Both the position numbers and the translations under genes were made by a program. A DNA stretch of 64,000 bases. Source: Prorocentrum cordatum (taxonomy: Eukaryota > Sar > Dinophyceae > Prorocentrales > Prorocentraceae). The notes beneath the pieces are model-generated. The model did not search any database. It saw only the letters and a program-made list of their open reading frames with translations, and had not been told where the DNA came from. The stretch is taken from assembly GCA_963575745.1 (NCBI GenBank), contig CAUYUJ010016717.1:1-64000 (forward strand), in the 5' to 3' direction. This document shows, one piece after another, positions 1 through 64,000 of the stretch; positions within the stretch are counted from its first letter, which is position 1; every line of letters begins with the position of its first letter.

Positions 1-54
1 GAATTCCACTTCAGCCACGCACCCAGGGACAGTGAATGACCGTTCGGCCCCCTC

Positions 55-59
<5 letters not shown>

Positions 60-99
<40 letters not shown>
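60..99. repeat. (AT)n microsatellite
   Basis: About 19 AT units directly inside the left inverted-repeat arm; a much shorter AT run sits inside the right arm (about 998-1010). Confidence 0.95.
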
Positions 100-100
<1 letters not shown>

Positions 101-222
101 TATACCTAGACCGAGACCTATACCTATACCCATACGACCGCCCTGCGGGCGATAAGGAGGTCTGGGGGACTGAGATCAAATGCCCACCCTCACTGACCTC
201 CAGCCTGTCACCTTGATGTCAT

Positions 223-263
223 CTCTCTCTCTCTCTCTCTCACTCTTTCTCTCTTTCTCTCTT
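223..263. repeat. CT-rich microsatellite
   Basis: CT dinucleotide run interrupted by A and TT. Confidence 0.9.
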
Positions 264-268
264 ATTGT

Positions 269-736
269 CGCAGGCGCAGGCGCAGAAACAAATGTATTGA
301 TGGATTGGGTTGGATGGATTGGATTGGGTGGGACAAGATGAGATGGGACAGTATGAGTTGGATAAGATAAGGTGGATTGGATTGGACAAGATGGAATGGC
401 TAAGTTAAGCTGGTTTGGATAAGAAAGCCCGCCCACGGCGCCGACAAAATTGAATTCATGGATTGGGCTGGATGGGATACCATGGATTGGATAAAAAATG
501 GGTTGGATTCGAAGGAACGGATTTGATAAGATAAGATGGATTAGACTGGCCCGCCGCAGGCGCAGAAACAAATGAATTGATGGAGTGGGTTGGGTGGATT
601 GGATTGGGTGGGATAAGATAAGATGGGACAGTATGGGTTAGATAAGATAATATGGATTGGATCGGTCAAGATGGATTGGATGATATCAGCTGGATTGGGT
701 AAGAAAGCCCGCTGCAAGCGCCGAACAAAATGAATT
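269..736. repeat. Two-copy direct repeat rich in GGATTGGATT
   Basis: About 190 bases starting near 269 (GCAGGCGCAGAAACAAATG) recur near 552 with scattered substitutions, ending in AAGAAAGCCCGC plus a GCGCCGA(A)CAAAAT tail both times. Inside each copy, GGATT/GGGTT and GATAAGATAAGATGG units repeat, so the block is also an imperfect minisatellite. No coding sign. Confidence 0.8.
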
Positions 737-1090
737 ATGAAATTAGCGACATGCGTTAGCGCCGGGACGCCCTGGACACCCCGGACACCCGGGACACCGC
801 CCGGCTCAACTGGGACACCTCCCGGCAACTGGCGGACGGGAAACGGACTTTCGCTCCTATTTCGGCCTAGCTACAGGAGGATCACGCGCAGCTTCGCCTC
901 GCCCGCACGCGCGGCACGAACAAGAAACCGAAACCGATTTCCCAGCGGGGGGTCTCCGTTTCACTGCGATCTCACCCCCCAAACTCCGATATGTGTGTAT
1001 ATATATACATATCAGAGTGAGGGGGCCGAACGGTCATTCACTGTCCCTGGGTGCGTGGCTGAAGTGGAATTCCGCGGTGCGGATTCTCGT

Positions 1091-1275
1091 TGTTGTTGTG
1101 TTTGTTGTTGTTGTTTGTTGTTGTTGTTGTTTGTTGTCGTCGTCCCACCCGCAACCCGCCCCGCGACCCACCCGCGACCCACCCCGCGACTCACCCCGCG
1201 ACCCACCCGCGACCCACCCGCGACCCACCCACGACCCACCCCGCGACCCACCCCGCGACCCACCCCGCAGTCTGA
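1091..1275. repeat. TTG microsatellite followed by CCACCCGCGACCCA minisatellite
   Basis: A TTG/TTGT tract (1091-1140) runs into about 130 bases of CGCGACCCACC-type units. Open frames through it encode only low-complexity Pro/Arg/Thr or Gly/Arg/Val and are not taken as genes. Confidence 0.9.
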
Positions 1276-1748
1276 AATGACTCTGGTAGGTCATAATCCA
1301 ATTCCATGTCGAAGGAATACGATATGGGGTGTGGATGGGTAAGATAGGAGAAGATCGATGTATCGGTCTTTCCAGCACATAGCGAATACCAAGTCAGGTA
1401 TCCGGGCAAATAGGGCGCGCGTGCCTTCAGCCATAAGGCAGCGACGCGCAGGCTATACTCCCGATTATCTGCAACATCTCCCAAAGAGCTACACTGAAAA
1501 AGTCGGGGGGGAAGAGACGGAGAGCGCAGCCGCGCAGTCGCTAGGCTCTCGGCAGGCGCGCAACTGTTTACAAAGAAAACAATACACGCAGTCTGGTCAA
1601 CCACCAGACTGAAGGGCGAGATTATTCGCCGGCGAGTTTCCTCGCAAAACTTTTCCACGCACGCGCAGGACAGCCCCCTTGATAGACAAGGGCTATCGGC
1701 CCGGCTGGAGGTGGGCCAAACAGGCTATCCCCCTCCGGGCAAAAGGTA
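1276..1748. other. Non-coding spacer, possible 3' end of the retroelement
   Basis: No recognisable gene. Contains one member of the GNRA hairpin family at 1632-1645, which suggests that retroelement sequence extends at least this far to the left. I looked for a long terminal repeat shared with the 19-20 kb region and saw none. Confidence 0.4.
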
Positions 1749-2607
1749 TCAAGGCAAAGAGCCTGAACCAAACTGAGCAGGCTCGTTGCCAAGCGCGAAG
1801 TATGGCTCGTTTCCGAGCAAGAAAAAGGGCGCCTCCACACTAGGCGCCCGTGCTGGCAAACTGGACCGCAGGGGCAACAAGGACAAACTAAAAATGATTC
1901 GACTTAGGTTTGGTTTTGTCCTCAAGGCCCCGTCTGCGGTCATGTCACTGGTGTCGCACCACTGCGCGTTATGCGCTATATCCCTGAGCTCACGTATCCA
2001 GCTGGTCTGTCCCGGCAAAGTACGTTCCGTCGGCATCTGGAGGTCTTTGCTGGATAATGGTTTATATACAGACCCAGCGTCTATCGTAAGGGATAATTTG
2101 ATAGCTAGGCCTCCAACTTCACGCATGTCTCGTAGTTGTCGTGGTGTAAGTGCCCCAGCCTTGAGCTCGTGGAGAATGATGAGCCTGGGATAGCATTCAT
2201 CAAGATTGCGTGCTGGACGACGGATTTGCCATGGGCGAGTTTCCTCGCCGTAATACGTTAGCCCCACGGATGCAGCAGCCCTTGGTTTCATCGCCCTCCT
2301 CCCCGGTGAATTTCCGGTACCTAGAGTCACTATGTATGTCTACTTCATTCGTCGGTTTCATCTGAGGGAAGGTGAAACGTTTCGGGCTGCTGATCAGCTT
2401 TCGCGTCACAGTATTCAGTCATCTGACTTGTAAGTTGGTGGGCTCTTGGATCTTCTGGAGAGATGCCACATGCGCCATGAGCCAGACTTGAGTGAGAAGG
2501 GCATAGGGGAGAGCTCCTCGCAGGCGAACGAACATGTCGGTGATGAGTTTGGTACCCTTGGCGTCTGCCGCTGCTCCCGTAAGTTCAGGATGTGTGTTAG
2601 GACGTAG
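1749..2607 (-). pseudogene. RT-RNase H connection and RNase H of the copia-type element (broken)
   Basis: This is the C-terminal part of pol; RNase H removes the RNA strand during reverse transcription. The connection carries GAAADAKGTK then MFVRLRGALPYAL, typical of dinoflagellate copia pol. RNase H follows with DIHSDSRYRKFTGEEGDE (first acidic residue), TIDAGSVYKPLSSKDL, and QWCDTSDMTADG, the copia tail usually ending ADALTK or ADGHTK. A TAA at about 2605-2607 and a TGA near 2429 interrupt it, and the frame shifts near 2230-2250, exactly where the hairpin at 2234-2249 sits. The last ~70 residues after the tail motif look like readthrough into non-coding sequence. Identification is firm for RNase H; the exact end is unclear. 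Confidence 0.75.
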
Positions 2608-5109
2608 TTATTTGATACATTCGTCCTGGTCCATGATCACATCCCCAAGTTCATTCTTCGTGTAGCGGACGGCGCAGTTGGTGTAAGAATGTGTGTTGAG
2701 CTTGCATTTACCAAACGCCTTTTCGACACGTTGTACATCGTCGACTACGTTTTTCTTTAGGCCTGTCATATTGATGTCGTCTACATGTTTTGCTGTTAAT
2801 AGGTCCTGGCTAAATTCAAATTCAAGATCGTAGCTTGTCGGTGCAAGGCCTATTGCTCGAGTGGTCGTGCGAAGCTTGAGGGCGAACGCTCTTGGGGCGC
2901 CCATTGTGCCAGTTCCTGGCTTCAGGCACCTGAGGCAGTATCGGCTTTCATCATAAGAAAAGAAGCCTGGTAGGGTGCGAAGCACCTGGGCACTTCCTGG
3001 TGGAAGGGCGAAGCAAAACATGCGAGTCTCCTCGCCAGTGGCATGAGCAAGTTCCTCATATGTCAGTCCTTTGAGGAACGCTTTGTCGATGTCCATAGAT
3101 GCTGAGATCCATTCTGGATGACACGCAGCTTCACTTGCCAGAAGCCTCTGGGACTGTCGGCGGGCAATTCCCGAGAAGGTTTCTACATCGAAAGCCTCCG
3201 TGTCCATAAATCCACGGAGGACAAGTCTAAGACGGATGGTTTTAACATTCTCGGTGCCTACTTTCACAAACTTCCACTTGTATACGTATCTGGATGTCAT
3301 GATGTTGGAAGCTTTTGACCGGTCATACATCTCAAAGCATCGGTTGCCCAGCCAAATCTTGAATTCGGTGTACAAGGCTTCACTAACCTCTTCGGGATGT
3401 GCTGCTATGTCGGCTTTGGTGAGTAGGTCGTCTTCCTTGACTACTACAGCACGTTTAGAAGCCGATGATACGTATACTCTCATCATTGCGACCATGTTTG
3501 GTTCGAGCTGTGCAAGTTGGGTCTGACCCAGCACGATCTTTGACATTTCTGGCGTAAAACATAGCTCGACATATGGGCCATGTTCATCACTGTCAAGAGA
3601 ATAGCCCTCGTCAGGTGTAGTCGAGCATAAAGAAACGAGACAGGGCTCTTGTTGTTCAGGCTCGTATCCGAGCACCTCCGACACAACGGTATCTTCCTCG
3701 TCCACTGATGCTGAGACCAAGACACATTGGTGGGGCAGCATGGTTTTTGGGACGCAGTAGGGACAGTCGTCGATAACCGTCGTGGGATGAAGGTCCATAC
3801 GCAACTCATCGTACCACTCCTCCATCATCATAGCCTCGATGTCGTGTTCCTCGCTTTCCTCGAAGATTGTCGACAGGCGACCTCCACTGCGTGATGAAGC
3901 ACCTGGGGTGCCTGGAAAAGGCCTGTCTCCAGGCTGGTCAGGTCCTTCACACGGTGTGTCCAAGTGTTGATGCTTGGCAAGGTCGTCATGAAACCCTAGG
4001 GAAGGAACTTGTGACGTCAGGCACTGGATGAGTCTGGAGCGAGTGCTACCAGTGATTTGAGAGATGTTCAGGCCGGTGCCTACACACTCATAGTAGTGGA
4101 AGGCTGGGTTATCATCGCTGCCGTAGTGGATCAGTGTAGACCTGGTGGCGTACTTAACTGCAGGTAGATTGAGCACGCTCTCGGCTAATCTCACGGCTAC
4201 TGCGCGCTCAACTCGGAAATAGTTTCGCACGAGATACTGTAGTGCTAGGTGTACGCGCGGGTGAAACTTGCTGTCGTCGGAACGATTGAGGTTTCCCTTG
4301 TAGTCTGGAATGTAGCCAAAGACTTTGGCAGGTTTCCCTGCGCCAAGGTGTGCCACATATGTAAGAACGGTTTGCATGGCCATGTTGTCCATGCCAAGTT
4401 CCCTGGTGAGAAGGCATTCAATGTACAGCGTGTGGCAAGCATCAGGATACATTACAACTACCTCACGCGATCCTGCCTCGACGACTACGTGTCCTCGTTC
4501 AGGCACGTTGCGGATCACAGGGCACGGGCCATTCCAGCGTCCACGGTCGTCCTTAGTGGCCATGGGTCGGTGATGATCGACCAAGTCCCCAGCTGAGTAT
4601 AGGCGAGAACCATCTGGGGCCGTCTTAGCCCTGAGGGCACGGTTCGTCCTCGCTACCGCCGCGGCTTGAGTTATTGCTTCCAGGCTGACTTCCCGCACGC
4701 GACGTTCGCGTTCGTGGCCTGACGTCTCGGGGCCCTTGGGGAAGTCGAGGGTGTCGAGGTCAGGAAGGAAAGAGGGCTGTCGCCCAGTGTGTGCTTGGTA
4801 CGGCGATGCCCCGTTGTAAAAGGTGAAAGCGTTAGTGACGAAGATGCCTTCGGCTAGTACTCTGGTACATACAATGGGGGTGTTATGTCTGTTCAGCTCT
4901 TCCTGAATCATGTAGTGGGTGCCTCTAAGAATGCCATTACGTGAATCGATCGAGGTCACGTGCTGGCCAGGCGCTCGGATACGCAGCGCCGTAACCTCAT
5001 TCGCCATCATGGCCTTGGCAGCTTCATTATTGAGGGCACCTTCTCCATCTGAATACAATACTTTGAAAGGGTCCATGGTAGGCGATCCAGCAGTGGTGGG
5101 AGGCGTCAA
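2608..5109 (-). pseudogene. Integrase core and copia-type reverse transcriptase (833 codons open)
   Basis: Residues near 18-30 (VLYSDGEGALN) give the second acidic residue of the integrase core, followed by SIDSRNGILRG where the catalytic Glu is expected but Asp seems to stand. A chromodomain-like or SH3-like stretch follows (GDLVDHHRPM, WNGPCPVI). A divergent linker reaches about residue 540. The RVT_2-type RT follows: YVYKWKF, SMDIDKAFLKG with the first catalytic Asp (about residue 672), and KHVDDINM for the YxDD box (about residue 773, base 2768-2791). Its N-terminus is artificial: the integrase core starts in another frame (5027-6664) and one frameshift near 5060 separates them. The open length is notable for a decayed copy. 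Confidence 0.85.
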
Positions 5110-6664
5110 GTATGGTGTCGCGTTCTCTGTCGGGAATTTCTTGTCCTGCTGCCAGGCGAATACATCGGTCCATAATGTGGAGTATGGTCCGCCCCTTGTA
5201 AAACATGAGATCTACTTCGCCTTCGTCGAGCCAATGTCCAGGGAGGCTTACGGGAGGAAGCGTAGAATTACCTGGGCGCTCCCATGCTCTACACTCCCGA
5301 CAGGTGTCGCAGATTTCTGCGATCACATTTAGTCGAACATTATCCAAACCCACCTTCTCTAGGATCAGCCTCAACTTGGGTTCCTTCGCATGATGCCACC
5401 GTAGGTGCAGTTTGCGGAGTTCCTTTTTGACTACATCAGGTTCATGACTACGGAGGTTTTGCAGACTGCGTTGGATGTCGAATCTCGCCCAGTCAGGCAG
5501 TCGTGGAGCCCCCGAGCCGGTCGAGGCAAGCGGGTTCCTCGTGGCTCTCCGCAGTCGGTCTCCTTCGTCAACTGCATCTGGCGGTGGAAGTGCGCCTTGT
5601 AAGCGACCACGGCGGGTCGCTACCTGCGGTGGTTCGCCCGAAGAAACGGGAGGCGCTTTTCCGCTCGAAGACGCGGAAGGCGTGTTTCCACGCTCGGGCG
5701 CGTCTCGCAGTATGTCATAACTGCTAGCGCCAGACAGATGCAGGATCAGCGTTCCCAAAGGCCTGGCGCGAGCGCCCTGACGGCCACCCGATGCCGAAGC
5801 TCGGCCCTCACCCGGCTTGGGTAAGGGTTTCCACCAAGCTGGCACAATGCGGCCCTCGGGGTCATGATCATCTGGGAATTTCAACGGCTCGGCAAACCGA
5901 CATTTGCCGGGCTCAGTGTCGAGGTGATTCTGAACATCCTTGCTTCTCGTAAGATCCCTCTGGCATGCAGGGCAAGGCCAGTATACAGAGATGGAATCAT
6001 GAAATTTACACTGTGTAGGATCTCTGTTGTGGCTAGGACTGTCCTTTCGGACGTTGTCGATACATGCTGGGCATGTAGCCGCTTTTGGGATGATACGGTC
6101 ACCGATGCGTCTCATACCCTCTCCTGGTTCAGCATGATCAGGGAGGTCGGCAGGATAAGCATGAGCAGTTCGTGCAGGCGCGTCTCCGCGCGCATTGTCA
6201 ATGGCTTTCGCCAGGTAGACGGCTTCCACAAAGGCAGACTGCAGTCGTCGAGTGTATTTTTGTGCCATGGAAAGCTCCTTGTTGCACGGCTGTGCATGCA
6301 CATGCTGACCGTTACAATTGAGTCGCTCAAAAGGTTTAAGAATTGCCTCGTCGTTGCTGGTGAGATCTGTCAGCTTCTTGATATAGTCACCAGCCGTGTC
6401 CTTAAAGCCCGTCGCACATTGGTCGATACGTGCGGTCGTAATGCGAGGTCGGCCGGCGAGTTCTTTCCATGGGGGAGTATCATCCACCCATGTCCCTGTG
6501 GGTTGTTCGCGTATAAACCACCTCCGTGCATTATCTTGTGCGACAGCTATTTTACCACAGTGAGTTATGTGTGGCAAATCTTCTTTATGGCGACTCGTAC
6601 ATAGCATACTACAAAGTAGTGGTCTACAGCTCGCTGCACCGAGGGATCTCCCAGGTCGACACAT
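5027..6664 (-). pseudogene. Methyltransferase-like tail, linker and integrase zinc-binding domain
   Basis: The first ~140 residues continue the methyltransferase-like module: FIREQPTGTW aligns with the EHPAGxxSW block of these elements, then DQCATGF and LNCNGQHVHAQPC. A linker follows with two Cys pairs near the middle (ATCPACIDNVR, YWPCPACQRDL). The integrase HHCC-type finger is visible as LHLRWHHAKEPKL, then ICDTCRECRAW. The integrase core begins with GEVDLMF (first Asp) and HIMDRC, and the frame is lost just after GPFQSIVF, where the next segment (2608-5109) takes over. Integrase inserts the cDNA into the host chromosome; here the split core means no function from this copy. Confidence 0.75.
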
Positions 6665-7527
6665 GTGGTCTTGTCTAAATTGCCTCCTGAGGAGAGACCT
6701 CTTGAGAAGGCAAGCGCTGGAATGCCACCCTCACCTCCACACAGCTCCAACATATCCACGCAATTGTTGTTGCCATAGCATAGAGTAGCCACTATGCTGT
6801 ATATGTCGGCGTGTGTGTCGGGCATAGATGTGGGGAGGGTAGGGAACAGGCCACCTTTCCTCGTCAGAGTATCCTGAATAACCGTACCGGTATCCAGGTT
6901 AATCCTTACACGTCGGATAACATCGGACCATTTCGGTCCCCCTTCGTCGGTCGTCACATAATGATGTGCGTTGTGATCCGTACGTGCATAAGTATTTAAG
7001 TATACCAGCACGTGTCCATGCGTAGCGTTGCCTTTCCCCAGGATCCTATCGTTGAGGTGGCGAATAAGCGTGATGCGTGTCTGTGCTCTCCATTCGGCAT
7101 GTCGCACCGTTTGGCCGCACCAATCCAAAACATGTTGTGGTATCGCCTGTTTGCAAGTACGTGCCCATAGCTGAGAGCTAATCGGTATTGATGTGGCTCC
7201 CTGCATAGATGTACCACTTGGTGTATTGTCTTGCATATTAAATCTAATACCGAAATGACACAACCGCATCCGTACTACCGTCAACTTAAGATGTTCCAGA
7301 GTATCACGTACTGGAGACAACTTCCAAGCGTATCCTGGGGGGCCAAACGCTATGATTATCATGCGGAGCTTCCTTGCCTTCGTCCGAAGGTTCTGAATGC
7401 GCGACCAGTGTGAGGCCACTCTTTTACCTGGGGGCCTTACGTACCAGTCACCCAGAGTACTGACCCATATTAGAGCGTAGTCCCCACTGATCACTGCACC
7501 CAGATACTCTGTGCCCACAGCCGTCAT
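6565..7527 (-). pseudogene. Methyltransferase-like module of the copia-type element
   Basis: A 320-residue open stretch. Near residue 265 it shows DMLELCGGEGGIPALAF, which resembles the SAM-binding motif I of class I methyltransferases, followed by VDLGDPSVQRAVDHYF, a plausible motif II acidic turn and helix. Upstream is WVSTLGDWYVRPPGK and a His-rich stretch (HGHVLVYLNTYARTDHNAHH). Dinoflagellate copia polyproteins that I recall carry such a module between protease and integrase, continued here by the next frame (5027-6664). The enzyme class is not provable: no PCQ-type cytosine motif or DPPY-type adenine motif is evident. It could be a degenerate, non-catalytic fold. Confidence 0.5.
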
Positions 7528-7648
7528 GAGCTCGTTGTGGGAAATGCGGTAACAGGTATATCCCCGGGTGCGGAGGTCAGCGCAAGCTTCTCTCGTATCT
7601 TCGATAACGAAAGCTCTTTTATTATGGCAGGTTGCCCCGCTGTCCTTG

Positions 7649-8203
7649 TTACCCCCTGGCCTCTCGGCTATCAGGCAAGGCGACGAGGGGGCAGCGTCGC
7701 CCTGCCATCTTCAAGATAAAGAAGATGCGCTTGCCACATCTGCCAGCATCTGCCCTCAAACCCTGGAGCTCTGCGCTGCAACGCGCGGTGGCCTCAAAGG
7801 CGGATTGCTCCGCAAACGTGGCCAGCATGGACGGGTTATCCGTCAGCTGCCTCAGGAGGCCCTTCGACCTTGCGTCGTTGACCGTCTGCAGCTCATGATT
7901 CGTGTACCTCATCACTATCTTCCTGCGTGTTCTCGCAGCGTCCATGGGTACAACTCCGCCATGCTGGGCCAGTGTCCTGGCTACGAAGCAATCGAACGTC
8001 TCCAGATCATCGATGCTGTCGCCTCTCATCGTCGCCTCGGCGAGTATCGCGAGCAGCCCCTGGGGCAGATTTCCCTGCAATGGTTGGCGCTCTTGCGCGG
8101 GGGGTGGCTCGCCCGTCAGCACCGTCTGGAACGACGTCGTACTCGTGCTTGAGGCGGGTTGCCCCGCGGCTCCGAATCGATCACACCTGATTGACAGATG
8201 TCC
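7649..8203 (-). pseudogene. Linker between protease and methyltransferase-like module
   Basis: Open frame 7649-8122 encodes about 157 residues with no recognised domain, including a helical segment (ATFAEQSAFEATARC). It follows the protease C-terminus, which ends in TAA at 8204-8206, and GHLSIRC just after that stop matches the GHLxxx block that normally follows the protease in these elements. A separate longer hairpin (7-bp stem GGCGACG/CGTCGCC) lies at about 7680-7702 inside it. Confidence 0.45.
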
Positions 8204-9878
8204 TTATGGCAACTTAGTTGTACGCATGATCTCGGAGCCCTCGGGGAGTTCCATCTTGACCTGTCCCTTTCCAGGGAATATCAGCTTCTCCTGGCCTCGC
8301 TCGAGCACAGTAATGGCGCGCTTGTCCTGCGTACTGTCGAGGCCCAGGATAGCCGGCAGGTCCTTGCCGCAGCCCGACACAACATTAGTCTTGTACGAGT
8401 CGAGCTGGGTCGAGCCCTGGTACTCACAGGCAATGCTGAGAAGTGCCCGCGGTATCGGCTGGGGCCGACCCTTCGCCTACCCCGTTTATGTTCAATCGAG
8501 AACGGGGCTCAAACGTACAAGGGCGATTATGAGCCTCAACAGCCTGGACGAATTTGCGGCTCGCGTTCTCTCCCAGTATATTGATCTTCGAGCCCACATC
8601 TATGAGGATCGAATTTCCACCATCCTCCAGAAACGTCCTGCTCGGCTGCTTGATGCGCACCGTCTCTGATGCGCCGCCTGCGCTGTCTGGCGGGTTTCCC
8701 CGCATCTCGGTCGCACCTCCTGGCGGGTTTCCCCGCATCTCGGTCGTGCCTCCTGGCGGGTTCCCCCGCGTCGTGATGGCACTTGGCCTTCCTGCGGCCA
8801 TGCGTGCCAGGTCAGTGTACTGGACGTACGACACGTCAAGGGCGTGAACGCCCTGTTCCTCCCGCCACATAGCATACTCATCGCGTATGCTGGTATACTG
8901 TTCACGAGTGGTGCGTCGTGGCAGCGTCAGGTATGAATGAAGGGCAATGTCCTGTAATCCCTCATTCGTAAGGTGATCCCTGTGCTGCAACCATTCGTCG
9001 AACTCAGTATTCGTGGCTGAGAGTTCGATGGCCCTGGCTGCTGTTGCCGCTGTCGCCACTGAAGAAACTGAGAGGTCAAACGACTCGCTCTCAGGATTGT
9101 CGGCGTCCAGCATGAACGTGGTGCGCGCGTTGTCCATCTGGGCCTGGAAGTGGCGAACACGCAGCTCACGCAGCTGTTCAGGGTCCAGTGGCAGCTCGGC
9201 CCCACCCCCGCCCTGGGGTGACATCGGAGGAGCCACCTGCCCGATTCCAGGCTCGTGCTGAGTAGGAGGGATCGGCACGGGTGGGGTATTGGGCAGGTTC
9301 CCCTGCTGAGGCGCTGTCATCGGGAAACAAATGTCGAAGTATCCCGTCTCCATCGGCGCCCTCACCTCCTCCGGCGGTTTCCCCCGCTGCTGGGGCAATG
9401 CTGCCTGCCTGTCCAGCATGCTGGCCATCATGTCCTCCACCGTGCTCCTCAGCTCCCGCAGCTCCCTCGCTGCCTGTTCAGGAGCCTGAGTGACGGAGCC
9501 GGTCCATGGGAACGACGACGCTATGATGCCTGGCGCTCGGCAGATCGCACATACTGGTTGCTGAGGATCTCCTTCTCGCCGGTTCGCAACGTGGCCCACC
9601 ACGTTCGACTTCCAGCACTCCTCGTGGAACAGATGGTTGCACCTCAAACGGTAGATGCTCTCCCTCGGCATAAACTCCTCGAGGCATACCGCACAGGTGT
9701 CTTCCATCCCAGTATAGATCTCCACGTCTGCCGCCCTAGGACACACTCGCCTCTGCCGTTCCAGAACTGTTTCAGAGCCCAGGAAGGCAGCTGGAGGATC
9801 ACCCGCGGGCGTCTGTGCCTCCGGCGCTGCGGCGGCCACTGCTGGGGCAGCTGCCGCTGCGGAGGCTGCGGCCGACAC
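8204..9878 (-). pseudogene. RING-H2 finger plus retropepsin-like protease segment
   Basis: The 8424-9878 frame (484 residues) starts with an Ala-rich stretch, then a complete C3H2C3 RING-H2 finger: C62, C65, C80, H82, H85, C88, C110, C113, all eight ligands in correct spacing. RING-H2 domains are usually E3 ubiquitin ligases. A Pro/Gln-rich middle contains three tandem GNPPG-type peptides encoded by hairpins at 8690-8769. Residues ~420-484 are aspartic-protease-like: SILIDVGSKINILG in place of the D-T/S-G triad, then NINGVGEG. After a frameshift near 8424 the protease ends with LPAILGLDSTQDKRAI and KLIFPGKGQVKMELPEGSE, then TAA. Asp is kept but Thr/Ser is Val, so catalytic status is doubtful. 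Confidence 0.75.
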
Positions 9879-10990
9879 AGCTGGCGATTTCCTCGCATGG
9901 GTGAGCCCCTGCTCCTCATGACCTCAAGTGCTGCTGCGCGTGCTTGGTCACGTGCACTCTGCACCGCCTGCCGGCGTCTGAAACACGCCTGTTGAGTGCG
10001 GTACGTCTGCCTGATGTAATCTGGCACACCCCTACTGCCTGATGATATCGAATGGGCAGTAGGCTGGACGGCCACATCTGGCATCGTCGGCGCAGGCATG
10101 AATGCCATGTGCGGGTGCATGGACTGGTCGCTGCAGCGCACATTCGTGAGGCTATGAAACTGATCCACCGTCTCGCGAACAAATCTGTTCGGGACTCTGG
10201 ACCCGCCTGGGTACAGTGGCGGATCCATTGGAGCAGGTGCTGGCCTCTGGCCTTGGGCCATGCTCGGATGAACATTGAAGGCCGGGATAAAGGCTCGTTG
10301 CCGAGCAGGGTCGGAAAGATTCGGACCCTCCGGCTCCCAAGACCAGGCTGGCCTCCACCTCTGACCGCTCGGGCGGGGCAGGTTGTGGCTCTGCGCCTGT
10401 TGCATCGCGGCCGCCGCCCGTGTGCGGTAGTCATCAGGCACTCCAGTAGCGATGTTTTGGTCGGCTAGCGGTCGGTGCTGCACCAGAGTGCCAGGCAGGT
10501 TCCCCCGCAAACTTGATGGCGTGCCCGGTGGCATCATGCCCAAAAGAGCTGTACCATGATCAGCTCTGGCCGCAGCAATTCGCTCCATGAGAGTGCCATT
10601 CGGGGCAGAACGCCCAGGAGTCCCGAATGGAGACTGCACTGGCATTGACGCTACTGGTGTCATGCCCCTCGGCGTGTGCATGCTATGCGATGGGCTCCCT
10701 GGCGTCTGCTCGAATCGGGCTGGCTCTCCGAAGATGCGGCCAACTGTTTGCGGGTCTCCCTGCGGCTCGGGCATATCGCTCCTGATTCCGTTGACGGGCA
10801 GGTTTCCCTGCACAGCCTGGCGGTTGCGCGTCACCATCGCGGACACAGCCCCCTGACCTGCGGCCCAGGGGTCCTGTTGGTAAAATCTGTCCGCTAGCTG
10901 CTCCACCTGCTCAGGATTCAGAGTCGCCGCGAAGATCTGAGGTGCTGAGGACCGGACAAGATATGGCACTAGGCCCTTGGCTTGGAGCAC
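9644..10990 (-). pseudogene. Pro/Gln-rich gag-pol linker
   Basis: A 448-residue open stretch of low-complexity, Pro/Gln/Arg/Ala-rich sequence with no recognised fold. It overlaps the Tpt1-like frame by 80 bases at its start. Near 9900 the true reading most likely shifts into the RING frame, because MRGNRQLC is followed there by the Ala-rich start of 8424-9878. Several GNLP-type peptides mark hairpins (10293, 10495, 10798). It probably acts as a spacer between Tpt1-like and RING domains. Confidence 0.5.
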
Positions 10991-12131
10991 GGCTTGGAGC
11001 CGCGCTCCCCGCCTCGCCCTCGTTGATCATGAGGATCTGGTGGGTCTCGGGCTGGTTTCCCAGCGTTGTTGGGTGGTAGTGGTCTCCCAACTCTCTCTGG
11101 CAGCAAGCCGTAGGAGGCTCATCATCCCGCCAGAGAGTCATCCTACGACCAATACTGGCAATGCCCAACGTCCTCCATTTGCTTGGCGCCGTCATCTCGG
11201 CAGTGGAACAGCGTGCACGGCGACTGCCCAGGTAGTGTGGGTTCCGCCACTGTTTACCTGTGCAGATCTCCTCCACATAGTTGATATAGTACGGCTCGGT
11301 GACGCCGTTGACCCCTTCAGATAGCAACGCGCCGTTGTCGGGCCAGCAGAACTCGATTCCGTCCGTCAAGGCCTGGCGCCAGTCAATCGAGATGATGATC
11401 TCGGAATCAGGGCCCCATCCACTCTGCGCGTCACGACGCTGAAGCGTTGAAACAAAATGGATGCGTGAACGACCAGTTCCTTTCTTCTTGGTGTTGTGCT
11501 CTCTGCGGCAGGAGAAGCCTATCCCCATGATGCCCTCGAAGGCTGCCCACCGTGCGCCGCGAATGGCGACATCGGGGTATGGGGCCGGCCCCCCGGCAGG
11601 GTTGTCGCGCAGTGCGATGTACTTGTACAACGACCAAGGGGCCTTGAGCGTCCACGAGTGCCCCTGCGAGGCACGGATGAACAAGTCGGCTGTGCCAGAA
11701 TCTCGCATCAAGACCTTGAACTGTAACCGCTGCTTCTCCTCTCCGTCCGACTCGCGGACACGGACGATCACCATCATGATTGCAGCCATCTGGTCGACCG
11801 TCCTACCGTAGAAGGTCTCGGCGATGACCTTGGCATTATCGCACTTCGGGTAGTGCCCGTCGCGCCGCATGCCGTCGCCCCAGGGGAACTCGTGCACGAG
11901 CTCGCGAAGGTTGATCCATCCATCGTGGTCGTCGAACGTCCTCAGCCTCCACACTGGATTGTTCGATCTGTCGGGCGCGCGCCTGCAGATTTTGCTCAGG
12001 TACTTACTGAGCTGCTTGAGCTTGTAGTTCGTGCTAGGAATGATGTTCGTTTGTCGGCAGCTCGCCATAAGTGCCTCATCATCCGAACGCATCGGTGGAT
12101 GCTTCCGTAGAGCGCGTCGATCGTTGATCAA
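10911..12131 (-). pseudogene. Tpt1/KptA-like RNA 2'-phosphotransferase domain in the retroelement
   Basis: 406 residues open. Residues ~39-290 follow the whole KptA/Tpt1 fold: LSKYLSKICRRAP (family SxxLSxxLRHxP), DDHDGWINLREL (DxxGWxxVxxL), IRASQGHSW (family IRAxQGHS; Arg153), YPDVAIRGARWAAF (family xxHGTxxxxW), GRSRIHFVST (family RxHIHF), EIIISIDWRQALTDGIEF, DNGALLSEGVNGVTEPYY (family SxNxVxLxxGxxGxxxPxY). The family removes an internal 2'-phosphate from RNA using NAD+, as at the end of fungal and plant tRNA splicing. Two catalytic positions look changed: the RH pair is R50-R51, and HGT is RGA; the last SGxR motif is weak (SGWGPD). Arg153 remains. So the fold is clear but activity is doubtful. 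C-terminal ~110 residues are linker. Confidence 0.75.
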
Positions 12132-12139
12132 CTCCTGGC

Positions 12140-13610
12140 TCCCGCTCGTGAAAGAGGTATCGCCTATGTGGCGCAGCTTATCTTCTGGCGGGCCCCCCCG
12201 CTATGGAGCCTCTGCCGCTGACGAGGCTGCAGCTCCTGATGATGAAGATGCTGCGGCTGCAGCGCCTGGCGGGTTTCCCCGCGGCGTCTCTCGGCTGGCG
12301 CCGCTCCTGATCTTAGGCGCCCAGGTGCCCCGAGGCAGAACGCCCTCCTCGGACGCCTTGGAGCGCGTCGCCACTGGCGAGGCCGGCGCAGGGGTATACC
12401 CTGCACGCTCGAATGCCTTGGCCTTGCTGGCGGTGGAGCCACTCCGGCTAGGCCGACGCCTGTGGATCTCCAGGGAGTCCTTAGGCTGTTGCCTGGGGTC
12501 AGGTCTCCGTGCGGGCATTGCTCGAATCGATGACATCGGCACTTCTAAAAGGTGCCTTCCCATCTGCACATCGAGCCCGAGCTCCTCTGAGCGGGTAGAA
12601 GGATTATTCTGTCTCTCGCCCGAAAGCGTCCTATATTCACGAGTCTCACTTTTAGCCTTTGGGGTCGTCGGTGGCTTCTTTGCTTCGGCTTGTGACTCCA
12701 GCAGCATTCGGCGAGTTGCCTCGCGGTTGCGCTCTTCTGCCTACCGCTTGCGCTCTGCCTCTGCTGCGACTCGTTGAACCTCCTGCTCGTCGTCGCTCGT
12801 AATCTCGTACGTTCTAGCCTGACTGGCGACACCAGGCGGGTTTCCCCGCGGAGATCGAGTCTCCTGAGCAGGAGGATCGATGAGGCGCATGGCCTCGAGA
12901 CGGCTATTGACCGCATCAATTTCCTCCTGGGCCATGGGCGCAAGAGGGGGGCGACCCTCCTTTGCAGGAGTGCGGCCCCTGTTAGGACTTACAACGTCAC
13001 TGAGGCCGACAGGGCAGCCAGGTCTGTTCCTGAAGCTCCTGCGAGCACGGACCGCAGGCCGCGTTGGGTCTGCAGCGGCGGCGCTCCTCGATGATGGCTC
13101 TGATCTGTCTCCGCACTGCCTCTTTATCGGGACGTCGAATGTTCGTCGCGAGCTGGTAGCCACCCCGTATGGACCTGCCTTGGGCGCCCCTTTTCAAATC
13201 GGATTGCCCTGTCCAAGCGCAGAGTGCTCGCCCGTTTTGCGCCTAGGGTCATTGCAGGCGAGCAACTGACCTCCCCGTCGAGCAGCATGCTCTGATGGAG
13301 CTGCCCGCCGCCATTCACGCGGGGGCCGTGCTCGGGGGTGCGGATCGCCCCTAAGACGCGGATGTGAGCGAGACCTCCTGGCCTGTTCATCGGGCGATGC
13401 TGCTGACGTAGCCCGGGCAGGAGCTGTCGTGGTTTCCTGAGTAGGCATAGGCAGCACATCCTGGACAAGCAGGTCCCCCTGCTGACTGGAGTCAGGCATG
13501 ATGGGCTCTTGTGCGGACGGTTGTGCGTCGGACTCGTCTGGGTCGAAGTCCAGCTCCTCGCCTTCGCCATTGACGTCCATCATGAGTATGGTGGTCCCGT
13601 CCTCGCACAA
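12140..13610 (-). pseudogene. Linker region with several overlapping frames
   Basis: No recognised domain. Successive minus-strand frames at 12201-12707, 12545-12943, 12741-13163 and 13194-13610 encode Ala/Arg/Glu/Ser-rich sequence, some probably coiled coil (QEEIDAVNSRLEAMRL; EVQRVAAEAERKR), with frame changes between them. Hairpins at 12188, 12269, 12711, 12836 and 13469 fall here, giving RGNPPG-type peptides in some frames. The upstream end has an acidic patch (EELDFDPDESDAQ). Read as one decayed spacer between the acidic segment and the Tpt1-like domain. Confidence 0.45.
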
Positions 13611-13644
13611 TCCAGAGTCGGCGGACAGCAGATTCTGGGGTAAA

Positions 13645-14991
13645 TCATTGCCGTAGTCGATCCCCTCCTCCGCCTCCTCCTCCTCCTCCCTCCTCCTCCT
13701 CCTCCTCCCTCCTCCTCCCTCCTCCTCCTCCTCCTCCTCCTCCTCCTCCTCCTCCTCCGCCTCCGCCTCCTCCTCGCTCTCGCCGCCCCCCCCCTCGCGT
13801 GCGACCCTGCCCCCCCCGAGGTGGGCCCGCGAGGCCGCGGCCGGCTTTCTCGGCCGGTGCGTCGCCGACTACCTGGCGCTGCCAGAGACGGCGCGCCGCC
13901 CCCCGCGCGCGGCCTGCGCGCGCGGCCCCTCGAGCGGCCCCTCTGACCAGGCCTCCGCGGCGCGCCGGCCATGGGGCGCGGCCGGCGGGCGGAGCACGTG
14001 CGGGGATCGGGGGCGATCGGGCCGGATTGCCAATGACCAGGGTCATTGGCCCAGTCGGGACAGGCAGGCTTCCCTGCTGTAGAGGCGTCTGAGCACCGCC
14101 AGGCTGTCCCGGCGTCGGCGGCACGGCGGACGGACCAGGCTCGTCGCCGAGCACGGCGCGCGCCTCACGCTGAGCATAGTCATAGGAGAAATGCCCGATG
14201 ATGTTGCGCATGGCCGCATGGTTGGGCCGTGGCCCCATCGCCTGGAGACCCCATCCTGGCGGAGGAGGCGCCTGTTCACGCATCGCGATAGCCCTCTGCA
14301 GGGTTTGGCGCCAGCGCCCCTTTGCATACCATACGCGCCGCTGCACGTCGTCAGGGAGCACGCTGTCGATGAGAGCGAAGGCCGCCAGCAGCAAGTCCGA
14401 GTCGTCACAGACATCGGAGTCTTGCAGCATCAGGTGGCCGCTCTCAACGCTCTGTTGACTATCAGGATACTCTTCAGCCTGAGCGGCATGCATCTGCATG
14501 AGAGTCTGCAGCACCGCGCATGGTCCGCACTCGCCCGGCGCGAGCATACCAGGTGGCTCGTGGGGATTGCCTGGCGCGCCCACGGTGAAGGCCTGAGCCT
14601 CCAGTTCCATCAATTCGCAATAGTTCGGCGGATGCACTGGAGTAGGCCTGTCCCCAGGCAAGGGGTCAGATTGCTGTCGAAGGTTGCACTCGACCTCCGA
14701 GGGTGAGGCCTCGACAGTGACGTCCTCGTCGCTGCTCTCGAAGGCCATGATGTTGCCTGGATTGCCGAACATCCAGTCGAAGAAGGAAACGGGCTGGTTT
14801 CCCAGCGCTCCGTTCTCCACAGGCGTGAGCTCGATGGCTCCGACGTTGAACCTGCGGAGGTACTCGAGGTAGTGCGCGTAGTGCCCGTGGCCGCGCGCCT
14901 CGATCGTCCAGAGTGTCCATGTTGCTGACCCACGTGAAGAATATCTGTTCACTTGAGCCCAGATGGATTTCGGACGCGCTGCCCTTTCCAT
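13645..14991 (-). pseudogene. Unrecognised acidic segment downstream of the gag zinc knuckle
   Basis: 448 residues open. The first ~300 residues are ordinary-looking: IEARGHGHYAHYLEYLRRF, FFDWMFGNPGN, FESSDEDVTVEASPSEVE, GECGPCAVLQTLMQMH, HFSYDYAQREARAVLG. I recognise no family; the CGPC stretch is suggestive of nothing certain. The last ~130 residues are Arg/Ala/Gly low complexity generated by a GC-rich block and a CCT tract (13661-13785) and are probably not part of the original protein. Position between gag and Tpt1-like domain suggests a polyprotein linker. Confidence 0.4.
13661..13785. repeat. CCT/CCTCCG microsatellite
   Basis: Trinucleotide CCT run with CCG variants. It interrupts the decayed polyprotein and gives an artefactual poly-Gly/Glu/Arg stretch. 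Confidence 0.9.
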
Positions 14992-15367
14992 TCCCTTTGA
15001 CTGGACCGTCCTTCACAACATGATATGTGCTGTCACGTCCATGGCACTTCAAGACCTGGCCGTCTCTACCTCGCGGGTTCCCCCGCCTACCGGCACCTTT
15101 GCCCGAGGTTTCCCTGCGGCCTTTTCCACGACCTTTTCCCCCGAAGAATATCTCATCATACTGATAATCTGAAAGCCTCTGGAAAAAAAAAACCGCGATG
15201 CCTCGTCCTATCAACCTTCGGTGACCCCGTTTGCCTTTGCCTTTACATTTGAAGCTCCTCCTTATCTTCCTCCTAACATTACGCACTGGTTTTCGTGTAG
15301 ACCTCCTTCTCCTATGCTTAGCTTGTTGTACTAACCAAAATCCGCCGATCCGGCGTGTGAGTTTCAA
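14992..15367 (-). pseudogene. C-terminal gag: basic region and decayed zinc knuckle
   Basis: Reads GFWLVQQAKHRRRRS then KPVRNVRRKIRRSFKCKG, a basic RNA-binding stretch, then LSDYQYDEIFFGGKGRGKGR, GAGRRGNPRGRDGQ and KCHGRDSTYHVVKDGP. This matches the order of dinoflagellate copia gag, where a CCHC zinc knuckle follows GRRGNPxGxDGQ. Here only the first Cys and the His remain: the second Cys position is Arg and the last is Gly. The upstream half of gag lies at 17347-18109, separated by the insertion at about 15345-17345; the break falls between AEHL and FWLVQQAK. Confidence 0.75.
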
Positions 15368-17345
15368 GGAGTCTCAGCTACAGCCTCGAGGCTGAGCCTC
15401 AGCCTCTGGGGGGGTTGCCGGCCGGGGTGGCTCTGCCGGGGAAGGGGGGTGGGGTGGGGTGGGGTGGGGGGGGGGGGGGCGAGTTTCCGGCGGATGCGTT
15501 TTTTGACACCCCTCACAAGGATCGTTGCCTCCGAGGGGGTTCCGAACTCGAGCGCCACCCCTCCCGCACCAAGAGGCTCCGAGGAGGCCTCCATGAGGCC
15601 CCAAGGGGCGCAGCAGAGGCCCCCAAGAAGCCCCGAGAGGCTCCCTAGAGACCCCAAGAGGCTCTCTAGGGGCCCCAAGAGGCCCAAGAGGCCCCCAAGA
15701 AGCCCCAAGAGGCGCCCAAGAGGCCCCCAGAAGTCCCAGCCAACCACGAGATCCCAACCAGCATCCATGAGGCCTCTGACCCACCACCCACGCACGGTGG
15801 CGGGATAGGCCGACGGCCACTGGATCCGCCGCCCCCTGTGGTCTTGCCACAGGGGTGCACGGCGTGCTGGATGTTTCAGGTTTTGGTTTTGGTTCTTTTT
15901 CTAAAAGAACTCCCCAGTGGGCTTCGGCCCGTCCCGCCGGCCACCCGCAAGTTTCCGAAAATCCATCTGTCAATGCCTTTGTTGCCCCAACTTGGCCCAA
16001 GATGGCCTCCAAGACGGCCAAGATGGCCCAAGATGGCCTCCAAGATGCTTCCAAGACGGCCAAGATGGCCTCCAAGACGGGTAAGATGGCTCCAAGATGC
16101 ACCCAAGACGGCCCAAGATGGCCTCAAGATGGTCTAAGACGGCCCAAAAGACGGCCTCCAAGACGCCCTCCAGGAAGGCCCGAATAGGCCCTCCAAGACG
16201 GCCCAAGAGCCCCAACAGCACCCAAGAGGCCTCCAAGATGGCCTGACGGCCCAAGAGGCCCCCAAGAAGGCCCCAAGAGGGCTGACGGCCTCCAAGACGC
16301 CCAAGATGGCCTCCAAGACGGCCAAGATGGCCTCCAAGATGCGACGGTAAGATGGCTCCAAGATGCACCCAAGACGGTCCAAGATGGCCTCAAGATGGTC
16401 TAAGACGGCCCAAAAGGCCGGCAAAAGGCCTCCAAGACGGCCCAAGAGCCCTCCAAGACGCCCTCCAGGAAGGCCCGAATAGGTTAAAATCATGTATTTT
16501 CCTTAGGTTTTTGAAGGATTTTGGCATGTTCTTCTTTTCAGCTCTCCGACGGCCCCAGACGGCCCATGAGGTCCCCATCGCCCCAACAGCACCCAAGAGG
16601 CCTCCAAGGTGGCCCCATGACGGCCCAAGAGGCCCCCAAGAAGAGGCCTCCAAGAGGTTTTCCAGGAGGGCCCGAAGAGGCCAAACTCATTGATTTTCCT
16701 TAGGTATTTGAAGTATTTGGAAATTTGCGTCTTCTCGGCATTCCGACGGCTCAAGACGGCCCAAGAGGCCCCCAAGATCGCCCAAGAGGCCCCCAAGAGG
16801 GCCCCATGACGGCCCAAGTGGCCTCCAAGTTGGCCCCAAAAGAGCCCCAAGACGGCCCAAGAGGCCTCCAACACGCCCAAGATGGCCTCCAAGACGCCCA
16901 AGATGACCTCCAAGACGGCCCCGAAGCGCCCCGAGAGGGTCCCCCGCTGGCCCAGAAAAGCCCCCAAGACGGCTCCCGACGGCGTCAGACGTGTCAGGAA
17001 CCCACCAAGAGGGCCGAAGTTGGCTCGAAGCTGGCCCAAGACGGCCCAATGGGCCCCCAAGAGGGCCTCCACGAAGGAGGCAGATGACCTTCAAGATGCC
17101 CATCTGTTCACCCAAGGCTTTCCAAACCGATTCGGGGAACACATGGTCCGATGGCTTGGCAGGTCTGGCCTCAACGTTCGGCCACATAGGTGCTTCCAAA
17201 AAGGCAGGGGGCGGCGGTGATTCGCCGTAGGCGTCTTCGATAAATGCCGAGTGAGAGGAGGGGAAGGAAAAAGAGAGGAAGGACGAGGGCGAAGAAGGAT
17301 CACATCAGTCGGAGCGCCCCAGATCGGCGGCACTGGCCGAGGGCC
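15345..17345 (+). mobile_element. ~2-kb CCAAGATGGCC-type repeat inserted in gag (copy A)
   Basis: Long array of CCAAGATGGCCTCCAAGACGGCC / CCCCAAGAGGCC-type units from ~15560 to ~17070, preceded by a G-rich tract (15440-15480) and the block CTCACAAGGATCGTTGCCTCCGA-like (about 15506-15530) that recurs near 46736 and 50130. Related body sequence to copies B, C and D, but their CCCACCAGCCC terminal repeats were not seen here. Short inverted repeats CCGCCGATC (15342-15350) and GATCGGCGG (about 17321-17329) lie near the junctions. All long frames through it are low complexity (poly Trp/Ser/Gly/Leu or Pro/Lys/Arg) and not genes. Borders are placed from where gag homology stops and resumes. Confidence 0.7.
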
Positions 17346-17346
17346 A

Positions 17347-18109
17347 CTACAATAGATGCTCGGCGCGCTGACTATCACCTTCCATTTGCATGTTATCTGA
17401 CCAGTCTAATGGTTCCATGCCGTCTGACGATGTCGTGTCGGTGTCGGTGCCTGAACCGAAGTCGTCGTTTCCTAGGTAGGTGGACACACCGTCGTTTAGG
17501 GGGTTCGCTTCTCCCCGTAGAGAGTGGCGAGGCTGAGGTTCTCTAGGAGGAGGGCTGGTTGCCCAGCTTGGTTGCGATCGATCCCCTGCTGATAGGCCAA
17601 TATATTCGCCAGAATCATCGGCCCAGATGTTTGTGGGCCCGTTGCCAGGCTGAGCTTCAGAGGTTAAAGTAGTATAGAAATTTCCACTGCCAGTTCCCCT
17701 TCCCCTTCCAAACACGGATCCTATGTTGCCAGGACAGTTCTGACAAGTGGCCTACCGAGCGCATTCTCTCACACAGTTCTTCATAGTGTTGTTGTGTTCG
17801 GGGCATTTGGTGGTTGAGTGGCTGTAAGAGTTGCGTGGCTCGCTGTTTGCCAACGCCTAGGGCGCGGAATAGGATAGTCGTAAGTAGTTGGAAATTGGGA
17901 AGGTCATAGCCCACTGACTGTGCCTCAAGACGGGCCATTTCGAACCGGGTAAGGGTTGCATCGAGGCGGCGGCGCACTGAACTTCTCGAAAGATTCAGTA
18001 AAGAGCGAAACCATATTGCCAGCCGCAGTGCGCGCCATCTCACGGCCCCAATCGGATGCGCGACAGCAGTCATCGCACTCCCCGTTGCAAGCACGCTGGG
18101 GCCACTCAT
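17347..18109 (-). pseudogene. Gag (capsid-like part) of the copia-type element
   Basis: Frame 17657-18109 holds LDATLTRFEMARLEAQ, LLTTILFRALGVGKQRATQL, LQPLNHQMPRTQQHYEEL and RSVGHLSE, the conserved helical core of dinoflagellate copia gag. A frameshift near 17690 leads into 17347-17715, which carries FGRGRGTGSGNFYT, IWADDSGEYIGL and the acidic GSGTDTDTTSSDGMEPLDW. The frame ends AEHLL then TAG at the insertion border. Gag forms the virus-like particle in which reverse transcription takes place. Hairpins occur at 17554 and 17637. Good family match; broken by one frameshift and the 2-kb insertion. Confidence 0.8.
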
Positions 18110-18426
18110 GACGGCTCAGGCGCGCAGAACTGCATTCGAAATCATACTGTTCCAAGAACTGTGTGATAATAAACGACCGCAACGGAGCGATGCCGACCAG
18201 AACGACATATGCCAACAATACACACAGACGGTGAAGACTTGTTTTTCGCCAAAGCTTTTCCTGCACACTCAGCGATGCCAACAAACTGTTCATTTCCAGC
18301 TGGATTGCGCAAGATGTTCGGATGATGCCCGATGTGGCGCGCGTGTCGGATCGCTCGGAGACCTGGTGTCCACCAACACGTACCGATCATAGTTCGCCAT
18401 ATTCTCCTCCGCAATAGTGAGTTCAT
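18030..18426 (-). pseudogene. RapZ C-terminal-like domain upstream of gag
   Basis: One frame (18142-18426) gives CIVGICRSGRHRSVAVVYY, matching the VAIGCTGGxHRSV loop of the RapZ C-terminal domain, a nucleotide/RNA-binding fold. The preceding frame (18290-18994) ends YDRYVLVDTRSPSDPTRA, matching the family's DxRxLxDP...G start; the following frame (17925-18293) gives ARLSRHEWPQRACNGECDDC, corresponding to the HRxL segment plus a Cys cluster. Three frames are needed, so two frameshifts. RapZ in bacteria binds the small RNA GlmZ; the role in a retroelement is unknown. A phosphatase-like C-x5-R loop is an alternative reading of the same motif. Confidence 0.6.
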
Positions 18427-18994
18427 CTATGATGGCGTTGGCGTCGTGCCCTCCGGTGGTCACATCATGACTGGAGCGATGGTGACAGCGAATGTTCTCT
18501 CTCAGTGTCGACGAGCCCGCGCACCTCGGGTTCTTCTCTAAGTTCTCCAACCCCGGCGCGATCACTGCAAACTTCGAGCCCTGTGGTTCGGGGCGAGCAC
18601 CAGCGCCAGCAGCGGCGGCAGCGACCCGCGCGTCCTCGTCGTCACTGGAGTGATCGACGGGCGTAGGCGCACACGTGATCCCGTGGTCCACGCAGTGATC
18701 GACGACGGCACGCGGCGCGGCGCGGCCAGCGGGGGCCGGGCAACTGCTTGGATACGATATGCACAACGGGCGAATGGAATCCGCGACGCGCGTAGGATCA
18801 ATCTGATCAGGGCGAATGATAAGAATACATGAGCGTGCACAACGTAACATGTCTACCTCGCCTGCCCGACTCAGGAAAGCGCGACCATTAGCAAGATCCT
18901 TCACGAGACCGAAGGGAGCCCGCGCAGGAATATATAACAAGACAGGAACCTGATCGGAATCTTTCACCTGATGTGACTCGAGACACCCGCTCAC
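18427..18994 (-). pseudogene. N-terminal region before the RapZ-like domain
   Basis: Open frame 18290-18994 begins MSGCLESHQVKDSDQV and runs into the RapZ-like start. It contains APTPVDHSSDDEDARV and an Ala-rich linker. No domain recognised in this part. No ribosome or trans-splice context could be judged. Confidence 0.4.
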
Positions 18995-19173
18995 GGCGCC
19001 ACGAGAACGGGAACTCTTGTTACCTGTCGTATCACTCCCTGCCTGTCCACCTATGCCGCTGTACGTCTTACGCTGTCAGTGGACGCGCTTGGGATAGAAA
19101 CCCAACTTCTCGAATATATCCGCTGCGATAGGAGTCCAAGGTTTACCGCGGCAACAAGAATTACAAACCTCGT

Positions 19174-19725
19174 CTAGAAAAAAACCCAAACACCTTCATC
19201 CTTGAAGACGTCAACCGCACGAAGCCTAGAAGTAGCTGCAACCTCGGCGAAACTTTCTGTGCTGGAGCCATCAAACCGACAAGACTGTGGAACTGTGACT
19301 TCTGTGACACAGGCTTGACGCAACGAAGTTAGTTCACCTGCGCGAGTGCCACCTGTATCATTGCACATTTCAGCAGCATCAACCTTTAACTCTACAGAAG
19401 TGATACGGCGATCATCCTCGATCATATTCTCGACTGCTTTTGCTTGCATGTCGCTGGAGCGTTCAACCTTTTTTGCTGTTGCTTACTTGTGACCTGCTAG
19501 CTTCAAAGGCCGTTCATCCATATATGGTAAATAGCGACAACAAAACACACGAACGATATCTGGAGCACTGCAACGGCTAGCTACATGATCGCGCGGACAC
19601 TCGCCCGAGGAGTGCAGTGCCGCGTGCCTCTCCTTCATGATCTCACGGCCGCAACCCTTGCAAGTGCGAACAATGAAACGAGCGCTAATAACCAACTCCT
19701 GGTATATTCTTACACCCTCGAGCAC
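19174..19725 (-). pseudogene. Zinc-finger/coiled-coil leader with one in-frame stop
   Basis: Two pieces in the same frame are separated by a single TAA near 19483. The first (19483-19725) has a Cys/His cluster: CKGCGREIMKERHAALH, then SGECPRDH, and further Cys residues, suggesting a C2HC-type zinc finger. The second (19174-19449) has an acidic helical stretch (MIEDDRRITSVELKVDAAE). No precise family is recognised. Position upstream of the RapZ-like domain and same strand suggest that it is the 5' part of the copia-type polyprotein; it could also be a separate cellular remnant. Confidence 0.4.
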
Positions 19726-20302
19726 ATGGATGAGGCAGCGGGGGATCTGGAGGTTCCCCGTTCAAACACAACTTTGTCATTGGAAACCTGCGGCCCCGAA
19801 ACTCCCACAAACGGTCCGTATTCCTCCCAGGCAAAGTTGCTATCGACCAATCCTAATTACTCCGACGGTAGGACCCCACATGAGAATCTGTTTAGCTTGC
19901 CCTTTGCCCTTTCCCCCTCCCCCTGGCGGACGCCCTCTCCTCTCGCCCTCTGCGCTGCCCTCTCTTCCTCATTCTATTCCTCTTCCTACTTCTCCTCCTC
20001 CTCCTCCTCCTCCTCCTCCTCCTCCTCCTCTCGCGCCACCTCCTCCTCGTCGTCGCCCCCCCCCCCATGCCCCTCCCCCCCTCATGCGCGCCCCCCGTTC
20101 CCCCTGGTCGCGGCAAGCAACTCGATTTTCCTCGGCGCCGTCGCCGCGTCGGCCAGCGCGCGCGCGTTTGCCGACGGCTAGATCGCGAAACCGTCGGGGC
20201 AACCCTTCGAGCCAGGCAGTTGGGGCAACCTCGCAGGCCGCAGGGGCGCGGGAGCCAGCCGCTGGGGCAGCCCCGCGGGCCTCTAGGCGCGCGCCGCGGC
20301 GC
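19726..20302. repeat. Spacer with CCT microsatellite (about 19985-20060)
   Basis: No gene seen. Contains a (TCC)n run of roughly 17 units and C-rich sequence. The long plus-strand frames across it encode Ser or Pro runs and are repeat artefacts. Confidence 0.8.
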
Positions 20303-21831
20303 TCAGGCGGGCGGCAGCACGAAGCCCAGCTCTGCCGCGAGCTGCTCCGCCTCAGCCCTGGAATCCACCGCTCTCTTGTCGAACTCCTGGGGCGCCTTCC
20401 GCAGCGGCGCCGGCGGCCCGCGCTCCAGGAACTCTCGCGCGGGCGGCCGCAGGATCAGCATGTTCCGCATGCACGTGGCGCGGGAGAACATGGCGTAGAG
20501 GTGCAGCCACCACATCTCGCCCGACATGCCCGTGCGCGCAGCGTCCTCGTCCCTGGCGCAGTCGATGGTGACGCCCTTGCGCAGCGCCTGGCCCTGCGAC
20601 AGCGTGGAGGTCAGGTAGGGCGCATGCGCCAGGGTGAACCCCGAGCGGCGCAGTGTGCGCCCCCGAGCTTTGCCACGTGAGCTCCTGATCGCTGGGCCTG
20701 AACATGAGCAAGCTCCTCGCCCGCGCTTCGGCCTCGCCGTCGTCGGCAGCGCCATCGGCGCCCTGCAGCAGCACCTCGGCGACCTCCTTGTAGATCGGAG
20801 ACTCCTGGAAGCCGTGCGCCTGCAGCCAGATTCCCCGCGGTAGGAAGCGGGGGCGGAAGAGCCGGCCCGGCGCGCACTCCTCGTAGTCCCGCTCGTCGTC
20901 TGCGTGAAACTCGAAGGACACGATGGTGGCCCGTTGCTCCTGCACGAGCCCCAACTTCTTCTTCAGCTCCTCCTGCACGGCCGTGAACCGGACCTCCATG
21001 CCGACGTGTGCCGGTAAGACGCCGTGGATGTCTCCCGCCTTGTGCATGCTCGGGACGTTCAGGAGGCGCCGGCCTGCATCTGGGTCGCCTTGGATCGTGC
21101 CGCGCTCGTCTACGGCCTGCAGGAAAACGAGGGGGGCGCCGAGGCGCCGCGCGTCGCGACGAGCGCGCGTGTTGATCCACCTCGCCAGCGTCTCCCAGTA
21201 GATGCCCATGCCGTAGCCGAGCCGGAATTTCTCGTGCTGGTGCCGTGGGTCCAGGACGCCGCGGTTGTCCGAGGTCAACGTCTTCTCCCAGGCAGACCAG
21301 ACCTCTGGCGGGAAGCGCTTGCCCTCGCGCATGCAGCCCAAGAGCGCGATCAGACGGTCCCCCGGCTCGAAGCGCTTTGTGCCCTTCAGCTCGAAGACGC
21401 AGGGGATCTGAGAGAAGACCCTGATGGCGTGCTGGATCTCCACCGTCGGCGGCTCCGCGTACTTGTACGACCCTTTTCCGTCGCCCAGGCGCTCGTTCAC
21501 GTCCGTCAGGAGCCCGATGCTGCCGGTGGGCTTCAGCTGCAGGAAATCACCGAGGTGCAGCACGATGGGGGCGCGTCCGAAGTGGCGGCGCGGCCGCTTG
21601 TAGGTGGACTCCTGCGCGTCGTGCGTGTCGCTGCGTCCGTGGCAGGCGCGAGCGAAGGTCCAGCGCGTTGCACAGAGCTGCCGCCACCATGGTGACCTCC
21701 TCGATGACCAGAGCGCGGACGTGCTCCCACAGCAATTTCAACCTCTTCTGCATGCCCCCCGGTCTCATCTTCACGTTGATGTACTTCTGGACTCGCAGGG
21801 CACAGGCGTTGTGCAGCGCTCTAGCCTTCAC
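20303..21831 (-). pseudogene. PIF1-like DNA helicase remnant, 5'-truncated and frameshifted
   Basis: Three frames in order. 21547-21831 gives LWEHVRALVIEEVTMVAAAL, a Walker B (DExx) block. 20352-21563 gives LHLGDFLQLKPTGSIGLL (helicase motif III, GDFxQLxPV), IRVFSQIPCVFELKGTKRF and ALLGCMREGKR, all typical of PIF1/RRM3 helicases. 20303-20755 gives FTLAHAPYLTSTLSQGQALRK and LYAMFSRATCMRNMLILR, the C-terminal motifs V-VI. Walker A (GxxGxGKS) should lie beyond 21831, where satellite DNA begins, so it is missing. PIF1-like helicases occur as cellular genes and inside Helitron transposons; nothing here (no Rep/HUH motif) decides between them. Frameshifts near 20660 and 21550 could alternatively be tiny introns. 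Confidence 0.7.
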
Positions 21832-21870
21832 AGTCTCCGCGGAGATGTTCTTCGCCTGTGGTTCGAGAAG

Positions 21871-22790
21871 GCCACGACCATCATGGCCCGCTCGGATAAG
21901 TTACATGATCGGCGGGCCCCACAAGGAGGGCGCCCCAGCCTGAGACGTCCTCGCAATTCACTCAGAGACGAAGCTCCCGCCTGATACTTCCTCCAAATTC
22001 AAGCCTCAGGAGCCCAACAGTGACGACAGTTACAAGGTTCCGATGACCCGCTCGGATTACTAACATGATCTGCGGGCCCCATAGGGGGGGTGCCCCCGCC
22101 TGAAACTTCCTCGCAACTCACTCACAGACGAGGCTCCCGCCTGATACTTCCTGCATATTCAAGCCTCAGAGGCCCAAAAGTGACGACAGTTACAGGGTTC
22201 CGATGACCCGCTCGGATTGGAATAATAATATGATCTGCGGGCCCCGCAGGGAGGGGGCCCCCGCCTGAGACTTCCTCGCAATTCACTCAGAGACGAAGCT
22301 CCCGCTCGAGACTTCCTTCATATTCAAGCCTCAGCGGCCCAACAGTGACGACAGTTACAAGGTTCCGATGACCCGCTCGGATTACTAACATGATCTGCGG
22401 GCCCCATAGGGGGGGTGCCCCCGCCTGAAACTTCCTCGCAACTCACTCACAGACGAGGCTCCCGCCTGATACTTCCTGCATATTCAAGCCTCAGAGGCCC
22501 AAAAGTGACGACAGTTACAGGGTTCCGATGACCCGCTCGGATTGGAATAATAATATGATCTGCGGGCCCCGCAGGGAGGGGGCCCCCGCCTGAGACTTCC
22601 TCGCAGTTCACTCACAGACGAAGCTCCCGCTCGAGACTTCCTTCATATTCAAGCCTCAAGAGCCCAAAAGTGACGACAATTACAAGGTTCCGATGACCCG
22701 CTCGGATTACTAACATGATCTGCGGGCCCCATAGGGAGGGGGCTCCCGCCTGAGACTTCCTCGCAATTCACTCGGAGGCCCCCGCCAGAT
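21871..22790. repeat. Satellite-like tandem array, ~160/165-bp monomers in a 325-bp higher-order unit
   Basis: The landmark CGATGACCCGCTCGG recurs at 22041, 22201, 22366, 22526 and 22691, spacings 160, 165, 160 and 165; a diverged first copy starts near 21871. Alternate monomers share variants (ATTACTAACATGATC versus ATTGGAATAATAATATGATC). Each monomer has GGGCCCC blocks and TCAAGCCTCA. About 5.6 monomers; the last stops near 22790 at GAT repeats. No coding potential. Confidence 0.9.
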
Positions 22791-22814
22791 GACGAAATCA
22801 TGAGCGAGCGGATG

Positions 22815-23309
22815 ATGATGATGATGATGAGTGTGTGATGAATGAGTGATGATGACGATGATGAGGATGGGAATGATGATGATGAGGATGGTGATGGTGA
22901 GGATGATGCTGATGATGATGGCCACTGAGTGGGTGATCGACAGATTATGATGGAGATGGTGACGATGATGTTGAGAATGGCAGCGGTCCTACCGTCGGAG
23001 GACCACTGCCTCCGAAGCCTACTGAGGATGAGGGAGTAATTGAGTGAGTGAGTGGGTGATCGAGTGGTGATGATGGTGGCGATGATGATGAGGATGAGGG
23101 TGATGATGATGACTAGTGATGACGGTGATGGTGGTTGATGGTGATGGCGATGGTAATGATGATGAGCGTGCGCGCGTGATGACGAAGACGGCGGTTGATG
23201 GCGATTACGATGGCGACGATGGCGAGCGAGAGAGGAGAGAGAGAGAGAGAGAGAGAAAAAAAAAGAAACAGAGAGAGAGAGAGAGAGAACACAAGAGAGA
23301 AAGAGAGAC

Positions 23310-23346
<37 letters not shown>

Positions 23347-23362
23347 AAAAAGAAGGAAACAC

Positions 23363-23455
<93 letters not shown>
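22815..23455. repeat. GAT-rich then GA-rich microsatellites
   Basis: GATGAT-type units (22815-23215) pass into long GA runs (about 23225-23455) with poly-A interruptions. Frames across it encode Leu/Ser or Glu/Arg runs only. Confidence 0.9.
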
Positions 23456-23457
<2 letters not shown>

Positions 23458-23989
23458 AGGGGGCGCGCGAGATCCTGCGCGGCGCGCGCAGAGAAAACAA
23501 GAACCCCTCTTTGGATGTGGGGAAGAGCAGAATCAGACCCTCGCTTGTTTTCTGCTCTTTGCGACCCCAATCTACTTAGTCTGGAGTATTCCTCAGAGCG
23601 CGACCATAGCTGAGCCCTTTGCGATGACCCGAAGCAAACAATGCATCCTGGCCAGGAACAGAGTTAGGATTCGCAACGGCATCGCCCTCCTCAAACTCCC
23701 CATCATAAACGCTAGCCATAGAATAAGATTCGGTCGAGCGAACAGCCATGGACCCGAAGAGTACCCCCCTCAGCCTCTGTAGAGTTCTGAAGACTCTCCT
23801 CCTGAAGCTCTGGGGGCCCCCGAAGCGGAGTGGCTTCGGTCACCCCCGCGCAACTCGCGCAGACATGATGCTCAGCGCGGCTGCGCTGCAAGCTACACTG
23901 CCCGTCACAACTCGCCCCCTCATGCGCGCGCGACCTGCGACGCATGATGCGAGAAGAAAGAATAGCAGAAACGAGAAACATCGGAATCC
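23456..23989 (-). other. Possible 3' continuation of gag remnant 2
   Basis: A minus-strand frame ending with TAA near 23577 gives SGHRKGLSYGRALRNTPD and an acidic stretch upstream (SVYDGEFEEGDAV). I do not recognise it firmly. It lies downstream of gag remnant 2 on the same strand. Confidence 0.25.
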
Positions 23990-25266
23990 GTCCTCATCGA
24001 TTCGCCCCTGTCACAAATTATACGATGAGGGATTGATGACAGCAACAGAACTGACAGATGTGAACTGTCGTTCGTCGTCGTCCTCGCGTAACTGGACATG
24101 GCGCTCGCCAGTGTCTCCAGTATGCCCTCCCATTGCCGTCCTGGGTTTGCCCTTGCATTCGGTGCCCACGGACCAGTGGCCTGTTTCGTGGCGGGTCTTG
24201 CATGTCGAGCGGTTCTTGACCTCCTGGAGCCGTTTCTTGCGATCTTCCAGGGAAGGTCCTCCCTTGCCGCCTCCCTCAGGCGATCAGGGCGCGCAGTGGC
24301 GACGCTTGCCTCCACTCTGTCCTTTGCCTTTGCTCCTCCCCTCGGCGCCAAGGTTGGCTACCAGGTCCTCTTGGATCGCGTCAGGAACTTCTTCCTCTGC
24401 ATATCCAGCCTTGACCATCTCGTCGACCACCTCGACGTTGAGTTCGCTGCTATCCTGGACAGGAGCCCAGTTAGCATACAATTCCTCGTCAACGTAGGTG
24501 CGTTCGTCGGCGTAGTCATCACAGGCCGTGTCGTCCCAGCCGTGCTCTGGCACGTAGCCGGATGCGTAATATCCGTAGGGGGCTCAGCCCCTCAGGGCAA
24601 CGCTCCTCCTGCTCGTACCATCCGTCATCAGCCGTGTAGAAGGCGCGTTGTGGCCTGGGGAAGTGCACTTTGCCCCTGCCCTTGCTCCTGTTCTTGTAGC
24701 TGGGTCTGGGCTGCGTCCACGTCGAAGAGCCTTTTATGGCGGATAGGTATACGGCCGTGCTGAAGGATCAAGACATCCTTGATCTTGTCGAAGGTTATCA
24801 AATTTCCTGCGGCTGTCAACACCATCAGGTTCTCCGAAGGCGAGAGGCCTGCAAGGTCCAAGAGAATGGATCCAAGCAAATCGTCACTCATCGAGATCTT
24901 AGGATCTAGCTCGGCAACAAGTTTCCACCAGCGCTTCCTTCGGGGGGTGTGCAAGACCATAGACTCACCGTACTGCCGTGGCCGTGGTCAATCTGGTCTC
25001 TGCCCTACCTGGAACAGGATATTCGCTTCCTGTGCCTCTATGGGGAAGACTGAGATACGAATCGCCAGCACCAGCTGGTCGATCCCAGCCGGAGTCAGAA
25101 GCACGTCCTTACCAAGGCGGCGCTCATGCGCATTTCTGTGCGGAATGCCCACTCGTGGAAGATGTTCACCGTGCCGTCGTAGATGTAGGAGCCACTCCTC
25201 GTCTCGGACCGTGTCAGCGCGTCGGCGCTCGGCCGATAGCGAAGAGAAGAAAGTGCCATGGCGCAA
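23990..25266 (-). pseudogene. Gag remnant 2 (copia-type)
   Basis: Frame 24988-25266 contains TPAGIDQLVLAIRISVF and then shifts near 24975 to 24628-24960 with RRKRWWKLVAELDPKISMSD, LLGSILLDLAGLSPSENLMV and ITFDKIKDVLILQHGRI, the conserved helical core of dinoflagellate copia gag. A further shift leads to 24284-24553 (acidic, YVDEELYANWAPV, then Lys/Gly-rich). Near 24200 another frame gives TCKTRHETGHWSVGTEC, a zinc-knuckle-like C...GHW...C block. So gag plus knuckle remain, in four frames, with no pol attached. Separate from the 1.6-19.7 kb element because it repeats the gag domain. Confidence 0.7.
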
Positions 25267-26028
25267 GGCTCAGTCCCCTAGCGAGGGAAACTGCCAGTAC
25301 GGAAAGTGAAGAGAGGTTGTGCTACACTCTCTGACGAAACGTGCGCGCAATGGTACGATACGGGGATTGTGTGGTAGCTCCGCTACCAGTGTGATGATGC
25401 TGCGTTTTAGCGCAATGGCAAAAAGGGGCCCCTAGAGGTCAAACGGCGGCGAGTGGCGGCGAGTGGTGCGTATACGCACGTCACGCATGCACTATCTCAC
25501 ATCCCGCCGCCCTCTTTTCAGCCTCCTCCCCCCCCCCCTCATCGTCTCTCTACGTCCTCCTCCTCCTCCTCCTCCTCCTCCTCCTCCTCCTCCTCCTCCT
25601 CCTCCTCATCCTATTCCTCCTCCCCCTCCTCCTCCTCCTCCTCCTCCACGTCTTCCTCCTCCTCCTCCTACTCCTCCGCCTCCTCCACCTCGTCGTCGTC
25701 CTCCTCCTCCTCCTCCTCCTCCTCCTCCTCCTCTTCCTCCTCCCCCTATCCCCGTGTTCCCCGCTCCCCTCCGCATCCTCCTCCCTCCTCCTCCTCCTCC
25801 TCCTCCTCCTCCTCCTCCTCCCTCCTCCTCCTCCTATTCCTCCTCCTCCTCCTCCTCCTCCTCCTCCTCCTCCTCCTCATCATCATCCATATACCTTCCC
25901 CTCCTCTCCATTCTCCCCTCCTCCTTGTCCCTTTTCCTCCTGTTTCCCTCCCTCTACGGCCCCCTCTTGCCTCTCTCCGCCTCCCTCCCACCCTGCCTCC
26001 CCCTCGGGGCACCCCCTTCCCCCCTCGC
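25267..26028. repeat. Spacer and long CCT tract (about 25553-25885)
   Basis: About 330 bases of almost pure CCT with a few CCA/CAT variants, then C/T-rich sequence. Lies just 3' of katanin exon 8 on the minus strand, so the transcript there would be GGA-rich. The apparent poly-Ser/Pro frames (25453-26289 and 25463-26047) are repeat artefacts. Confidence 0.85.
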
Positions 26029-26072
26029 ATTAGCTTGCCGGCGGTGAGGTCCCATATCTTCACGACGCTGTC
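26029..26072 (-). CDS. KATNB1: Katanin p80 exon 8 (44 bases, end of WD repeat 4)
   Basis: Acceptor CCAG at 26073-26074. Reads DSVVKIWDLTAGKL plus two bases (AT) of the next codon, matching the family DxTVKLWDLTAGKM. A GC donor at 26028-26027 is the best fit. No later exon was recognised in 1-26028. Confidence 0.85.
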
Positions 26073-29000
26073 CTGGCTGTCGGCACGAGTGGCGCATGGG
26101 AGGACGCGCGCAGGGGGAAGAGAGAAAGGAGAGGTGGGAGGTGATGGGAGAAAGGGCGGGATGGGCAGAACAGAGATAGAGAGAGAGAGAGGACAGAGAG
26201 AGGGAGAGGGGGAGAGGGGGAGAGATATTAAAACAAAAAGGGTCAGAGAGAAGCTGGATGGTCGTGCCTGCGCATTCATAAAATGTTAACCTGGTATCTA
26301 TTTGACGCCAGCTGCCTTCCCCTTTTTCTCCAAGGTTGTGTCTGTCCAAGCCAGACCAACCATCCTACTCGATCACGGCGGGACCATGATGGAAACGAAG
26401 ACATATTGCGATTTAAAGAAGTCACTGATGCCTGTCGGCGGTGAGCTGCGACGGTGCTGCCAGTAATGTGTGGGATGGTGTGACCGTGTATTTTTCTCTA
26501 TCGTGTGTTGGTGGCGCTGGCTGCTGCTGAACTGCATCAATGTTGCCAGTTGCCCGTGGGACGTGTCGTTGGTGTCGGCTGTCGATGACGTGTGCTTGCG
26601 GCGTCGGTCATCAGTGGGCTACGTCGAAGGTGCGCGTGCGCGGCGAGGTCTGACATCACCAGAAGAATAGCCCATACCATTATCATTAAGTCGGGCCTGT
26701 CCCTCTACAGGGGGAATATTCAAAAATAGTCGAAACATAGTATGGAGACTATGTTTGAGATTTTTGGGCCATTTTTAATGTTTGGGGTGTTTTTCATTTT
26801 TTGTTGAAAATCCACCTGTAGGAAGACAGGCCCGACTTAACATTATCAATATGTTCAGCTGCATGGGTCGGTTCCTCATCTGTGGGCGACTGCGTCTCTC
26901 CATCAACTGTCCCTAAGGTCCGGACTCAAGGAATGAGCGCGCGGTGAAGCAAGAAATGAGGACGACATCTCGGACGCCTCAAAAGAAACAAGCGCGTGAA
27001 CATGCCGATTCCCTTGTCGAATGGCGCATGGCGCTGACGGATGTCTTCAAGAACTTTCGCGGACTGAACGAGACGGGTCTGCAAAGCCAGGGGAACGGAC
27101 AATGGCATAATCACAGGAACTCGGAGGTCCGCGCGGATTTCTCGGATCGGCGCTCGGCCCTCCTCCCTGGCGCGCTCCGCGCGCCAGGGGCGGCGCCGGA
27201 GGCGCCGCCAGGGGGGTCAGCGCGGATCCGAGAAATCCGTGCGGACCTCCGAGTTCCTGTGTTTCTGCTATGGCTCGTTCCCCCAAAAGCGATCGCGGCG
27301 CCGGGTGGCGATGTGAATGCCAGCCAGACCCGCCAACTGCGAGGCCCGCCGCGCCCCTCCCGCCAAGGGCGAGCGGCGGGCGAGAACGGCGCCCTTGCGC
27401 GCACCCCCAGTGCGCCCCTACATTATGACCATACACAAGCACACGAAGAGGAGTCATATTTGCTATGATGTTCCCGCAGTGCCGTGCCCTAGTGATAGGC
27501 CATCGTGATTTGCCATAATGTAGCGCCGGTGCTACTGTCCTGCAATCGTGTAGAGACATACAGGTGTGCCATAATGTGGGGTCACAGCGCCTGTCCGCAC
27601 CGCGGTGCCACGCCTCCGCTCCAGGAGGTCCACGCCCGAGCGCGCCGATCAAACCTGCCAGCGCGGCAGCAACTTCTGGAATAAGCCATGCCGCGCCCGC
27701 GCGGCATGGGTCACCGGTAAGGCAGAGACATCATCGCACACCATCGGATGAACGCAACCGTCGACGTCGGCAGCCCTGAACTCGACGTCATCCGACTTCC
27801 TGACAGCCTGCCACGCGTAGTACAGGACCAGCCTGGTCTGCGCCCAGGTCAGGGCCAGACCAACGGCAAATGCGCGGCCGTGCGTGGAGTTGGCGAAGGT
27901 ACCGGACCTCACCTGCGTTGATGTCCCCTCCATCAACTTACCGTTGATGTTCACAACCATTGTTTCTTATCAGTGGCCCCAAGCCGCGGAATCTGCAGCT
28001 CCATGGCGCCCGAAGATGCACTGGAGACCCCCCGAGAGAAACGGGGCGAATCCCTACCCCGTGAGGTCGCGGGACAATACGCAGCAACCACCATTGGATG
28101 GTTAGGCTCGGGAATAATTGTGAAAGTTCCTGGCTCTGCGCGCGCGCGTGGGCACGTCTGTTCGCGCGACGAAGTCTAACTGCGCGCAGCACCCCGCGGT
28201 CTTGCTCTCCTGTGTGCCGCGGCCCCACTGTCATAAATCAAAAAATGAAGTCATAGTGCGACCTATGCCTTGGTAGGCACGAAGATAGGGAGACGGGGGA
28301 CGAGGAACGGAGGCCTGAAGGGGAGGAGAGGGAAGATGGGGGGGAGGAGGAGACTCTGAGTAAAGCAACAGTTAGCTATACTGCACAAAATCTGGCAAGG
28401 TTACGTAAGTAGAAATGGTGAGATAAGATGGGAGCCCAACGGGCGCGGCCCAAGTGTCCATCGCCAATGCTCTGCGCCCAGGCCGCACGGCCCCTATCGC
28501 ACGTTCCAAACTTACTGCCAACTAAGCCCACACTGCGCAAGGCTGCACCGTCTTAGCCTCCGACCACCTGCAGATGGAAGTGAACACCCACGAATGACAG
28601 GAGTAGGAAGACAACGACCACTGCAAAGAGTATAATGAGCGCGGAGCTGGGTACGAGGACGGAGGAGAAGAAGCACACAGGGAGGGTCAGGAGACTAAGA
28701 GCGGGACGATGACAATAACGAGGAGGACGGCCATGACCAGTCTGTTGCCCCGTCAAGCTTCCTCATTGATCTCCTGATTATCCGATCATGGCGACTTCCC
28801 AACAACCCTGTCAAATCCGTACAGGTAACCGGGACCTCCTCTGACGCCATCTGTCCCTGCTTCCTTCATCTTCCTCACCCTAACCCTCCCGGCAGGACGG
28901 CATCTTCGACCTTTTGGAAACTCCCGCAATCCCACCCGCGCAACGGCCGAAAATTACCGAAAACCCGCCTCCCCTTCCTCCATCCCTGGTCGTCGTCGTC

Positions 29001-32000
29001 CTCGGCCTCCTCCTCCTTCTCCTCCTCCTCCATCTCCATCTCCTCCTCCCTCTCCTCCTACTCCTCCCTGCCCCCCTTCACGGCGGTGCCTCCTCGTCCT
29101 CCCCTTCCTCTCCTCCTCCTCCTCCTCCTCCTCCTCCTCCTCCTCCTCCTCCTCTTCCTCGTCCTCCTCCTCTGCCCTCTACAGAAAACGCCCTGGCCTG
29201 GCCCGGCCCGGATCTGTGCAGCGATGGAGGTAGCACGTGAGGGAGGAGCGGGGGCTTAAGAGGTGAAGCAAGCGAAGAGTAGAAAGAGGAGGCGCGGGGA
29301 TGGAGGAGGGAGGGGGAGAGGAGGGGAGGATGGTCAAGCTACAGTCGGACCTAGGCTAGAATAACATCCTTCAAGAAAACGCCAGAATATACAGAATATA
29401 CAGAAAGGTACACTCCGCATAATGCACAAGAACGTCCAAAAAACACGAATAACATTAGGGTACCCTCTCCGAACCGACCTCGATCTTGTGCCTCGGTCCT
29501 AGAAGGAGGATGCGTGGGGATGGAGGAGGGAGAGAGAGAGAGAAAGAGCTGTGAAGATGGTCAACCTGGGTGATCTCTCGCCAAATCTGACGTCCTACCC
29601 CTCCGCATCACGCATGCCAAAAGTGCTCACCGGGTCGAGCGTCGAATAGCACGTCCGTCCCGAAAGGGTAGCATCCACGATTGCGCTGGCGGCTGCTGTA
29701 CGCAGGGAGGGAAAGGGCCAACTGGTAACGGGCGTCGCACGAGGATGTCGCGTAAAGTCAGGACGGGCACAGGGCGCGCAAAAGATCATGGGCGAAAGAT
29801 CGGGCCACGCCGAGGCATGACATCTCCCTGGACTCATAGCAGGAAAGGGGGGTCAAGGAGCTGGAGAGGCCAGAAGATGTTCCTTTATCCTGGTATCTCG
29901 AAACTCCTCATCTTCATTCTTTATTTGTCCTCCTCTTCCTGAATTCTCACGCTCCTCACCATCTGACGCTATCAATTTCATCAACGCCATTTCTCCCCCC
30001 TCCTTACCCGCTCCACATTTGACGGCTTTCTCCACGCCAATTATCACCCACGCTATCAACATCATGTTTGCCCAATTCCCTTCATCATCTATCGCACCTC
30101 GCGCGCACGCATCAAATTTGTACCGCGACATCTGGTGCAAAAATAATCAGACGCGGAAGCTAAGGCGGCAAGGCGAAAACAACACATGCTGATCACACCA
30201 TGGGGCCAACACTGAGGCGAGAGCCATTCCGTTGAGCGGAGCCTAATGCCGATTCATACATGTCGCCAGCGCCGCAACACGAGCACCTTATCGAAAGACC
30301 GACGACGTTCTGACTGAACACATGACATACAGCAAACTAACTACCAACCTGTGAAATCAGATGTGGAAATCAAACCGCGGGAAGGGCGAATGGACACCAC
30401 CAGCGTGGAGAGATCTAGGTGAGCAGTACTCGTATGGTGTAACTGCCAAGTGTTAGAGCCTCTTCTCCTCCTCCTCCTCCTCCTCCTCCTCATCATCATC
30501 CCTATCCTTCACGCCCTGGGGTTCTACCAATGGAGAGACACTCCTGATCCAAACGGCTGATCTGTGCTGACCATGAGGGAGCCGAGCAATAGACGAGGGC
30601 ACCACCTCATCATCCCCGGGTGGGGGTGGGATGCCCTCTCTCCATCTCTCTCTCTTTCTCTCCCCCTGCCTCTCTCTCCCTGTCTCTCTCTCTCTCTCTC
30701 TTTCTCTGTGCTTCTCTCGCTTGCCGCAGAATCGTGTAGTTCTATGTATTCGGGGATGGACAGACGTCCCTTTAGTAAAACGTGGTTTAGTGAAAACGGC
30801 CTCGGGCCCAAACCTGGAAAATAACGGCCACGGCGCCCTCTCGAAAACCGAAAACGGACAATTCACGAATCGACGTGTCACTGTTGGGGGTTCTGTCCAC
30901 CCCCGAGTTATTGGCTGCCTGCAAAGCAAATCATACAACCGTATCCTGCTCGTTCCCCTCGGCCAGGGAGCGCGGCCGACGCGCGGGCAGCGGCCTTGCC
31001 GCCAGTCGCGACCCACCGGCCATGGGGGCTGAACCTGCCCGGCCCAGTCCTCTCGCACGGACGGGTCGCCAGGTTATCCCTCTGGGAGGGGAGGAGGAGG
31101 AGAAGGAGGAGAAGGAGGAGGGGGAGGAGGAGGAAGAGGATTAGGAGGAGGAAAAGGAGGTGGAGGAGGAGGGAGAGGGAGAAGAAACGGAGGACGGGGG
31201 GAAGATAGAGGAGGGGGAAGAAGAAACGGAACATGGTAGCACACTCGTCGAAGCTGAGGAATGGACGAGGAAGAGACGGAGAAAAAAGGACAGGAGGAGG
31301 GGCGAGAGGAGGAAGCGGAGGGGGATGAGGAGTGGACGCAGACTGCTTGGATGTACGGGAAACTTACAAAAGGGTTCAGGGACATCTTCGTCGGGTTTGG
31401 ACAATTCCTTCTGCCGCCCCTGATGTTACTCGTCCCCCAACTGCAACTCTAGCAACTGCTGCTCTTCATCCCCTTTTTTCCTGCCACTGTTAACTCCTAC
31501 TGCTCCTTCTGCCCGCATTTCCTGCCAGTGCCCACCCTTCCTGCTCATGATGTTATTGCGCCTGCTCCTCCTCTTCCTGCTGCTCTGTCCTCCGTCTTCT
31601 GTTGAGCTGCTCCTCATCCTCATCGTCCTGCTCCCGCTGCTGCTCCGGCTGTTGATGCGCCTTCCCTGCGCCCGTACCTCCTGCCCCTCCCCCCCTCCCG
31701 TCACCTCTGACCTCCCTCTTCCTGCGCGCCTTGCTCCAAGTTGCCTGCTGCCCCTCTTTCTGGAAAGTTGGCAGGAGCCTTTTTGCCTGAGCTAACAACA
31801 TGGCACCTTCCAAAGGCGACGTGTCCAGAGAAGGCGGCGCCAGAAACTTGCCTGACTACTTTTATAGCTGCTGTATGCTACACCGCAAGCTGAACATGTG
31901 AGACCTTCTCACCCAATCGCAACGCGATGTACAAGCACCCCACCTCCCCCAAGTCTGGCCGAATGAAGCGACGCGGAGAGAACTCATAGAAAGCGACTTC

Positions 32001-35000
32001 GGGAACGGACAATTTGAAGGCAAACGCGTTAAAGCCAGAACCCCACCCTAGCCAGTCAAAATGCGAAACTAAAAGAACGAATACAACAACTGGTGCAATT
32101 TGCAACCGGCTATGCCGTGGATGTGAGCGCGTCGGGACTTCCGGACACGCGATGCAATATTTTTGAATGTCGCAAAACACTACGTCACGCATAATAGCAT
32201 AATGTCAATAATTGTGTGTGAGCGAACACTTGGACCTCAAGATATCCAGAGCTCAAATATCCACCAACGCGGCACGCGATGTTTACCCGGAGATGGGCTG
32301 AACTAGCACTCTGTAGCGGGCGCCAGTTCATGCCTCCCGCTTGCATTGTGTTGGTTCGGGTTGGTTGATCTCTCGCATGTGCCTGGACATATCGTCCCTG
32401 CTGTTCGCGGAAGCGTGTGCAAGATTCTCACGGGCTCCTACTTTGATCACTATTAAGTCACTTCGTCGTGAATTCTCCTTTCGCACTGTTGGACAAACCT
32501 CGATGTGTCTGACTTGTCCAGTCCTTGCCGGCTCGCAATCGCAGCAGCCGCGCTGGCATCGCTCTTTACGGCAATACTGCAATCAATTACGCAATCTTTA
32601 AGAGCTGCATCGCCTACTTTTCACCTCTCACGACTCCGTAAGACTCCGCTTCTCCAAAAAATAACGCCACAATAATATGCGCTGATTTCCGTGACTCTAT
32701 CCGATGTGACCCCCCACATCACTGTTCCTCCAATTGTTGATTTACGTGTCTTCTTACATCCAGCGCGCTCGGTGTCGGTCCACACGGTTGACTATTCCGG
32801 GCTTTCTGGGCGCAACAACTGATGGCCGCGCCAGTAGTGGATCTTGAGGTACGGTTCCAAGTCGGTCCGGCCTTTCCATGTCCCTCGGGAGGGGGCTGAC
32901 GCAGAGCGCGCGAAATCCTCGACTGAAAAACCGCATAAGTGAACGACCCCGCGCAAGATGAACACTGACTCGGGCCACCAACCGCCAAAGCTTTGCATTT
33001 TCATGACGACTGGGGAGCGCCTCCTCACCTCCCCCCTCGCACGCCCCCCCCCCCCTCTGGCGTCGCACATCTCACTTTGCGCAGCTCCAGGCCAAAATCT
33101 GTCGCGCATCTCTCTGCGCGTCTCTGGTCTGCCTCGCGCCGTGGTCCGCCCCGGTTCCACTCCGCGATGTGTTGGGCATCCTGATTGTCCTCATCCACAC
33201 TTGCGGACCTGCCTCTGCCTCGGACCCAAACTTCGAGGCGCCTCTTTAAATTGCCCGTTCGACCCGGCCCAGGCCAACGTCGTTGCCCATTGCAGCGAAA
33301 GCCCCCCCCCCCCTGCGCAAATAACGAAATTCGTTGTGCCTTGTGTTTCTTCAAATGGTGATCTGCCTTTCCGTTGTCAAGCCAATGTCTCGCGCGGGGC
33401 CCACATCGCAATCTTCCCAATTGCTGGCGGCGCCCCGGGTGGCATGCGTTAACTTAAACTGCCGTTTGCGCGCGCCTGGTGCACGATCTTACGCGGGCAA
33501 CCTGATGGCGAGTTTGCTTTGGGCCCTGGCGTGAAAGCATGCCCGAGTAACCAAAATGAGTCCCAGCTTGCCTTCCCTTTTCACGCTCCGCGCGGCTATA
33601 TCTGACCCCGTCAGCAACGGCCACGGTTAGCAATATTACATGGGCGCTGCGCTGGCACGGGTATAGAATGGAACACCTTTTGCCGCAGTTAGCAGGAACC
33701 GAGGAAACGACGGTTGCGCCAACAAATGAATCGAATGCGAGCCACTGGAAAGGCCGGCGGCGGCAGGCGACGGGAATCGGAGCTGTCTCCGACGGCCCAC
33801 GCGCATCAAGCAACCGGCCAAGATTAACAGGTAAAGGGCAGGGCGGGCGGGCCACATGACTATAGAGGATACCTGTCGTATCCAATGCCTCTCCGTTCCC
33901 TCTACACTGGGCAGGTAAACGCATCGAGATTCTCAATGCCTGGGCGCTGCGCTGGCGCGGGTAGCGAGTGGAACACCTTTTGCCGCAGCGAGCAGGACCC
34001 AAGGAAACGATGGTTGCGCCAACAACTGAATCGAATGCGAGCCACTCGAGAGGCCGGCGGCGAGAGGCGAGCGACGGCAATCGGAGCTGTTTCCGACGGC
34101 CCACGCACATCAATCAACAGGCCCATAGGCCATATATTGGAACGTGATACGCAGGGCAGGGTGGGCGGGCTCACAGATACAGGCGTCAGCCGTTTGAATG
34201 CTCATCTACGACTTCGTGTACGTCGGCAGCTGGAGCAGCTGCGGCAGGCGGTGCAAGAGCGACGTGCCTCGGCGCCGCTGCTTGTCTGTCTTCCTCCGAG
34301 TCTGCCGCGGGACGCGGCCGCCCTTCGCGTAGTTCTTCGCGCTGGCCTTCGCCCCCCAGCGGCCGCGTTGCTGCGCCTCTGCCAGCGAGCGGTGGCGGCC
34401 AATCACGTCCTCCCTCGGGCCGCCGTGGCGGAACATGTGCGGCGTGAGGCGCAGCTCCGACAGGCCGGCGTCGGCGGCGGCCTTGCCGGAGAGGCGCTCG
34501 AGCTTCGCGAGCGTCAAGCTCGCGCTCGAGCTGGGCGCTCGAGAGGCGCTCGAGCATCGAAGACCCCGCCGCGCCTGCAGCAGCCAGCAGAGTCTCCATC
34601 AACTTGCGGAGGTACGTGCGGCCCGCCGCCACGGAGAAGACCTGGTCGTGGATCAGAACGGTGTCGTCGTGTTTGCCCGTCTTCGCGGGCGGCGTGGCCC
34701 GGCCTTTCTCGTCGGGCGAACGAGCTAAGAGCAGGGGCGATGGTGATCGACAGCGGGCCCCGCGCGGACACGTCGGCGACGTCGGCGCGTCGGATGTTAA
34801 GCACCTCCGAGAGCCAGAAGTACCCGTCCTGCATCAGCACCGCCGCCCGAGCTGCCGCCAGCCCGTCGTCGCCCTGCTTCTCCAGCTGTTCCACGGTGAA
34901 GGCGAGGGCGATCCACGGGCAGGGATCGCGCGCCACCTCCGGCCCCTCCTTGCGCCATCCCTGGAGGGCGTGCTTGGCACGAGGCAAGACGCCCTTGCCG

Positions 35001-38000
35001 CCGAAGCTGAGGTCGAGGTTGAACGCGACCGCCGCCAGCATCATGCGACCCGAGCTGACCGCCTCGCTGTCGAAGTAGAGCTCCGTCACGAACGCCTCCA
35101 ACATCTTGTCGAGCCCCCCGAGGTCGGCTAGCAGCGCACGGCCGTGAAAACGCACGCCGCGACGGCCCCAGCACTCGTACTGGCCGAGACGCTCTTGGTC
35201 TTCAGGTGGTGCTGGCGTGAGGCCGCTGCCATGGCGGGAGCTGCCTTCGCCGCGGCTCGCCGTGCGCGGGCGCGGGCGGCGGTCTTCGGGCGTCGCGCGG
35301 CCGGCGGTCGCGCCATGGCCCAGGCCGAGCGAGGGCGCCCGCGGCGCGACCCAGCGGTGGTCGCGGCCCCCCCAGGAGCGGGCTCCCAAGGGCCACTCGC
35401 GGACTCCGTCGGCTGGAAGCGGGTCGAGCCGAGGTCCGGAGGTGGCAGCGTCGACTCCAGCGGCCCGCAGTAGCGCAGCGCGCCACTTGCCGCGCCCCAC
35501 TGCATAGCCGTCCTCGGCTATGCCGAGCCGCGAGCCGCGGGGCGCCGCAACGTCGGCGATCGCAGCCCAGGCGCGGCGCAGGCCTGCCGGATAGGCCCCC
35601 GCGAGTCGTGCGCCAAGCCGCTCGAGCCAGCGGGGCCGCGGTCGGAGGGGCGGAGGGCGCCGAGGTGCAGGGACTGGGCCGAGGAGTGGCATCGACTTTC
35701 CCTTCCAAGACGTCGTGGTAGTGGCCTCCCCGACAACGCCGATGCAACTGCCTGAGGCCCGGGAGCGTACCCAAGAGACCAGTGGGCTCTCGATAGTGAG
35801 CACCAAGTTCGCACATATCGAGCTCGACAAAGACGGACTGAGGCAACCTGAGAAGCGGGCGAACGAGGTCATGTTCCCGCAAGCCCGAGCGAAGCGGGTT
35901 CTCGATCGTCCAAAAGATGCCGAGCCGCTGGCACCAATCGACCAACCTTCGGGCGACGCGGACATCCCGCGTGGCGCGCAGAGCGTCGGCTGGAGAGAGA
36001 GGACCGTGACGCGCCGTGCTTCTGGTCTCGCAAGGCGTCCCAAGATGCACCCACCAGATAATCCCACCAGCCCTCTGGGCGTAGGTGGTCTAGAGCAGAT
36101 CCTCTTCCACCCCTCCCTCTTCCCCCTTGGGGAGGGGTTTACCCCTCCCCCTACCCCCTCCCCTGGACCTGGACGGGGGGGGCCGCTGGTAGTTAGAGCG
36201 TCCCAGATGGCCCAAGACGGCTCCAAGAGCGCCTCAGAGAACCCAAGATGAGCTCCAAGATGGCTCAAGATAGCGCAAGATCGCTCGAGATGGCTCCTAA
36301 GATGGTTCCAAGAAGCCCAAAGACGGCCCCAAGATAACTCCAAGTGGCCAAACAGCTCCCCAAGGAGGCCCCGAAGAGGCCAAAATCGTCCCAAAACCTA
36401 AGGAAAATCAATGATTTTTGCTTTCTCGCCTTTTCGCTTCCGATGGCCATCCGAGGCCTGGAGATGGTTCCAAGATGGCCCAAGAGGGCCCCAAGAGAGC
36501 CCCAAAAGAGCCCCAAGACGGCCCCAAGAGCGCCCAAGAGCACTCCAAGAGCGTTCCAAGAGGGGTCCAAGAGGCGATTTTAGGGGCTTCCGAGGGGGGG
36601 CGCTAATTAAACCCCCCCTCTTGTTTGATCGATCTCCTCCAAGATGGCCCCAAGAAGCGCCCAGGAAGCCCCAAGAGGTCCCAAGATGGCCCCAAAATGG
36701 CCCCAAGAGGCCCCCAAGAGGCCCCCCGGAGGCCCCCAAGAGACCCCCAAGAGGCCCCAAGAGCCCCCCCAGATGCACCCAAGATGCTCCAAGAGGCCTC
36801 GGCGAGAATGCCTAATCATTGATTCTACACAGGTTTTAGCCACATGGAGGCCTCTTGGGGGGGGGCACGGATTAAGATGACTCCAAGAGCGTCTGGGAGA
36901 GCCCAAAATGACCTCCAAGATGGCTCAAGATATCCCAAGATGTCTCATAATGGCTTCCTCTGTGTGCTGCCCACTTCTCTGATCGAGGCAATTCCTCTGG
37001 CCATCGTTTCTGGATGGGCTGGTGGGGATTCGCGAAGCGACAACAATTCCATCCCGAAGCCAACCTTCAAGAACCCGACACGTCTTCCAGGAGCGCGAGT
37101 CGTAGGAGGGGGCCCGCTGGAGGAGCCCACCAGCGCCGATGATAGCCGGCTGGTGCCAGAGTAGACCTCCAAGAACGCCCGAGCTCGTCGCGTAGTGCGA
37201 AGCGTGCGTGGGAGAGGAGGGCGTTCTGACAAGCGCCGACGGGCGCCCGAAACCCGCTCGGAAGGCGGCAGCACTAGGGCGCGCCGGCGGGGCGGCAGCC
37301 GCGGCCGCCTAGAAGCTGTAGATTCTACAGTGTAGAAGACGCAGTAGCTCCAACGCCTGAGGCGGCGGGGCGGGCGACGGCGCGAGCGGGCCTGGGCCCC
37401 CCGGCGGGGGGCCTGCGTCGCGGTCCAGCGGGCGCCCAGAAGCCCAAGCGCTGCGGCGTCCCGCCGGCGGCGCCTCCAGCGCGCAGCAGCGGGAACAGCA
37501 GCAGGACCTGGCGGGGCGCGGGCGCGGGCCACGGCGCCCCCTCGCGATCCCCCTCGAAGGCGAGAGGGGGCGGTCGGCTCCACTCGGCCGAGCCGAGGGC
37601 CAAGCGGCAGGCCCGAGTACCCCCCGAGATAGTCTCCCCGGGGCGACCTCCCCGCGATCAGCCGCACGGGAGTCGTAGTCCGCGCAGTTGCGGGCGCTCT
37701 CGATGCACCGCAGGTGCCAGGCGATCTCGGCGCCGATCGCGAGGGCCGCCGCCTGGCGCACCAGAGGCCGCAGCCAGAAATCCGAGGCGCGGCCCTTCAT
37801 GAACGCCAGTAGCACGGTCAGGTTGTCGGCGAGCCCGAGCAGCCGCATGCCGTGCACGGCGGGGCAGCGAGCGGCCCGCCGCAGCTGCGTCAGCGCGACG
37901 CGCGCCTCCTTCAGGTGGATGGCGTTGTGGTAGGCCCAGCCGGCCCTACACGATTTTCCGCCAGCGCTCGGGGAGAGTCCCGATGTCCAACGCGTGGAAG

Positions 38001-41000
38001 GCGTCCGAGGAATCGACCGCGCGGCAGGACGCCCGACGCCGGCGAAGCCAGGACGGGGGCGCCAACGGGGCGGGCCCGACTGCTCCGCGATGCCCGCGAT
38101 GTCCAGGCCGAGCGTCCTGAACGCGGCGGCCAGGTGCGGGGCGTGCGCCGCGATGCGGTCGCCGTCGCCGGGCGCCTCCGTGAGGTTGCCCTCCTCCGTC
38201 TTGAACCTCGAGCGCTCGCGCAGGCGGTCGGCGTCCAGGATGTCCGAGGGCGCCGCCCTCGCGAAGGAGAGCGAGAGTGGCCGAAGGTCGAGCTGTCCCC
38301 CGAGAACACCACGGGCGCGCGCGGCGCCGCCAGATCCACGTCGACCAGCTTCACGAGGCCCTGGAAGACGCGCAACTCGCTGTCCAAGGAGTCGTTGCAC
38401 CAGCCCCACTCGCGTCGACCATAGCGCTGCAGGGAGGGGTAGCAGTGGGCCAGGGCGGACAGGCCCCGCGGCATCCAGCGGAACTGGTTCACGAGGTGCC
38501 CGGCGACGCGCTCGAGGGTGACGCCCGGGCAGCCGCCCTGTTGGAGCAGGCGCTCGATGGCCAGGTAGAGCTGCCAAGTGCACTTCTCGGTCGGCAGCAG
38601 CTGGAGCTGAGATCCGCCCAGCAAGCACAGGCCCACAACGGTGAGGTCGGTCTGGGCGGGCTCGACATCGTGGGCGATGGAGCCCATCTCCTCCAGTCGC
38701 GCGAGTTAGCGGTCCAGGCCGCGCTGTGCGTCGGCACGGTTGAAGCCGATCACTGCGCCGTTGTCGACGTGCACCGAGAACACGGGGCGCCCGGGAGCGA
38801 CCAAGGGCGCGGGTGCGCCCTCACGCAGCAGGCCGCCCAGCAGTAGCAGGGGCCGACCTGGGGCCTGGGCGCGCGGGCCCGCCGCCGCAAACGCTGCGTC
38901 CTCCATGATCGACTGGCAGAAGTAGAACGCCCAGCTGAAGCCCATGCAGAGCACCTCCATCACGAAGTACAGGACGGAGTCGCCGTCGACGGGGAGGTCC
39001 TCCTCGACGTCCTCGTCGTAGCAGGTGGAGACGCCCCACTCGCGAGCCGCGAAGCCGAACTCCACGACGGACCACCTCCCGAACCGCTTGGCGCGGCACT
39101 GGTAGAAGCCCTGGTACAGGTCCAAGCTGGCGATGTGGATGTCAGCCCCCCGCGGGTCGCAGCCTGCGACCTCGAAGGCGGCGTCGCTGAAGTCGAAGTC
39201 GCGGAGGGCGCCGGGGCACCCGGGCTGCACGTGGGGGGGGGCTCCTGCATGAGCTGGTTAGCCTCGCGGGCGTCGACGATCATGCGCTGCGAGCCGTCCT
39301 TCTTGGGGCGGAAGAACAGCGCGATGCAGGGGCGAATCGAAGTCCGAAGCCCGCCCAGCCCGCGCGCCAACAGGTCCTTCAGCAACGTGCAGAGGGCCGT
39401 GCGCGAAGCGCGGAGCTCGGGGTCCCAGTGCGGCTTCACGGGCGTGATCAGGCCGTCCTGGATGCGCGCCTCCACTTCGGCGGCGGCGCGCTCAAGGCGC
39501 CGCTCGGACTCAAGGTACTGCGCGAGGGCGAGGCCTGACAGCGCCGATTCCAGCGGCTTGGGGTTGGTCGGGCGCTTCAGGATCTTCAAGCGGTCAGCGT
39601 CGAAGATCTCGAGGCCCTGCGGCTCTGTGTCCTACATATCGTTGGTCTTGAGAAGCTCAAACAAGGTTTCCTTCGGGGAGGTGCGTGGTGCAGTCCCCCA
39701 GCGCGAAATTATCCTCCCTGCCCGTCCAATCACCGAGGCCTGCGGCACGTTGGGGACGCGGGAAGGAGGGCCGACAACAGCCAAAGGCGACTTGGCGGAA
39801 GCCGATGCCAAAGCGTTCAACGTCACGATCGACTCCGCCACGCATGCATGCCGCGACCGGCGGCGGGAGGCAGCGCGCACTGCTGCTCGATGCTGGCGAC
39901 GGCCAGGATGATCAAGACCGGGGCAGGGGAGCGGGAAGATCTCAGCGTGCGAGGACGTGACGGGCACGGCCTGCCGAAGAGAATGCACGCAGTCCGAATT
40001 CAGGCCGATGGGAACGGGGGCCGCTGGGCCCCATCGGGCGGCCAGGCCAATCAGCTCGCGGCGGGCGCCCACCGGCAGCGTAGTCATGAGTCCGCGGGTC
40101 CCGACCCCTTGTTCTTGGGATCGGCGGCCCGCTTTCGTTATGCCTCCTTCTCTTCCCGAAGCAGACGCCCCTGCTTCGCGATCGTCGCCTGGTCCTTCTG
40201 GCGGTCCGCAACCCGCTGCGAGGAGACCGCCGTCGTCGCCGCGCCGCTCTCGTCTGTGGACGCGCTCATCAGCACGTCGAGGCCCGTGAAGTCGGCACCT
40301 TGGCGCTGCGGCGGACCGCCGCCTATCTGCGCGAGGCGGCGGAACAGGAGCTCGGTGCTGGCCAGCATGGAGACGCCCAGCTGGTCGAACTGCACTTGCC
40401 AGCGGAGCACCTCGGAGAAGGAAAAGCGCTCGCGGGCCGCGGCGCCGTTCACGTTGACGCCAGACTTCCGCGCCCACTCGCGGCGGTGGGTGGTGAGCGA
40501 CTGGCCCTGGGCGCGGAGGCTCTGCAAGAACTCGACCGCCACGCGAGGCCCCGAAAACGGGAAGCGCTCGATCTTCGCGTTCTCGAAGCGCGCGAGGGCA
40601 TCGCCCTCCGAGATGAAGGGCGCCCCGCACCGATCGCGCTGCAGGCCCGTCGCGCGGGGGTCGCGGCCGAAGGCGGTGACCTTCTCCAGCCGCCAGGCCT
40701 CCTCGCGGCCGACCTCGACCGCCTCGGCGTGGACCCGGCGCCGATCCACGCGAAGCAGGCGGGATCGGCCACCGCCGCTTCGGGCACCGCCGAGGCGATG
40801 GCCACGAGCGCGGGATCGGCCACCCCCCAGACGGTGTCGGGCGCCGTCGTGGCAGCGGCCGCGATCCCGTGCACCGCCGCCAGCACCCCCCCCCGCCGCG
40901 CAAACTCGGCGAGCTTCGCGGCCGAGATCGGGTCGAAGATGAAGCACTCGTCGCAGTACGGCGCCAGGATCAGCTCGCACCGATCGAGAGGCAGCGCACG

Positions 41001-44000
41001 GTGCCGCGAGAGGCCCAGCACCTGACTGACCCCGTGGGGGCCACCACCGTCCACAGCCCCTTGCTGTCAGTCTGCAAGGGAGGCCGATGGTGCCAGAAGA
41101 AGCCGTTCGGGTCGTCGAAGTAGTCGATCAGCACCTGAGGGTTGGGCACATGCAGCGCCCGCGGGGGACGCGCGGCCGCAGCCGCGGCGCGCGCCATCGC
41201 TCGGGGCTAGGGCCGCCCGCCATAGCCAACGGCGAGGCCGGCCCCGTGTAGGCGCCCGGGCGGAGGTAGGCCCCCGCCGGCGAGCGCGTCCGCGGACGCG
41301 GCTCGCAGCAGCGCGCAGCGGCGGGGACTCCACCGCGCACTTGGACGCCGATGCCGCCGGCGCCTGGGAGGAGCCGAGCGCGCCCAGGCAGCGGTCCAGG
41401 GCCAGCTCCAGGCCGGGCGAGTCGCCCACGCAGCGGGCCGCCTCGCCCGCAGGCGCGCCAGCGACCTCGCAGTGGCAGCGGCAATCAGGTGACGGGATGT
41501 CGAAGGCTCGAGCGTAGTGCGAGGCCCAGGTCGAGACGAGGTTCGCGGCGCCCAGCCAGCCTCCGAAGTCCATTCGGGAGGCTTGAACCCACATGACTAT
41601 AGAGGATACCTGTCGTATCCAATGCCTCCCCGTTCCCTCTACACGGAGCAAATAGACGCGTCGAGATTCTCAACTCCCCCGCCCTGGGGGCGCACGCAAC
41701 TTGATGTGCCACCAGCTGGGGCCGGATCTCGGGGTTGACCTCGCCGCCCTCACTGACGTCTATCCGCCTCTGCACACCGAAGCTTTCTCCGGCTCTGCAC
41801 CGAATCCTGGTGCATGCGGATCCTGGCGCGTACATTTTTGGATGTTCCCCCGGGAAATGGGAAAAAGCTTGCACCGCACCACCCCGACGTCGTCCCCGAC
41901 TCGCAAAAAAGTCCTAGGATTGAAAGACAGCGCGCCGCTGGCAAGGTATATGTCCCAGTTTCCGGTAGTAGTGCTTTGCCGGCAACAGTCCAGCCCCCCA
42001 TCCTCGTTGGCCTCCTCGTAGAGCCCACGCTTCGCGAGTGCCCCCCCCCCCCCCCCCACCCCGCGCCCCGAGCTTTTAACGTGAGGTTTGGGCCGCGCTT
42101 CCCCTGGCGCATCGCCCCGGCCCCGTGCTTTGCCATTTTCGTGATCAGCTAATCAGCTACGCATGCGCCCTCCCTGTTAGGTTGGACGCGGTTCACCGGC
42201 ACCTCCACATGCCTCGGGCGCTCCTGGAACTCCTAGCCGCCCCCAGCGTCGGCAAGCTCTGCAGAACCACTGATGTGGCTCAAAATCCTGGGCAAGCCGG
42301 ACGGCAAAGCGGGCGACGACGTCGCGCGGGCCCCCCCTGAATCCCCCCCTCCGCCCCCGCCCCTAAAATCTCGCCGGCCCCCCGGCCGTGCCCCAGGCGA
42401 CCCCGCGCGCGCGCGGGCTCCGCGTTGGCCCCGCATTCCATGGAAGCATTAGGCAAGAGGCGCCGTGGCCCCCGGCCCAGCCCCGCAAACGCAGCCCCCC
42501 CCCCCACCCCCACCATGCACACTCATTCCTACATAACCACCCTCGATATTTCCCGGACTTCCGTCTGGAGCGCCCCAATTAACTCCTGGGGCCACAGGCT
42601 CTGAAGGAGCACCTTCGCCGATCATCGGCAGCTGTCAGGCTGGCCAAACCTTCAAGTGAAGCTCGACAGAGACGGTCTGGAGATAACTCTGATCTCGTCG
42701 CCCTGACCCCTCCAATTACATCAACTTGCCAACGCTTGCCACGGCGCGCGGCGCCGAGGGCCGGTCCAGCTCGAAACCCCCGCGGGGTGTTCGAAGAGGA
42801 AGTACCCCCCGATTCCGTGGATCTCACACTGTTTCAACGCAAACTGTGGCGCGTCGCTCCGCCACGAAGAAATTCCCCCTGCCCTTCTGGCCCAAATCCT
42901 TTCCAATTGAATGCCCGTTGCCCGCTGACAGCAGATCGCACGGAGCTGGCAGAGAACAATCGGGCTGCTTTGTCCTTGAGTGGGCAAGGCAAATATAAAT
43001 CCCACTTCCCCCCTGCGCCAATCGCACGGACTGGCGAATCAACTTCAGTAGCGCGCGCCTGGTCGCCATGCTGACCCACGCAGCGTAGCCGAGCTGGGCT
43101 CATGCTTTCATTCGCATGTTCAATGACGCCCAAGATAATGCTGGGCAGCCCCCCGCCACATCCGAATCGCAGCCCAGCGTGTTTTACCCGATGCGTACCT
43201 CATCGGCGCTCATGTTGCAGCGTCTTTTGCTCCCCCGCTCGGGTTTCTTCTGTCTGATTTCTCGACGACGGGCTCCTCGGCCAGTTCGACTCCTGGACTT
43301 CCACGTTGTGTATCCGCCACATATATTTTCCAACTTATCTGGTCCTTTCCTCGCGACCAGTGTAATCAGCTATTTGTTCGTGGCTGTTGCTGATCGTGGC
43401 GGAGCGACGATATGATGTGGTCGCTTATTCACATCGCCTCCAAAGATAACGCGGAGGGCAGCCCACCCCTTCAAAATTCCTCGCAACTCACGTCGCCTTC
43501 AACTATAGGTTGCGAATAATTCAGACATCCTCCACCTCGCCAGTCCACTGGTAATTCGCAAGCGTTCGTCTCTCATTCCTCAGTCGATTTGGTGCTCATG
43601 CCCATGTCTCTAGGCGCGTTCATGTTGGCGCCGGTTTTGCCATGCCGTCGAAGTTGGCAACTCGGCCCCGGACGCCCCATTGACTATCAATGGGTCCTCC
43701 AATTTCTCGCCCTGCCAAGCGCCGTCGGGCCCCGTGCCATCCTCGCTCGGGCCGCCGCTCATTTCCTGAATGCTCGGCTCGTCTCGCCCGGCCACTCGAT
43801 AGCTCTTCCTCGAAATCCCCGGCCGCGCGGCCCCCGCGCGGCACCCCCCCGCTCTGGCATTGCACGCGTGACGCCTGGGCGTGAATCCTATAGCTGCGCG
43901 CTCCGACTGCCCCGCAAAAAAACACCCCGGCCACTGGCGGCCCGTCGCCGGCGATCGAGTCTCGGTCGGGCGCTGCCATTGGCTAGATCACCTGGCCCTA

Positions 44001-47000
44001 ACGCCAGTTCCAAGCGCGCTGGGGGGGTTGCCAGGGTTGCCCTTTCGCGTTTGCAACCCCTGCTAGATTCCATCTCCCCCCCCTAAATCCCTCTGCGTGA
44101 ACTCGCGGGATTTGACGGCCCCGTGCCGAGCGCTGGCTATTACTTCCCGACTTGCAGCGCGCACTCCCAGACATGCTGCACTCCCCCATCTTGCGCCGAG
44201 GTCGCTGCCAATCTTTTCAGGGGGGGTCACATGCGCGGCGCGCTGCCCGGACGCGGGCCCCGCCATTGAATGCGCGCCCTCGACGTCTGGGTCGTCATCC
44301 CGTCGGCGCCAGCAGCGAACTTGTCGACGAAGGCAAATGCATGAGCAACGACAAAAAATACGAGCGAATTTTCTTTCCCGAACTCAAATTTGCCCTTCTC
44401 GCACAAATCGCTTTTCGACGTCGCGGTCGCCCTCGCGGCCCTCATCGCCATTTCGCCTTCGCGCTTTGCGTGGGAATCTGCGACCGGGCGAACCTCCGAC
44501 ACGAAGTTTATGCATCGCGCGAAGCTTTGACGGCCTCCATGAGCGTCGCAATTGATGACTCACCGTCACTTCTGATGATTGCTCTCTTGAGACCAGCGAT
44601 CGAAGCCGCGCCCCTGGCAACCTCGATCGGGGCCAGATCCCACCCTTCCTTCAATAAGATGCGGCGCCAATCTAACGCTGCGCCCGGGCAACGCATAACT
44701 GCGCGCGAGTTCCCGCCCCCCCCCCCCCCCCCTCGCCCTTCTAAAGCGGGGCCGCGCGGGGTCGATCTAGATCGCGCGCGCCCCCTGCCTCCGCGATTCC
44801 ATTCTCCGCGCGCGCGCCCGCCCCCCTGCCGCCCCTCTAACGCAGCGGGGGCGCCGGCTCCGGCGTGGTCGATGAAATCTGCCGCGCAACTCGACCTCCT
44901 CTTTGCCCGGCCTCGAATTGCGCGCGATTCTCTCGGGGCCCGCAGCCTCGAGTCCTACGCGCGCGTCCTCGGCGTCGCCCAACTCGCCGCCCCCGCCCTC
45001 GCCCCCTTCGCCGCCCCCCTTATCATGGCGGCTGGATTTTGACTCGGGCCCGCGGGCCCGCCCGGACTCAATTGAGAAAAGGTCCTCCATGAGTGCCCCC
45101 TGCCCGAGAGAATCCTCCCTCACCGCTAACTTCCCCGACTGGCCTCGCCCCCCTGCCCGTCGCGCCTTGCGGGGCCCGGATGGCGAGCTGAAGTTAGAAA
45201 TGGTCGCGTAACCCGTCTGCTGCCCCGTCGCTGCACGCGCGAAGTCGCCTCGTTGTCTCGACCCAACTATGCGACCTCCAGCGTCTACCACTTTCACGCG
45301 CCAGCCTGGGCGCCTTTCGCATGCTTGCCATGGGCCCCATTTCATCCCACAAAAACACGTTGGCCATGGCTCCGAATGACAGACCCACTGGCCGCGCTGC
45401 AGCGCTTGTCAGTCCCGGGGGCCACCGCGGGCATGCCGGGGACGTGCGTTCCCGCGTTCGGAGGCCCAGCCGCGTTGCATGAAAATAAATCCACGGCAAC
45501 AGCTACTGTTTCCACGCCGCTCTCCCGGCCCCTCACCGGACACTCTTGAACTCGCTTGCCGGGCTCCTCCATCTCCGCCCGCTGCAGCCTGGAGTTCTTT
45601 CGCGTCCAACTGTTCCACTTCTTGACGCGCTGTGTGATTTGGTTGCCCCCAATTGGCGCTGTGGTTGCGCTTGGCGATGCTCCCATGCTTTGCGTACCTC
45701 CTCAGCAATGCTTGTTCCTCCACAATGTTTCTCGGCAGTGCGGCCCTTCTCCCGTGCCCCTGCAATTGGCTCCGGTGCTGTGGCATTGCGGATAGATTCA
45801 CTTGCGTCAATGGCACCGCCTATGACAGCGCTGCAGCATCGGGGCCCAGGTTAGGGCCATCCCCCTGCCCCGCCTTGGCCTCAGGCAACTTCGTCTGCAT
45901 TCCTGGAGCAGCGTGCCGCGATGTGATCCTTGTCGCCGCATCTGTAGTAACGCTCCCTCGCGCAGGCCGGCGCGCATCCTCACTGACCTCCTCAGATCTC
46001 CATGGAATACTTTTTTTCGCGTAGGCGCCAAGTCTTGTCTCGCTGGCCTTCACCCTCATACTGGATGAAAGGCTTCTGACATTGTCAAATGCAATGCTTC
46101 TCGCGTCTGAGCCATTCCTGCTGCCTATTGTCAAACCAATCTCATGCGAGGGCCACGACGACCCTCAAAGCAATACCCCTGAGCGGCAAAAGGCAACGAG
46201 TATGCATTTCCGAACTTCTCGGGGGGGTCGACCAATGCACTCCGCAGTGCAAGCGGTGTCGCCACGTCGTTAACCATCTTGGGTTCTCCTGGATTCATGG
46301 CCAGGTGCATTTTGCGTGACGGTGTGATTTCACTAACGGCCGAATCCCGTTGTAGATACATAAATATACATACATGCATGCATACATACATGCCTGCCGG
46401 TCGGCCATTCAGCCGTTTCACCCGTGCGACCCATTCGAGTTGTCCCCGAAGATGCGTCCCTACCAATTTGTGATTCAAAGAATACCAAAAGTCCTCGCCC
46501 AATTTGGCGTGGTCGACCTCATCGAATTCATGCTCGTCTTTAGCGTCGTTTTCTCGATAATCCCACCGGCCCTTTGGGCGACAGGTGGTCTAACGAGGGT
46601 CCTTTTTTCTTCGCAGCCCCTCTTCCCCTCGGGGAGAGGGGCCCCCCTCCCGTTCCTAAGGTTTTTTGGGGCGCGAGAGGTGTCACAGGGTTTTTTCTTC
46701 GGCCCCCGGGAGGGCCAAATTTTGTCACTTTCCACGAGGATCGTGACCCCCGAAGGGTTGACCGACCGCTTCCACGGTAGCCCCAAGAGGCCCTCCGGGG
46801 CCAGCCCCCAAGAGGGCCCAAGGAACGCCCCCCACAAACCCAAAAGGCCCCCAAGAGGCACCCGAAAGGCACCCTAGAGGCCCCTGAGTGGCCTCAGAGA
46901 ACCCAAGGTGACCTCCAAGATGGCTCAAATAGCCCAAATTGGCTCCCACGATGTTCCAAACGGCCCCAGGACCGCTCCAAGACGGCTCGGGATGGCCATG

Positions 47001-49370
47001 GGGCCTCCCAAGACTCCTTCGCTGTTTGACCATGCGTGTCCTTTCATTTCTCCCCACGCCAACTCTCATGGGCATCGTTTCTGGATGGGCTGGTGGTAAT
47101 ACACGAGAATCCAATAATATTTGCCAAACCGTCCTTCTTCATCATCGGGTAACGCCCCCTCCCTGGTTTCTGTTGTTCAAATTTTCGGGACTTTCCGGTA
47201 GCCGTGACTCAATCTGGCAAGAGCGTCCAGCAGTCTCTCGCTCCACTCCTTGAAAATGGCCTGGTCACCCGATAACATATTTAACTGATGAACGGGCTCG
47301 TATTCGGTAGCGGGATTGCTTTCACCCCCTCCAGCCCCCGTGTTTCGGGCGGACTGTATAGCTCCGGCGTAGGCGTCCGTTTGACGTTGGAGTTCAGTCC
47401 CGACGTGTTCCTTCGAGTTATCCAACTGTTTCCCGCAACGTATGTTACGGCTGATGGCCGACATCGGAATAAAAACACGCACTGTGTATATCAGCTGCAA
47501 CATGATCTGCAATATCGACACCCGCCCGGGTACCACGTGCGGCACTGCGCACGAAAAACATCCGCATCCCTTCGTGGCTGGCTCTGAGGGCGTTAACATA
47601 CATGAAACTTTGATTCTCGTAGCCAGCGTTGCACAATTCCGCGAATCGGTTGGTGTTCAAATTGTACACGGCTTCGCGTAGTTGACTGAAATACGCATTC
47701 GAAGCCAGGTCGGTGCTGCTGGGGTCCACCGGGGCCGCCGCAGCGGCCGCAACTGACGTCTTTGCTCTGGAACCCGTGAGGCGAACCACGGGCCCCGCTA
47801 CCATGACAATCTGGCAGGGGCCTTTTTTTCTGAAAAGGCAAGACGGCACTTGAGCTAGAGGCGAAACGTCTGGATAATACTTCGCCAGACACTTTCGTGA
47901 TAACGGCTGAAAGTCCTCGCCACTGCTGAACAAGTGCGCCCGCTCAACCAGTCGTAACGCTGTGTGCAAACACTTTCTCCTGTTGTTGTTCCTGCTCATG
48001 TTCAGCCTCCTCCTCTTCCTCCTCCTTTTCCTCCTCCTCTTCCTCATCCTCCCCTCCGCGGCCCAAGGGGTCCCAAGTCCGACGGGGCCCCCAGGGCAAG
48101 CGGTCGGCGCCCGCGCACACCATGCTGCGCCCACGCGCGCCGGGCCCGTCACCCACATCGCTCTCGTTTTGCAGTAGCGGCGCCGCCGTTTTCTCCGCCT
48201 CCTCCTCCGCCTTCTCCTCCTTTTCGGCCTCCACTGGTTCCTCATTGCCCTCCTCCTCCTCCTCCTCCTCCTCCTCCTCCTCCTCCTCCTCCTCTCCCTT
48301 CGGCGACTGCAACGGGTGCGGTTTGCGAAGGGTGCGGTTCGCCTACCGTCATGTCTGCCCCTCCCGCGCCCGGGAAACGAATGACACTGTCACGCAATGC
48401 GACCGAATCACATGACGCTGTCGCTATTTTTAGTACGGTGGAGCACACATCAAGGATGACAGTGTCGTTCGAAACGGCGACTGTTATGACACTGTCTCTC
48501 ACAAAGGCCCCGGAAAGGCAGCCGCAAAGCAACTCGCAAACCGCACCGCGGCGTAACCGCACCGATTGTAATCGCCGACTCCTCCTCCTCTTCGGCGCTC
48601 CCCGCCCGGGCCTGGCCTGCGCCACCTCGCCCTCAGCCGCCTCACCTTCTGTTTCCTCCCTTCTTCCTCCTCTTCCTCTTCCTCCTCCTCCTCCACCTCC
48701 TCCTCCTCCTCCTCCGCCTCCTCCCCCTTGGCCTCTGTTGACGCCGCCGTCCCTCTGCCTTCTCCTCTTCCTCCTCCTCCTCTTTTTTTTAATCGGCGTG
48801 GCTGGCTGGTTGCAAGCACTAGGAGTCGCGCTGCGAATCGCCAAATTGCGATGCTCATTGTTCGCCCTGGCGCCGCCGCATCCCGACCGATCTGCTTCGA
48901 GATCCCGGGCGAATGCATGATACATTAAGTGATCATCCGGGCGCATGAACACAGTCATATGTGATAGTAATAGCCCTATAGCCCTATAGACCTATAGCCC
49001 TATGGCCCTATAGCCCTACAGCCACAGTTCGGGACAATCTCGAATGCGCCGCGCACGCAGGAATCCCACTCCCCGGTTCCTCCCACGGAGAAGGGCCTAA
49101 GAGCACCACCACCATAAGTTGTCTCTCGTCGGGACCATTCGCCCGAACCCTGGGGCAAGATCTTCATCCTTGCCCAAGGGCCATGCTACTGCTATGTACG
49201 GCAATGCTGGGGCAGTCCTACGCCTTGCAAGCGGAGAACTGATCTCGCACCTTGTGCAAAACTGAAGGCTGGACTGCCGGAAGACTTTGAACAGCGCGGG
49301 GAAGGTAGTGAAAATTCACGGCGCATCGTGCTCCCAAAGAGTCGGGATGCCCCGACTAGGCGCCTGAGTC

Positions 49371-49401
<31 letters not shown>

Positions 49402-52400
49402 CCTTCCTCCTCCTCATCCACCGCCTCCGCCTCAGATTCTGCAGGCGCCTCCTCGCCCTTTGCGTTCTCCTCGTCCCCCCGCCTTTTCCTCATGTGTAGT
49501 TCCCGTCCTCCCTGTCGCTCCCCGAGGCCAGTCGAAGGGCGGGCCGGGCGTTTCGCCTGAGACTTCCTTACCCCTAGCGATCCTGAAACGTAAGAATTTG
49601 CAACCGCTTCGCAGATCGAGGGCGGGTCGTTTCCAAAATGCGGGACGTTCTCAAACGGCTGCTCTCGCCTTAGCGCCGCGCACACCCGTCTTAACAAGTT
49701 GCAAAATTATCGTCGAGTGAAAGCGAGTCGTTTTGAATACGTTGATATCGTCATAGCATCGCGCGCACCCGTAAAAAGCAATTCAAGAATTTCGCGGATT
49801 GGGGGCGGGCGGTTTCCAACATGCGTTTTTTCTTAGCGCCACACACATTGGTTCAAAACGAATTGCACGAACAACTTCAAGGATTCAGGGGGGGCTCCGT
49901 CTCAACATGTGGCTCTCGCCTTAGCGCCGCGCACATTCGTCTGATCCCGACAGCCCTCTGGGCGCAGGTGGTCTAACGATGACTCGTTTGCCTCTTCCAA
50001 AAACCATTCTTCCCTTTCGGGGGGGGGGTAACCCCTCCCCCTACCCCTCTGTTGGACCTGGACGGGAGGGACCGCGATCCGCTGGAGCATCCAAGGTCGG
50101 CCTCTGGGGAGGCCTGATCTTAAAACCCCTCACGAGAATCGTGACCCCCGAGGGGTGGGCGCAGATCGGGGACCTTCCCCCCTTCGATCGATAGCCTCGA
50201 AAATGGCTCGAAGAGGCGCTCCAGGGCTCCCAAGAGAGCCCCAAGAGGGCTCCAAGGGGTCCCAAAAGGGCCCCAAGAGGCACCCGAGAGGCCCCCAAGA
50301 GGCCCCCGAGCGGTCTCAGAGAACCCAAGATGACCTCCAAGATGGCTGAGATAGAACAGTCTGGCCCAAGATGGCTCTCAAAATGCTCCAAACGGCCCCA
50401 AGACCGTTCCAAAAGCGCTGCAAGAGAACCCTAAAAAACGGTGTCGGTTCCTGAAGGGGGAGTTGAGTTGGGGACCCCCCATCCTGCAATAGATGGCCTC
50501 CAGGAAGATCCCAAAAAACTTTCCAGGGTTACCAAGAGGGTTCCAATGGGGGGACCACACTCCCAGAGAGCAACAGCAGCAGCAGCCGAAATAATACCTG
50601 TAGTTGGTTCCATGGGTCCTCGCCCGCGTCGTCCTCATCCTAGTTATCGTCCTCCTCGTCCTCGTCCTCATCCGCATCCTCGTATTCCTCGTCCTCTTCG
50701 CCCTCGTCGTCGTCCTCGTCCTCCTCGTCCTCCTCCTCCTTCTCCTCCTCCTCTTTCCCTCGCCCCCACGCGGCACCCAGGGATGGCCCGAAGAGACCGT
50801 CCAAAACCACCCCCTTGTTCGCTTTGTTTCCCTAGATGTGCATCCTCGTCACTTTTCCGTCAGCTCTCAAGGGCAAGGTTTCGGAATGGGTTGGTGGAGA
50901 TACTTTTTGGTCAACAGGCTCGCGAGGCGGGTCGAAAGCCGTCCGAACACCAGTCGGGCCGCGACCAGGCAACAAGGAAAAAAAGGCAAACGAAGCGAGC
51001 GAGCGGGCAACCACTCAGAAGAAAAACCAGAACCGGCCCTCCCAAGCCTGGTGGCGTTGGAAATCCCGGTGGCGACCAGAAAATAAGCGCAGCCAAAATG
51101 GCGCGGCGGCGCGACCATAAACACGCAGAGGTCGATCGCTCGGTGTGAATCAGGCAGACACCGTCAGATACGAACTATACCGACAAGCACACCCAGACGA
51201 CATCCGTGAAGTAGGCGACACATATGCAAAAACATCGTGTCGGCGCAAGAGTGAAGAAGAGCTGGCGGGGAGTTTTCGGTCGCGGCCGCGCGACAACGGT
51301 CTGGCGGCGAGAGGCAAAGTCCGGGGCATGCGGCACGATGCGAATGTGCGAACACTGCCGTCACGTTGGCAAGCCGGTTCGCCTCTGCACAACAAGTGCG
51401 CAGTTGCACATGCACAGAACAAAATGAATTAAAGTCACAAGCGAACGCACATAGGCGCCGCAGTGTGAACCGAAATGAACAAGCGGCAGAGTGTGCTGGC
51501 GGGGACACGCGAAGCGTGAAGAACACTTTTGCGAGAGTTTCACGCCGTCCCATGGGTAACATATCAAACAACTGTTTTTTTTATAGCGATTCAACATGTC
51601 AGATCGCAGCTGTCACGTTGATTCGCGGCGCTGCAGCCCCAGGAACGGCGACTAAAGACCGTCTAGACGCAGCAGTCAGGGTGATCCGTGCGGTTAGACG
51701 CGCTTCAATATTCAGGCGGTTGTCTCCCAAACGGTGCGTTTGTCTGTGGAAGAGATTCCTTTCGCAAGGGCCTGCGGAGAGGGAGCTTGGAGGGAGGCCT
51801 TGTCCCATCATCGTTGATGAATCCCGGGTGTGCACTGCTCCTCCTCCTCCTCCTCCTCCTCCTCCTCCTCCTCCTCCTCCTCCTCGTTTTTCTCCTCCTC
51901 CTCCTCGTTCTCCTCCTCCTCGTTTTCCTCCTCCTCCTCGGCGTTTCCTGCCCCAGGGTTGGCCTCTTCCAGCTCCTCCGCGCCCGCTGCCTCCCACTAG
52001 GCGTTGCCTCGCCGTCGCTGTCAACGCCCGCCGCCTACAGCCGCCGGCTGGTGGGCGAGGATCTGCTCGGCCACCGCTGTCTGCAAGGTAGCCGAAGATT
52101 CCTGCCAAAACGCCGCGGCGTCGGCGCTGGCGCTGGCCTCGCCGCATTGGCGGTCCAACCTGTCCACGGCCAATTGCCTGGCGGGCTGCCCAATCCAGCA
52201 TCCTCTCCACCGCAAGCGGTGTTAACAGGGGCGTGGCTGACCCAGGCGGGTATCGCAGCTGCTTGTTGTGCGCGGCGTGATTCTAGGCCGCCAGGCCAGC
52301 GTGGGGCGCTCTGGCCCGCTCCTCGCGCGGCTCGCTAGAATCGAAGCTCGTGGCCACCACGCCAATGACGTGCCACGCACCCTTGACCGAACCATCTGAC

Positions 52401-55400
52401 GTCTAGCGCTGCTCACCCCAGGCGGTCCTGGCCCGTCGCTGGGCCCCAGCGCCGTCGGAGCGCAGTGGCACCGTCTGCTCGGTGCGCACCAGACCAGCGA
52501 CATTCTTGGCCAGCTAGCGCGCCAGCAAGTCACGGATCCTGTCGTACCGCGCGGTGCGGGCGGGCCCCGTTTCGCACATGATGGCGCGGTGCTGGTCGGG
52601 TTCATTGCTCCGCAAGCAGCCCCGTCGCGGGACGTTTTCTGACAGTGCGTCTGCACTGCGCGACCCTCATGTAGTCGCTGCCCCGCCATGTGGAGGCGCC
52701 TCTGAAGAAAAAGCCGCAAGAGGTCGGCCGCCATCCTGTTCTGTGGCCGTGTGGGCAGCAGCGTGAAGGCCCCGGCGCCCGGGCCTCCGCAGGAATGGTT
52801 GCGACCGAACGTGCGTTCGGCGAGACTGGCCTTCGCCCTCGCGTCAAGGACGTCCACGACGGGCCTCACCGAATCCTTTTGCTTGCTCCGTTCCCCCTTG
52901 CGCCAGCGAGACCTGCAGGTAGTGGGTTGCGTTGCCGTGTTTTGCGTTGTACGCTGCCACGGGGCTGGCAAAGTCCCACGTGCTCGTGGCCTGCATCGCG
53001 AGGAGCTCTTCTGCGCTACCCACGCCGATGGCGAGCGCGACCTTTGAGGCAGCAGCGCACCACGCTGCCACGTGCGCGGTTTCCCGCCGTGGATCGGCCA
53101 CGCCTGCTGCGAGGCCGCCGTCCCTCAGCGGTCCGTTTGGGCCTCGTCAAGCCGGCGGCCCCCAGAGGCCCCTGAGGACGAGGTCGAAGATCTGCACCGC
53201 TCGCAAGTCCACGGCCTGCGCGCGAAAGGGGTGGTCTGGCACGCCCTGCGCCGTCCAGCGGAGCACGGCCCCAGCCTGTTGGAGCCCGAGGCCGGCGGCC
53301 ACGGTTTCGTGCAAGGCCTGGCCAGAAGCTCGCATGGCCTCCGTGACCTTGCCCCTGGCCGGGGCGCCCTCCCGAGCCTGCCGGCTCTTCCTCCTCCCCT
53401 CTTCCTCGGCAGCAGCAGCAGCAGTGCGGCATCATACGACACGCGCCAATCGAAAAGTCGTGGGCCCCCTGTTCCACCTCCACCTCCCTCCCCCTCCTCC
53501 ACGGCCTCATCCCTCTCGGCCTCGTCCTCCTCTTCCTTCTCCGCCTCCTTCTCCTCATCCCGCAGCGCGACCAGAACCTGATGGAGGTGATCCCGCCAGT
53601 GTGGCCTTTGTAGGTCTGAATGCACGACTTTCTGCGCAGGTCCCAGATCTTGAGGTTGGTATCTGCCGAGCCTCCGCTCCACGCAACGTCTGCTCGACGC
53701 TGAGCAAGAGAGCATGCCGACCACTGCTTTGCCCCATCCCCCTCGCAACCAAACAATATCAAGCAGGCCGCCACATGCAAAACACCCCCACACTCATCCC
53801 CCTCTGAAACACGCCACGTCCACGAACACGTTCGGCCGTGGAAAAAGGCGTCACGGTGGGAGGTTCTAGTCGCCCCGAACGCCTGCTGCTGCTCATCCTC
53901 CTCAAACTCAAACTCCTGCTCTTTCTCCTCGTCTTCCTCCTCGCCGTCTTACTGCTCCACTACCTCGTCAGCCCACTGGCCCTGGCCCTGCCACTGCTTG
54001 TCATCTGCCTGTCGTTCCTGCCACGTGTTCCTCCTCCCCCTCCTCCTCCTCCTCCTTCTCCTCCGCCTCTTCATTTTCCCACTCATCCTGCCTCTTCCCG
54101 CTCCCCCCTTTCATCCCCTCTCCTCCGCTCTCCCAACGCATACCACGTCTTCCCTCTCCTCCCTGCTTGCTTCCCTCTCCTCCGCTCCCTTCCCAAAACC
54201 TCTACTCCCCCCATTATCCCTCTTTCTCGCCCTCGCCTTCCGCCTCGATCTCCGCCTCCGCCTCCGACTCGTCGCCCCCTCAATCCGTCTCCATCCGTAA
54301 CCATCTCCTGCGCTCTCACTTTCACTCGCCAGTAATCCGTCTCCCCCTTCCCTCCTCCCGCCCCGCTCCATCCTGCTGCCCCTCTCTCTCCTCTCTCCCT
54401 CCCTCCAGCCTCCTGCCCTCCTCATACCCCCCTCCCTCAGTGTGCATGACTTCCCCGAGCGGCCCTATAAGGAGGCAGAGGGCGAGGAGAAGAAGGGAGG
54501 AAGTTGAGGATGAGGAGGGAAGCTGGAGAAGGTAGCAAACGAAAAGCTTGCACGAGACGGGATGCGGGAAGGGAGAGATAACTCATGGCGATGAGGGAAG
54601 GAAGGACGATATTGTCAAGGTTAATGATGAGCAGGATGAGGGAAACAACTCCTGTCATGAGAACGAGGGTGGTCATGATGCCGATGATCATGACGAGGAG
54701 GAGCGGGAAGCTCAGCATATTGTGTGCCCCCCCCTTGCCAGAAGACGAACGTGCTCGGAGGCACACGCCTTGAACGGCTAGGCGTTCGTTCCATCAGCTG
54801 TGAGAATATCGCAACGGCCATCCTCCTCCCCTGCACCGTGCTATCCCCAGGTCGAGAGTTCACCTCTAGTCCCAGGCTCCACAACACGCTCCTCACATAG
54901 ACACTCCCCTCCCGCCAGACGCAAAAAACTCGCCGTACGGATGGAACTCCATTGCCGAGCAAGAAGTGCGATGACCTCTTCGTGAGGGTGCTGGCCACTG
55001 TCTCGGTATACTGCGCATGCATCGGTAGGTCATGCGATATGGTTGCTGGTAGTCACCCGAGATACAACTGGACACTTGTAACGCTCCACCATGAAAGCCC
55101 TCACATGCTAATCCTTCCTAGCAAGCCCTCACGATGACACGAAGAACGTGTGGGCCCGTCAATGCCGCACGTGTTTCCCTTGACGCGCGCCGTGTTATCG
55201 CTCCAGTGCGGACCGTCGCGTCAACGTAATATCAACGGCGGTAACGGCAAACGATAACGGCGCGAATCCACAGCAAGCAGCGTGTGCGCGGGCCCACGCG
55301 CGCGCACGCGCGCGCGCACGGCGCGGGCGTGCCAACGTGTGCGCGCGAGGAGGAAGGGAGGCAAGGTGGGAGGGACAGTGGGAGGGAAAGTGGAGGGGGG

Positions 55401-58400
55401 ATCGACGGCAGACTTGATTTACCCAGGAACTAAGGATCCGTGGTCGATTCGACGAGAGAAATGCGTCGAATACTCCGTAGATCGACCAGACATTCTACGT
55501 AATTTGAGCAGGTTCGACGGAACATCAATTACGAGGTGAATCAAGTCTGTAGCCGATCCCCTCCTCGAGGGGAGGGATGGCGTCTGGCGGGTGGAAGGAA
55601 TGGGAGCCTTCCCTCCTGCCGCAAATCCGAAACGGGAGACAAGAGCTGGCACCTGGCAGAGTGCCAGCCATCTTACGGTATTCCAAATTCCAAACCTCGC
55701 CGCAAACGCTATCAGCAGGGAGCGCAGGGAGACACGTTCAGCGGGCGAGACGAGGTGGGAGACGCGACCAGACAGGGCAAACCTACGCTGAAGGAAGTGG
55801 ATGAGAGGAGCGCTGGGCGTTGGGATCACGAGTGTAACCGAGGTGTAGATTGGAAAGGTGAAGGGGAATATGCGTGGGCAGAAGAATTAATGCTCTCTTG
55901 CTGCTCGGCATGTGGAATTATGACCTTGGTGCACGTTGCAAACGACTGATCGCGCTTGACGGGATCACAACTCTTGTCCCTAAATGGGTGTCCCTGCTGC
56001 TCTGGAGCAGTAGCGCCTGGACCGCACCAAAGCGCGGTCAGAGAGCCGGCGGCCAAGGTGCGGCGGGAGATGCTCCATCGCATCGCCGTCATCGTGGCGA
56101 AAGGTAGCGGCTCGCGCATAGCGCGACACAGGGCGGGGTTCGTGCCTCGTGGGCGTCAGCGGCCAGACTAACGTGGGCCGCGGACCCTCAGGAGCCCAGT
56201 CCCCAGCTGTGTCGTATCCTCCCTCCCTCCCTCCCCTCTTGCCTGCCTTCAAGTAGTCAGCCCGACAGGGTTCGTTGATGTGCGATGCGGGGCCAACGAC
56301 GGTCAATCCGAGACCTGGAGGTCGCATTGCACTCCTTTTGTACTGTAACTTCCTCCGTGGTCCGCACTCTGCGCAGTGCCACCTGGTGGCTTGACCCTTG
56401 ACACGTGCGTCACATTGACGAGTCCCTGGGCGCCTGTGTATTCCCTGGGGTCACCCTCAGTTGGCAGTTTGTCAGTGTTAGTCTGCATCCCTGGCTCGCG
56501 CTTTGGGTCCCTATGGACTTGTCGCTGTGCCCTTGCTGTACTTCGCGCGACTCATTCGTAACTGGGCGTGGCTCCCACCGACTGCACTTCCAGTTCGACG
56601 AGCCTGCTCCAGCACATTCCGAGTAACTTCATCATGTTCTGAGAACCCTCCTGCTACGCGCAGCCTCTCCTCCTGTCCTCCAGTCTCCCCCATCTCCCCC
56701 TGTGCCGCGATTAGCTTCGCCTGTGCCCCAGCGTAGCCCGCCCGCGACTCGGCCCCAAGAAGCCGATGCAAAAAGTCCTGATGTGTGACTTCTGGTAATG
56801 CGGAATCCTGGATGTCGGGCTCAGCTCCTTCGCCCGCCTGCTTTCTGGGTGGTGTCGTCGGCCCCTCTTCCGCCGTCGTGCGTCGGTCCTCTGCCTGCTC
56901 GTCCTCGCCTGCTCGTCCCTCGGGATGTCGCCAGTCTTCGGCCTCCTCCCCTCATCGCGGCTGGTGTGCCCTGTCGCAAGCTGTCCTCCCTGCCCCGGCT
57001 CTGGGCTCGTCCAGGTCCCCGGGTGTCGTTCCCTCATCTACCCCCCGCTGCAGTTGCCCTCCCTGGTCGTCCACCACGGGGGCCTTCTGGCGGGTGGGGT
57101 GTGCATGAACAGATGCTTGACATTCCCTGCTCACGGCACGCGCAGAGACCTTATAGCACAACATGTCCACATTGGAGGCGCGCGTCCGACCCGAACATAT
57201 AGTACACCCATCTTGTAGCACATCGTTTCCCGTGCAGCGTGACCAGAAAGCGCCAGCCATAACGCATATACTATAAGATTTCTGGGTGCGCGCGTCGCCC
57301 CTGGGGGGGGGCGACGCACATGTATGATAAGTATGTTTGGGTGACGCCGATGCTCATGGCATGAGGGAACACACGTGCCATAATGTTCTGTTCCTCTCCC
57401 CTGTCGCCTCTTCGTTCGTTCCCCCTCTGTGCTCGTGTCCTCGTCGTCTTCGTCCTCCCAATCTCGTAGGCCGGTGCAGGGCTATCCCTGAGACGACGAC
57501 CACCTGCTTACGCGGGAATTTACAACACTCCAAAAAGAAAACGAGGTGTCAACGATGACTCGGCAACGCCGCATCACGGAACAAGACACGGAGAAACTGG
57601 AGGAGCAGGAGGAGTCCAGAACCCATCAGGGTGAACACAGATTGGCATCAACTTTATACCCAACATGTGGCAAGTCGAGCAGAGGCTGGGAACTGGACTG
57701 CTGAATCGACGGCGCCATGCTATGGGGGTACCAAAACCACACCAACGTGTGACAGGGCAGAAACAGGTATGGTGCTTGTGCGGATGTTCCTGGTTGGACC
57801 TTCGCTCTGTTCCCACCCACTCTTCTGCAATCTCCCTTCCCCTGCCAAGCCTGCATCGAGCCGGCAGTGCAACCTACTACCAACACTTCCTCCTGCTTGT
57901 CGAAGACGACGCTTTCTACGGGGGTGCTGTGCCCTGTCAGGCTCATCATGGCATTGGGCTTGGACACCTGTCAGAGGATGTGACGGACGATGATAGGTGC
58001 AGTCAGGAAATTAGAACGAGAGAGAGAAGGATGGGAAGTGTAAGAGGTACAGGAGGAGAGAGACATAGAGAGCGGAAGGTGCGAGAGCGAGAGGAAGAGA
58101 CAGAGAGAGACGCACAGAGCGCTTCAGTCGAACATTTCGGGGAAATGCGGAGAAAACTATACATCATGCTGTATCCACGAGGCGCGAAATAGGGCCAACA
58201 GGCCTACAATCAGCCCAATAAGCCCCCAAGACCGCCCCACGAGGCCTTCCAGAGGCTCACAAGAGATCCAAAGAAGCATCTCTGAGGACTTTGACCCACA
58301 ACTCAGGCACGGTGAGGGGATGGGCCGAAGGTCATTCTATGTGCACATAGATATGATAAGAATTGAAGGCATAGCTATTGTGCATATATAGATGTGTATA

Positions 58401-61400
58401 TATATATGCATATACACATGCTCATATCGACATATATGGTGGCAAGCGTGGACCCATGACAGTATGTTTCTGGCAGAATGTGTTGTCCATCTATGCGGAA
58501 CATCGATGTGGTGTAACCTATGCGGTCCAATATATGGTGTGCTTTCTATGTTGAGAAATCTTTGCGGACCAATATATGCGCTACGACCTAGGTGGTGCAA
58601 TCTACGTTGTGAATCAATGTGGTACACTCGACGTGGTGCGATATGTGGTAAATGCTAGGTTATGCAATTTACGTGGTGCACTCAATGCGGTTCTCTCGAC
58701 GTGGTGCAAACTACGCAGTGCAATATATGTGGTGCCATCTATGTCGTGCAACATATGTGGTGCAATCTACGTTATGCAAGCAATGCAATGCAAAACCATG
58801 GCACGCAGGCGCAAAGCAACGCAAAGCAACACACAGCAAGGCAATGCAACGCAACGCAAAACAATGCAAAGCAAGGTAACGCAAAACAATGCCAAGCAAG
58901 GCAACGCACGGCAAAGCAATGCAACACAATGCATAGACATGTACAACAATGCAAAGCAATACAAAGCAAGACAAATCAATGCCCACCGATGCCAAACAAT
59001 AAAAAGCAACGCACACCAATCTATGCCGTTCAATCTGACGGCGGCGACAAGCGGCAACGGGGCGGCGACGGCGACAATGTAGCCGCCAGACCGACAAACA
59101 ACGACGGGCGGCGACGAGGTGGCCACATCGCCGCCGGACCGACCGTCATGCCCTGATGACGGGCGGTGCCGAGGCGGCGACGGCGGCCACATAGCCGCCA
59201 AACCGACCGTCAGGCCCAGTTCCTCAGAAGAGAAGCAAGAACCCCTAAGTGCAAGCACTGCTTGGTGAAGGTAGAGGGAGAGAGAGAGTGAGTGAAAAAA
59301 GAGAGAAAGAGAGAGACAGAGAGAGAGAGAGAGAGAAAGTGTGTGTGTGTGTATGTGCGTGCGTCAGTCAAGTCCTCCTTCTCCTCCTCGCGCCCTCATC
59401 ATCATTGTCGCCCGCCTTCTCCTCTCACCCCGTTGGCAACCCAGGCTACTCCTCTGGAAAATCCAGAATTGCTGGACATTTCTGCTCCCACACTATTCCC
59501 ATGACAACATGTCTTACTGTTGAGGCGGGTGGGGAAGAGAAGGCGTAGGGCGACAAAAAACGAAGATCTCGTTAGGATCGAGAGAGGTGCCGCAGAATCT
59601 ACATGTTCGTCTAATGTGAGCTTCCACGGGTACCCGTGCCCCAATTCACCTTCCCCATGGTCAAAAAACGATGCGCACATGCTAAATGTTTTGATATTCA
59701 CATGTGTACCAATGTATGCCGCGCACGTTTCACGTGATCTGACGTGTATGTTCCCTGTAAGCTGCCGCAGCCCATCCCTGGCGGGGGCTTGCGCTGGTGA
59801 TGTGCTGCTACGACATCCCAGCAAAACCACTCGAGCACCTTCTCCAAGCGAAGCTTTTCCGAAGGTCGCAAAGAGCATCTGACCCTCAACAGGCATCCAA
59901 GCCGACGAATCACCAGCACCTGCATCTCCCCCCGCCGCTTCACCGTCCCCTTCCTCTTCTCTGTCCTCGAGGGGGGAAAGTGTAAAGGACACACTGTTCA
60001 TGCATGGCACGCCTTGAGTCCTGGACCACGGTGCGGGACAGGAACCTCCCCCCCCTCCCCTGGAGACTCCCTGGAGGCTCCTCAAGGCGCAGGACTGATG
60101 GGAATCTGCTCAAGGCCCCCGAACCCACGAGGCCGGTGCAAGCTCTAGGCGGACTGCACCTGGTGCCCGTGAAGGCTATACCAGAAGCTCCGCGAGGGGC
60201 GGGGCTGGGTCTCACCCGGAGAGGCGCCCAGGAGGGCTGGCAAAGAGAGAGCTGTAAGGCACCGGCTGGATGCGGCGAAACGCGCGCCTTCCAGATGTTG
60301 ACCCTCTTGTCATCGCCTCCGGTGGCCAGGACCTGCCCGGACTTGTCGCCCAGGCGGGCACAGAGCACGCGGCCTGCGTCGGGAGGGCGCCTTGCCCACG
60401 GGCCGCAGGCCCGCTCGGGAACCGTGAGCCGAGGCCCCAGTTCAGACATGAACGCGCTCGGGGGCATCGTGGCATGGTGACAGAATATGAGAGAGAGAGA
60501 GAGAGCGTGATCCACCGCCGCTCTGCTGTGGGAAATTCCCCCCCCCCTTCCTCCGGAGCCCGGGGTTCCCCCCCCATTCCGAAAACACACCACCCCTCCT
60601 GCTCGAACCCCTCCCCCCCCTCCCCCTCCTCCGGCAAAACCCCCTTCCCCTCCCCCCTCCCTCCGGAAAACCAGAGGGGGTCACTACCAGCTCGAACCCC
60701 CCCCCGCACCCGGAAAACCGGAGGGGGTTCACTACCGGTTCGACCCCCCCCCCCTCCAATCACTGCCAGCAAACGACTCCCAGGTCCCCACCGCCGTTCT
60801 CACCACCGCCCTCACCACTGTCCCCACCACCACACCACCGCCCCCCACCACTGTCCCACTGCCCCCACCACTGTCTCATTGTTCACACCACTACCCCCAC
60901 TGTCCCCACTAGTGCCCCCGCCACTGTCGCGCTGTCCCCACTGTCCCCGCCACAGTCCACACCACGGTCCCATTCTCCCCACTGTCCCCACTGTCCCCAC
61001 CACTGTCCCACTGTCTCCAGTCCCCACCGCTGTCCCACTGTGCTGTCCCACTGTCCCACTGTCCCCACCACTGTCCCACTGTCCCCACTGTCCCCACCAC
61101 TCTCCCCACTGTACCACTGTCCTATTGTCCCACCACCGTCCTCACCACCGCCCTCACCACTGTCCCCACCACCACCGTCCTCACCGCTGTTCCACTGTCC
61201 CCACTGTCCCCACCACCGTCCTCACCACCGCTCTCACCACTGTCCCCACCACTATCCCATTGCCCCCACCCCCACCACTGTCCCACTGTCCCCACTGTTG
61301 CCACCACTGTCCCCACTGTCCCCACCAATGCCCCCACCACCGTCGCACCGTCCCCACTGTCCCCACCGCTGTCCCCACCACGGTCCCACTCTCCCCACTG

Positions 61401-63242
61401 TCCCCACTACTGTCCCGGCTGTCCCCAGTCCCCGCCACTGTCTCTCTGTCCCCACCAGTGTCCCCACCACTGTCGCGCTGTCCCCACTGTCCCCACCACT
61501 GTCCCCACCACGGTCCCACTGTCCCCACTGTCCCCACCACTGTCCCACTGTCCCCACCACCATCCTCACCACCGTCCCACTGTGCCCGCCAGAGTACCCC
61601 AGGGGGGGTTCGAACCTGTAGGGACCCCCCGCCTTTTCATGATGGACCGGGGGGGGGGTTGGAACCCCCAGTGACCCCCCCACCGGTTTTCGAGAGGGGG
61701 GGCGGGGGGAAGGGTTGGAACCCCCTAGTGACCCCCTCGGTTTTCTGCCAGCAGCGGCAGAACACGCTCTTTCGAAATTGAAGGGCTGCTCGCCATACCA
61801 ATTGCAAAAATCTCTCTGCGTAGTGTCGCAAAACATCCACCGTGCGCACAACGCAGACCACTGGAATGCACCATGGTCGGATCTGACAGCCTTGCAAAGC
61901 TCGCCCCGAGACTCATCAGACAATTAGCTCGGAAACACCGCCCCATCTGAAAAACATGTGCAGATGTCGCTAAAAAATCCGCCATCGCTTGTCAACAAGC
62001 AGAGTGGATACCGTGCGGATGAGAGCAACTGGCAACTTAACTTTCTCCTCCTCTTCCTCGTTCCTATCCTCTCCTAATACACCGGTGCTCTCCTCCTCCT
62101 CCTCTTCCTCCTCCTGATGCCTCACCTTACATGACGTACAGTGGATCATGTTGCCCGCATTCATTGCAGGATGCTGAGTCTGGCTTGGAATTGTCGATGG
62201 CCGTACGAAGGAGAGGGAATCTGCTTGCGACTGTCAGAGGAACAGTGGCCCGTCCTCCTGCAAGCGCCTCCGCCGCCTTCTCATCCTCGTCCCCCCTCCT
62301 CCTCATCCTTCCACCCCCCTGGGCGAAACTCACCTGAGCCACGAAAAGAAACGCGTCTTACGTGAGATGGAATAGCGACCTTACGCAGTGGCTTACGCGG
62401 GCCGCCAGCGCGGCACGCCACATTGGAGATGAGGGCGCTTACGCGCGACCTTACGCGGGCAACTTACGCGCGAATGTCGGCGCAGACGTTCCCGTTTTCT
62501 TCCGTCGCTCACCTGTACAAGACCACAAACATCATCACACCAATCAAAAACGCCGTGGCTGCACAACGCGTCGGCTGAAGAAATGCCGCCGGCTGGAGAC
62601 GCATGTCCAAACCAGGGCACAAGAGAGCAAGGACATATCCGAAAAAAGCGAATCAACTGGCGGTAGAGAAATTGTGACAACTCGTTCTCCTGAGGGGCAG
62701 CGGCAGGGAGAGGGAGGAGAGGCGGGGGAGGAAGAGGACGAGGACGGGGAGGACAGAATAGACAGGCCAGGGGCTGTAGTCCCGGTCTTTGACCACCTGC
62801 AACTCGCTCTCCCCTAGGAACGATCCCTTCACGAGAAACGGTACCCGCTCCCAGAGATCGCCACCGGCCCGCTCGGGCAGTACCATTATCAGCCTCGGCG
62901 TCAGCCTCGCACGACTGCGCCGACCCTGAGCTGAGCGCGCCCGTGCTCGATGGCTATGACCAATCCGATGAAATCTGCTTCGAATGGGAAGCCGTCCATG
63001 CGTGGCTTTGGCCATCGCCCCCTCTCTGACAAAAGAAACAGGAACCTCCATCTTGAGAATCGGGCGTAACCACCAGGGCACCAGGGTATTCGGGCGGTAA
63101 ACCAGGTCCGCCTGGAGAACAACAGAGGGGATGAGGAGGAAGCGGGATTATTAGAAGAGGGGGAGGAGAGTGGAAGAGTCCTGGCCGAGGGCGGGTCGCC
63201 TGAATGCGCCACGTGCTCCTGGTACCAGACCCGCTTGTTCAT
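26029..63242 (-). CDS. KATNB1: Katanin p80 WD40 subunit B1-like gene, 5' half, seven exons found
   Basis: Katanin p80 is the targeting/regulatory WD40 subunit of the microtubule-severing complex with the p60 AAA ATPase. On the minus strand, exons at 63200-63242, 60288-60373, 57846-57967, 54916-54975, 53578-53671, 30995-31034 and 26029-26072 give peptides that follow animal p80 almost column by column: VAHS, LATGGDDKRVNIWK, SLTGHSTPVESV, FHPYGEFFAS, LKIWDLRRKSC, RFSPHGRWVATGG, KIWDLTAGKLM. Every junction found is in phase and has AG acceptors; donors are GC except one GT. One short exon (WDLE...RTLxG, between 57846 and 54975) was not located, and the gene must continue past 26029 (remaining WD repeats and p60-binding C-terminus). 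An in-frame TAA at 63267-63269 supports ATG at 63242. Because no stop is seen in the exons, I take it as a working gene. Confidence 0.85.
26686..26840. mobile_element. 155-bp MITE with terminal inverted repeats and 8-bp target duplication
   Basis: Termini TTAAGTCGGGCCTGTC (26686-26701) and its reverse complement (26825-26840), extended inward with mismatches (CTACAGG/CCTGTAG). Flanked exactly by CATTATCA at 26678-26685 and 26841-26848. An internal palindrome AAACATAGT...ACTATGTTT lies near 26731-26755. AT-rich, unlike its surroundings. An 8-bp duplication is typical of hAT- and P-type transposons; no transposase is present. Confidence 0.85.
27112..27261. repeat. 150-bp foldback with 43-bp arms
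   Basis: 27112-27154 pairs with 27219-27261 (CACAGGAACTCGGAGG outermost) with two mismatches. The loop itself holds two GC palindromes, CCCTGGCGCG...CGCGCCAGGG and GGCGGCGCC-GGA-GGCGCCGCC. No target duplication recognised. Confidence 0.85.
30995..31034 (-). CDS. KATNB1: Katanin p80 exon 7 (40-base micro-exon, WD repeat 4)
   Basis: Acceptor CAG at 31037-31035; the first G completes the Arg codon left by exon 6. Reads FSPHGRWVATGGK, aligning with FSPDGKWLASAAD. GC donor at 30994-30993. Length makes exon 8 continue in phase. Confidence 0.85.
33641..33851 (-). repeat. Split direct repeat B2 of the DIRS-type element
   Basis: 211 bases, the outer 3' end of the element on the minus strand; matches B1. 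Abuts A2 without gap. Confidence 0.85.
33852..33936 (-). repeat. Split direct repeat A2 of the DIRS-type element
   Basis: 85 bases directly between B1 and B2, matching A1 at 41589-41673. Confidence 0.85.
33937..34170 (-). repeat. Split direct repeat B1 of the DIRS-type element
   Basis: Shares TGGGCGCTGCGCTGGC, GGAACACCTTTTGCCGCAG, CCAACAACTGAATCGAATGC and GGCAGGGTGGGCGGGC with B2; diverged, with a ~20-base length difference near the end. Confidence 0.85.
34206..35140 (-). pseudogene. Tyrosine recombinase of the DIRS-type element (frameshifted)
   Basis: The first frame has ELYFDSEAVSSGRMMLAAV, ALQGWRKEGPEVARDP (the GWRK block usual in dinoflagellate copies) and YFWLSEVLNIRRADV, containing the first catalytic Arg region. 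A shift near 34700 gives DQVFSVAAGRTYLRKLM. A shift near 34510 gives LRLTPHMFRHGGPREDV (HxxR box), QRGRWGAKASAKNYAKGG with the candidate nucleophile Tyr in NYAK. These are the conserved R...HxxR...Y elements. The enzyme would recombine the circular cDNA into the genome. Two frameshifts make this copy inactive. Confidence 0.75.
35680..37200 (-). pseudogene. Cytosine-methyltransferase-like domain of the DIRS-type element, split by a repeat
   Basis: Motif I is AFLEVYSGTSRLSSAL at about 37130-37190, a SAM-binding loop. After the inserted repeat (36063-37026) the reading resumes with VHLGTPCETRSTARHG, where PC corresponds to the catalytic Pro-Cys of C5-methyltransferases, then RLGIFWTIENPLRSGL, the ENP/ENV motif VI, and LDMCELGAHYREPTGLLG. 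Methyltransferases captured by dinoflagellate retrotransposons are known to me in general terms. A stretch between motif I and the PC motif seems missing, so the insertion may have come with a small deletion. A frameshift leads into the region below 35600, which is low complexity. Confidence 0.65.
36063..37026 (+). mobile_element. CCAAGATGGCC-type repeat, copy B (964 bp)
   Basis: Perfect 11-bp terminal inverted repeats CCCACCAGCCC (36063-36073) and GGGCTGGTGGG (37016-37026). Inside: GGCGTAGGTGGTCTA, a G/C stem GGGGAGGGG-TTTA-CCCCTCCCC (about 36134-36155), ACCTGGACGGG, then CCCAAGAGGCCCC units, then ATGACCTCCAAGATGGCTCAAGAT. Inserted in the methyltransferase of the DIRS-type element. Confidence 0.8.
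37309..38690 (-). pseudogene. RNase H-like region of the DIRS-type element
   Basis: Two frames. 37911-38687 carries LLPTEKCTWQLYLAIERLL, NQFRWMPRGLSALAHCYPSL, then VVFSGDSSTFGH, an RNase H start with the acidic residue in GDSS. 37309-38628 continues after a shift with NAIHLKEARVALTQLRRAA (Glu motif), MRLLGLADNLTVLLAFMKGR (Asp motif) and CIESARNCADYDSRAADRGE (terminal Asp motif). These four acidic blocks in order are an RNase H fold as in DIRS/LINE pol proteins of dinoflagellates. The region below 37600 is GC-rich low complexity. Confidence 0.75.
38706..39610 (-). pseudogene. Reverse transcriptase of the DIRS-type element (frameshifted)
   Basis: Frame 38960-39589 begins with a Lys/Pro-rich stretch and gives EAEVEARIQDGLITPVK-like text, then RPCIALFFRPKKDGSQRMI and VDAREANQLM, the RT fingers motifs. 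After a shift near 39235 the frame 38706-39230 gives HIASLDLYQGFYQCRAKRF with the first catalytic Asp, and FSVHVDNGAVIGF for the YxDD box, here HVDN. MEVLCMGFSWAFYFCQ is the usual palm motif between them. Asn in the last box position, if not decay, is a rare variant. Confidence 0.75.
39632..41220 (-). pseudogene. Gag-like N-terminal region of the DIRS-type element
   Basis: Frames at 40138-40980 and 40970-41197 contain VLIDYFDDPNGFFWHHRPPL and GLWTVVAPTGSVRCW, then LILAPYCDECFIFDPIS-like text, Ala-rich stretches and a helical segment (EARRVCAAGGGAGG). I recall comparable N-terminal regions in dinoflagellate retroelements of this kind, but cannot assign a fold. Identification rests mainly on position between A1 and RT. 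Confidence 0.4.
41589..41673 (-). repeat. Split direct repeat A1 of the DIRS-type element
   Basis: 85 bases starting CCACATGACTATAGAGGATA and ending GATTCTCAA on the plus strand; aligns without gaps to A2 (33852-33936) with about nine substitutions. Confidence 0.85.
42579..43005 (-). pseudogene. Fragment of a copia methyltransferase-like module
   Basis: Frame 42721-43005 ends GGYFLFEHPAGVSSWTGP, the EHPAGxSSW block of dinoflagellate copia polyproteins, with QFALKQCEIHG before it. After a shift near 42750 the frame 42579-42827 continues WQVDVIGGVRATR. It may be the downstream part of the same lost element as gag remnant 3, which lies upstream on the same strand. Confidence 0.5.
43010..45640. 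other. GC-rich intronic stretch without recognisable features
   Basis: Several open frames of 60-300 codons exist on both strands but are Pro/Arg/Ala-rich by composition and match no family that I know. Poly-C runs at about 44717-44732. I see no gene here. Confidence 0.5.
45880..47680 (-). pseudogene. Gag remnant 3 with zinc knuckle, split by repeat copy C
   Basis: The upstream part (47177-47599) ends QAIFKEWSERLLDALARL and SHGYRKVPK, the conserved start of copia gag. Repeat copy C (46562-47096) follows. Reading resumes just beyond it with EFDEVDHAKLGEDFWYSL and NHKLVGTHLRGQ, consistent with the next gag helices. Further on, at about 45890-45960, RYYRCGDKDHIAARCS is a CCHC zinc knuckle whose first Cys is Tyr. 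So one gag gene, broken by an insertion, shifts and one lost zinc ligand. Confidence 0.55.
46562..47096 (+). mobile_element. CCAAGATGGCC-type repeat, copy C (535 bp)
   Basis: Termini CCCACCGGCCC (46562-46572) and GGGCTGGTGG (47087-47096). Flanked by TAAT on both sides (46558-46561 and 47097-47100), a possible 4-bp target duplication. Inside: ACAGGTGGTCTAACGA, a G/C stem near 46630, GAGGATCGTGACCCCCGA (about 46736-46753), then CCCCAAGAGGCC units. Inserted in gag remnant 3. Confidence 0.8.
47960..48790. repeat. Cluster of CCT-rich tracts
   Basis: Tracts at 48000-48055, 48250-48296 and 48655-48785 separated by unique sequence with no recognised gene. Frames across them are low-complexity. Confidence 0.85.
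48967..49024. repeat. CCCTATAG minisatellite
   Basis: About six units of AGCCCTAT / ACCTATAG type in 58 bases. Confidence 0.9.
49946..50897 (+). mobile_element. CCAAGATGGCC-type repeat, copy D (952 bp)
   Basis: Termini CCCGACAGCCC (49946-49956) and GGGTTGGTGG (50888-50897), diverged from copies B and C. Shares GGGCGCAGGTGGTCTAACGA, the GGGG...TAACCCCTCCCC stem (50020-50045), GACCTGGACGGGAGGG, CTCACGAGAATCGTGACCCC (50129-50148) and CCCAAGAGGCACCC units. A CTCGTC/CCT tract (50620-50765) expands its right half. Confidence 0.75.
52020..53350 (-). pseudogene. Non-LTR (LINE-like) retrotransposon remnant
   Basis: Minus-strand pieces in several frames resemble the 3' half of dinoflagellate LINE polyproteins. 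53147-53335 gives GLQQAGAVLRWTAQGVP and ALHETVAAGL, as after the RT palm. 52844-53101 and 52222-52971 give AAWCAAASKVALAIG, HYLQVSLAQGGTE, then LLRLFLQRRLHMAGQRLHEG. Near 52500 another frame gives RYDRIRDLLARQLAKN, like the NxxRD block before restriction-like endonuclease domains. No catalytic motif is intact enough to be sure. It lies in intron 6 just 3' of exon 6. Confidence 0.4.
53578..53671 (-). CDS. KATNB1: Katanin p80 exon 6 (WD repeats 3-4)
   Basis: 94 bases. Reads SADTNLKIWDLRRKSC then IQTYKGHTGGITSI, ending with AG of an Arg codon. Acceptor GGAG, donor GT (CAG/GTTCTGG), the only GT donor found in this gene. Confidence 0.9.
53672..54915 (-). other. Katanin p80 intron 5 (1.2 kb)
   Basis: GC donor (TCTG/GCGGGA), acceptor GGAG/GCTCGG. 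Contains C/T-rich and CCT tracts from about 53880 to 54440, so the transcript is strongly purine-rich there. No gene seen. Confidence 0.8.
54916..54975 (-). CDS. KATNB1: Katanin p80 exon 5 (WD repeat 3)
   Basis: 60 bases. Reads HRTSCSAMEFHPYGEFFAS, matching [20 protein letters not shown] of animal p80. GC donor at 54915-54914. Numbered 5 because one exon before it is missing. Confidence 0.85.
55286..55350. repeat. Alternating purine-pyrimidine CG/CA tract
   Basis: Runs of CACGCGCGCGCACGCGCG type, the kind of sequence that can adopt Z-DNA under supercoiling. Confidence 0.8.
55393..55567. repeat. ~175-bp inverted-repeat (MITE-like) element
   Basis: Left arm GAGGGGGGATCGACGGCAGA... (55393-55420) pairs with the right arm (55537-55567), whose complement includes CAGACTTGATTCACC; a few mismatches and one indel. 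The interior contains smaller TCGAC/GTCGA pairings. No target duplication is clear. Confidence 0.7.
57846..57967 (-). CDS. KATNB1: Katanin p80 exon 3 (WD repeat 2)
   Basis: Acceptor CAG then GTGTCC at 57967. Reads KPNAMMSLTGHSTPVESV and GCTAGSMQAW. The donor is most likely GC at 57845-57844, splitting the Trp codon; an alternative GC donor at 57850 would end the exon at 57851 and leave Trp to the next exon. Confidence 0.85.
58196..58340 (+). mobile_element. Fragment of the CCAAGATGGCC-type repeat family (copy E)
   Basis: AAGCCCCCAAGACCGCCCC units, then CTTTGACCCACAACTCAGGC, CACGGTGAGGGGATGGGCCG. The same block recurs in copy A at about 15775-15815 (CTCTGACCCACCACCCACGC). No inverted ends seen. 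Confidence 0.6.
58480..59030. repeat. Two minisatellites: TATGTGGTGCAATC and GCAAAGCAACGCAAAGCAA types
   Basis: From 58480 to about 58770, ~14-base ATGTGGTGCAATCTACGT-like units; from about 58775 to 59010, pentamer-like CAAAG/CAACG/CAATG units. Continuous plus-strand frames over them are repeat artefacts. Confidence 0.85.
59281..59353. repeat. GA then GT microsatellite
   Basis: GAGA run (59281-59337) followed by GTGTGTGTGTGT. Confidence 0.9.
60288..60373 (-). CDS. KATNB1: Katanin p80 exon 2 (WD repeat 1)
   Basis: 86 bases, acceptor AG at 60375-60374, GC donor at 60287-60286. Reads RVLCARLGDKSGQ then VLATGGDDKRVNIWK, end of blade 1. Splits the Gly codon shared with exon 1. Confidence 0.85.
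60374..63199 (-). other. Katanin p80 intron 1 (2.8 kb)
   Basis: GC donor (TTCAG/GCGACC), acceptor CGCAG/GCCGCG; CAGGC is present at both ends. Holds the inverted-repeat-flanked minisatellite (60655-61750). The rest (61751-63199), including CCT-type tracts near 62050 and 62280, shows no recognised gene. Confidence 0.75.
60655..61750. repeat. CCACTGTCCC minisatellite flanked by inverted repeats
   Basis: About 800 bases (60785-61585) of CCACTGTCCCCAC-type units. On the left, two copies of GGAAAACCxGAGGGGGT...CTACC...TCGAACCCCC (60665-60755); on the right, related sequence in inverted orientation (61605-61750: GGTTCGAACC, AACCCCCAGTGACC, ACCCCCTCGGTTTTC). Confidence 0.8.
63200..63242 (-). CDS. 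KATNB1: Katanin p80 exon 1 (start codon)
   Basis: ATG at 63242-63240; 14 codons plus one base. Reads MNKRVWYQEHVAHS, matching the family start ...WKLQEIVAHAS. GC donor follows at 63199-63198. TAA lies in frame upstream. Confidence 0.75.
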
Positions 63243-64000
63243 GGCGCATGCGTCCTGGGCAGTTGATTAGCCAGTCAAAACTGATTTAAGGTTGCGTGGT
63301 GAGGAGGCAAGCCCTTTGGACGCCAAGGCTGAAGCTTCTCGAGCGCGGCGGGCCATCGAAAGTGGTCAAGGATGGACCGAGGAGGCACGGATGCAAGGGT
63401 GACCTTGGAAAATCGCTCATCCTTACCATCAGTGTTGCCTATGCGCTGAAAGGCTGCGCGGCGGATGCCAGGCGAACGCCTCCTCGATGCCTCCGCCGCC
63501 CCACGATCTGGCAGTCTGCACCACGCCAACCGCTTCCTCCTCTGCATGCTCCTCCTCTCGATACGAAAGGGCCACCGCTGCGGACATCGTCCGGGCCTGG
63601 CTAAGACCAGGTGAGCAAGGCCTCTTGGCCTCAGACATCTGTCGTGTCTGGACCACGTGCGATGCGAGACAAATGTCTAAAAAGTTGGGGGGGGGGAGGG
63701 GGCGGGGAAAATCCTGGAGGTCGATCCACGCAGAAACTCGTCCCCGCACCCCTCCCGAGGTCCAGCCAGACGCGTCTGTCGCGGCGGACCCCGCCGCTGC
63801 GACGAGAAGCCTCCCGAAGGCCTAGAAGAGCGAACTATAGCGGCCTTCTTGCCACGACTGTCCCCCCCCAACTTCCTGAAGAAGATCCGGGGGGGGGGCT
63901 CCTCCGAAATGCGAGATCTTCACGCAAGATCGAGGCCTGCCTGGGATCCTGTCCCCTGGACGTCCCTGGAGGATTCGGCAGCCTGCATCAAGCCAACCGA
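63243..64000. other. Region 5' of katanin exon 1
   Basis: In-frame TAA at 63267-63269. No promoter elements can be assigned. A minus-strand frame 63275-63547 is open for 90 codons without recognisable homology. Poly-G/C runs at 63686-63693 and about 63890-63898. Confidence 0.4.

Follow-up and report, generated by a model that had tools for sequence, protein, structure and literature searches.

Dispersed, sense-strand tetraloop hairpins along a dinoflagellate Copia-type retrotransposon as candidate family-specific RNA recognition signals

Dispersed packaging signals of viruses have degenerate motifs that are recognized with the help of binding data, and the packaging signals of retroviruses and Ty1 are concentrated near the 5' end. 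The boxB element of lambdoid phages is a hairpin of approximately 15 nt, with a 5-bp stem and a GNRA-type pentaloop, that is read by the arginine-rich peptide of N during antitermination and occurs in one or two copies. Rickettsia palindromic elements are short palindromes found in large numbers inside protein-coding sequence, where they spread by insertion. Hairpins with features of each of these systems occur in a retrotransposon of Prorocentrum cordatum, where they are dispersed over positions 1632-17650 of the analyzed 64-kb stretch of DNA (the window). Dispersed stem-loops sharing a coat-protein motif are a described route of RNA packaging, and a 2018 review of such signals suggested that Gag-like proteins may take part in comparable mechanisms (PMC6281560).

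The element carries about 40 hairpins per genomic RNA, spaced at roughly one per 350-400 nt. The MS2, STNV, enterovirus and hepatitis B pregenomic RNAs likewise contain many short stem-loops with a common coat-protein loop motif (PMC6281560, PMC3593212, PMC7793301). Compared with those signals, the hairpins of the element are near-perfect and visible from the sequence alone, their carrier is a probable LTR retrotransposon, and their reader is a putative one. Many stem-loops with a common loop motif were found along the genomic RNA of both families of the element discussed below. Retroviruses and Ty1 also have cis-acting RNA structures in an LTR element, there read by Gag (PMC8396678, PMC8096270); by contrast, the signal of the present element is repeated over most of its RNA. 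The hairpins resemble boxB in size, 5-bp stem and GNRA-type loop, but boxB has a pentaloop and few copies, and no homology is implied. They differ from Rickettsia palindromic elements in being 14-15 nt long and derived by substitution at alignable coding sites. Dinoflagellate Copia retrotransposons share the RVT_2 polymerase, and the proteins of these relatives show weak hairpin traces at most. The titles and abstract openings that literature searches listed do not mention such hairpins.

The element is probably an LTR retrotransposon of the Copia type; it encodes Gag, Tpt1, RING and integrase/reverse transcriptase/RNase H, all on the minus strand. Pfam searches identified RVT_2 reverse transcriptase, Tpt1 and RING domains in this element and in a second family, which also has a sub-cutoff zinc knuckle (E 0.0022). 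A Gag-like ORF (17660-18115) looks similar on visual comparison to a portion of the family-2 ORF that carries the zinc knuckle, and itself matches nothing in Pfam (E up to 0.01). It is followed by an Arg/Lys-rich, nucleocapsid-like region (14669-15373), also recognized by eye and likewise unmatched in Pfam at that threshold, which is a candidate reader of the hairpins. A Tpt1/KptA RNA 2'-phosphotransferase-like domain (10911-12131; PF01885, E 1.2e-15), a RING finger ORF (8424-9878; PF17123 and PF13639) and the Copia-type pol ORF comprising part of the integrase and the reverse transcriptase (2611-5211; PF07727 in the overlapping ORF 2608-5109, and relatives) complete the order. No long terminal repeats of this element were found within positions 1-20000 of the window; those of family 2 are 293 bp and 98.6% identical.

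Hairpins were counted over the whole window using the fixed frame GCNNGGNRACNNGC, i.e., GCNNG-GNRA-CNNGC, which does not require inner pairing, and using perfect 5-6-bp Watson-Crick stems closed by a GNRA loop. The frame matched 30 sites on the minus (sense) strand, every one within 1632-17650. Both inner pairs were Watson-Crick in 25 of these, four had one G-U and one, at 10750, was mismatched, such that 29 of 30 were paired. On the plus strand, the frame had no match in the element and one in the window, at 38498, which was unpaired. The stem search returned 28 minus-strand hairpins, all inside 1632-17567, and a single plus-strand hairpin, with a different stem, at 63394. Twenty-five of the 28 fitted the frame, and the same fraction (25/28) had a G-C closing pair even though the frame was not fixed. 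A sequence-only reading had reported 24 perfect hairpins, 23 of them in frame, and thus slightly undercounted a real feature. The base following the stem was C in 26 of the 30 frame sites, extending the form to GCNNG-GNRA-CNNGC(C), which that reading did not include.

The first hairpins lie just 3' of the Gag-like ORF; others follow in linkers and in pol, and the last ones are in the non-coding 3' end. The earlier assignment needs one correction: the most 5' hairpins come after the Gag-like ORF, which itself contains no strict hairpin. The first two, GCCTG-GCAA-CGGGC with one G-U (17637-17650; frame search) and GCTGG-GCAA-CCAGC (17554-17567; both searches), are respectively paired with one G-U and identical in L036, one of two sister copies, L035 and L036. 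Twelve sites were recovered by both searches and compared with the sister copies: GCGGG-GGAA-CCCGC (15073-15086), GCTGG-GAAA-CCAGC (14793-14806 and 11051-11064), GCCTG-GGGA-CAGGC (14646-14659), GCTCG-GCGA-CGAGC (14139-14152), GCAGG-GGGA-CCTGC (13469-13482), GCGAG-GCAA-CTCGC (12711-12724), GCGGG-GAAA-CCCGC (12269-12282), GCAGG-GAAA-CCTGC (10798-10811), GCTCG-GCAA-CGAGC (10293-10306), GCAGG-GGAA-CCTGC (9293-9306) and GCGGG-GCAA-CCCGC (8154-8167). A tandem expansion of a 33-nt unit at 8690-8769 comprises GCGGG-GGAA-CCCGC (unit 1, 8756-8769), missing from both sister copies, and two GCGGG-GAAA-CCCGC units (unit 2, 8723-8736; unit 3, 8690-8703) found in the frame search, as was GCGGG-GCAA-CCTGC, with a G-U (7627-7640). 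The stem search alone gave GCGGA-GCAA-TCCGC, with an A-U closing pair (7800-7813). Toward the 3' end, both searches yielded GCGTG-GAAA-CACGC (5680-5693) and GCCTG-GAGA-CAGGC (3921-3934). Downstream of pol lie GCTCG-GAAA-CGAGC (1805-1818) and the most 3' site, GCGAG-GAAA-CTCGC (1632-1645), both found in the frame search, together with GCTTG-GCAA-CGAGC, with a G-U (1781-1794), which is mismatched in most other copies.

Sites at which the window departs from the consensus were often regular in the sister copies. The inner mismatch at 10750-10763 is Watson-Crick in L035, and the G-U of GCGGG-GGAA-CCTGC (10495-10508) is Watson-Crick in both sister copies. The broken hairpin at 9374-9387 is GCAGG-GAAA-CCTGC in both, the G-U closing pair at 8065-8078 is G-C in both, and the hairpin-like GCATG-GACA-CGTGC, with one G-U (7008-7021), is GCACG-GAAA-CGTGC in L036. 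GCGGG-GAAA-CCCGC at 12836-12849 has GCGAG/CTCGC in both, a compensatory change. Five further sites keep the stem with an altered loop: GCAGG-GAAG-CCTGC (14064-14077) and GCGGG-GGGG-CCCGC (12188-12201), which have GAAA in both sister copies; GCCGG-GGGG-CCGGC (11584-11597), with GAGA in L036 and GAGA with a broken stem in L035; GCCAG-GACA-CTGGC (7968-7981), identical in both, the GACA loop included; and GCTCG-GATA-CGAGC (3660-3673), with GAGA in the other family-1 loci. All of these except 7968 have a GNRA loop in at least one of the two sister copies.

Chance does not account for these numbers. In 300 dinucleotide shuffles, 0.39 frame matches and 0.06 paired sites were expected per element, in agreement with the earlier estimate of fewer than one; order-2 and order-3 Markov models gave 0.36 and 0.39 matches and 0.05 and 0.04 paired sites, respectively. 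When the 3' arms were permuted among the 30 sites, a mean of 8.3 and a maximum of 17 were paired in 20,000 trials, versus the 29 observed. Across the 30 sites (23 distinct rows), 99.1% of cells were paired versus 77.1% after shuffling, the covariation score was 0.550 versus 0.093, and 24 cells had changed on both sides; three of the five stem pairs are uninformative in this count because the frame fixes them. Five-bp stems with tetraloops numbered 57 versus 17.9 expected, and those with loops of 3 and 5-8 bases 25-31 versus 18-21, limiting the excess to tetraloops. A search of positions 1000-18500 with Rfam (E up to 1) returned no family above the gathering score; the single sub-threshold match was on the plus strand (12325-12397).

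The feature recurs in related copies. Querying the genome with pol gave 12,730 first-look candidates. Scoring covered 52 of them, namely the window itself plus 51 loci that are 82-86% identical. In L036, 27 of 27 frame sites were paired and in L035, 21 of 22, with no antisense site in either. After removal of duplicates, the 35 family-1 loci besides the window held 351 sense sites, 322 of them paired, and no antisense site, with 6-12 sense sites per locus; a single recurring site accounted for 28 of the 29 unpaired sites. Across 36 loci, the mean major-allele frequency was 0.990 in 12 hairpins versus 0.939 in 60-nt flanks. Similarly, identity among the three copies was 0.93-0.97 in hairpins versus 0.73-0.86 in flanks, although the sites compared had been selected for forming a hairpin in two or all three copies, a choice that works in favor of the hairpins. 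Equal density on the antisense strand and absence from related copies, two of the outcomes set beforehand as refuting the observation, were both looked for, and neither was found.

Shuffling synonymous codons while leaving the protein unchanged, performed on the eight ORFs that hold hairpins and skipping hairpin-free ones, removed nearly all hairpins: the three longest ORFs had 9, 23 and 18 versus 0.17, 1.58 and 0.43 expected, and the five shorter ones behaved alike. The hairpins are therefore selected RNA elements, as shown by their strand bias, preserved pairing and loop class, and conservation relative to flanks and synonymous change, and they are under constraint beyond the encoded protein. 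This strongly supports the RNA-level element of the sequence-only reading, for which packaging and protein binding are inferred roles. A repeated peptide, [RLQP]-G-[ND]-x-P in linkers (AGPPA in family 2), encoded by palindromes by chance, would agree with the single codon phase, x-R-G-N-x-P, that holds most family-1 sites (phases judged by eye). As the sole cause it is refuted by the synonymous shuffles; moreover, inner stem bases are paired at 29 of 30 sites, all three phases occur and sites extend beyond pol, leaving it next to no probability.

At alignable coding sites, the hairpins arose by substitution rather than insertion. At GCGAG-GAGA-CTCGC in the reverse transcriptase domain (3022-3035), 14 of 15 relatives are ungapped (GEKER versus GEETR); at GCAGG-GAAA-CCTGC (4328-4341), 23 of 31 are ungapped (AGKTP versus AGKPA), and at GCGAG-GAAA-CTCGC (2235-2248) relatives are likewise mostly ungapped. 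Gaps occur at poorly alignable linker sites such as 3921 and 5680, where insertion is conceivable. The family-1 residue at 3022 is a Thr, which completes the hairpin; it is Glu in family 2 and in 10 of the 14 relatives listed, and RNA structure has apparently overridden the reverse transcriptase sequence here. A self-inserting mini-palindrome like those of Rickettsia, proposed in the earlier reading, would explain many similar short in-frame palindromes within genes and the 33-nt tandem expansion, but at alignable coding sites it is contradicted by the mostly ungapped, hairpin-free relatives and by the substitutions that separate the families at homologous sites, and we consider it extremely improbable.

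The second Gag-Tpt1-RING-Pol family has 32 hairpins that keep the stem frame of the first. Every one of them is paired; 28 have GNYA loops, mainly GCCA and GTCA, and 4 have GNRA. Its one antisense frame site is unpaired. Five further family-2 loci held 35 sense sites, all Watson-Crick, and no antisense site. At four homologous sites, the stems of the two families differ by compensatory substitutions, with the loop class switched in three. GCGCG-GAGA-CGCGC (6178-6191) is a hairpin spelled differently in family 2, where 4328 has GCGGG/CCCGC, 3660 has GCAAG-GCCA-CTTGC and 2235 has GCGTG-GCCA-CACGC. The position homologous to 6 of 10 mapped family-1 sites has no hairpin in family 2. Two more distant relatives gave no frame match: L001 (5.5 kb, 29% identical) and L050 (1.5 kb, 41-43% identical), the latter weak evidence as the sequence is too short. 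Hairpin traces at the peptide level were weak at most among the 64 proteins related to the element polymerase in public data. One loop class per family is suggested by two families, the second of which also has the four GNRA sites.

We favor dispersed, family-specific recognition or packaging signals whose reader is an RNA-binding protein of the element itself, with Gag as the probable one, and assign this reading a probability of roughly 0.52. The approximately 40 hairpins would act as a repeated address tag along the genomic RNA; an element-encoded protein, most likely the basic or zinc-knuckle part of Gag, would bind the loop and closing pair, and multivalent binding would allow the element to recognize, condense and package its own RNA. 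The G-C closing pair in 25 of 28 stems, together with GNYA rather than GNRA loops in family 2, suggests recognition rather than mere stability. The reader, its identity as Gag and the effect on packaging are the inferred parts, and the spread of hairpins through pol and beyond, which does not single out packaging, and the absence of strict hairpins from the Gag-like ORF of the window count against them. Also against this reading are the distant relatives lacking the frame, the mapped sites with no counterpart in family 2, the weak peptide-level traces and in-context folding that favors the hairpins in family 1 but not in family 2. Somewhat more tentatively, the hairpins may form a genome-length, multivalent address code whose loop class is family-specific, GNRA in family 1 and mostly GNYA in family 2, and evolves together with a reader that the element encodes; with a loop class of its own, each family would then avoid packaging the others in its nucleus.

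Selected protein-binding sites for another step would fit all of the RNA-level evidence equally well; they could serve to export the RNA from the nucleus, control its translation, protect it from decay or recruit Tpt1/RING or a host factor, and Tpt1, an unusual RNA-related domain, is present in both families. We regard this as possible but unlikely: some 40 copies over the whole RNA exceed the usual need of export or translation signals, and a family-specific loop class points to an element-encoded reader. The Tpt1-like domain proposed earlier as a binding candidate is confirmed, as is the RING domain, and either is a putative hairpin binder at most; the RapZ-like domain proposed alongside Tpt1 found no support, and 6568-7710 matched nothing in Pfam even at E up to 5. 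Protein-free architecture, in which GNRA loops dock in receptors elsewhere and compact or dimerize the RNA for reverse transcription, draws on the common docking of such loops into helices and on predicted folding in context in family 1. The mean stem probability was 0.66 (n=27) in the window and 0.81 (n=27) in L036, versus 0.51 (n=13) and 0.57 (n=7) for other GC-rich 5-bp tetraloop stems; in family 2, hairpins (0.45, n=30) were not above the control (0.53, n=29). With mainly GCCA and GTCA loops in family 2 and GNRA in only 4 of 32 frame sites, such docking is improbable. Slightly less probable still is a DNA-level role or by-product, i.e., hairpins in single-stranded cDNA or palindromes perfected by template switching. 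Such correction of near-palindromes could give perfect stems, but it is not expected to hold one loop class on one strand, homologous sites stay paired with new stem sequences, and the excess is limited to tetraloop stems.

To our knowledge, how LTR retrotransposons pick their own RNA in a crowded nucleus and avoid cross-packaging of co-resident families is an open question. Each RNA carries approximately 40 sites, the two families differ in loop class and the genome holds many copies, so that the element makes this choice testable from sequence. If the favored reading of family-specific recognition signals is true, it would provide an exceptionally clear natural example of dispersed packaging signals with a Gag-like protein, and each LTR family in one dinoflagellate nucleus would recognize its own RNA, insulated from co-resident families.

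The whole window was scanned with GCNNGGNRACNNGC, a pattern for the frame GCNNG-GNRA-CNNGC that does not require the inner stem bases to pair. The minus strand contained 30 frame sites, every one within 1632-17650, and the plus strand contained a single match, at 38498, which was unpaired. The dispersed GNRA hairpins described in the sequence-only reading are thus real, and the count given there was slightly low. Both inner pairs were Watson-Crick in 25 of the sites, one was G-U in four, and one site carried a mismatch. The numbers expected from dinucleotide shuffles of the element were 0.39 frame matches and 0.06 paired ones. Permuting the 3' arms among the sites gave a mean of 8.3 paired sites and a maximum of 17 in 20,000 trials. 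For the 23 distinct sequences, a pair-count tool found pairing in 99.1% of cells and scored covariation at 0.550 versus 0.093; three of the five pairs, being set by the frame, are uninformative here. The loops were spelled GAAA (12 sites), GCAA (7), GGAA (4), GAGA (4), GGGA (2), and GCGA (1), and C directly followed the stem in 26 of the 30 sites. When the frame was not imposed, GNRA stems of at least 5 bp numbered 28 on the minus strand, 25 of which match the frame, and one on the plus strand. Approximately nine further sites depart from the frame by one or two steps: their loop is of another kind, their closing pair is G-U or A-U, or a single mismatch is present. A 33-nt tandem repeat at 8690-8769 contains one hairpin per unit, with three units in the window and two in each of the sister copies L035 and L036.

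The minus-strand carrier of these hairpins is a degraded Copia-type retroelement whose domains comprise an RVT_2 pol, Tpt1/KptA, and a RING finger. The Tpt1/KptA RNA 2'-phosphotransferase-like domain (10911-12131) and the RING finger, in an ORF at 8424-9878, occur in retrotransposons of two families in this one genome. A Gag-like ORF on the minus strand (17660-18115), recognised by eye from the sister family, contains no strict hairpin. Between this ORF and the remainder of the element are minisatellite-like repeats (~15374-17100) with units of 11, 21, and 32 nt, CCAAGAGGCC, translatable as LGRLGG peptides. As similar sequence is also present near 36.5 kb and 50.2 kb of the window, the region is probably a nested insertion. 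Frame hairpins are absent from 15087-17553, a span that includes these repeats. At ~5030-5211 the window copy has its integrase reading split across two frames, unlike other copies, whose frames are long and open. By eye, a minus-strand ORF at 20355-21737, which has a GDFLQL motif, resembles a PIF1-like helicase. The GC content of the window is 60.1%.

Further copies of this family, family 1, were sought in the same genome (4.13 Gb, 21,875 contigs). In the pol search, 52 of 12,730 first-look candidates were scored, 51 of them besides the window, with protein identities of 82-86%. Thirty-eight loci, 30 from this search and eight from a second one, contained 380 sense frame sites, 349 of them paired, and no antisense site in 224,643 bases. 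Once the locus of the window and two twice-sampled copies were excluded, the remaining 35 loci had 351 sense sites (6-12 per locus), 322 paired, and again none antisense; 28 of the 29 unpaired sites were one recurring sequence, the equivalent of window position 1781. All 27 frame sites of L036 (9.8 kb) and 21 of the 22 in L035 (9.0 kb) were paired, with none antisense in either copy. The window copy looks partly decayed: of its five sites with altered loops, four show GNRA in one or both sister copies, and both sisters retain an intact stem at 9374, where that of the window is broken.

The hairpins are also more conserved than their surroundings. Mean major-allele frequency was 0.990 in hairpins versus 0.939 in flanks (12 sites, 36 loci). 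Among three copies, identity was 0.93-0.97 in hairpins and 0.73-0.86 in flanks, for sites picked as hairpins in at least two copies, a choice that favours this result. At 12836, copies differ by a compensatory pair, GCGGG/CCCGC versus GCGAG/CTCGC.

A second Gag-Tpt1-RING-Pol family, family 2, is represented by an element at C1:2045383-2061821 that has 293-bp LTRs (98.6% identical) and Tpt1, RING, and RVT_2 domains, together with a zinc knuckle under the curated cut-off. Its hairpins have the stem frame of family 1 with loops that are chiefly GCCA and GTCA. Over 16.7 kb, the sense strand contained 28 GNYA and four GNRA sites, all 32 paired (30 Watson-Crick), and the antisense strand one unpaired site. 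The C that trails the stem in family 1 is no rule here, occurring at 7 of 28 GNYA and 2 of 4 GNRA sites. Among the matches listed for GCGGGNNNNCCCGC on C1, a 3.56-Mb contig, the sole dense cluster was this element. At five further family 2 loci, 96-97% identical, all 35 sense sites were Watson-Crick and the antisense strand had none. In-context folding supported the hairpins in family 1; those of family 2 were not above control. At C1:2057279-2057373 (L003 5279-5373), an alanine/proline-rich repeat of family 2 doubles as a series of overlapping GCGGC palindromes.

Among 8000 candidates scored, 64 public proteins were related to the element at E 0.001; a separate protein search with the ORF at 9647-11026, again with 8000 candidates scored, had no match at that threshold. 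Peptide-level traces in the 64 relatives were weak: with the trailing C not required, the GNRA-compatible count was 24 versus 10-15 in nine mispaired controls, and the GNYA count 18 versus 8-14; with it required, the count was 10 versus 4-8, and 4 for the antisense pattern. Viral contigs searched with the pol ORF, the relatives' alignments, and the Tpt1 ORF yielded no relative. A genome-contig scan yielded one, L001 (NYVR01000130.1), 29% identical, in whose 5.5 kb such hairpins are absent. The pol it encodes is of Copia type and related to the eukaryotic elements described here; the contig is filed under a Planctomycetota MAG, probably through contamination. In the 1.5 kb sampled of another distant relative, L050 (41-43% identical), the frame was absent and there were zero 5-bp tetraloop stems. 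Genome-wide, with families pooled, the frame outnumbered the reversed pattern, at 225,229 versus 149,592 occurrences, an excess consistent with a repeat family.

Whether the hairpins merely reflect an encoded peptide motif was evaluated by shuffling synonymous codons within ORFs, retaining protein and codon usage (1000 rounds each, counting G-N-N-A loops; four longest ORFs per sequence, hairpin-free ORFs skipped). Observed hairpins versus shuffled means were 9 versus 0.17 in the pol ORF of locus L038, 23 versus 1.58 in the 2400-aa ORF of L036, and 18 versus 0.43 in the 2306-aa ORF of family 2; five smaller ORFs gave 2/0.03, 1/0.04, 2/0.04, 5/0.09, and 4/0.04. These shuffles rule out a peptide motif as the sole cause. 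The hairpins occupy all three codon phases, one of which predominates. A tiny mobile palindrome, as the sequence-only reading had suggested, is rejected at alignable coding sites, both by alignments that are mostly free of gaps and by comparison of the families. In protein-guided alignments of the two (identical at 483/1002 and 699/1060 positions), 10 hairpins, one off-frame, could be mapped from one family-1 copy. At four, the exact homologous place in family 2 also holds five Watson-Crick pairs, with the stem differently spelled: GCAGG/CCTGC versus GCGGG/CCCGC and, with the loop changed from GNRA to GNYA, GCTCG/CGAGC versus GCAAG/CTTGC, GCGAG/CTCGC versus GCGTG/CACGC, and GCGCG/CGCGC versus ACGCA/TGCGT. 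The homologous place lacks a hairpin at the other six, and mapping 14 family 2 sites in turn recovered the same four as shared. Hairpin positions therefore turn over by substitution. The hairpin at 3022 is completed in family 1 by a Thr, at a residue that is Glu in family 2 and in 10 of 14 relatives listed. A slippery-site reading, based on GGGAAAC inside some hairpins, was abandoned because loop sequences vary.

That the hairpins are a selected RNA element is shown by their restriction to one strand, their loop class, and the compensatory changes in their stems. No known RNA family in Rfam scored above threshold. Among the open-access papers listed, titles and abstract openings mention no such hairpins in dinoflagellate or other retrotransposons, and the main text of the P. 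cordatum genome paper (PMC10666404) contains neither "hairpin" nor "retrotranspos-". The design is similar to that of the dispersed packaging signals of RNA viruses (PMC6281560). We infer that a protein would read the hairpins, that this reader would be Gag, and that the outcome would be packaging. The RapZ-like domain proposed earlier as a binder was dropped, as a Pfam search gave no match. In the zinc-knuckle ORF of family 2, a basic stretch adjoins the knuckle, as judged by eye, making this ORF a plausible candidate reader. Finally, the difference in loop class between the two families compared suggests that the hairpin is a self-recognition tag.
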